The notes under the pieces are model-generated. The model was given only the letters and a program-made list of their open reading frames with translations. It made no database searches and had not been told where the DNA came from. Shown piece by piece: positions 1 to 32,813 of a DNA stretch of 32,813 nucleotides. The translations under genes were made by a program, and so were the position numbers. Origin of the DNA: Anaerolineae bacterium (GTDB taxonomy: Bacteria > Chloroflexota > Anaerolineae > Aggregatilineales > Phototrophicaceae). The DNA is taken from the NCBI GenBank assembly GCA_026645745.1, contig JAPKMU010000008.1:1-32813 (forward strand). Reading direction: 5' to 3'. The first letter of the stretch is position 1; each line of letters starts with the position of its first letter.

Positions 1-33
1 CGGATATTGGCTGACATTCAAACCATGCTCCCA

Positions 34-1131
34 TCAAGATGTGGCAAAAACCGCGATGATACTTTCGGTAGAATCCGGGTTGGGCAGTCCACCTACGTAC
101 AGCAGTGAGCCATCCGGCGAAAACGCAAGCGATGTCAGAGACGGATTGCGCGCCGCAAGTGGCATACTGCCTAACAACACCGGATCGCCGCCGCTGAGTG
201 ACGCAAGATACACGTCGGTTTCTGCTTGGCGGATATACGCGATTTGCGTACCATCCGGCGACAGCGCGAACATAGCGCCGCCGGGGATCAACGGTGTGGC
301 TTGCAGCGTCTCTCGATCAAGGCGATAGGTCATTTCGTCGAGCGCGTGATAGTAGATGGCGTCGCCATCCGGCGTGAATTGAATATCGCGCACATCAAAA
401 CGCGGCTGAAGCAGATTGTCGGGATCAATCGTGAACAGGTCTGTCCATGTTTGCGTCGCCAAGTCATAAACGCTGATCAATCCGGCTTGATTCGCCATGA
501 CGAACAGGGTTTGATCGGGTGACAGCGCCCCCGTGATATATCCGAGATACCCGGTTGCCATTGCGCCGCCGCGTATGAACTCCATTGCTTCAAGATACGT
601 ATCAAATGGGCGCGACCAGCCTCCCGCCAACGTGAGCGTCTCGAGATCGACCAACAGAAACGCGGTTGGGTAGCCGACACCGCGAACGATCAGCGTATCG
701 TCGTTGAGCAGCGCGAGTCCTTCCAGACTCATAAACGGCAGGCGACCGGAGCGCAGCGGCTCAAGCGAAGCGGTATCCCACACCACGATTTGCCCGTTGG
801 TGTACGTCGAAACGAAGGAACTGCCATCAGCGGCGAAAACAACGCTGTTCGCGTAATCTGTCGCGCTGTTGAGTTCTGCGATTTGTTCGCCTGCCTCCAA
901 ATCATAAACACGGATGGCGATATCTGACGCAGAACTGATGATTGATTCTTGGAAGATGCCGGTTTCGTATATCAGGGCGAGGCTTGCATCCGGCGAAAAC
1001 GTCGCACGAGCAGTTATTGTCGCTGTCACCGTAATCCACTTGCCATCCTCTTGGGCGGCGGCGGGCAGCGCAAACAGCGCGAACAAAGCGATCAACAGGG
1101 TGACGCTGCGCGTCCATCTTGAGCGAATCAT
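34..1131 (-). CDS. Exported WD40/YVTN-like beta-propeller protein
   Basis: 365 residues. The first 27 form a typical Sec signal peptide: Arg/Lys-rich start, hydrophobic core LLIALFALFAL, then an AAAQ cleavage-type site, with no lipobox Cys. The rest repeats propeller-blade features: FSPDASLAL, FAADGSSFV, LSPDQTLFV, FTPDGDAIYY, LSPDGTQIAY and FSPDGSLLYV, each followed by a strand ending in a VYDL or VWD-like turn. This fits about six or seven blades and no catalytic domain. An AAGGA Shine-Dalgarno lies just before the ATG. The gene starts 27 bases after the LivH-like permease stop, so it is probably the last visible gene of that operon. It could be a surface or periplasmic binding scaffold; the ligand is unknown. 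The family assignment is firm at fold level only. Confidence 0.8.
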   Translation of the reverse strand: MIRSRWTRSVTLLIALFALFALPAAAQEDGKWITVTATITARATFSPDASLALIYETGIFQESIISSASDIAIRVYDLEAGEQIAELNSATDYANSVVFAADGSSFVSTYTNGQIVVWDTASLEPLRSGRLPFMSLEGLALLNDDTLIVRGVGYPTAFLLVDLETLTLAGGWSRPFDTYLEAMEFIRGGAMATGYLGYITGALSPDQTLFVMANQAGLISVYDLATQTWTDLFTIDPDNLLQPRFDVRDIQFTPDGDAIYYHALDEMTYRLDRETLQATPLIPGGAMFALSPDGTQIAYIRQAETDVYLASLSGGDPVLLGSMPLAARNPSLTSLAFSPDGSLLYVGGLPNPDSTESIIAVFATS

Positions 1132-1158
1132 CCGTGTTCCTTTGATAAGCGATTAAGG

Positions 1159-2334
1159 CTAAATGCGTTCAATGCGCTTTTGACCAAACAACCCATCCGG
1201 GCGAATGACCAGCACGATCATCAACACGACATACGGCGCAAGTTCGGTTCCCGCCTGTGAGCCGGGGAACAGCAGATTCGCCCATTCCTGCACCAAGCCA
1301 ATCGCCAACCCGCCGATCAACGCGCCGGGGATGGACTCCAGCCCGCCGAGCAGCACCGCAGGGAAGGCACGCAGCGCCAGAAGCGGCATATTCAGTGAAA
1401 GACTGGTTGCCGCGCCTTGCAGGATGCCCGCCACGCCGCCGAGCAGCGACGCAATCGCCCACGCAACGGCGAGGATCGCGCGCACGCGCAAACCGACCGC
1501 CTGACCGAGCTTTTGATTTTCAGCGGTGGCGCGCATCGCTAAACCGACGCTCGTAAAGCGGAAAAACGCTACGAACGCGCCGAATGCCGCCAGCGACAAG
1601 AGAAACGCGATTAGGAGTTCGGTGCGGATAATCAGCGGACCATCGAGGACTTCAGTGATACGAATAGGCGACGGAATGCCGATCTGACTCAATCCGGCGA
1701 ACAAACTGAGCGGTAATTCGACGCTTCCCCAGATCAACTGGGTGAATCCGTGCAGGAGTTCGCTCAGTGCCAGCGTCATCAAGACCATCGCAAACAACGG
1801 TTGACCGATCAGCGGACGAATAGCGAAACGCTCTGCCAGCAAGCCGATCAAGACCGCGCCTAAACCCGCGCCAATGACTGCACGGATCATCTCCCAACCG
1901 GGGGGCAGAATCGACAGGATGAGCGTCACGACGACCCCTGTACCGATCCCGATCAAGTGGGTGCGCGGCTCGCGCAGTGAGCGCCAACCGTTCGTCGTCA
2001 GCGCCATGAACATCGTTGCCAACGCCAGCACGCCCGCCGCAATCGGTGAAATCGGGATGGCAGAGAAGAAGCTGTAGAAGATCAAGCCGCCCGCCAGCAT
2101 CATCCAACCATGCGCGAAGTTAAACACGCCGCTGGCTTTGTTGATCACCACGATGCCGAGGGCGATCAGCGCATACACGCCGCCAACCAACACGCCCGTG
2201 ATCGTGCTTTGTACGAGGCGGTAGCTTCGCTGCGCGCCGATGATCGGTGCAAGCCACAAGATCGCGCCGATCAAGAGCGCACCCCAGATCAGCCACGTCA
2301 CAAGTTTTTGATTGTCACGTAAAACTTTTGTCAC
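1159..2334 (-). CDS. livH: Branched-chain amino acid-type ABC transporter permease (LivH family)
   Basis: 391-residue polytopic membrane protein. The LivH hallmark GVYALIALGIVVINKASG followed by FNFAHG is at about residues 52-76, and the C-terminal half matches the family core (FTSVGLAMRATAENQKLGQAVGLRV, then LLGGLESIPGALIGGLAIGL). It is longer than the usual 290-310 residues because of an extra N-terminal membrane segment (about 12-33) and about 60 extra residues with additional hydrophobic segments between the NFAHG region and the AERFAIRPL motif. Start is GTG with a GAAAGG Shine-Dalgarno about 9 bases upstream. It works with the LivG-like ATPase at 4535-5317. No LivM, LivF or substrate-binding protein is inside the window; they may lie beyond the left edge. 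Substrate could be a branched amino acid or, given the adjacent acyl-CoA synthetase, an organic acid. Confidence 0.87.
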   Translation of the reverse strand: MTKVLRDNQKLVTWLIWGALLIGAILWLAPIIGAQRSYRLVQSTITGVLVGGVYALIALGIVVINKASGVFNFAHGWMMLAGGLIFYSFFSAIPISPIAAGVLALATMFMALTTNGWRSLREPRTHLIGIGTGVVVTLILSILPPGWEMIRAVIGAGLGAVLIGLLAERFAIRPLIGQPLFAMVLMTLALSELLHGFTQLIWGSVELPLSLFAGLSQIGIPSPIRITEVLDGPLIIRTELLIAFLLSLAAFGAFVAFFRFTSVGLAMRATAENQKLGQAVGLRVRAILAVAWAIASLLGGVAGILQGAATSLSLNMPLLALRAFPAVLLGGLESIPGALIGGLAIGLVQEWANLLFPGSQAGTELAPYVVLMIVLVIRPDGLFGQKRIERI

Positions 2335-2400
2335 AAAAGAAGCCTTTCAAGATCAAACCTGCACATGGCTTGCTTTTTGTTCTCCGCTCACTGAGTGCGT

Positions 2401-2509
2401 GCCCTCACCCCGGACGCTTCGCGTCCCGCCCCTCTCCGTTCACAGAGAGGGGCAAAAACATGTGACCCGCGTCGGAAGCCTACAGGCGAGCGGGACGGGG
2501 GGTGAGGGC
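2401..2509. repeat. Palindromic CCTCACCCC repeat element, copy 1
   Basis: This non-coding element is in the 212-base gap between the acyl-CoA synthetase and the permease. Outer arms GCCCTCACCCC (2401-2411) and GGGGTGAGGGC (2499-2509) are perfect inverted repeats. Inside are two nested hairpins: GGACGC-TTC-GCGTCC (2412-2426) and GCCCCTCTC/GAGAGGGGC (2428-2453). A second copy with the same plan and different stem bases is at 25316-25390. It resembles small REP/MITE-like elements. No ORF is associated with it. Being inside an operon, it would be transcribed and fold. Confidence 0.8.
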
Positions 2510-2546
2510 GCTCCAAGCGAGCGCCGAAGATGTCCGTATTTGATAC

Positions 2547-4529
2547 CTACACCTCGCACACGCGGACGGATGTTTCGACCGTCCCTGTGCGACCGTCGCG
2601 GTACTTCACCTCGGCACTGACGACGACCTGATTTAAGTTGTGATACATCGCGTCGAGCATCTGTTTATATTTGACTTCGAGCGTGCGGCGGCGCAGTTTG
2701 CGCGTCCGTGTGAGTTCGTTTTCGTCCGCGTCAAAGGCTTTATGCAGGATGACGAACTTGCGAATTCGTGCGGCAGGGGGCAGCGTGCTGTTCACCCGTT
2801 CAACTTCACGCTTGATCAAGTCGTAGGTTTCCTGCTTTTGCGAAAGATCAACGAAGGTTGTGAAGCTGATCCGGTTTTTTTCCGCCCAGCGCGCGACGTT
2901 ATCAAAATCAATATTCACAATCGCGGTCACGAAGTGCGTTTCAGCGCTGCCGACCGCCATCACATCTTGCACGAACGGGCTGAACTTGAGCCGCCCTTCG
3001 ATGTACTGCGGGCTAAAGCGTTCGCCGTTCGCCAATTCGATCATGTCGCTCACGCGGTCAAGGTAGATCACATGACCGTCATCGTCCGCATAACCCGCGT
3101 CGCCTGTGTGAAACCAGCCTTCTTCGTCTAATGCTTTGGCGGTTTTTTCCGGGTCTTTGTAATAGCCTGAAAATACCGCGCGTGACCGAATCCACATTTC
3201 GCCATCTTCCGCGATTCGGATTTCAACGCCGGGGGCGGGTGCGCCAACCGTCTCCAACTTGATATTGCCTTCGTAGTGGAGCGTGTGCGCTTGACATTCG
3301 GTTGAACCGTACAGATTTTTCAACTGGACGCCGACCGCGCGGAAAAAGCGCAGTTGATCCGGGCTGAGAGTCGAGCCGGAGGTGTAAGCGTTGCGCAGCC
3401 GCGTCATGCCGATCATGTTGCGCAGCGGGGCGAATACCAGCCGCTCACCTAAGCCGCGCAGCACGCGGAGATGCACCGGAACGCCTTTGCCCGCGTCTTC
3501 ATAATCGATCACCTTGTAGGCGATAGGCAGAAATGTCCGAAACAGCCGACGATTGATCCATGTGCTGTCATTAATTCGCATCTGCGTCGTGCTGGCGAGA
3601 CCTTCCCAGATGCGGCTGGGGAACAGCAGGCTGCTCGGCGCAACTTCGCGGATGTCGTTCTGCACCGTCGCTTGGCTTTCGGGAAAATTGACCGTCACGC
3701 CGCTGATCAAATGTCCGGCTAAACCAAGGCTTTGCTCGGTGATCCATGCCAGCGGGCTGAACGAGACATATTCATCGGTGGGGTAGGCGGGGGCGATGTT
3801 GATCACATGGCGGTTGCCGTAAATCAAATTGCTGTGCTTGATCATCGCGCCTTTAGGAAGGCTGGTTGTGCCGCTGGTGTAGCTGAACAGCGCGAGATCA
3901 GCCGCTTTACCTTGCGCGATCATCGCTTCAAACTGGTTGGGATGTTCTTTTGCCAGCGTTTCACCGCGTTCGACCAAATCCTGAAACGACGCCAGCCAAG
4001 GATCATCGTAATGCCACATCCCCTTGTCGTCCCAGTAGATCACGCGGCGGACATGCGGGATTTTCTCACGGATAGCGAGCGCTTTATCACACTGCTCTTG
4101 ATCATGCGCGAACAGATACACCGAATCGCTGTTGTCGATGACATAGGCGAGTTCTTGCAGGTTGGCATCGGTGAAGATCGCCGTTGTCACGCCGCCCGCC
4201 GCCCACACCGCCAATTCTGCCCAGTAAAATTCGGGATCGTTTTCACCGATCAGCGAGACTTTTTCCTCGCGCTTCAGCCCATTTTCTGCCAGTGCCAGCG
4301 CGAGATTGCGCACCACCCGGTAAGATTCTTCCCATGTGAATTCCTGCCAGATGCCGAAGCGCTTCTTGCGCATGGCGATCTTTTTCGCGCCGAACTCCTT
4401 CGCGCGGGCGATAAAATGCTTCGGCAGTGTATCCAAATCTGATGGAAGCGGCTGAAGCTCGACTTGCTCTTTTGACCGCAGAATGCGCGGTTCGGCTCGT
4501 TGTGCTTGACTTATTTGCTGCGCTGCCAT
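2547..4529 (-). CDS. Long-chain fatty acid-CoA ligase (AMP-forming acyl-CoA synthetase)
   Basis: 660 residues, the normal length of ACSL-type enzymes, which join a carboxylic acid to CoA with ATP via an acyl-adenylate. ANL-superfamily motifs appear in order: A3 P-loop SYTSGTTSLPKGA (about 216-228), A5 YGSTE (407-411), A7 WFHTGD (472-477), A8 LDRVSDMIELANGERFSP (from about 490), and the C-terminal catalytic-lysine region ELTRTRKLRRR (Lys about 611). The last 25 residues are an extra basic/polar tail. The ATG lies 5 bases after the livG stop, and its GAGGTG Shine-Dalgarno overlaps the livG end, so translation is probably coupled. A ligase embedded between Liv ATPase and permease genes is a recurrent arrangement linked to uptake of fatty or aromatic acids; the exact acid cannot be read here. 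Confidence 0.92.
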   Translation of the reverse strand: MAAQQISQAQRAEPRILRSKEQVELQPLPSDLDTLPKHFIARAKEFGAKKIAMRKKRFGIWQEFTWEESYRVVRNLALALAENGLKREEKVSLIGENDPEFYWAELAVWAAGGVTTAIFTDANLQELAYVIDNSDSVYLFAHDQEQCDKALAIREKIPHVRRVIYWDDKGMWHYDDPWLASFQDLVERGETLAKEHPNQFEAMIAQGKAADLALFSYTSGTTSLPKGAMIKHSNLIYGNRHVINIAPAYPTDEYVSFSPLAWITEQSLGLAGHLISGVTVNFPESQATVQNDIREVAPSSLLFPSRIWEGLASTTQMRINDSTWINRRLFRTFLPIAYKVIDYEDAGKGVPVHLRVLRGLGERLVFAPLRNMIGMTRLRNAYTSGSTLSPDQLRFFRAVGVQLKNLYGSTECQAHTLHYEGNIKLETVGAPAPGVEIRIAEDGEMWIRSRAVFSGYYKDPEKTAKALDEEGWFHTGDAGYADDDGHVIYLDRVSDMIELANGERFSPQYIEGRLKFSPFVQDVMAVGSAETHFVTAIVNIDFDNVARWAEKNRISFTTFVDLSQKQETYDLIKREVERVNSTLPPAARIRKFVILHKAFDADENELTRTRKLRRRTLEVKYKQMLDAMYHNLNQVVVSAEVKYRDGRTGTVETSVRVCEV

Positions 4530-4534
4530 CGCTG

Positions 4535-5317
4535 TTACACCTCTTGACCCAGATATGCTTTGACTACGCGCTCATCCTGCTTGATCTCGTCAGGTGTGCC
4601 TTCAGCGATTTTCGTTCCGAAATCGAGCGCGACGACGTGGTGTGAAATATCCATCACCAACCCCATATCGTGTTCGATGAGCACAATCGTCATCCCCTGC
4701 CGCTCGTGAATATCGAGGATGAAGCGTGCCATATCCTCTTTTTCCTCGACGTTCATCCCCGCCATCGGTTCATCCAGCAGCAGCAGAGTCGGCTCAAGGG
4801 CGAGCGCGCGTCCCAATTCAACACGCTTGCGCAAGCCGTAGCTCAGGTTGCCGACGATGGTTTTACGGATGCCTTCCATCTCCAAAAAGTCGATGATTTC
4901 TTCGACTTTCCGCCGGTGTTCGATCTCCTCACGCCGTGCCGCGCCAACAAACAGCGCGCCCGTCACCATATTCGTTTTCATATGGATGTGCCGTGCTGCC
5001 ATCAGGTTGTCGAGCGTGGTCATGTTGGTGTAGAGGGCGATGTTCTGGAATGTGCGCGAGATGCCGAGTTTGGCGCGGCGAAAGGCGGGAAGTTGGGTGA
5101 TGTCCCGACCATCAAAGAGGATCGCGCCTTCTTGCGGGTGGTAAAACCCGTTGATGCTGTTGATCAAACTGGTTTTGCCCGCCCCGTTCGGACCAATCAC
5201 GGCGAAAATCTCGCCGCGTTTGACCTGAAACGAGACACCGTTCAGAGCGCGAATACCGCCGAAGCGCAGAGAAATCTTCTGCACATGCAGCTTTATATCA
5301 GAAGGTGAATCGCTCAT
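4535..5317 (-). CDS. livG: ABC transporter ATP-binding protein (LivG family)
   Basis: 260 residues, the usual LivG length. Walker A GPNGAGKT is at 42-49, Q-loop in FQNIALY (about 90), ABC signature LSYGLRKRVELGRAL at 158-172 (LSYG in place of the common LSGG/LSYGQ), Walker B LLLLDEP at 178-184 and H-loop IEHDM near 214-218. The LivG-specific MNVEEKEDM region after Walker B and the C-terminal VVKAYLGQEV are both present. It energises import with the permease at 1159-2334. It is the first gene of the minus-strand unit, and a TTGCTC/TACAAT promoter lies upstream. The ATG is followed by MSDSPSDIKL; an AAGG is about 11 bases upstream, which is a weak ribosome site. Confidence 0.93.
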   Translation of the reverse strand: MSDSPSDIKLHVQKISLRFGGIRALNGVSFQVKRGEIFAVIGPNGAGKTSLINSINGFYHPQEGAILFDGRDITQLPAFRRAKLGISRTFQNIALYTNMTTLDNLMAARHIHMKTNMVTGALFVGAARREEIEHRRKVEEIIDFLEMEGIRKTIVGNLSYGLRKRVELGRALALEPTLLLLDEPMAGMNVEEKEDMARFILDIHERQGMTIVLIEHDMGLVMDISHHVVALDFGTKIAEGTPDEIKQDERVVKAYLGQEV

Positions 5318-5383
5318 GTAGAAACGTACCTTAAGTGGCGAAAGAACAGTGTAATTCTTCAGGTCTTTTTATGTACGTTCCGC

Positions 5384-5412
5384 ATTGTAGCGATTTATTC
5401 AATTGAGAGCAA
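5384..5412 (-). promoter_or_regulatory. Predicted sigma70-type promoter of the livG operon
   Basis: On the minus strand, TTGCTC (5412-5407) and TACAAT (5389-5384) are separated by exactly 17 bases. Transcription would start near 5377, leaving a leader of about 60 bases before the livG ATG at 5317. Found by eye against the consensus; not tested. Confidence 0.5.
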
Positions 5413-5440
5413 CTTAACGCGAGATGAGTTAAAGCGCTTG

Positions 5441-5466
5441 CCCCACAGCAGCGAACCGCTGTGGGG
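5441..5466 (-). terminator. Hairpin downstream of the hydrolase gene
   Basis: CCCCACAGC (5441-5449) and GCTGTGGGG (5458-5466) form a perfect 9-bp stem with an 8-base loop, 24 bases past the hydrolase stop and before the livG promoter. The position fits a terminator separating the two units, but no uninterrupted T-run follows on the minus strand (CAAGCGCTTT), so intrinsic termination may be weak. Confidence 0.5.
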
Positions 5467-5490
5467 ATGCAAACTGCGGGGGATGACGTT

Positions 5491-6318
5491 TTAGCGGTGA
5501 CCGTCCAGCCATGCCAGAATATCCTGCATCACCGTCTGCCAATTCTTTTCATTATGGATTTCATGCCGTAAGCCGGGGTAGACGATCCGCTGTTTGTCCG
5601 GGCTGGATACACCCTCAAGCGCGAACACGCTCCCATTCGGCGGGCAGATTTTGTCCTCTGCGCCATGCAAAAATAGGACAGGTAAACGCACCGCGCCGAT
5701 CTGCGCCCGCGCCGAATCAACACCGTTCCCGATGCTCACACCGGTACGCACGCGCATCTTGCCTTTCCAGTTCAGCGGGTCAGCGGCAAACGCAGCGGCG
5801 ACGCTTTGATCGGCGGCGAGTTCAGCGGCGGGGGTTGTTTCGGCAAGCGGTATTTTAGGAACAATTTTGTCGAGCAGTTTGGCAGTCGTGAGCAAGAGCG
5901 GCGAAACCGCTTCATTGGCTGCCAGCGGCAAGCCGCTCAGGATCACTCCGCTGAGTTCATCTTGATAGCGGATCACGAACATCAAGCTGATCAGCGATCC
6001 CATGCTGTGACCGTACATAAACAACTTTTGACCCGCGAGTTCTTTTTTGACCGTGCCAATATACGTGTGCAAATCATCAACCAACTCGTCCATCGAATTA
6101 ACGTAGGCACGTTCGCCGCTGCTTTTCCCATGCCCTTGATGATCGAGCGCATACACGGTGTAGCCTGCTTTATTCAAGGCTTCGATCACATGCGTATAGC
6201 GTCCGTGATGTTCGCCGTACCCGTGTACGAGGATGACCGCACCTTTGATCGGATCAAGAGCGTGGTACGCAGCGGTGTAAAGGGTCTGTCCGGTTTTATT
6301 GGTGAACTGCTGGGTCAT
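5491..6318 (-). CDS. Alpha/beta hydrolase, monoacylglycerol lipase-like (serine aminopeptidase S33 fold)
   Basis: 275 residues from the chosen ATG. The nucleophile elbow is GHSMG (103-107, Ser105), the oxyanion-hole segment is VHGYGEHHGRY (31-41), the acid is Asp222 in LHGAEDKICPP, and the catalytic His is about 252 in PGLRHEIHNE. The segment LDHQGHGKSSGER is typical of monoglyceride lipase/lysophospholipase relatives. No signal peptide is seen, so it is cytosolic and probably cleaves glycerol or lysophospholipid esters. The longest frame begins five codons earlier at a TTG (6333), but the ATG at 6318 has GGAG eight bases upstream and is preferred. It follows the V4R-like gene by 33 bases, so the two are probably co-transcribed. 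Exact substrate is unknown. Confidence 0.88.
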   Translation of the reverse strand: MTQQFTNKTGQTLYTAAYHALDPIKGAVILVHGYGEHHGRYTHVIEALNKAGYTVYALDHQGHGKSSGERAYVNSMDELVDDLHTYIGTVKKELAGQKLFMYGHSMGSLISLMFVIRYQDELSGVILSGLPLAANEAVSPLLLTTAKLLDKIVPKIPLAETTPAAELAADQSVAAAFAADPLNWKGKMRVRTGVSIGNGVDSARAQIGAVRLPVLFLHGAEDKICPPNGSVFALEGVSSPDKQRIVYPGLRHEIHNEKNWQTVMQDILAWLDGHR

Positions 6319-6351
6319 GAGAAAAAGCTCCAAAGAAGATGCTGCTGAGGA

Positions 6352-6891
6352 TTAACTGTTCCAGCTTACATGATAAACGCAAGCATTGTCACCGCGTTTG
6401 CGACAGGGATCATGGTGTTCATGAAGGACGCGGGCGAACGACCCTTGAGGGCAGAAGCGCCGGCTCATGCTGTAGATAATCCCATAATCGAACTCGCACG
6501 GGTAGGGGTTCTCGCAAATCATATCGATCTGCTGATCACCCACGATCTCCACATGGTAATACCCGATTTCCCCGCCGCGATGATTCATGTGGTAAGCCAC
6601 ATCAATTGACCGGAGCGCAGCCTCAATGGAGTTGATTTCTGTTGGAAAAATCGCGTTCGTGGGGATTTCCATGCCGATACTGACCAAATCGGACATGCTG
6701 CCGGGGAGGTTTGCGATTTCTCTGAAAGCATCAAGCCAAGCCTGCTGCGGGTACCATTGATCCCGTTGGACATTATCAAGTCCATGCGCCGCAAGAATGG
6801 GGTGAGCGATAGCGCCCATGCCTGCCGTAATCGACAGAATTGTCGTACCATTCACTTCTACATTTGGGGCGAAAGCGATGAACTGAGACAT
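6352..6891 (-). CDS. V4R-like Cys-rich small-molecule-binding domain protein (tentative)
   Basis: 179 residues with no signal peptide or membrane segment. The C-terminal half carries a conserved-looking pattern: CENPYPCEFDYGII (Cys126, Cys132), RRFCP (Cys147), HDPCRKRGDNACVYHVSW (Cys163, Cys171). A terminal CRxxGxxxCxYxVxW with a preceding ENPYPC is characteristic of V4R (4-vinyl reductase)-type domains, which bind small hydrophobic ligands or metal in bacterial sensors. The assignment rests on this memory of the motif and is moderate. The spaced Cys and His residues (His157, His159, His160) could hold a metal. It starts the unit with the lipase-like gene, so it may sense a lipid-related signal. 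AGGA lies about 7 bases before the ATG. Confidence 0.6.
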   Translation of the reverse strand: MSQFIAFAPNVEVNGTTILSITAGMGAIAHPILAAHGLDNVQRDQWYPQQAWLDAFREIANLPGSMSDLVSIGMEIPTNAIFPTEINSIEAALRSIDVAYHMNHRGGEIGYYHVEIVGDQQIDMICENPYPCEFDYGIIYSMSRRFCPQGSFARVLHEHHDPCRKRGDNACVYHVSWNS

Positions 6892-6943
6892 AAGAATCCT
6901 TTACTAAGAAACGTGAGGCAGCACGCATCTAACTTCATTCTAC

Positions 6944-6972
6944 GCAATAATGTTTTGCTAGAGTGGTGTCAA
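6944..6972 (-). promoter_or_regulatory. Possible promoter of the V4R-like/hydrolase unit
   Basis: A perfect TTGACA -35 is on the minus strand at 6972-6967. The hexamer at 17-base spacing is TATTGC (6949-6944), a poor -10. A better-looking TAGAAT (6942-6937) is 24 bases away, too far for the standard spacing. The -35 is convincing, the -10 uncertain. Confidence 0.35.
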
Positions 6973-7034
6973 ACGTGAAAATAGTATGAAATCGAGCATC
7001 ATCAGAGACGAGCTTTCATATCGCCCGCTTCACG

Positions 7035-7415
7035 TCATAATGACATCGGCTCGTCGAGGCGCATCCACGTGCGCCCAATGCGGAACAGACTGCCGGGGCG
7101 AAGGCTCACCCGTTCCTTGATTGCGGATCGCTCCCGTTCGACAAAGGTTCCGTTACGGCTGTCGAGGTCTTCCAGCCAAAATGAGAGGATAAACGGTTCG
7201 GTTACGCTGTCGGTCGCTGTGACCATCATCGACTTGCAGCCGACCCGTGCGTGCAGCCTCGAAACTTGATTATCAAACGGCATGTGAATATCGCAGCCGT
7301 CACGCCGACCGATATGCAAGATCAACTCATCGCCGATATCGGGCTGCTCGAAACGCATCGTTTTGCCATCCAGCGGACCACTCATAAACGTGATCGAGAT
7401 TTCTTTCGTCGTCAT
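7035..7415 (-). CDS. Stand-alone FHA (phosphothreonine-binding) domain protein
   Basis: 126 residues, essentially one FHA domain. The core residues are present: HIGRRDGCDI (Gly36, Arg37), VSRLHARV (Ser52, Arg53, His55) and LEDLDSRNGTFV (Asn88, Gly89), followed by LRPGSLFRIGRTWMRL. FHA domains bind phosphothreonine peptides, usually substrates or activation loops of Hanks-type kinases. It lies 26 bases downstream of the TPR kinase gene on the same strand, so it is probably the third gene of a clp-kinase-FHA operon and the reader of that kinase's marks. An eight-residue insertion-like loop (ATDSVTEP) sits between the SxxH motif and the next strands. Confidence 0.93.
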   Translation of the reverse strand: MTTKEISITFMSGPLDGKTMRFEQPDIGDELILHIGRRDGCDIHMPFDNQVSRLHARVGCKSMMVTATDSVTEPFILSFWLEDLDSRNGTFVERERSAIKERVSLRPGSLFRIGRTWMRLDEPMSL

Positions 7416-7441
7416 GGCTTCTCAAGCCTGTTCCGCGTTGA

Positions 7442-10400
7442 TTACTGGATAAATTTGTCGCGCAGTTCAACACATGCGCGGGCTTGCAGGAGCTTATTCC
7501 GTGATTGTTGATGTCCCGGATCGATACTCAGTGCTTTTTCAAAGGCGATCACTGCATTGGGGCAGTCATCAAGGTTCAGACATGCTTCACCGACGTTGTG
7601 CCAGAACCACGCATCGTTCGGGTTATATTTAACCGCGTTTTCGTAACAAACGCGCGCTTCTTCCCACCGCGAAAGTGCGGCGTATGCCAACCCTTTTCCG
7701 TTCCATGCCCATCCATACTGCGGATCACGGGTCAACGCCGTCTCATAGGCTTCGAGCGCATCTTCAAAAGCGCGCAGACGACGCAGCACTTGTCCCTTCC
7801 GTGACCATGCAATCGCGTTTTCTGGCAGTACCGCCAGCGCGCGTTCCACGACCGCCAGCGCTTGGGTTTCGCGGCGCATCTCCAAGAGGAGATCAACCTG
7901 ATTGGTATAGTACCAGATCACATGGTCGTCTTCCTCAAGCGCTTGCTCATAACTGGCGATTGCTTCTTCGCGCCGCCCCAGTGATTCGAGCGTCAGCCCT
8001 CGCCCGTTCCACGCCCACGCATAACGTGGACTGAGCGCAAGCGCGCGGTCGTAGGCGGTCAGCGCATCTTGAGGACGGTTCAGCCGTCGCAGCGCTTGAC
8101 CGCGTTTTGCCCAACTTTCGGCGTGAGACGGGTTGAACTTGATCGCCTGCTCCAGTGCCTCCAGCGCATCGCGGAAGCGGTTCAAGGAGACGAGTTCATC
8201 CCCTTGGTTGTACCAGTACCACGCATCGCGCGGGTCAATCGCTGATGCTTTGCGGAAGGCGGATAGTGCCTCCTCATGTTGATTCAACGCTGACAAAACC
8301 AGACCGCGCCCATTCCATGCCCACCCATTTTGCGGATCAAGGTCGATGGCGCGGGCATAGCTCCGCAGGGCGTCTTGTAAGCGGTTCAAGCGCCGCAAAA
8401 CTTGCCCGTGTTTCGCCCATGTGCGTGAATTGCGCGAATCGCGCTTGAGCGCTGTTTCGAGCAGACTCAGCGCCGCCGTATGATCGGATCGTCCGGTCAG
8501 CAGGTCAACCTGCTGATACAAATAGTAAGGATCGGTCGAATCGCTGTCGGCAGCATGACGATAAGCATCAAGCGCCGCGTCAATTCTGCCGAGCGCTTCA
8601 TACGTCATGCCCAATTCATTCCATGCCCATGCGTAGGTCGCTTCGGAGTCGACCGCATGACGATACGCTTCAATCGCTTCGTCATATCTGCGGAGATTGC
8701 GCAGCACATTGCCGAGCCGTGCCCAACTGCGCGCGTGCGGCGGGTTGAGTTCGACAGCACTGCGGAGCAGGGGGAGCGCTTCTTCGTATCTGCCGAGCAG
8801 CGCCAGCACATTTCCCTGATTGTAGTAATGCCACACGTCCCCGCGCCCTAGCTGGGATGCTTGCGTGTAGGCTTCAAGCGCTTCCTCGTAACGCTCAAGC
8901 TGTTCAAGGACGATTCCTTTGCCGTTGATCGCCCATGCGTAATCAGGCTGCAAGCGAATCGCGCGATCATACGCCGCGAGCGCATCCTCATAGCGTTTGA
9001 GATAGCGCAGCACTTGACCGAGTTTCGCCCAGCTATACGCATGTTCTGGGTTGATGCGCACCGCTTCTTGTGCGGGCTGCTCGGCTTCTTCATATTGGCT
9101 GAGTTCGACCAGCATTTCGGTCAGGTTATACCAATGCCAGACCTCATCCGGTTGGTAGCGTGCCGCCCGTTTGAACGCGAGGAGCGCTTCTTTGTGCTGT
9201 CCCATCGCTTTCATCGCCAAGCCGTAGCCGTTTTGCGCCCATGCGTAAGTCGGATCAAGATCAATCGCCTGCTGGTAGGCGTGCAGCGCGCTGGGGAAGT
9301 CGTGCATCAAACGGTATACCTGACCGAGCTTCGCCCAACTGTTCGGATGGAGCGGATCGAGCTTCAGCGCTTGTTTGAGCAGGGCAACGGCTTCTTCGTA
9401 GCGTCCGGTATTCTGGAGTGCGTCAGCTTGGTTGTACCAGTTCCACACATCATCAGGATCGATGCGGGTTGCCGTTTGATAACATTCGAGCGCGTCGAGC
9501 GGCTGCCCCATGCGCTCAAGGACGATGCCTTTCCCTTTCCACGCCCACGCATAACCCGGTTGAATCCGCAGCGATTCGTTGTAACACGCGATTGCTTCTT
9601 CGTAGCGGCTGAGCAAGCGGAGGGTGCGCCCTTTACGCGCCCATGCCCATGCATAATCCGGTTGAAGCGCGATCGCTTCGTCGTAAGCGGCAAGTGCTTC
9701 TTCGAGCTTGCCTAACTCCGTCAGCGAATACCCTTTATCCATCAATTCGCGTGCTTCGAGTGCTTGTGCGTTGATCTCGATGATCGGCGTTTCCCCGGTC
9801 ACATCTCCGAAAATCGCGCTCAATTCGTTCACGATCTCCGTCCACGAAGCCGGACGATTTGCCGGGTCTTTTTCAAGACATGCCATCACCAGCGCTTGCA
9901 GACGCGGCGGCAGTGACGCGGCGGCGGCGACCTCAAATGAGGGGCGTTCGTGCAGGTGGGCGTGTATCCACGCTTCCATTTTCTTGACCGGGAAGATGTG
10001 CTTGCCGACCAGCATTTCGTAGATCAAGCAGCCGAACGCATACAAGTCAGAGCGCATATCCACTGCGGCGGATCGCGCTTGTTCGGGCGACATATACGGC
10101 GCTGTGCCGATGATCGCGCCGACACGGGTGAGGCGTTCGTCTGCCGGGGCGCGGCTGGCGCGTTCGAGTTCGATCAGCGGCGGCAGATCGACCAGATCGA
10201 GCGAGCGTACCAAGCCAAAATCTGTCACTTTGGCGATCCCGTCATGCGTGACGAGGATATTGGCGGGTTTCAAATCACGGTGAACCAAGCCGGGGATGCG
10301 TTGGGTCGCATGCTGCATCCCTGACGCGATATGCAAGCCAAACTCAATGGCGTGGCGAACGGTCAAGCGCTTGTGTTCGATCCAACTGCGCAGGTCAGCC

Positions 10401-11644
10401 TCTAAACCTTCTGGTCCGCTGATATGCTCAAGGATGATGTGTGGGCGTCCGACGATATTCTGCACAAGCCGCGCTTGTACGATGTGGCGGTGCTTTTCGA
10501 GCCGTATCCACGTAAACGCCTCTTGCTGGAAGCGGGCGACGGCGCGTTCATTTTCGAGAAATTTGCTCTGAAACGTCTTGAGCGCGACCGGTTCACGCTG
10601 CGTATGATCGTAGCACAGGTACACGACGCCCATCCCGCCGCGCCGCACATCTGCAACTTCGTAGCGCGTGTCGATCATGTCACCGATGCGGAATTCGCCG
10701 CCGACCGGATCAACGGCGCGGTGGGCACGCCCACCCGGTGAACGCCGCTTGAGCGCATCATTTTCGAGCGATGACAGCGAGTTAAGCACATCTTCTTCGC
10801 GGTGAGTCTCGCTTGCTGCGCCGCTGCCTACACTGCCAAAAATGCGCGATTCGCCTTTTTCCTCGTTCACATCGCCGTAGGTGATCAGGTTGTCCTGCTC
10901 AACACGCGCGGGCGGAATCGTGTTCGCGTCCGAAAGCGGAAATTCGGCGTCAAGGCTGGCGGAAAACAGCGACAGATCCGCCGCGTCATCATCCGTCGGG
11001 CTGGCGAACTGCGTTTGCTCCAACGAATCGCTCATGCTGTGCGGCTGCACCATCGACGGGCGGAGATATGCCGCCAGCAGCGAACCTAACTGCGCATCGG
11101 TCAGGTTGATCTCGGATGACCCGACCGTAAATTCGCTTTCGTTCCCTCCCGAATCGGTATTTTCTTCTTTGAGCGAAACGACCGTCTCGTTATGCAGTTC
11201 CCGAACGTTTGAAATATCGTCGCTGTCGTCGTCTTCGGCGGCAGCCCAGAGCGCGACGGCGATATTGCGGCGCGTCGGGTACTGCTGCGCAGAATCGGCA
11301 ACCCAGTCGATAAATTGATTGATCGCGCGGTGCGCCGTCAAGCGATCAATATCATGACGTGCGCGTTCGGCGGCGCGGCGGTAAGCGATCAACGCTTTGC
11401 CGACGTAGAACACCAGTAAGCGGTGATCCGGCGTGAGACTGCGCAGTGCGCAGAGATCACCGAGCGCGAATAGATCATCAATATCCTCGCGACGCAGCGC
11501 AAGCCGACCCAACCGCCGAATTTCGGGATCGGCATCGGTGGCGAAAATATCACGTTCGTCCAAAACGTGCGGTGCGCGCAGCAGTTTGCGCGCTTCCGGG
11601 CTTTGGGTAGGAAGAGGCGTGCGTCCGGTTTGCGGAGGGGTCAT
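7442..11644 (-). CDS. Cytosolic Ser/Thr protein kinase with 22 C-terminal TPRs
   Basis: 1400 residues in three parts. Residues 1-~130 are a helical region of unknown family; ~130-320 is acidic and low-complexity. The Hanks kinase domain is about 328-612: glycine loop RRGGMGVVY with Arg in place of the first Gly, Lys356 in VALK, HRDLKPAN (455-462), DFG at 475-477 and TAPYMSPEQ (514-522). The activation segment is stretched by about 20 residues before that motif. From 628 to 1378 there are 22 consecutive 34-residue TPRs, in which three alternating types recur in strict order. No transmembrane segment was seen, unlike many kinases of this class. It probably phosphorylates proteins docked on the TPR superhelix. 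It lies 6 bases after the ClpC-like gene and 26 before the FHA gene. It has no annotated name that I recognise. Confidence 0.93.
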   Translation of the reverse strand: MTPPQTGRTPLPTQSPEARKLLRAPHVLDERDIFATDADPEIRRLGRLALRREDIDDLFALGDLCALRSLTPDHRLLVFYVGKALIAYRRAAERARHDIDRLTAHRAINQFIDWVADSAQQYPTRRNIAVALWAAAEDDDSDDISNVRELHNETVVSLKEENTDSGGNESEFTVGSSEINLTDAQLGSLLAAYLRPSMVQPHSMSDSLEQTQFASPTDDDAADLSLFSASLDAEFPLSDANTIPPARVEQDNLITYGDVNEEKGESRIFGSVGSGAASETHREEDVLNSLSSLENDALKRRSPGGRAHRAVDPVGGEFRIGDMIDTRYEVADVRRGGMGVVYLCYDHTQREPVALKTFQSKFLENERAVARFQQEAFTWIRLEKHRHIVQARLVQNIVGRPHIILEHISGPEGLEADLRSWIEHKRLTVRHAIEFGLHIASGMQHATQRIPGLVHRDLKPANILVTHDGIAKVTDFGLVRSLDLVDLPPLIELERASRAPADERLTRVGAIIGTAPYMSPEQARSAAVDMRSDLYAFGCLIYEMLVGKHIFPVKKMEAWIHAHLHERPSFEVAAAASLPPRLQALVMACLEKDPANRPASWTEIVNELSAIFGDVTGETPIIEINAQALEARELMDKGYSLTELGKLEEALAAYDEAIALQPDYAWAWARKGRTLRLLSRYEEAIACYNESLRIQPGYAWAWKGKGIVLERMGQPLDALECYQTATRIDPDDVWNWYNQADALQNTGRYEEAVALLKQALKLDPLHPNSWAKLGQVYRLMHDFPSALHAYQQAIDLDPTYAWAQNGYGLAMKAMGQHKEALLAFKRAARYQPDEVWHWYNLTEMLVELSQYEEAEQPAQEAVRINPEHAYSWAKLGQVLRYLKRYEDALAAYDRAIRLQPDYAWAINGKGIVLEQLERYEEALEAYTQASQLGRGDVWHYYNQGNVLALLGRYEEALPLLRSAVELNPPHARSWARLGNVLRNLRRYDEAIEAYRHAVDSEATYAWAWNELGMTYEALGRIDAALDAYRHAADSDSTDPYYLYQQVDLLTGRSDHTAALSLLETALKRDSRNSRTWAKHGQVLRRLNRLQDALRSYARAIDLDPQNGWAWNGRGLVLSALNQHEEALSAFRKASAIDPRDAWYWYNQGDELVSLNRFRDALEALEQAIKFNPSHAESWAKRGQALRRLNRPQDALTAYDRALALSPRYAWAWNGRGLTLESLGRREEAIASYEQALEEDDHVIWYYTNQVDLLLEMRRETQALAVVERALAVLPENAIAWSRKGQVLRRLRAFEDALEAYETALTRDPQYGWAWNGKGLAYAALSRWEEARVCYENAVKYNPNDAWFWHNVGEACLNLDDCPNAVIAFEKALSIDPGHQQSRNKLLQARACVELRDKFIQ
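7511..9652 (-). repeat. Seven-fold 306-bp tandem super-repeat (three TPRs per unit)
   Basis: TPRs 2-22 of the kinase fall into three types in fixed order: C (xxSWAKLGQVLRxLxRYxDALxAYDRAI), A (AWAWNGKGLxLExLGRxEEAL) and B (VWxWYNQxDxLxxxxRYEEALxLL). The C-A-B block of 102 residues (306 bp) occurs seven times without a break. At DNA level the AWAW/GWAW segment (CCATGCCCATGCxTA-like on the plus strand) recurs about every 306 bases from 9541 to 7700. The units have diverged but stay in register. Confidence 0.88.
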
Positions 11645-11650
11645 GGCGTC

Positions 11651-14059
11651 TCACACACGAGCGGCTGAAAACTCAAGCAGCCCTTTTTCTTTATCGACTT
11701 CGACAACGATGGTATCGCCGGGGTTAAAGGCGTCTTCAACAATACGCGCACTGAGCGGACGGGTGAGCAGTCGTTCGATGGCGCGGCGCAGGGGGCGCGC
11801 ACCGTTGATCGGATCATGACCCCGGTTGAGGATCATATCGCGCGCGCCGGTAGTCAGTTCCAAACTCAAGCGCTGTTCTTCCAAGCGGCGGCGCAGTTCA
11901 TTTAACTGTAAGTCCAAAATTTGAGCCAGCGTATCGGGGTTCAACGGACGGAACGTGACTACTTCATCGACACGATTGAGGAATTCCGGTCGGAAGAACC
12001 GCTTGAGATGCGCACTGTAATCCGGTAAGTGATCCGCCCCCCCGATGAATCCGAGCGATTTTCCTGTTTCTTCGGTGCCAATATTGCTCGTCATGATGAA
12101 AACCGAGTTGCGCGCATCGACGACTCCGCCGTGTGCGTCGCTCAAGCGTCCTTCATCGAATACTTGAAGGAAAATATCAAACACCTCTGGCGCGGCTTTT
12201 TCGACCTCATCCAGCAGCACAACGGTATACGGGCGGCGGCGGAGTCCGTCAGTCAATTGTCCGCCGCGCTGGGTGTCTTTGTAACCGGGCGGCGCACCGA
12301 TCAAGCGGGCGACAGTGTGCGCGTCGTGGAATTCGGACATATCCAAGCGCAGCATCGCGTCATCACTGCCGAACAAGAAATTCGCCAATGAGCGCGCAAG
12401 TTCCGTCTTGCCGACGCCGGAAGGACCTAAGAATAAGAACACGCCGATCGGACGGTTCGGGTCTTTAAGTCCGGCACGCGCAGTCTTGATCGCTGCCGCC
12501 ACCGTGCGCACCGCTTCATCTTGCCCGATCACACGACGCAGCAGGATGTTTTCGACTTCGGATAGGCGGCGCTTTTCATCCTTCGTCAGTTCGCTGATCG
12601 GGATGCCTGTCCAATCGCTCAACACGGCAGCGATGACCTCAATGCGAACTTCGTTTGGTGATGGATCGGGTTCTTCGTCCGGCGTGATGGTGCGGATCAC
12701 TACGCGGGCGCATGCTTCGTCAAGCAGATCGAGCGCTTTATCGGGAAGGCGGCGATCTGGCAGGTAACGGACAGAGAGCCGCACCGCTGCATCGAGCGCT
12801 TCCGGTCGGATCGTGACGCTGTGATGTTTTTCCAGCCGTTCGCGTTGACCCATCAAAATCTTGAGCGTGTCATTTTCGCTCGGTTCTTCGATGTCAATCG
12901 GGCGGAAGCGGCGGTCAAGCGCGGGGTCTTGTGCGATGGCGCGCCGGTATTCTTCATGCGTGGTCGCGCCGATACACACGATCTCGCCGCGTGCGAGCGC
13001 TGGTTTCAGAATATTCGCCGCGTCTAAGTTGCTGTCAATCGTATCGCCTGCGCCGACGATGGTGTGAATCTCGTCGATGAACAGAATCACGCTGCCCGCT
13101 GTGCGCGCTTCGTCAACAATGCCGATCAAGCGTTCCTCAAATTGACCGCGCAGCGATGTCCCCGCAACGAGCGTGCCGATCTCGATTTGCACAACGCGCT
13201 TATCGAGTAGAGACTTCGGCGCGGTTTTTTCATAAATGGCGTATGCCAACCCTTCGACGACTGCCGTTTTGCCGACTCCGGCATCACCCAGTAGGAGCGG
13301 ATTGTTTTTCTTACTGCGCGCCAGCGTGCGCGCCACCGCGCGGATTTCGCGCTCACGGGCAATCGCCGGACCGATTCTGCCATCGGCGGCTTGCGCGGTT
13401 AAATCACGTCCGTATTTATCGAGCAGGGGAGTCGGCACGCGCCCACCTGTCGAAACGCCACGCGGCACAGCAATTTCGCTGGACGAAAAGCGGAACGGAT
13501 CATCCGGCAGCGAGTCATCAAGATCAGAGAAATTGAGCAGATCATCATCGCTGTCGATATGAAGTTCGGACGGAAGCGAATCGGGAATCGGGTTGGCAAG
13601 GTCGCGCTCGTAAGCATCGTTGTGCAAACGCCGCAGCCAATGTTCAACACGGAAACCCATCTCTTGGAGCTTACGCACCGGAACGCTTTCGCCTTCTTCC
13701 AAGAGCGCAAGCAGGAGATGAGCTTCGTCCACGTCTTCGCTTTCATCACGATCCGCGATGAAGATGGCGATTTGCAGCACCATTGCCGCGCGTGGGGTGA
13801 GCGGCAGCGTTTCGGTCAAGCTGCCTTCGCCTGTGCCGAGATCGCGGCGGAGATCGGCGCGCACATTGCGCGGGTTTAACTGCGCGCGGCGCAAAAGCTG
13901 CCATGTCGGTCCGGTTTCATTTCTCGTCATGGCAATGAAAAAATGTTCCACACCAATGAAGGCGTGTTGTAAGCGTCGTGCTTCTTCAGCGGCGGCAGCA
14001 ATATGAGGAGCACAGCGCGCACGCAGTTCTTTTTCAGGAATATCGGGCGGTATAGTCAC
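11651..14059 (-). CDS. ClpC-like double AAA+ unfoldase without a middle domain
   Basis: 802 residues. A Clp N-terminal repeat domain spans about 10-150 (HAFIGVEHFFIAM, EAHLLLALLEEG), then an acidic linker (about 165-200, DSDDDLLNFSDLDDSLPDD). AAA1 has Walker A GDAGVGKT (258-265), Walker B ILFIDE (325-330) and GATTHEEYRRAI. AAA2 has Walker A GPSGVGKT (545-552), Walker B VVLLDE (613-618), TSNIGTE and sensor-2 GARPLRR (753-759). Only about 25 residues separate the AAA1 lid from VLSDWTGIPISEL, so the coiled-coil M-domain of ClpC/ClpB is missing. A SLGFIGG loop (668-674) sits where ClpP-docking loops occur. It likely unfolds proteins, perhaps for ClpP, which is not in the window. The start is GTG with GAGG about 10 bases upstream. 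It heads an operon with the TPR kinase and FHA gene, suggesting phospho-control. Confidence 0.88.
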   Translation of the reverse strand: MTIPPDIPEKELRARCAPHIAAAAEEARRLQHAFIGVEHFFIAMTRNETGPTWQLLRRAQLNPRNVRADLRRDLGTGEGSLTETLPLTPRAAMVLQIAIFIADRDESEDVDEAHLLLALLEEGESVPVRKLQEMGFRVEHWLRRLHNDAYERDLANPIPDSLPSELHIDSDDDLLNFSDLDDSLPDDPFRFSSSEIAVPRGVSTGGRVPTPLLDKYGRDLTAQAADGRIGPAIAREREIRAVARTLARSKKNNPLLLGDAGVGKTAVVEGLAYAIYEKTAPKSLLDKRVVQIEIGTLVAGTSLRGQFEERLIGIVDEARTAGSVILFIDEIHTIVGAGDTIDSNLDAANILKPALARGEIVCIGATTHEEYRRAIAQDPALDRRFRPIDIEEPSENDTLKILMGQRERLEKHHSVTIRPEALDAAVRLSVRYLPDRRLPDKALDLLDEACARVVIRTITPDEEPDPSPNEVRIEVIAAVLSDWTGIPISELTKDEKRRLSEVENILLRRVIGQDEAVRTVAAAIKTARAGLKDPNRPIGVFLFLGPSGVGKTELARSLANFLFGSDDAMLRLDMSEFHDAHTVARLIGAPPGYKDTQRGGQLTDGLRRRPYTVVLLDEVEKAAPEVFDIFLQVFDEGRLSDAHGGVVDARNSVFIMTSNIGTEETGKSLGFIGGADHLPDYSAHLKRFFRPEFLNRVDEVVTFRPLNPDTLAQILDLQLNELRRRLEEQRLSLELTTGARDMILNRGHDPINGARPLRRAIERLLTRPLSARIVEDAFNPGDTIVVEVDKEKGLLEFSAARV

Positions 14060-14131
14060 GATTGCCCAACCTCTAATCCGTGTGATACGTTCAACTACAG
14101 AACAAGCGTTTACCGTTGGCGATTCTGCTTA

Positions 14132-14137
14132 AGTATA
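14132..14137 (-). promoter_or_regulatory. Possible -10 element for the clp-kinase-FHA operon
   Basis: The minus strand reads GCGCTATACT, with TATACT at 14137-14132, in the 187-base divergent gap. No clear -35 is at 16-18 bases (nearest TTTCAA). The leader would be about 65 bases to the GTG at 14059. Confidence 0.35.
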
Positions 14138-14179
14138 GCGCATGTCATTTTGAAACCCATCATCCATGACCTTTGCCCG

Positions 14180-14208
14180 TTTTGAGGGATAGGGTTGTGC
14201 GCTATAAT
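14180..14208 (+). promoter_or_regulatory. Predicted promoter of the transmembrane kinase gene
   Basis: A perfect TATAAT lies at 14203-14208, with a weak TTTTGA -35 (14180-14185) at 17-base spacing. Transcription would begin near 14215, about 32 bases before the ATG. The region between this and the opposing -10 (14132-14137) holds no gene and is the divergent regulatory gap. Confidence 0.5.
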
Positions 14209-14246
14209 GTCCACATGTGCGGGACAAAGCATAACGTAGGAATTAC

Positions 14247-16076
14247 ATGGCGCTCACCGATCCGCTAATCGGACGCATGTTAGGCGATTACCGCGTGATT
14301 GATATTCTCGGTCGCGGTGGCATGGCGCGGGTGTACCGGGGATATGATCCGAAACTGGAACGGTACGCCGCCATCAAAGTAATCGACTCGGCGCTGCTTA
14401 GTAATCAAGAATCCGAGGATGAATACCGCGCCCGTTTTCGGCGGGAAGCGCGTGCGATTGCCCGCTTGAACCATCCCAATATTGTTAGTATTTTTCAATA
14501 CGGCGAAGTTGACGCGCTTTATTACATGGCGATGAATTTCATCGAAGGGCGCGACTTAGGACAAATCCTCAAAGAATACGCGACTTACAGCCAGCGAATC
14601 CCGGTTGAACAGGTGCTGCGGATCGTCAGCGATACCGCGTCAGCGCTCGATTATGCGCATTCCGGCGGCGTGATCCACCGTGACGTAAAACCATCGAATA
14701 TCATGGTGACGCCGGAAGGACGCGCGATCTTGACCGATTTTGGGTTGGCGTTGAGCGTGCCCGAAGGCTCAATTGGGAATACCTTCGGAAGCGCACATTA
14801 CATCGCGCCGGAGCAGGCGGTATCTTCAGCGCAAGCCGTCCCGCAGAGCGACTTATACTCGCTGGCAATTGTGATTTATCAAATGCTGACCGGACGTGTC
14901 CCATTTGATGATCCCAGTGCGATGAGCGTTGCCCTCCGTCATATCAGCGATTTACCGCCGCCGCTGCGTAATTTCGCGTCGGAAATTCCCGCCGGGGTTG
15001 AGCAGGTTGTTCTGAAGGCGCTCGAAAAAGATGTGAAGCGCCGTTACCCCGACGGTCAAACGATGGTGCAGGCGCTCGAAGCGGCGTATGCGCCTTTCCT
15101 CGGCTATTCGTTGAGCCGCCCGACCGGGACGACACCGCTTTTGCGGCGTATTTCAACCGATGAGATCAAAGTCACGCCGGGGCAGTTCGCTCCGGTTGAG
15201 AATCCCACATGGTCAGAAAGTGTGCCGCTGCAAGCGCGCAGCACCGATACATCGTCGCGCGCATCGTTACTGCTTGCCCGCGCCGAGTCGCTGACCTCAA
15301 GACCGGGATCAACCAAGCCAAAGCCGGAAACCCGGCAGGCATCTCCGCTGCGGTTGATCGCCGTGATTCTGTTGTTGGTGGCGATTGCGGCGGCGGCGCT
15401 GTTTGTGCTGACGAATACGCCGCCGAATAATCTCGGCGGGGGCGATGGTACGGCAGTCGTTATTGGCGCGGATCAAACCGACGAAGTGACAGCAGTACCG
15501 ACTGACGCGCCGCCAACCGAGACGCCGCTGCCAGATACACCAACGCTTGCATCTCCTACGACCGAAACGCCTTCCACACCGACCGATATTCCGACGGAAA
15601 CCCCGGTGCGCCCGCCAACGGTCACGATCACGCCAGAAGGGTTTGTTGTTCCCGACTCGATCAGCAGCGAAACGCCGACGCTTTCGCCGGGTGCGCCGAT
15701 CGTGTTGACCTACGATACCTTTGCGCTCGTGCTGCAAAACCGCTCATCTGAATTGGTGAATATCAGCGGGATTTCATTCGTCCGGCTCAACCAGCTAGGC
15801 ACGCCGATCACATTTTCGGTCAGCGATTGGGACCCGGTATCGCGGAACGGCTCATACTTCATGCCGAGCGGCGGGTGTTATCACATCTGGTTGATCTCTC
15901 AGGAATTTCAAGGTATCCCCGCGCAGTGTTCCGCGCGTTTTGGGTGGGAGGCGGTCGGTACAAACCGCCAATTCTGGATCAGCAGCGAACCGGGGGCGAC
16001 GTTTGAAGTGCAGCGCGCTGGCAGCGTGCTGGCAACCTGCCCGACGAACGCTGGACAGTGCAGCTTTACCCCTTAA
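14247..16076 (+). CDS. Transmembrane Ser/Thr protein kinase with extracytoplasmic domain
   Basis: 609 residues. The N-terminal Hanks kinase domain (about 15-283) has LGRGGMARVY (21-30), Lys44 in AAIKV, HRDVKPSN (144-151), DFG (164-166) and GSAHYIAPEQ (181-190), and looks active. A juxtamembrane Ser/Thr-rich linker (about 300-365) precedes one membrane segment (LRLIAVILLLVAIAAAALFVL, about 368-388). Outside is a Pro/Thr-rich stalk (about 400-475), then a roughly 120-residue domain with four Cys (CYHIW, AQCSARFGW, ATCP, GQCSF) that could form disulfides and sense an external ligand. I do not recognise this domain. Layout parallels PknB-like receptors but without PASTA repeats. It is divergent from the clp-kinase-FHA operon. 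An AGGA lies five bases before the ATG. Its stop overlaps the convergent ATPase gene's stop. Confidence 0.93.
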   Translation: MALTDPLIGRMLGDYRVIDILGRGGMARVYRGYDPKLERYAAIKVIDSALLSNQESEDEYRARFRREARAIARLNHPNIVSIFQYGEVDALYYMAMNFIEGRDLGQILKEYATYSQRIPVEQVLRIVSDTASALDYAHSGGVIHRDVKPSNIMVTPEGRAILTDFGLALSVPEGSIGNTFGSAHYIAPEQAVSSAQAVPQSDLYSLAIVIYQMLTGRVPFDDPSAMSVALRHISDLPPPLRNFASEIPAGVEQVVLKALEKDVKRRYPDGQTMVQALEAAYAPFLGYSLSRPTGTTPLLRRISTDEIKVTPGQFAPVENPTWSESVPLQARSTDTSSRASLLLARAESLTSRPGSTKPKPETRQASPLRLIAVILLLVAIAAAALFVLTNTPPNNLGGGDGTAVVIGADQTDEVTAVPTDAPPTETPLPDTPTLASPTTETPSTPTDIPTETPVRPPTVTITPEGFVVPDSISSETPTLSPGAPIVLTYDTFALVLQNRSSELVNISGISFVRLNQLGTPITFSVSDWDPVSRNGSYFMPSGGCYHIWLISQEFQGIPAQCSARFGWEAVGTNRQFWISSEPGATFEVQRAGSVLATCPTNAGQCSFTP

Positions 16077-17470
16077 GGTGTGCCGATCAAGGTTGCGGTG
16101 GGCTGCGCGGTCGCGTTGGGAAGACCCGGCGGCTCACTGGCGACACTGGCGATTAGAATTGCTGTCGAAATTAGCAGCGCCAGCGCGAATAACATGATCA
16201 ACCGGATTGAACTGCGGCGGCTTGCGCCTATATTCCCTGCGCGTCGTTCGGCTAACCGCGTAGAGACATCTACGCGGGCGCGGCGATCCGAGGCGCGCGA
16301 GGGTTCACGCTCCCCGCGAATGACCCGTTCGCCCAAACGCGCATGATCGATCAACCACGAATGCAGTAATCCACCGTTCAAGCGTATTTCACCCGGCGTA
16401 AGGATCACGGCTTCGCTGTATTCCAGCCCGCGCACTGCCGCATTGATCGAGACGAGATCGAGCGGGTAATCCGTCTCGACAAGGTAACTTTCGATCCTGT
16501 CAGCCGTGATCGCCGCACCGGGGTCGCTTTGAGTAATCGTGCTGATCGCCGTCAGGGTCAAGCGCTCGTTGGTGTTGAGTCCACGCCATAATTCCGCGTA
16601 ATCGCGTTCGCCGTAAGCGTACACGGTCGGCAGCATCGCTTTAATATCATCGGCGGTCATCTCACTGTGTACAGTGTTGATCGACCACTTGCGATACATC
16701 AAATAGCCGAACTGCTGGAGCAAACCGGGAGCGCCGCCGCTTGCTGCAAGCGCAGCATCAATCGCGCTGTCGTTGACTTCATATGCGGCGCGTACAGGTT
16801 CGCGGAGCAGCCATTCGGCGTCCGGGCGGGTGAGTGCGCCAAGTCGAATTACATTGGTAACGGACACCAGCGGCGCAAACGCCGGAATTTGATTTTCATG
16901 TTCTGCGCCGAGTGCGAGGATCACATCCATCGGGTGATCGGCTCTGCCAATCAGCCCGTGAACATAACTCAGGCTGTCCGCGGGAAGAATGGAAGATCGA
17001 ACTGCGTGCATCCATTCATCTGCGTCATCGATCACGAACAGCAGGCGGCGCGTACCGCGCAGCGATCCCAACATGGCGGGGAGAAATGTTTGTTCAAACC
17101 ATAGGCGCGCATCGTCTTCAGGCGGCGCGAGATCGCTCAGGCGGGTCGTCGTGAAGCCAGCGCTGATCAATGAAGATGTTGCCGCTTGCGCCCATAACAA
17201 TAACCAATCGGTTTCATCTTCGATGGGCGCGGCGCGCGGGGATACATACGCGCCGAGATGCGATTCAGTAAACAGCGCGCGTGCGGCGTACAGCAGGGCG
17301 GTCTTTCCAATGTGCCGCCTGCCGAGAATGCACAATGCGCCGCTCGAATCTGAGCGAGCGAGATGGCGGTAAATACGCGCAAGGGCATCCGCGCGACCCG
17401 CGAACGGCGCGTTTTCGACATCATCACCGTAATCATGATGATAAGGGTTAGGCGGAATCTGGTTCGACAT
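16073..17470 (-). CDS. Tail-anchored AAA/STAND-like P-loop ATPase
   Basis: 465 residues. Walker A is GRRHIGKT (50-57) and Walker B LLFVIDDADE (143-152), preceded by an ORC/Cdc6-like PFAGRADALARIYRHL opening typical of AAA_16/archaeal-type ATPases. Residues about 300-380 look like a winged-helix region (NERLTLTAIST, ending LNGGLLHSWLIDHA). A basic stretch leads to one C-terminal membrane segment (about 423-444, IRLIMLFALALLISTAILIASV) and a short Thr/Pro tail, so the ATPase should face the cytoplasm. This class often acts as a switch in signalling or conflict systems; function here is unknown. It ends on the same TTAA as the convergent transmembrane kinase. The ATG is only 7 bases after a TATAAT, so its mRNA may be leaderless. 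Confidence 0.8.
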   Translation of the reverse strand: MSNQIPPNPYHHDYGDDVENAPFAGRADALARIYRHLARSDSSGALCILGRRHIGKTALLYAARALFTESHLGAYVSPRAAPIEDETDWLLLWAQAATSSLISAGFTTTRLSDLAPPEDDARLWFEQTFLPAMLGSLRGTRRLLFVIDDADEWMHAVRSSILPADSLSYVHGLIGRADHPMDVILALGAEHENQIPAFAPLVSVTNVIRLGALTRPDAEWLLREPVRAAYEVNDSAIDAALAASGGAPGLLQQFGYLMYRKWSINTVHSEMTADDIKAMLPTVYAYGERDYAELWRGLNTNERLTLTAISTITQSDPGAAITADRIESYLVETDYPLDLVSINAAVRGLEYSEAVILTPGEIRLNGGLLHSWLIDHARLGERVIRGEREPSRASDRRARVDVSTRLAERRAGNIGASRRSSIRLIMLFALALLISTAILIASVASEPPGLPNATAQPTATLIGTP

Positions 17471-17477
17471 ACACCGA

Positions 17478-17483
17478 ATTATA
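17478..17483 (-). promoter_or_regulatory. Extended -10 of the tail-anchored ATPase gene (leaderless candidate)
   Basis: The minus strand reads TGTTATAAT, an extended -10 (TGn plus a perfect TATAAT at 17483-17478). Only seven bases separate it from the ATG at 17470, so transcription should start at or next to the start codon, leaving no room for a Shine-Dalgarno. Confidence 0.6.
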
Positions 17484-17495
17484 ACACGCGCACGA

Positions 17496-17504
17496 TGCTA
17501 TAAT
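17496..17504 (+). promoter_or_regulatory. Extended -10 of the UPF0200-like kinase gene
   Basis: TGCTATAAT (TGn at 17496-17498, TATAAT at 17499-17504) points to a start near 17511, giving a leader of about 38 bases before the GTG at 17549. It lies 15 bases from the opposing TATAAT, so the two promoters overlap. Confidence 0.6.
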
Positions 17505-17548
17505 GCGGCTGTTTTGCCGCTGTTGTTTTTGATCGAGGATGTGGGATT

Positions 17549-18121
17549 GTGACGAATGTTACACCGCCGCGCACGCTGGCACTGGTCGGAATGCCCGGTG
17601 CGGGAAAATCATTGTGCGCCGCGCACTTGCAAGACTTGGGATATTTTCAGTTTCGCTTCGGCGGAATCGTTGTGGATGAAGTGGTGCGGCGCGGGCAGGC
17701 GATCAACCCGGCGAATGAAAAAGCGGTTCGGGAGGAGTTCCGCGCACGGGAAGGCATGGACGCAATCGCCAAACGCGCGCTGCCGATCTTGCGCGATGCG
17801 CTGACGCGGCATCCCACGATCATTATTGATGGGTTGTACAGCTTCAGTGAGTACAAGACGCTCAAAGGCGAATGGGGTGACAGCCTCATCGTGATCGCGA
17901 TCACCTGTGCGCGTGAACTCCGCTATGCGCGTTTGGTCAGCCGACCGGAACGACCGCTCACCCGCGCGGAAGCCGAACAGCGCGACTACAACGAGATCGA
18001 GAATATCGAGAAGGGGGGACCGATTGCGATGGCAGATTTCACGCTCTTGAACGACGGCTCTCCTGACGAGTTGATCGGCGCTTTGGATCGACTGCTCGGC
18101 GTGTTGAAGGTCATGCCATGA
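17549..18121 (+). CDS. P-loop nucleotide kinase, UPF0200/dephospho-CoA kinase-like
   Basis: 190 residues. The P-loop is LVGMPGAGKS (12-21); later conserved stretches are REGMDAIAKRALPIL (67-81), IIIDGLYSFSEYKTLK (91-106), AITCARELRYARLVSRPER (117-135), EQRDYNEIENIEKGGPIAMADF (143-164) and a final LLNDGSPDEL. This order (GMDAVAKR, IDGIRS-E, RD-E, I-ADY, N-G) is that of the UPF0200 family, best known from archaea and related to CoaE-type dephospho-CoA and nucleoside-monophosphate kinases. Substrate is not established by sequence. The GTG has GAGGA nine bases upstream. It is transcribed divergently from the tail-anchored ATPase, and a new promoter follows it, so it is probably monocistronic. A normal bacterial CoaE is not in the window. 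Confidence 0.75.
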   Translation: MTNVTPPRTLALVGMPGAGKSLCAAHLQDLGYFQFRFGGIVVDEVVRRGQAINPANEKAVREEFRAREGMDAIAKRALPILRDALTRHPTIIIDGLYSFSEYKTLKGEWGDSLIVIAITCARELRYARLVSRPERPLTRAEAEQRDYNEIENIEKGGPIAMADFTLLNDGSPDELIGALDRLLGVLKVMP

Positions 18122-18152
18122 TAGTCTAATCCAACCTTTTTCTAACCAGAGG

Positions 18153-18182
18153 TTGCGCATCACCGACCGTACTCTCTATACT
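18153..18182 (+). promoter_or_regulatory. Predicted promoter of the exported protein/cytochrome operon
   Basis: TTGCGC (18153-18158) and TATACT (18177-18182) are 18 bases apart. A start near 18189 gives a leader of about 30 bases before the ATG at 18219. The longer reading frame that begins at this TTGCGC would overlap the promoter, which supports the later start. Confidence 0.45.
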
Positions 18183-18218
18183 TCCTTTGGATTTATATGC
18201 CATCTGGAGACTGGGCTT

Positions 18219-21200
18219 ATGCGGCGCTTTATGATTGCGTTCGCGCTTGTCGGTGTCTGGGCGCTGCTCGTGTTGAGTGGGACTTCCTCGCGTTCGTCCG
18301 CTCAGGCGGCAGCGCCGCGTCCCAGCCCCGGCGATCCGCCTGTTGGTTCTTTGATCACGTTTTCGCCGCCGGATGCTGATGGAGTGATCACCATCACCGG
18401 GTTGGCGGGGGCGGTTGTTCCCAACGGCAGTGTGATCATTCGCAATTTGTACACCGAAGCGACGGTTGTCGCTCCGGTTGGCGTTACCGGAGCGTTTACC
18501 GCTCACATTTATGGCGAAGGAAATACCCCATTCTGGATCAGCCGGGTAGATACCGCCCAACCGCCGGAAGCTTCGCGGCTGCCGGGGAGTGTTCTCGGCG
18601 GGGCAGGTACGATACTCTGGTCGGGTTTTCCGCGTGAACTTGACCTGAATGCAGTCACACCCCTAGCCGTCGATGGTGATACCGGTGATTGGGATGCGCT
18701 GGCGGAGTCGGGCATTAACGGCTCACTTCATGCGGTGCGCAGCCGCGAGGCGCTGTGGGTCGCGGTGCGTGACTCACGGATCGCTGCGGTGGACGGAGAA
18801 GCTGTCTCGGTGCGGGTGGTGTTCACGGTGGATACCATCACTTACGCGGTCAATGCGTCACTGCGTGATGCGGGGCTGTCCGCTTTTGAACGCTTGAATC
18901 CTAACCGTTCATCGCTGGATGCGCTCAACGTGACGGCATTTGCCGGGGATGGCGCGGCGGAACTGCGCATCCCGCTGACATTCCTTGTTCGGATCAACAC
19001 ACTCAGCATGGTTGAAGTCGCGCTGCTCGACGCGGCGGGTGAAGAACTCGTTGTGTATCCTGCCTCGTCAGAAGTGCTGTTTCTCGATGTTGATGATGGT
19101 GTGTATCGCGCGAACGGTGCTGCGGATGGCGAAACGTTCTCTGTGGGGGGCGTGTTAGGCGAAGGCGCGGCATTTTGGTCAGCGTGGGGGCGCGCAAGTT
19201 CGCTTGCGCTTGAGGCGGGCGAGTCGCTGAATATCGAACTCGATGTGACGTTTCATGAGGTCAACGTTCCCGCTGATCTGCGGTTGTGGGCAGCGGTCAG
19301 CTTGCAGCCGATCATCGAAAGCGGCGAGGATGGCTGGGAATACCCCGGCGATGTCGGGACGAATAACGGTTGGTCGGGGGTATCGCTGAACGGGCTGCCC
19401 GTCGATAACGTGGATCGGGATGAAATTGCGCTGATCGTCCCAGTTACGCCGAACCAGTTGATCTTTCACGAAAATTCTGTCGATTTCGCGCTCGATTTTA
19501 CGCTCACACTGCCGGAAAGCGTGGGACGTGGGTTATATGTGCCGCGCTTGGAAGGCGTCGCCGCGCAAGATGATCGTGATCCGGCGCTTTTGATGCTCGA
19601 CGAAGCCGCGTATTGGGCGCGCAACCCGCTGTTTGGCGTTGGTGAGGGTGCATCCCGCCAGCCGATCACCCGCCTGCCGCTGGTGCTCAACGTGGGTGGC
19701 ATTGAAAATGCACCACTGCCGAGCGCGCTCTTATACGATACGCCGAGCGATGGATCACGCGGGATCATGGCGGACGAAAACCGCGCTGATTATACGCTCA
19801 CAAACCGCGTGATCTTCAACGCGCCGACGTATATTTTGCCACCGTTCCGCGATGGCACGGATGACGCGCTGACGTATATCCTAGAACCGTATTTGTTGAA
19901 TATTTTGCCAAATGCGTATGACTCGAATGCCGCGCCGCTGATTCCGTTTGATTTTTCCGGCGCGAATGCGAATGCGTCCGTACTGCATGTTGAAGTCACC
20001 AAGCCGGATGGGACGACGGTTGATCTAGGTGAACTGCCGATTTTGCAATCAGCGCTTTCGACGGCGGCTTTGAACGAACGCACCGTGTTTGGCGCGCAGT
20101 CTCCGGTCGATATGTACCGTTTGACCACCTACGATCCGGCATTGATCCGCTTCTCGTTCGATCAATACGGCGAATATACGATTAACAGCCGCTTCAGCGT
20201 GCGTGATGTGTGGGGAAATACGTATCAAGGCGGCGGCACGTATCATCTGCTGATTGGCGAACAGTTCGAGATCATCCCAGCGGTGCTTCCGGGAACGCCG
20301 ATGCAGCTTGGGGATGTGTTCCATGCGGGCGTGACGCTGATGCCGGGTGCGCCCGCCGATGTAACGGTCAATTTGACTGTATACCCGCTGGACGGCAGCG
20401 ACCCGATCACCCAAGTATTCAACGGGCAGTCGAACCGTTATGGCGTTTTCGCCCCTAGCAGCGATCAAGTATTCACCTTCGCTGTGCCGGGGATGTATGT
20501 CGCGGATTACGAAGCCCGCTATACCGATACATCGGGGCGCATCTGGGCGGCGAGCTTACGTTCGGTCGGCTTGATCGCTTCACCTGATTCGACGCTGATC
20601 GCGCGTGGTCAGCGCGGTTTGCTCGGTTCAGATGAACTTCCACTGACATGGTTCCGCGCCGACGGCTACCGGGGCGAAGATGTATCGCCTGTTACGCCGT
20701 ATTTCCCATACTTCTCCGGCGATGTCGCATGGATCGGGGAAACAGCCGAAAGCGGGATCGCGCCCGCGCTCCGCTTGCAAGACCTTGAAGGCGCATACGC
20801 GCAGCAGGTGATCGATGCGCTGACGGATGACGCTCAAGCACGGCTCGAATATGAAATGCAAACCGGGTTGAATGTCCCGCAAGCCGCCGCGCTCGGTGAA
20901 CTCCCTGTGTACGGCGACGCGGGCGGCTACGCTTTCGTGAGTGCGGTGCGTCCGGGGCTGTCGCTGCGGGCATTCTTGCGCGCGGGCGGCTTCAGCGGTC
21001 TGCCGCTGTGGTGGGACAGCGACGATGTGTACAACCGTCAAATCGGCGCGGGAACAACGGGCGACCGACCCGGCGATTTCGCATTCTTGTTCGGCGGTGC
21101 GTTGATCCGCAGTGAAACCGTCGAATCCGTCTCGATTTACGGCGCGTTGAGCGTTGTCATCGACGACAACGACTCACGCGGCGAACGGCTGTATCCTCCG

Positions 21201-21992
21201 CTGAATGGGGCGGCGGGCAGCGGTGACGGCGGCGCGCTTGTTTCGATTGATGACCGCGACTTTGATATGTTCTTCGTCCCCTCCGGCACGCCGCCGGGTG
21301 CGCTGATCCGCGTGGGCGACTCGATCACCGTAGCGGGGCAGGTCGCGCCGACCATCGCGGCAGGCGTGAATATCACAATCACGTCACCGGAAGGGGTAAG
21401 CACCCGTTTCAGCGGGCATGCGAACGCGATTGGCTACTTCTATAACCCCGATTTTGATGTGATCGCGGATCAAATTGGCGTATGGACGGTCGATATAGAA
21501 GTGGTCGGTGATGCGGTCACATCGGTAGGGCAGGCGCAGCCGCCATACCCGACGGGCAGTGTTTTACGCGCATCGGGCACATCGTATCAGGTGTATGTCA
21601 TGCCGGAGTCGAGCGAAGTCTTAGAATCGACGGTGCGGCGCGCCGATGTGCTGATCCCGACCGGAGTGGCGTATAACTTCGGCTTCACGATCCCGCAAGC
21701 GTGGCAGAATCCGCGCGCATATGTGACACTGCGCACACCGTCGTATATTTTGACGGACAGCGCGGTGCGCATCAACGGGCGGAGTTTTGGGTATCAATTC
21801 TCGCCCGCCGCAATTCGTGGGAGCTTCCCGAATATCGAAAATGAGCCTCGTGGGAGCGGAAATTCAGTCGTTGATCCGATGACGCTCACCGTTGTGATTA
21901 CAGGTACAGACTCCGATGGTGCGCTGCAAATGCAAGCGCGCCAATATACGCTGTTCTACAACCGTTTGATGCAGCTCACCGATGGCGAGTGA
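18219..21992 (+). CDS. Very large exported cysteine-free beta-rich protein of unknown function
   Basis: 1257 residues from the chosen ATG. The reading frame is open from a TTG at 18153, but the ATG at 18219 has GGAGA eight bases upstream and begins a clear signal peptide (MRRFMIAFALVGVWALLVLSG, AQA cleavage region). The mature protein is rich in Val, Thr, Gly and Asp and reads as a chain of Ig-like or jelly-roll domains. A LAVDGDTGDWDAL stretch near residue 150 recalls DOMON/CBM9-type modules. Late segments GDSITVAGQVAPTIAAGVNITITSPEG and IGVWTVDIEVVGD resemble cell-surface Ig folds. I read no Cys in the mature chain, no lipobox, and no sorting signal or C-terminal membrane helix. The stop is 15 bases before the di-heme cytochrome gene, so the two probably act together outside the membrane. 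Confidence 0.8.
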   Translation: MRRFMIAFALVGVWALLVLSGTSSRSSAQAAAPRPSPGDPPVGSLITFSPPDADGVITITGLAGAVVPNGSVIIRNLYTEATVVAPVGVTGAFTAHIYGEGNTPFWISRVDTAQPPEASRLPGSVLGGAGTILWSGFPRELDLNAVTPLAVDGDTGDWDALAESGINGSLHAVRSREALWVAVRDSRIAAVDGEAVSVRVVFTVDTITYAVNASLRDAGLSAFERLNPNRSSLDALNVTAFAGDGAAELRIPLTFLVRINTLSMVEVALLDAAGEELVVYPASSEVLFLDVDDGVYRANGAADGETFSVGGVLGEGAAFWSAWGRASSLALEAGESLNIELDVTFHEVNVPADLRLWAAVSLQPIIESGEDGWEYPGDVGTNNGWSGVSLNGLPVDNVDRDEIALIVPVTPNQLIFHENSVDFALDFTLTLPESVGRGLYVPRLEGVAAQDDRDPALLMLDEAAYWARNPLFGVGEGASRQPITRLPLVLNVGGIENAPLPSALLYDTPSDGSRGIMADENRADYTLTNRVIFNAPTYILPPFRDGTDDALTYILEPYLLNILPNAYDSNAAPLIPFDFSGANANASVLHVEVTKPDGTTVDLGELPILQSALSTAALNERTVFGAQSPVDMYRLTTYDPALIRFSFDQYGEYTINSRFSVRDVWGNTYQGGGTYHLLIGEQFEIIPAVLPGTPMQLGDVFHAGVTLMPGAPADVTVNLTVYPLDGSDPITQVFNGQSNRYGVFAPSSDQVFTFAVPGMYVADYEARYTDTSGRIWAASLRSVGLIASPDSTLIARGQRGLLGSDELPLTWFRADGYRGEDVSPVTPYFPYFSGDVAWIGETAESGIAPALRLQDLEGAYAQQVIDALTDDAQARLEYEMQTGLNVPQAAALGELPVYGDAGGYAFVSAVRPGLSLRAFLRAGGFSGLPLWWDSDDVYNRQIGAGTTGDRPGDFAFLFGGALIRSETVESVSIYGALSVVIDDNDSRGERLYPPLNGAAGSGDGGALVSIDDRDFDMFFVPSGTPPGALIRVGDSITVAGQVAPTIAAGVNITITSPEGVSTRFSGHANAIGYFYNPDFDVIADQIGVWTVDIEVVGDAVTSVGQAQPPYPTGSVLRASGTSYQVYVMPESSEVLESTVRRADVLIPTGVAYNFGFTIPQAWQNPRAYVTLRTPSYILTDSAVRINGRSFGYQFSPAAIRGSFPNIENEPRGSGNSVVDPMTLTVVITGTDSDGALQMQARQYTLFYNRLMQLTDGE

Positions 21993-22007
21993 GCGGGGAG
22001 AACGCAC

Positions 22008-23834
22008 ATGAAGCGTAACGCGGCGAAACGCGCATTGGTGGTGATCTTTTCCCTGCTCAACGGCGCGGCGGTTGTGTTCGCGCTGGCGCTGATGGAGGTC
22101 AGCGTGCCCGCAGGTGTGACTGCTCAGAACGGCGCGACCGAAACGCCGCTCCCGTTGTATGCGCTGCCGGATGCGCGCACCAACCGCGCTTATACCAGCG
22201 GCAGCATGGCACAACTCAGCGGTGGGCGCACGGTGATTGCGGTCAATTCGATCAACGATACGGTGTCGATTGCCGTACCGTCACAGGGGAATATGATCAG
22301 CGAAATTCTGGTCGGGCGTGACCCGCGTTCAGTCGCGGTCACATCGGATGATACCCGCGCTGTCGTGACCAACCGTGTTGACGGTACGTTGAGCGTGATC
22401 GACATCCAAGAAGCCCGCGTGATCAACACCATTCCGGTTGATGGCGTTTTTCCGTATGGAATCGTGATCGGGGACGGCGAAACGGCGTATGTGTCGCTGC
22501 TCGGTAGTGATGCCGTCGCCCTGATTGATGTGACGACGGGTGACGAGATCGCGCGGATTGCGACCCCACCCGCGCCGGCGGGGTTGGCGCTGTGGGGCGA
22601 ATTCCTGTACGTCACGCACTTCTGGACGGGGGAACTGACGCTAATTTATCTGCCGCAGAACCGCGTGATCCAAACGGTGACGATGGGTGTTCCGGTCAGC
22701 GTGTCGCAGTCGGTTGAGATCGATATTTCGCGCGGGTTGGCATATCTGCCCGGTTCGCGGACGTATGCCGAAAATCCGGCGCTCACGTATGACACGTCGG
22801 CATTCCCAACCATCAATGTTGTTGATCTGCGCGGGAATGCGATGCAGCGGGGCGGACGAATCGCGCTCGATACGGCGGATCGACCGGTGAATATGCCGTT
22901 TGCGACCGCGCTTGACCGCTTTCAGCAGCGGTTGTATGTCGCCAACGCGGGCAGCGACTCGATCACGGTGATTGACTTGAATACAGGTGAAGCGCGGGCG
23001 CATATCGACGTGGGTTCAAATCCGCGCGCGATTCTGCTCAACCGCGATTACACGCTGTTGTACGTGCATAATGCGCTCGACGCGACGATCACGACGATCA
23101 CCACAAGCGATCTTGAAATCGTCTCGACCCTGCCGATCAGCAACCTTACTGTGTCGGTGGATGTGCTGCTTGGCGCGCAGTTATTCTACGGTGCGACCGA
23201 TCCGCGCATGAGCCGCGATAACTGGTTAAGCTGCGCCGTGTGCCATTTTGACGGGATGAGTGATGGTCGCGTGTGGACGGGGTTTGGCGAAGGCGGACGC
23301 AATACGCCGCTGCTGTATGCACTTCCGGAGACGCCGCCTTACCGCTGGTCAGGCACATGGAGCGAACTGGCGGATACCGAATATAAGATTCGGTCGCTGC
23401 TCGGCGGCACAGGCTTGATCGACAGCATAGCGCCTCCAATAGCGGAAGAACTGCATAACCCGCTGAACGAAAGCGATCTCGATTTGCTCACCGCATACTT
23501 GATCACGCTTGCGCCGCCCACGCCGCATCGTAACGCCGATCAAGCGGTCATCGCGCGCGGTGAAGCGGTGTTTGTGGAGCAGGGCTGCGATACCTGTCAT
23601 GTGGGCACGGTCGGAACGGATTTGCGCGTCTATGACGTTGGCACGGGCGGCGAGTTCGATACGCCGTCCCTGCGCTGGTTGGCGTGGAGCGCGCCTTATT
23701 ACCACGATGGGCGGGCTGAAACGCTGCACACCGTCTTTGAGCAGCCCGGTGCGCACCAGTTGATTTATGATGTTGCGCCGGAGGATATCGACGCGCTGGT
23801 GCTGTTCCTGCTTACGCTGCCAGAGTCACCGTGA
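22008..23834 (+). CDS. Exported YVTN beta-propeller fused to a di-heme cytochrome c (MauG/CcpA-like)
   Basis: 608 residues. An N-terminal hydrophobic segment (about 8-30, VVIFSLLNGAAVVFALALM) exports or anchors it. Residues about 60-380 are a seven-bladed-type propeller with YVTN-family repeats (GRDPRSVAVTSDDTRAVVTNRVDGTLSVIDI; VANAGSDSITVIDLNTGE; GSNPRAILLNRDYTLLYVHN). The C-terminal part has two c-type heme sites, CAVCH (409-413) and CDTCH (527-531), and the GEFDTPSLRWLAWSAPYYHDGRAETL segment of di-heme peroxidase/MauG relatives. It probably transfers electrons or reduces peroxide outside the membrane, or modifies a protein partner. It directly follows the large exported protein gene. Heme maturation genes are not in the window. 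Fusion of propeller and cytochrome is known in this family. Confidence 0.9.
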   Translation: MKRNAAKRALVVIFSLLNGAAVVFALALMEVSVPAGVTAQNGATETPLPLYALPDARTNRAYTSGSMAQLSGGRTVIAVNSINDTVSIAVPSQGNMISEILVGRDPRSVAVTSDDTRAVVTNRVDGTLSVIDIQEARVINTIPVDGVFPYGIVIGDGETAYVSLLGSDAVALIDVTTGDEIARIATPPAPAGLALWGEFLYVTHFWTGELTLIYLPQNRVIQTVTMGVPVSVSQSVEIDISRGLAYLPGSRTYAENPALTYDTSAFPTINVVDLRGNAMQRGGRIALDTADRPVNMPFATALDRFQQRLYVANAGSDSITVIDLNTGEARAHIDVGSNPRAILLNRDYTLLYVHNALDATITTITTSDLEIVSTLPISNLTVSVDVLLGAQLFYGATDPRMSRDNWLSCAVCHFDGMSDGRVWTGFGEGGRNTPLLYALPETPPYRWSGTWSELADTEYKIRSLLGGTGLIDSIAPPIAEELHNPLNESDLDLLTAYLITLAPPTPHRNADQAVIARGEAVFVEQGCDTCHVGTVGTDLRVYDVGTGGEFDTPSLRWLAWSAPYYHDGRAETLHTVFEQPGAHQLIYDVAPEDIDALVLFLLTLPESP

Positions 23835-23870
23835 ATGTGATCTTCGTGAGAAACCTATGGAAATTTAAGG

Positions 23871-23886
23871 TTTAACCCTTGCTAAA
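23871..23886 (+). promoter_or_regulatory. Candidate DtxR-family operator overlapping the regulator's own promoter
   Basis: TTTAACCCTTGCTAAA has the frame TTTA-N8-TAAA, the same length and ends as the perfect palindrome at 24707-24722. It covers the -35 at 23879-23884. Its inner half-sites are imperfect, so autoregulation is an inference only. Confidence 0.35.
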
Positions 23887-23907
23887 CTTGCTCCGCATCG
23901 CTATATT
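23879..23907 (+). promoter_or_regulatory. Predicted promoter of the DtxR-family regulator
   Basis: TTGCTA (23879-23884) and TATATT (23902-23907) are 17 bases apart; start near 23914, about 38 bases before the GTG at 23952. Confidence 0.5.
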
Positions 23908-23951
23908 GAAGACTGGGATGAGCATAATTCATCGCAGATGGGTTTGATGGC

Positions 23952-24665
23952 GTGAGCACAAAACAAGACGGCAGCATTCGCGCTGCGATGCAGGAATATC
24001 TAGCAGAAGCGTATCGAATCGCGTACTACCAACCGGATGACCCGTATATTTCGACATCCGCGCTGGCAGAAGCGAAAGGCGTTTCCGCGCCCGCTGTGAC
24101 GCGCATGGTGCAGCGGCTCAAAGAAGCGGGATATCTCGAACACGAGCCTTACCGGGGCATTTACCTGACGCCGAAAGGCGAACGGGAAGCGCTGGCGAAT
24201 ATTCGCCGTCACCGTTTGGTTGAAGTCTTTCTGGTCGATGTGATGCGCTTTGGCTGGCACGAAGTCCATGACGAAGCGGATCGACTGGGCGAGGTCGTCA
24301 GTGATCGGATCGTTGAGCGCATGGAAAAAATGGCGAAGCATCCGCGCAGATGCCCGCATGGTGAGCCGATACCGTCCGCTAATGGCGTGATGCCGCGTGT
24401 GGTCGATACGCCGCTCAATGCGGTCGCTGTGGGCACACGCTGGACAGTCAGCCGCGCGAATACCCACGACGCAGACAAACTGGCGTATCTTGGCGAACTC
24501 GGATTGCGTCCGGGGACGACGTTCACATTGGTATCCCGCGCGCCGTTTAACGGACCGATTCATCTGGATGTTGATGGGGTGGATCGCGTGATTGGGCATG
24601 AATTAGCGGGGGTGCTGCGCGTATGCGATCCCGCACAATTTGAACTCAGCTACGAAACAGCGTAA
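23952..24665 (+). CDS. DtxR/MntR-family metal-dependent transcriptional repressor
   Basis: 237 residues. The N-terminal winged helix is AEAYRIAYYQPDDPYISTSALAEAKGVSAPAVTRMVQRLKEAGYLEHEPYRGIYLTPKG in character (about 18-76). The dimer/metal domain follows: RRHRLVEVFL (His87, Glu91), EVHDEADRLGE (His106, Asp110, Glu114) and CPHGEPIP (Cys134, His136). Met13 is placed like the DtxR ligand Met10. A C-terminal SH3/FeoA-like domain (about 160-227, LAYLGELGLRPGTTFTL) completes the long form of the family. In this class Fe(II) or Mn(II) binding turns on repression. Asp110 in place of the DtxR Cys102 makes Mn versus Fe selectivity undecidable by eye. Start is GTG with only a weak GATGG upstream. It lies before a gene whose promoter contains a matching palindrome. 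Confidence 0.92.
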   Translation: MSTKQDGSIRAAMQEYLAEAYRIAYYQPDDPYISTSALAEAKGVSAPAVTRMVQRLKEAGYLEHEPYRGIYLTPKGEREALANIRRHRLVEVFLVDVMRFGWHEVHDEADRLGEVVSDRIVERMEKMAKHPRRCPHGEPIPSANGVMPRVVDTPLNAVAVGTRWTVSRANTHDADKLAYLGELGLRPGTTFTLVSRAPFNGPIHLDVDGVDRVIGHELAGVLRVCDPAQFELSYETA

Positions 24666-24696
24666 GACGAGATAAGTCCAATTGGCAGAGCGGCTG

Positions 24697-24724
24697 TTGA
24701 CTCAAATTTAGATTGGTCTAAAAT
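24697..24724 (+). promoter_or_regulatory. Promoter of the small membrane protein gene
   Basis: TTGACT (24697-24702) and TAAAAT (24719-24724) are 16 bases apart, giving a start near 24731, about 28 bases before the ATG at 24759. The spacer is filled by the palindrome at 24707-24722. Confidence 0.6.
24707..24722. promoter_or_regulatory. Perfect palindromic operator, likely DtxR/MntR-type box
   Basis: TTTAGATTGGTCTAAA has perfect 6-bp arms TTTAGA/TCTAAA around TTGG. It lies between -35 and -10 of the next gene, 41 bases after the DtxR-family regulator's stop. AT-rich TTTAG...CTAAA palindromes are usual for this repressor family. Binding there would block RNA polymerase. Confidence 0.6.
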
Positions 24725-24758
24725 TTAAACATGACTAATCGAAACTATGGAGTTCATC

Positions 24759-25256
24759 ATGCTCTCACTCGAACGCATTCTGATCGACGGCGGATTGCTG
24801 GTTACGATCATCACCGTGCTCATCCTTATCTCTTTTGTCGTCAACCCACGCATCTGGCTGCAAGATTACCCGGAAGCAATTCGCAAACTTGCTGCGCCGC
24901 TAACTCCGGCTGAGAAACGGCAGCAGCGCATCTTCATGATCCCGTTTTTGGCGGCGGTGATTGTGCTTCCGTTCCTTTCTACACGCGCAGTCGTCAGTCA
25001 AGCGGACGCGGGCTTCGGAACAGCATTCCTGCACGCATTTATCCTCTTGAACCTCTTCAATCTGTTCGATGCGTTGGTGATCGATTGGCTGTTCTTGTGG
25101 GTCGTGCGTCCTAAGTTCGCATTCATTCCGGAAGCATGGGCGCATCAAGATCAGCTTTTCAGGACGCGGAGAGAGATCGGTAATTGGCTGAAGGGCGTGG
25201 TATTTTGCACCGTCACCGCGTTGATCCTCGCCGCCGTCGTGATTGTCATTCGCTAG
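24759..25256 (+). CDS. Small integral membrane protein, possibly metalloregulated
   Basis: 165 residues. Four hydrophobic segments are visible: about 10-29 (GGLLVTIITVLILISFVV), 59-75 (FMIPFLAAVIVLPFLS), 87-113 (FLHAFILLNLFNLFDALVIDWLFLWVV) and 143-164 (KGVVFCTVTALILAAVVIVI). The stretch FDALVIDWLFLWVVRPKFAFIPE resembles an unnamed bacterial membrane family; I cannot give a function. The frame opens at an ATG at 24747, but GGAG at 24749-24752 is six bases before the ATG at 24759, which is therefore chosen. It has no obvious metal-binding clusters, so a transport role is not shown. The upstream palindrome in its promoter suggests control by the preceding DtxR-family repressor. Confidence 0.75.
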   Translation: MLSLERILIDGGLLVTIITVLILISFVVNPRIWLQDYPEAIRKLAAPLTPAEKRQQRIFMIPFLAAVIVLPFLSTRAVVSQADAGFGTAFLHAFILLNLFNLFDALVIDWLFLWVVRPKFAFIPEAWAHQDQLFRTRREIGNWLKGVVFCTVTALILAAVVIVIR

Positions 25257-25264
25257 AAGTCCAT

Positions 25265-25287
25265 CAGAGGCATATCGAATGCCTCTG
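25265..25287 (+). terminator. Perfect hairpin after the small membrane protein gene
   Basis: CAGAGGCAT (25265-25273) and ATGCCTCTG (25279-25287) form a perfect 9-bp stem with a 5-base loop, 8 bases after the stop. There is no T-run on either side, so it may be a weak terminator or an mRNA end stabiliser. Confidence 0.45.
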
Positions 25288-25312
25288 ACGTGCATTTAAG
25301 AGGGACGACAGT
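25282..25312. repeat. 31-bp direct repeat, left copy
   Basis: This is identical over 31 bases (beginning CCTCTGACGTGC, ending GACGACAGT) to 25418-25448. The right copy is the 3' end of the glycosyltransferase gene with its stop and terminator arm; this left copy lies outside the gene, so it is a duplicate made around the palindromic element between them. Confidence 0.9.
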
Positions 25313-25315
25313 AAA

Positions 25316-25390
25316 TCCTCACCCCGTCGCACCTTCGGTGCGCCACCCCTCTCCATCGCAAGCGATAGAGAGGGGGACGGGGGGTGAGGA
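25316..25390. repeat. Palindromic CCTCACCCC repeat element, copy 2
   Basis: Outer arms TCCTCACCCC (25316-25325) and GGGGTGAGGA (25381-25390) are perfect inverted repeats. Inside are CGCACC-TTC-GGTGCG (25328-25342) and CCCCTCTC...GAGAGGGG (25346-25375) whose tip ATCGC-AA-GCGAT also pairs. The plan equals copy 1 at 2401-2509, but the TTC-loop stem has different bases that still pair. It is bounded by the 31-bp direct repeats with unequal gaps (3 and 27 bases). Confidence 0.82.
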
Positions 25391-25400
25391 GCAGTAGGTG

Positions 25401-25446
25401 AAAAATCTAGTGTCGCCCCTCTGACGTGCATTTAAGAGGGACGACA
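25401..25446 (-). terminator. Intrinsic terminator of the glycosyltransferase gene
   Basis: On the minus strand TGTCGTCCCTCT (25446-25435) pairs with AGAGGGGCGACA (25422-25411) through 12 bp with one G-U, followed by CTAGATTTTT with five Ts at 25405-25401. The loop contains the gene's TAA stop, so the last codons form the 5' stem arm. Confidence 0.75.
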
Positions 25447-25448
25447 GT
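25418..25448. repeat. 31-bp direct repeat, right copy
   Basis: Identical to 25282-25312. It covers the last codons and stop (25432-25434) of the glycosyltransferase gene and one arm of its terminator, so it is the original and the left copy is derived. Confidence 0.9.
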
Positions 25449-27294
25449 CGTACAGAGTTGGTGCAGCACGCGGCGGCGCACTGCCAGCACCCGGCAAGAT
25501 GTTCTCAACCGGCGTGCAGTGATCCGCCGCCCATGCGGTAATTTCGTCGTTGGTTGCCCCCCCGCCAACGCTGACGCTCAAAAAGTAACGGATGCGCCCG
25601 CTGTTTACCCATTCCGCGAATTCTTCCGCATCGATCACCGGATCATTCCCCGTAAATCCACCGAGCAGCAGCACCGGGCGGCGCGCAGCCAAGATGAACT
25701 GCGCACCCATCACCGCGTTCGGTACGGCAAGCAGATACTCCACATCCGACGTGTTTTCCTGCAAAAACGTGATCAGACGATTCCTATCGGAAACTGCCGC
25801 GTTTGGCACTCCGCCGGCGATTGGAAGGGGCGTGTTACCGAGCGCTGTCAGATTGGATGCGTTTTCACCCTCATAACTCATGGGTAACGCGACATTCGGT
25901 GCAGGATCAAGGATGGAATACAGCGTCCACAGCGTCGGCGCGATCAGGATCGCGGCTGCGGCGAGCGCGAATCCGGTTCGCCGCGCGCGTGCGCTTTGGA
26001 GCGCGATCAGAATCAGGCTGATCAGGATCAGCGCGCCCGCCGGAAACAACCAGATCATCGAGACGGTATACTGTGCTGCGACCAGTCCTTGAATGATGAG
26101 CGTGATCACGAGCGCAAGCAGTACGCCGATAAACGCGAGATTGCCGCGCTGATGCGCAAACTTCCACAGATACCAAAAGCCGATCCCGATCATGGCAGCG
26201 GCGGCAGGGGCGGCAGTCGCCAAGTAATAAGCATGGAAGAAGCGCGCCACGCTGAAAAAGGTGACGCAGATCATCAACCAACCGCCCCACAAAACAATAC
26301 CTTTGAACTCGTCGCGGATGGGAAGTTGAAAGCGCGGCGGTTTGAGTAAGTGGATTAAAAGCTGAATCCCGCCGTACACCGCCGCCATCAGCGCGAGTGG
26401 AAGCCCCCACGCAAGCTCGTTGCCCAATTCGACTTTGAACAAGCGCAGCACACCGCGTGCACCGATTTCCGGGTCGATTCCGCCGGGTGCGCCCCTTGCG
26501 CCCATTAAGCGCTCAACGCCGTTGTAACCGAAGATCAAATCCATCACGCTGTTCTTTTGACTGCTGCCGATGTAGGGGCGCGAGTCCGGCGGGATGCTGT
26601 CTACGATCAGTGCCCACGAAAACGAAACGATCAGCAGCACACCGAGCGCCGCAAGGATGCCGATGATTTTTGCGCGCCAAGTGACCTTCGCGCCGAGCAG
26701 GTACAGCGCGAAAAATGCCGGAACGGGCAGAAAGGCTTGCAGCATTTTAATGTTGAATCCCAAGCCGACGAGCACGCCACCCGCGATCAACCAGCCGATC
26801 TTGCGCGATTCGGTCGCTTTCAAAAATGCCCATGCCGCCAGCAAGAGCATTAGGATCAATGTACTGTCCATTGTATTGTTGCGGTCGGTGACGACGCTGA
26901 TCGGCGTGACGGCGAGCGCCAAAGCCGCCGCGAGTCCTGCGCCTGTGCCATACGTCCGCGCGATCAAGTGGTAAATCAGGAGGACAGACAGCACGCCTGC
27001 GATGATCTGTGGGAGGATCACCACGACGCCGGATACACCGAAAACTGCCGCGAACAGCGCTTGAATCATCAAACCGAGCGGCGGTTTATCAACCGTGATC
27101 GATCCCCCCGGCTCAGCGGCGGCGAAAAAGAAATTTGTCGGGGACTGCACCATCGATGCGACCGACGCTGTGTAATACAGATTACCATCCCCAACAGCGT
27201 TTAAGTTGATCAAGCGCAGTGCTGCCGCGAAGATCACGATTCCGATCAACAGCGGCACGGAACGACGTAATAGGGTCGGGTTCGGATCAGACAT
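25432..27294 (-). CDS. GT39/ArnT-type membrane glycosyltransferase, YkcB-like
   Basis: 620 residues from the chosen ATG. A polytopic N-terminal part (about ten or more hydrophobic segments) starts with GNLYYTASVASMVQSPTNFF, then FAAAEPGGSITVDKPPLGLMIQALFAAVFGVSG, the signature of the YkcB branch of the PMT/GT39 family, which transfers sugars from lipid-phosphate donors outside the membrane. A soluble C-terminal domain contains YLLAVPNAVMGAQFILAA, LLLGGFTGNDP and a final DHCTPV; this domain is also typical of YkcB proteins. The frame opens at TTG 27324, but GGAGG (27309-27305) ten bases before ATG 27294 decides the start. That Shine-Dalgarno can pair with CCTCC just upstream. The acceptor (glycan or protein) is unknown. 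Its strand is opposite to both neighbours. Confidence 0.9.
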   Translation of the reverse strand: MSDPNPTLLRRSVPLLIGIVIFAAALRLINLNAVGDGNLYYTASVASMVQSPTNFFFAAAEPGGSITVDKPPLGLMIQALFAAVFGVSGVVVILPQIIAGVLSVLLIYHLIARTYGTGAGLAAALALAVTPISVVTDRNNTMDSTLILMLLLAAWAFLKATESRKIGWLIAGGVLVGLGFNIKMLQAFLPVPAFFALYLLGAKVTWRAKIIGILAALGVLLIVSFSWALIVDSIPPDSRPYIGSSQKNSVMDLIFGYNGVERLMGARGAPGGIDPEIGARGVLRLFKVELGNELAWGLPLALMAAVYGGIQLLIHLLKPPRFQLPIRDEFKGIVLWGGWLMICVTFFSVARFFHAYYLATAAPAAAAMIGIGFWYLWKFAHQRGNLAFIGVLLALVITLIIQGLVAAQYTVSMIWLFPAGALILISLILIALQSARARRTGFALAAAAILIAPTLWTLYSILDPAPNVALPMSYEGENASNLTALGNTPLPIAGGVPNAAVSDRNRLITFLQENTSDVEYLLAVPNAVMGAQFILAARRPVLLLGGFTGNDPVIDAEEFAEWVNSGRIRYFLSVSVGGGATNDEITAWAADHCTPVENILPGAGSAPPRAAPTLYDCRPS

Positions 27295-27304
27295 GAATGT
27301 AAAA

Positions 27305-27317
27305 CCTCCGATGGAGG
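27305..27317 (-). promoter_or_regulatory. Hairpin sequestering the glycosyltransferase ribosome site
   Basis: The minus strand reads CCTCC-ATC-GGAGG, a 5-bp GC-rich stem whose 3' arm is the Shine-Dalgarno of the gene. From the predicted start near 27321, it would be the first structure of the transcript. Confidence 0.45.
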
Positions 27318-27327
27318 ACGCCAAAAC

Positions 27328-27357
27328 AGCATAAAAGGTGTTTCACGAGCCTGTCAA
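27328..27357 (-). promoter_or_regulatory. Predicted promoter of the glycosyltransferase gene
   Basis: Perfect TTGACA (27357-27352) and TATGCT (27333-27328) with 18-base spacing, start near 27321, and a leader of about 27 bases. Confidence 0.6.
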
Positions 27358-27389
27358 TCGTGTGATTGCGGATGCGAAGTTTAGTGTTC

Positions 27390-27419
27390 TTCACAGGGTT
27401 CTGTGTTAATCTCTACAAT
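27390..27419 (+). promoter_or_regulatory. Predicted promoter of the GAP1-like gene
   Basis: TTCACA (27390-27395) and TACAAT (27414-27419) with 18-base spacing. Start near 27426, about 27 bases before the GTG at 27453. It is divergent from, and does not overlap, the glycosyltransferase promoter. Confidence 0.45.
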
Positions 27420-27452
27420 TAGGGTGCGGTATCCAGACGTTGTAGTCGGGCG

Positions 27453-30400
27453 GTGGCTCTCGTGGAACACTTCTATTATGGTCAGGTATTATACGAAGGC
27501 AAGCCGCAAGGAGAATTACGCCTCCTAGCGAAATCGGCGGGGATCAAAGCCGATCACTTCAGCGAAGTGATTTCTGTGCTGCGTCTGCCTCCGGCAGTGG
27601 CTGATCCCACACTTGCCGTTGCCCTGCTGCGCGGCAAGTCGATCCCTCATATCTTTGTTCAATCACAGGTGGGGGAAGCAGGCGGCGTGTTGTGCCATTA
27701 TTACCTGCCGCCGCTCGAAATGGTGCGCCAGTTGGGAGGCAACATCCGGCGTTTGCTCGGCTTGCTTGAGCCGTCGATGCCGCAGTTCACGCGCACGGAT
27801 GCGACACTGCCACCCGTCGAGTTTGATAAAACCGATCCGCTAACTATTGAACAGCAGCAAGAAGCGATGCTGGCGCTGCTCGGCGCGACCAATGATCGAT
27901 TTGATGTGATCGAGGCACTGCTCGCGGCAGTCATCATCGGCGTTCCGGTGGTGATCAAAGGTGCGCCAACCGACCTGAACGCCCGCATTGGCATGATCGA
28001 AGGACTGTTGGCACTGCTGCCGCATCCGGCGCGCGTTAGCGTGACGTTTGCGACTCACGTCACGCCGACCAGCTTTGCGAATGCGCAAATTCGTTTTGTG
28101 ACGAGCGACACGCCTGATCCGTCGGACGCCTTGATTTACACATGGGGCGGCAAGAAAACCGACGGCGTGAAGCCCGAAAATGACTACGCCCGTTATATCC
28201 GCAGTCAGCTTCGGCTCGATACCGAGCTTGTCGTCGATAAGACGACCTTGCTCACGCCGATTGCCGGATGGCGGCTGCGGCGCGGTGAACCGCTCAGCGA
28301 AGCGCTGACTTATGCGTCGTTCCGGTTGACAATGGACGAGGCGGTGAGTAATGGACTTCCGGTTGAAGCCTCCGAAGTCGCGCGCGTGTTGAGCGTTGAT
28401 CCGACGCTGAGTGAAGAACAGCAAACCGCCTATGTGCGTCATTTGCTGGCGCTGGTGATGGCGACGGATGACGTAGAAGATGCGGATTTGGTCGTATCGG
28501 CGGCGGGCAAACCCCCGCTTGAGCCAATCATCCTCGCGCAAATGACCGACATGCTAAACAATGGGAAGGCGCTCCGCGTGTACCGCGCCGTTACCCGCTG
28601 GCTGACCAATCCAGCCGGATTTAAAGGCATGTACTGGATCGACTTGGCACAAAAGGCGGCGCTGGCTTACGCGCAAGGGATGGTTCGCAGCCGCGACAGC
28701 AAAGCGATGAATCTATTCCTCGCACAAGTGCGCGAAAATGCGTCTGCATTTGAGGCGAAATACATCGTTTCGCGCTTGTTGGAGATCGCGCTGCCGCTGG
28801 CTGCCAGTGATCCTGTTTTGGCGCAGACTTCGGTGCTGCTGGCGGCAACCACACTCCCGCTTGATTCATGGCAGCGGTTCATCAACTTGAAACCGATTCT
28901 AGGGCAGCTTCCACGCGCGCTTGGGCGGTTGATCGCCTACTTGAATGCGGATGCGAACATCACGCTTGCGCCGGGATTGATGGCACAAGCCGCCAGTGAG
29001 TTTGGTTCGTCGTGGCGGTCGCTGATGCTCGCCCGCTTGAGCGAGGTCGCGCTTGCTGTCGGGCGCATGGACGTATTCGACGCGCCGACCTTGAGCGCGC
29101 TCGCATTCGCGGCGGGGACAACCTACGGTGATATGTATGACAGTGTGATGCGCCGTGTGGTGTATCACTTTGGCGAAGATGCCGCGCTCAAGGCACTGGG
29201 CGAAGACGCCGCGAAAGCGCTGCTCGAAATTTTGCTGGCGCGCGGCGCATATGCTGATCTCGCGTCGGAGCTTGGGCGGCAGGGGCGCATCCTGTATCCC
29301 AGCGGCAGACAGGTCGAATACGCCGCGATGGTGAGAACGTTATTCGCCAGCACGCCGATCTTGATCGGCAGTGTGCCGGAATGTGTCGCCGCGCTTTCGG
29401 CAGAGGGAACAAAACCGCTGCCGCTGATCATGGCGCATTTTGGCGTCATGGAGCAGCATCAATGGTCGCCGCAGTTACGCGATGTGGCGGGGCAGCTTGT
29501 CTCACACTTAGGCGCGCACCGCCTGATCCTCGAAGGACTGCCGACCGACTTGATGCTTGAACTCCTCGGCGCGTTGAGCGCTGCCCGCGATCTGCCGAAT
29601 ACGATCCGCGCGGCAGTGCTAATCCCGATGAACACGGCGAGGCGCGGCGACGACGGTATTCCGGCGATGCTGCATATGTATCGAGTGCTCACATGGGAGC
29701 CGAATGTCGAAGGCGCGGCGGAAGTGCAGAAAGCCGCGTTAGAAAACCTTCGCCGTTTCGTCCGCTGGTCATCAGAAGGTTCGGCGCGCAATTTGATCAA
29801 CCAAGTCGCGCGTGTTGACGAAGGCTTGATCGAATCGCTCAAGGCGACATATGTAATCCGCCGTATGTTGGGCGGCGAAAATATCGCGGATTACGCTTAT
29901 GCGCTTAACACCGCCGCGAATTTCTTGCAGGATACGGGCGCGGCGTATACAGATCGCCAGCGGTTACCGCTGCACAACGTCATCGTCGGGGACTTGGACA
30001 GCTTGAACGGCGGTGTGAGCGATCTTGAACGTAAACAGCTTGCCGACGCGCTGATCGACTTGATCAAACTTGCGAGCGGATTGGCAACACAGCATCGTGT
30101 CGCACACATCAAAGAAACCGAAGCGGAAATTCAAGCGCTCTTAGACGGAACGGGCGAAGCGCACAGCGTAATCGATATGTTCCGCGTGATGAGTGGGTAT
30201 TTCGGGCGCGGTCGGCGGGTCGTGCCGAAGATGGAACGCTTGATGGACAATCACCCGCTTGGCGACCGCACCGCGCCCGCGCTGCTGCGCGAACTGCAAA
30301 CAATCGTGATGGTGCTGAAAAACGCGCTGCTGACGTTCCCGTACAGCGGGAAGATCAGCGTGCGCGCCGTCGAAATCGTGGGTGAAATCGAGAGTTTGTG

Positions 30401-30638
30401 GGGAGATATTTCGCTCGCGGAGCGGCGCGAATTGGTGGCTGATCTGGCGATGGACTTGCAGCGCGTCTCTGATCTGCTGTTGGCGATCACGAATCGAGTC
30501 GAAGCCAAGCCATTGTTGGAGCAAAACAGCCTGACGCGCAAGCTCGACACGAATCGGCAGCGACCGGAAAACACACTCGAATTTTACCGGTTCGTGCAGG
30601 GGTATTTCCGCGCGCGGATACGTCAACCCGCGCCGTAA
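27453..30638 (+). CDS. Large cytosolic protein, GAP1-like N-terminal region (tentative)
   Basis: 1061 residues, no signal peptide and no membrane segment. The N-terminus (VEHFYYGQVLYEGKPQGELRLLAKSAGI, then SVLRLPPA, HIFVQSQVG) and the part at about 150-200 (LLAAVIIGVPVVIKGAPTDLNARIGMIEGLLALLPHPARVSVTFATHV) recall the layout of GTPase-associated protein 1 (GAP1-N/GAP1-M) domains of bacterial conflict and signalling systems; this is pattern memory, not a search result. The remaining 800 residues are helical, Leu/Ala-rich and solenoid-like. No P-loop or kinase motif is visible. The start is GTG at 27453 with a poor Shine-Dalgarno; GTG at 27462 is an alternative. It is followed by a strong terminator and then a Ser/Thr kinase gene on the same strand. 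Confidence 0.65.
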   Translation: MALVEHFYYGQVLYEGKPQGELRLLAKSAGIKADHFSEVISVLRLPPAVADPTLAVALLRGKSIPHIFVQSQVGEAGGVLCHYYLPPLEMVRQLGGNIRRLLGLLEPSMPQFTRTDATLPPVEFDKTDPLTIEQQQEAMLALLGATNDRFDVIEALLAAVIIGVPVVIKGAPTDLNARIGMIEGLLALLPHPARVSVTFATHVTPTSFANAQIRFVTSDTPDPSDALIYTWGGKKTDGVKPENDYARYIRSQLRLDTELVVDKTTLLTPIAGWRLRRGEPLSEALTYASFRLTMDEAVSNGLPVEASEVARVLSVDPTLSEEQQTAYVRHLLALVMATDDVEDADLVVSAAGKPPLEPIILAQMTDMLNNGKALRVYRAVTRWLTNPAGFKGMYWIDLAQKAALAYAQGMVRSRDSKAMNLFLAQVRENASAFEAKYIVSRLLEIALPLAASDPVLAQTSVLLAATTLPLDSWQRFINLKPILGQLPRALGRLIAYLNADANITLAPGLMAQAASEFGSSWRSLMLARLSEVALAVGRMDVFDAPTLSALAFAAGTTYGDMYDSVMRRVVYHFGEDAALKALGEDAAKALLEILLARGAYADLASELGRQGRILYPSGRQVEYAAMVRTLFASTPILIGSVPECVAALSAEGTKPLPLIMAHFGVMEQHQWSPQLRDVAGQLVSHLGAHRLILEGLPTDLMLELLGALSAARDLPNTIRAAVLIPMNTARRGDDGIPAMLHMYRVLTWEPNVEGAAEVQKAALENLRRFVRWSSEGSARNLINQVARVDEGLIESLKATYVIRRMLGGENIADYAYALNTAANFLQDTGAAYTDRQRLPLHNVIVGDLDSLNGGVSDLERKQLADALIDLIKLASGLATQHRVAHIKETEAEIQALLDGTGEAHSVIDMFRVMSGYFGRGRRVVPKMERLMDNHPLGDRTAPALLRELQTIVMVLKNALLTFPYSGKISVRAVEIVGEIESLWGDISLAERRELVADLAMDLQRVSDLLLAITNRVEAKPLLEQNSLTRKLDTNRQRPENTLEFYRFVQGYFRARIRQPAP

Positions 30639-30664
30639 GCGCTCTCAACCGCATATTGAGTGTC

Positions 30665-30690
30665 AAAGCCCGCCCATGCGGGCTTTTTGT
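30665..30690 (+). terminator. Intrinsic terminator of the GAP1-like gene
   Basis: AAAGCCCGC (30665-30673), loop CCAT, GCGGGCTTT (30678-30686), then further Ts up to 30688 and GT. It is a perfect 9-bp stem with T-run, 26 bases after the stop. Confidence 0.9.
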
Positions 30691-30721
30691 TTCGTGTCAG
30701 GTGCGCACCGCTGAATTCCTG

Positions 30722-30727
30722 TATAGT
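30722..30727 (+). promoter_or_regulatory. Possible -10 of the last kinase gene
   Basis: TATAGT at 30722-30727, without a clear -35. A start near 30734 would leave about 35 bases to the ATG at 30769. Confidence 0.35.
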
Positions 30728-30768
30728 AAAGCACATGCAGCCTCTAGCGGGAAATGGTAGGCTTTTTT

Positions 30769-32813
30769 ATGGAAATCGGGATCGAGTTCGGAAATTACAA
30801 AATCACCGAGCATATCGGGCGCGGCGGTATGGCAGATGTTTGGTCAGCGCGTGATCTGCGCTTGAACCGCACTGTCGCCATTAAGACGATTGCGCGCTAC
30901 GTCGCCGCTGATCTCGATCCGGTCGTGCGGTTTGAAAGCGAAGCGCGCACGATTGCCGCGCTCGAACACCCGCATATTCTCCCGATCTACGAGTTTGGTG
31001 ATCTTCAGGGACAGCTTTACATCGTCATGCGCTATGTGTCCGGTGGATCGCTCGAAGACCTCCTCGGCAGCGGAGCGCTCCCGATTGATGAAGTGCTGCG
31101 GTTGGCGCGACCCATCGCGCAAGCGCTTGATTACGCCCATCAAAACAAGGTGATTCATCTTGATCTGAAACCGAGCAATATTCTGCTTGACAGCATGCAG
31201 TCGCCCTATTTGGCGGACTTTGGTTTGGCGACTGTGTTGGGTCCCGAAGGACGCGCGGCGAATCCCGGTTCTGGCACGCTCTTGTACATGGCTCCTGAGC
31301 AGCTCACCGCCGCCGATCTCGATCTGCGCGCTGATGTGTACGCTTTCTCGATCTTGATCCATCACATGCTGACGGGACAGCTTCCGTTTGACGCACCCAT
31401 GCCGCTGGCGATCAAGCAGCTTCAATCGAATGCCGAAATGCCTGACCTCACGCGCTTTTTGCCGACCCTCCCGCCCAAAGTGACGGATGTGCTGCGGCAT
31501 GGTACAGCGATGGAACCGCGCAAACGCGCCGGGTCGATTATGAGCGTGTTTGAAGCGATTGAAGCTGCGCTGACGGGTATCCGCGTGACGGCGGCGATGA
31601 AAAAGCTATCGGCGGAAAAACCAGCCGAACTGCGCACGACACGGCTCAACCAGCCGCCGCGCAAATCCGGCGATATGACGACTGATCTCGATGTGGATAT
31701 GTTGGCGACACAAGGCTTCGGTGCGTTGGCGGATTTGGATGAGATCGCCAACACGCGCCAACTGGATACAGGGGCGGTGGGCGATTCGCGTCCGGTTGTA
31801 CAGCCCGCGACTGAAGACGATATCCGGACGATCAACGTGGCGGATACATCGCCTGTGCCAGAACTCTCCGCCGATGCGGTGATCGAAGCGCCGCCCGATT
31901 TGCCCGCCGATGTTGATCCTGCCGCCCGCATGGAAGCGACATTGATCTACACGCAAGCGCGGCGATCATGGGCGGGCGGTCAAGGCAAATTCTTGATCGG
32001 CTTCACGCCGTTCATGTTGATGAATGACTTTTACACCCGCGCCGAAGAACTTAAGCTGGAGCTTGATGAGCAGGGGACGCAGATGTTTTTGCGCGGCGCG
32101 CTCGAATACGATTATCAGACCGCGTACTGGTGGGATAAGCTGACCGATGACAGCCGCCGCTGGGTGGTGCTGCATACGCTCCGCAGTCAAAACGTTCCGG
32201 CACAGCTTCGCGCGCTTGAGCGGCTGGCGGCGCTCCCCGATGCCGAACCCCCGCAGATTCCGAAAGCGGTCGGCGCGTTGATTCAAAATGAAGTCAACCC
32301 GGAGGTGCGCCGTCAGGCGATCCGTACGCTAGAACAGCGCGGCGCTTTCAAGGTTGAGCGCGCCAGTTCTCCGATTTTGCAGGCATTTGAAAATCCCGAA
32401 TCAACGGCGGGGGAATGCTGGAATGCGGTTGTCTTCGCGCCGGAGATCGATAGTTTGCTCGGTGCGGCGGCACTTGAGATGCGTGATCCGGTGACGGCGG
32501 AGACTGCCGCGCGTGCTGTCGGGCGGGTGCGTTCGGCGGCGGCGGTGAAGCGCATCACGAAGGAAGCGACACCACTGGCACAACGCGCGCTCGCGTTGAT
32601 CCGCGACGAAGCGCCCATGCTGCCCACTGACGTGCCACAAAACGCGCGCATCGGCGCATGGCTGGCGAATACATGGCGGCGCATCACGTCAAATCCGTCG
32701 GCAGCCTTGACGCGCTTTGTGGCGGCGGCGCTCGGTGGCTGGGTGGGGATGGCGGTTTATATCGCGCTCGTTACGCCTTCACTGCCGTTCCTTGACCCGG
32801 ATCGCATCGGGTT
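30769..32813 (+). CDS. Ser/Thr protein kinase with HLD catalytic loop, partial at the 3' end
   Basis: The frame is open from ATG 30769 to the window edge (681 codons). The kinase domain (about 10-275) has IGRGGMADVW (16-25), Lys39 in VAIK, VIHLDLKPSN (128-137), DFG (150-152) and GTLLYMAPEQ (169-178). HRD is HLD: the Arg is Leu131, codon CTT at 31159-31161, while the catalytic Asp132, Lys134 and Asn137 remain. After a disordered linker (about 285-380) comes a roughly 160-residue region opening EATLIYTQARRSWAGGQGKFLIGFTPFMLMNDFYTRA, which I do not recognise, then HEAT-like helices (about 480-620). A membrane segment starts near residue 660 (TRFVAAALGGWVGMAVYIALV), so it may be a membrane kinase. 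It follows the GAP1-like gene but has its own leader after a terminator. Confidence 0.9.
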   Translation, partial: MEIGIEFGNYKITEHIGRGGMADVWSARDLRLNRTVAIKTIARYVAADLDPVVRFESEARTIAALEHPHILPIYEFGDLQGQLYIVMRYVSGGSLEDLLGSGALPIDEVLRLARPIAQALDYAHQNKVIHLDLKPSNILLDSMQSPYLADFGLATVLGPEGRAANPGSGTLLYMAPEQLTAADLDLRADVYAFSILIHHMLTGQLPFDAPMPLAIKQLQSNAEMPDLTRFLPTLPPKVTDVLRHGTAMEPRKRAGSIMSVFEAIEAALTGIRVTAAMKKLSAEKPAELRTTRLNQPPRKSGDMTTDLDVDMLATQGFGALADLDEIANTRQLDTGAVGDSRPVVQPATEDDIRTINVADTSPVPELSADAVIEAPPDLPADVDPAARMEATLIYTQARRSWAGGQGKFLIGFTPFMLMNDFYTRAEELKLELDEQGTQMFLRGALEYDYQTAYWWDKLTDDSRRWVVLHTLRSQNVPAQLRALERLAALPDAEPPQIPKAVGALIQNEVNPEVRRQAIRTLEQRGAFKVERASSPILQAFENPESTAGECWNAVVFAPEIDSLLGAAALEMRDPVTAETAARAVGRVRSAAAVKRITKEATPLAQRALALIRDEAPMLPTDVPQNARIGAWLANTWRRITSNPSAALTRFVAAALGGWVGMAVYIALVTPSLPFLDPDRIG

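Follow-up and report, generated by a model that had tools for sequence, protein, structure and literature searches.

A co-inherited Clp ATPase, TPR kinase and FHA gene set in Aggregatilineales suggests a phosphorylation-controlled unfolding pathway

Five genes of the locus and their products

Within the window, i.e. the whole analysed stretch of 32,813 nucleotides, all five genes of the original prediction were confirmed at their coordinates and strands. Three of them, encoding a Clp ATPase, a TPR kinase and an FHA protein, form the proposed minus-strand run with gaps of 6 and 26 bases. A receptor kinase gene lies divergent to the Clp gene, and a P-loop ATPase gene is convergent to the receptor kinase gene, an arrangement that had also been foreseen; these two genes share a 4-base overlap. 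The divergent intergenic region (14060..14246, 187 bases by direct reading), like the rest of positions 6800-17700, contains no sigma-70 promoter consensus above chance. An alpha/beta hydrolase gene (5491..6333, minus strand; PF12146) frequently follows the FHA gene on the same strand in the bacterium's own family and in family f4; it abuts or overlaps the FHA gene at three loci (L040, L052, L065), is also present at L072/L073, and is a possible extension of the operon.

The first gene of the run (11651..14059, minus strand) encodes an M-domain-less, two-ring Clp/Hsp100 ATPase of 802 aa, assigned with Pfam, NCBIfam and PDB. It is composed of Clp_N, D1, AAA_lid_9, AAA_2 and ClpB_D2-small domains, i.e. 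the N-domain and two AAA+ modules of ClpC/ClpA, and both Walker A/B sites are intact in 41/41 orthologues. Alignment with Bacillus subtilis ClpC revealed only a short, variable linker in place of the M-domain of ClpC proper. The D1 pore loop (AGTSLRGQFEER; 13130..13165, minus strand) reads TSLRG in all 41 orthologues instead of KYRG and has lost the pore-1 aromatic residue of ClpABC/Hsp104, while a ClpC-type paralogue of the same genome keeps the canonical MYRG. The earlier description as a ClpC-like protein lacking the M-domain holds, and a plain ClpC identity is ruled out by the missing M-domain and the altered D1 loop. The D1 pore tyrosine has been called invariant in AAA+ unfoldases (PMC9663308), and its loss makes it less likely that D1 unfolds proteins in the ordinary processive manner. 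The D2 pore loop (GAPPGYKDTQRGGQ; 12257..12298, minus strand), PPGY[KR] in 41/41 orthologues, retains its aromatic residue as the invariant Tyr593, followed by K/R instead of the V/I found in the GYVG/GYIG loops of the paralogues from the same genome. D2 also carries a tripeptide, LGF (12047..12055, minus strand), conserved as [LIVMF]GF in every one of the 41 orthologues and fitting the hydrophobic-Gly-Phe/Leu pattern of a candidate ClpP-docking loop; such loops enable the docking of Clp ATPases on ClpP (PMC9753991). The tripeptide is present in the genome's own ClpC-type paralogues and absent from the ClpB-type paralogue of L197. Two ClpP genes occur in this genome, as do other ClpC-type, ClpB-type and ClpX genes for housekeeping.

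The second gene (7442..11644, minus strand) encodes the TPR kinase, which has the predicted length of 1400 aa and exactly 22 TPRs. Its order is an N-terminal domain of unknown fold, a disordered linker, a Hanks kinase (Pfam Pkinase, residues 335-606) and the TPR array, with no TM seen; the catalytic K, HRD and DFG are invariant in 58/58 orthologues. The array (7511..9754, minus strand; residues 631-1378) consists of consecutive 34-residue repeats with a 102-residue (three-repeat) superperiod. Its length is constant (765-800 aa) in 53 of the 58 orthologues and shorter in family f7, where the ETR motif described below is absent too.

The third gene (7035..7415, minus strand) encodes a protein of 126 aa with a single FHA domain (PF00498, 52.7 bits), again as proposed. 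Residues corresponding to phosphothreonine contacts are invariant in 50/50 orthologues (G36, R37, S52, R53, H55, N88) or nearly so (G89, 49/50), and the resulting GR, S-R-x-H and N-G pattern makes it a candidate phosphothreonine reader. A sequence comparison of this protein with the PDB returned nothing at E 0.001.

A docking site for such a reader may lie in the TPR kinase, in its low-complexity, presumably disordered linker spanning residues 141-312 (10709..11224, minus strand). Among 52 non-redundant linkers, T-x-x-[DE] occurs 157 times against 91 expected (sd 8) and [SDEN]ETR 25 times against 0.7, the expectations being taken from composition shuffles that leave the shared ancestry of the linkers uncorrected. 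In the same set S-x-x-D is not enriched and T-x-x-[ILV] is depleted. The ETR motif is missing from roughly half of the linkers, and the copy in the window is degenerate (SETHREED); a clear SETRIED motif occurs in an orthologue (L044). This richness in T-x-x-D/E and [SDEN]ETR strengthens the idea of the TPR kinase being read by the FHA protein, and docking of the FHA protein on the kinase appears moderately supported. Two further candidate docking sites, the linker of the Clp ATPase and the juxtamembrane segment of the receptor kinase, were rejected, as neither is enriched in T-x-x-[DE].

The receptor kinase (14247..16076, plus strand; 609 aa) is, as anticipated, a membrane kinase with an extracytoplasmic domain: a PknB-like kinase (Pfam) is followed by a TM near residues 370-388, a P/T-rich stalk and the outer domain, and K, HRD and DFG are invariant in 43/43 relatives. 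The outer domain (15696..16073, plus strand) has no Pfam match by sequence. Its alignment contains four invariant cysteines, its model has a pLDDT mostly >90, and each of the top 16 Foldseek hits is a lamin Ig-like domain (best E 2.1e-4, prob 1.00; TM by target 0.53-0.59 for the predicted model), which points to a lamin-tail-like Ig fold.

The fifth gene (16073..17470, minus strand) encodes a P-loop protein of 465 aa with a weak AAA_16 match. The expected tail anchor was found as a C-terminal TM near residues 425-443, followed by about 22 residues (18-65 in complete orthologues). The model (pLDDT 84.6) best matches ORC2/Cdc6 (Foldseek, E 7.6e-11), and its weaker structural hits include NLR and Avs3. 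Taking into account its P-loop, Walker B motif and anchor, the protein is predicted to be a tail-anchored ATPase with an ORC/Cdc6/STAND-like fold.

Distribution and inheritance of the module

We analysed 121 genomes from the bacterium's own order, the little-studied Aggregatilineales (Chloroflexota, Anaerolineae). The Clp ATPase has an orthologue in 74 of them, the TPR kinase in 71 and the FHA protein in 70; all three genes are present in 70 genomes and none of them in 47. Only 3 genomes have the Clp gene but no TPR kinase, and none has the TPR kinase but no Clp gene; all three genes are jointly absent from genomes (G076, G041, G026) whose relatives of the same genus or family carry them. The genes are mostly neighbours: the TPR kinase follows the Clp gene at 59 of 73 testable named loci, and the FHA gene follows the TPR kinase at 39 of 47. 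The divergent receptor kinase (35/61 testable loci) and the anchored ATPase (24/42) are frequent but not constant companions. The original prediction would have failed had the five genes never been neighbours in related genomes, and its central claim survives this test. In several genomes (G099, G071, G082, G022, G003, G043, G046) the Clp gene has been relocated and the TPR kinase and FHA genes are still adjacent. The existence of a conserved kinase-FHA-Clp module, as originally predicted, is therefore well supported, and the literature searched, which is only part of all literature, contains no description of this combination.

Could the locus simply combine a general proteostasis or stress Clp with signalling genes in an ancestral order, with no joint mechanism? 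The flanking genes (ABC transporter, AMP ligase, 1279-aa protein, di-haem peroxidase) are also syntenic within the bacterium's own family, and part of the adjacency is therefore inherited order. Beyond this family, however, the module persists without its ABC-transporter, AMP-ligase and 1279-aa neighbours; the flanks differ between families around a constant core, the three genes are lost together, and housekeeping is served by the other Clp genes of the genome. We consider this explanation improbable. The genome contains 36 kinase and 27 FHA matches, yet a single copy of the P-loop protein; with this protein in single copy and the arrangement holding across genera and families, the grouping goes beyond chance.

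Outside the order no Clp orthologue was detected: a profile search of the class gave 12 hits of 249, all within the order, and at phylum level outside the order the profile matched only CHAT-Clp fusions. The TPR kinase had one weak match outside the order (G275). The module appears to have been passed on vertically within a single order, mostly as one copy at a syntenic position. Such inheritance speaks against an anti-phage defence function, in which kinase sensing would act through a STAND-like ATPase. The kinase domains do match the PADLOC models PD-T4-6 and MAD6, and the predicted fold of the anchored ATPase, with its NLR and Avs3 resemblances, would suit this role; these kinase matches are generic, however, and PADLOC has no match for the FHA protein or the anchored ATPase, which makes defence very improbable. 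Membership of a known defence system was rejected, since PADLOC gave no matches beyond generic ones to kinase, TPR and AAA models.

A candidate phosphorylation-controlled pathway

The co-inherited set suggests a phosphorylation-controlled unfolding or degradation pathway, absent from the literature searched. We tentatively read it, at somewhat less than an even chance, as a dedicated phospho-signalling and unfolding module, i.e. a PknG-like TPR-kinase/FHA relay tied to an Hsp100. The soluble TPR kinase would phosphorylate threonines of its own acidic, disordered linker, and the single-domain FHA protein would dock on these phosphothreonines, by analogy with GarA/OdhI on PknG. The regular 22-TPR solenoid may serve as a scaffold binding clients or partners; scaffold and FHA reader would hand clients to the co-encoded Clp ATPase, which would unfold them by a D2-dominated grip and probably pass them to ClpP. 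Membrane placement and input would come from the lamin-tail receptor kinase and the anchored ORC/STAND-like ATPase. The original interpretation is thus partly supported, with activation of the receptor kinase by an outside signal and phospho-marking of clients for the Clp ATPase as hypothetical steps. The clients, the signal, its direction and the ClpP coupling are those parts of the scheme that we infer.

In its most specific form, phosphothreonine-gated degradation, the TPR kinase and an FHA adaptor would pick clients for Clp and ClpP under control of the receptor kinase. This form, which would loosely parallel the phospho-degron systems of eukaryotes, is possible, though we hold it to be rather doubtful. 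The loss of the D1 aromatic residue in 41/41 orthologues and the basic residue after the D2 tyrosine indicate a specialised Clp machine, and would also suit a PknG-like switch without proteolysis, in which the Clp ATPase acts as a ClpP-free chaperone assembling or recycling complexes of the TPR kinase or the membrane ATPase, while the TPR kinase and FHA protein regulate an enzyme or a membrane process. The pairing of these two even where the Clp gene has moved favours this switch, as does the fact that PknG/OdhI has no Clp. On the other hand, [LIVMF]GF is kept throughout the orthologues and missing in the ClpB-type paralogue, and the near-strict co-occurrence of Clp and TPR kinase (with the exceptions in one direction only) argues against it; we regard such a switch as unlikely.

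Few of the many Hanks kinases and FHA proteins of bacteria have a known output; the link to a dedicated Hsp100, if true, would constitute such an output. The module was found in one taxonomic order only, and its loss as a unit, its scaffold fixed at 22 repeats, its defined candidate phospho-motif and its atypical pore loop make it testable whether threonine phosphorylation controls bacterial protein unfolding or degradation.

Comparison with known systems

ClpV is the Hsp100 of the T6SS pathway that also contains PpkA and Fha. The threonine phosphorylation pathway of T6SS includes PpkA and Fha (PMC3953482), and the present locus likewise unites a membrane Thr kinase, an FHA protein and an Hsp100. 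This identical trio of functions would fit a regulatory part of a contractile injection system or of a type VI-like machine. The module differs in its second, TPR-bearing soluble kinase and in the ClpP loop retained by its Clp ATPase; no sheath or baseplate genes lie within the window, and the sheath gene (VipB/TssC) was found in 0/121 genomes, which rules out membership of a T6SS or contractile system and leaves this reading largely refuted, with hardly any probability.

Like ClpC/ClpA, the Clp ATPase of the module combines an N-domain with two AAA+ rings, its Walker and Arg-finger motifs are intact, and it carries a hydrophobic-Gly-Phe loop; its nearest solved structures are those of ClpC. 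It differs from ClpC in lacking the M-domain, and from both in its D1 (TSLRG, not KYRG) and D2 (PPGY[KR], not GYVG) loops, in an acidic Ser/Asp-rich linker after the N-domain, and in being encoded with a kinase and an FHA protein. The next-best matches of its profile, the CHAT-Clp fusions of Chloroflexota family f77, also have no evident M-domain; unlike the module Clp they are fused to a CHAT domain and have canonical pore loops, and their genes are without TPR-kinase or FHA neighbours.

The receptor kinase shares the kinase-TM-extracytoplasmic domain topology of PASTA-type PknB, PrkC and StkP, and a PASTA-type Hanks kinase is its best NCBIfam match, below cut-off. Its outer domain, predicted to be a four-cysteine lamin-tail-like Ig fold, sets it apart from PASTA kinases.

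A close parallel to the signalling part is the actinobacterial PknG-GarA/OdhI-GlnX/GlnH system, in which the FHA regulator is recruited by autophosphorylated N-terminal threonines of PknG and the TPR has been proposed as a scaffold to a membrane protein (PMC8546545). Both systems comprise a soluble Hanks kinase with C-terminal TPRs, a disordered Thr-bearing N-terminal extension before the kinase, and a partner with a single FHA domain (PMC8546545). Nevertheless, the kinase domain is closest to PknB/StkP among solved structures, with PknG absent from these hits, and no PknG model is among the family matches listed for the TPR kinase; membership of the PknG family was rejected on these two grounds. 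The TPR kinase is, moreover, devoid of a rubredoxin domain and carries 22 TPRs in a 34/102-residue pattern, and its FHA protein, unlike GarA/OdhI, has no conserved N-terminal Thr extension. Finally, the partners encoded here are a Clp ATPase and a receptor kinase in place of GlnX/GlnH.

Organization and inheritance of the module

The window constitutes one entire contig (C644) of a 5.66-Mb genome assembled into 655 contigs. All elements named in the original prediction are present: minus-strand genes for the Clp ATPase (11651-14059), TPR kinase (7442-11644) and FHA protein (7035-7415), separated by gaps of 6 and 26 bases, and two further genes, encoding a receptor kinase (14247-16076, plus strand) and a tail-anchored P-loop ATPase (16073-17470, minus strand), which overlap tail-to-tail by 4 bases. 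The operon may also extend to an alpha/beta hydrolase gene (5491-6333), which in several relatives adjoins or overlaps the gene for the FHA protein.

Counting high-scoring orthologues in 121 genomes of the order Aggregatilineales, we found the Clp ATPase in 74, the TPR kinase in 71 and the FHA protein in 70; all three occur together in 70 genomes and none in 47. The corresponding Fisher P values (near 1e-29) make the association look stronger than it is, because related genomes are not independent. More telling are three genomes (G076, G041 and G026) that lack all three genes though genus or family relatives carry them; one of these joint absences may be an assembly gap, since G026 is 88% complete.

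Among named loci with enough flanking sequence, the TPR kinase gene follows that of Clp in 59 of 73 and is itself followed by the FHA gene in 39 of 47; the junctions are often 4-base overlaps or spacers of roughly 10 bases. Where Clp is located elsewhere, TPR kinase and FHA still adjoin in several genomes (G099, G071, G082, G022, G003, G043, G046). The proposed conserved module is borne out for its core. The receptor kinase and the anchored ATPase are common rather than constant neighbours: among adequately flanked named loci, the former lies divergent in 35 of 61 and the latter is found in 24 of 42. Part of the adjacency is plain inheritance, since the genes flanking the module are likewise syntenic in the window's own family. 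Families f3, f4, f7 and f8 keep the module without its transporter, AMP ligase and 1279-aa neighbours; in f8 the anchored ATPase has shifted to the FHA side. This ATPase is single-copy in the window's genome, and its proximity in other families is therefore unlikely to be a paralogue effect.

Two other regions of the window deserve mention. The first (18153-23834) encodes a 1279-aa protein without a Pfam match, then a beta-propeller/di-haem peroxidase (MauG-like) fusion, a pair syntenic beside the anchored ATPase throughout the window's own family. The second (27453-32811), possibly a ternary conflict-type locus, encodes a 1061-aa protein that weakly matches GAP1-M and, next to it, a third kinase; this has HEAT-like repeats and matches TCAD9 very weakly.

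A Clp ATPase with unusual pore loops

The nearest solved structures of the Clp ATPase are ClpC and the M-domain is absent, as predicted. All 41 sequences have both Walker sites intact, an [LIVMF]GF tripeptide at the position of the ClpP-docking loops, TSLRG as D1 pore loop 1 and PPGY[KR] as D2 pore loop. The aromatic residue of KYR has been described as invariant among AAA+ unfoldases (PMC9663308), and I/L/M-GF loops are required for ClpP association (PMC9753991). The window's genome encodes two ClpP proteins and further Hsp100 proteins, including a ClpC-type paralogue with MYRG, GYVG and LGF; a ClpB-type paralogue in a genome of the same genus (G088) has KYRG and GYVG without a GF loop. Given the conserved GF tripeptide, the D1 and D2 loop forms and the two ClpP genes, the simplest reading is that of a ClpP-compatible, D2-driven unfoldase; the chief alternative is that the same protein serves in remodelling rather than proteolysis. 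The Thr-poor linker after the N-domain (residues 146-205; 13445-13624, minus strand) is rich in Ser/Asp-Leu-Phe stretches (e.g. DSDLFDDF) in many orthologues, possibly a docking motif of their own.

Of 249 genomes of the class searched with a Clp profile, 12 carry full orthologues, every one of them in this order; the TPR kinase gave one weak match outside it. The next best Clp matches in the phylum were CHAT-Clp fusions (1200-1240 aa) from one other family, which, unlike the module Clp, have canonical pore loops and none of its neighbour genes. These fusions, about 1200 aa long, of a CHAT domain to an M-domain-less Clp ATPase (L168:1393-5079, minus strand, and loci L169-L179) are common in that Chloroflexota family. 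The position of the CHAT catalytic Cys looks substituted, reading SHYES in place of the common SACxS.

Kinases, FHA protein and anchored ATPase

The TPR kinase contains exactly the 22 consecutive 34-residue repeats originally counted (residues 631-1378), with a stronger three-repeat period of 102 residues (identity is 0.38 at a lag of 102 residues and 0.30 at a lag of 34). The array spans 765-800 residues, with the same period, in 53 of 58 orthologues; it is shorter and less regular in f7 and a few others. Catalytic residues are invariant in all 58; in the FHA orthologues, the pThr-contact residues are likewise invariant. The segment from the N-terminal domain to the kinase domain is hardly alignable, and yet T-x-x-[DE] is found 157 times across 52 non-redundant linkers, where 91 are expected (sd 8), and [SDEN]ETR is present in 25, against 0.7 expected; S-x-x-D is not enriched in these linkers and T-x-x-[ILV] is depleted. 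No comparable Thr-motif signal was found in the Clp linker or the receptor-kinase juxtamembrane segment. The conserved N-terminal domain (residues 1-140; 11225-11644, minus strand) has no Pfam match and, judged by eye, looks helical.

The receptor kinase has invariant catalytic residues in 43 of 43 relatives, and its outer domain carries four invariant cysteines; the structure of this domain was predicted with high confidence, and lamin Ig-like domains make up all of its 16 best structural matches. The anchored ATPase, in which the P-loop and an Asp are conserved, has a C-terminal TM followed by a short outer tail; its predicted fold is ORC/Cdc6/STAND-like.

Proposed mechanism and relation to known systems

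Most likely, the TPR kinase would phosphorylate its own linker, the FHA protein would dock at the linker so marked, the TPR array would collect partners, and Clp, probably with ClpP, would work on them, the receptor kinase and anchored ATPase providing location and input. Neither T6SS nor known defence systems fit the module. In PknG, autophosphorylated N-terminal threonines recruit an FHA regulator, and docking of the TPRs to a membrane protein has been proposed (PMC8546545). The TPR kinase, its linker motifs and the FHA protein resemble this layout, but the kinase domain is like that of PknB/StkP rather than PknG. The module is real and conserved and, with no match for the Clp/TPR-kinase/FHA combination among open-licence papers, apparently undescribed; it is best filed as a variant of TPR-kinase/FHA relays and Clp unfoldases, which are themselves known.
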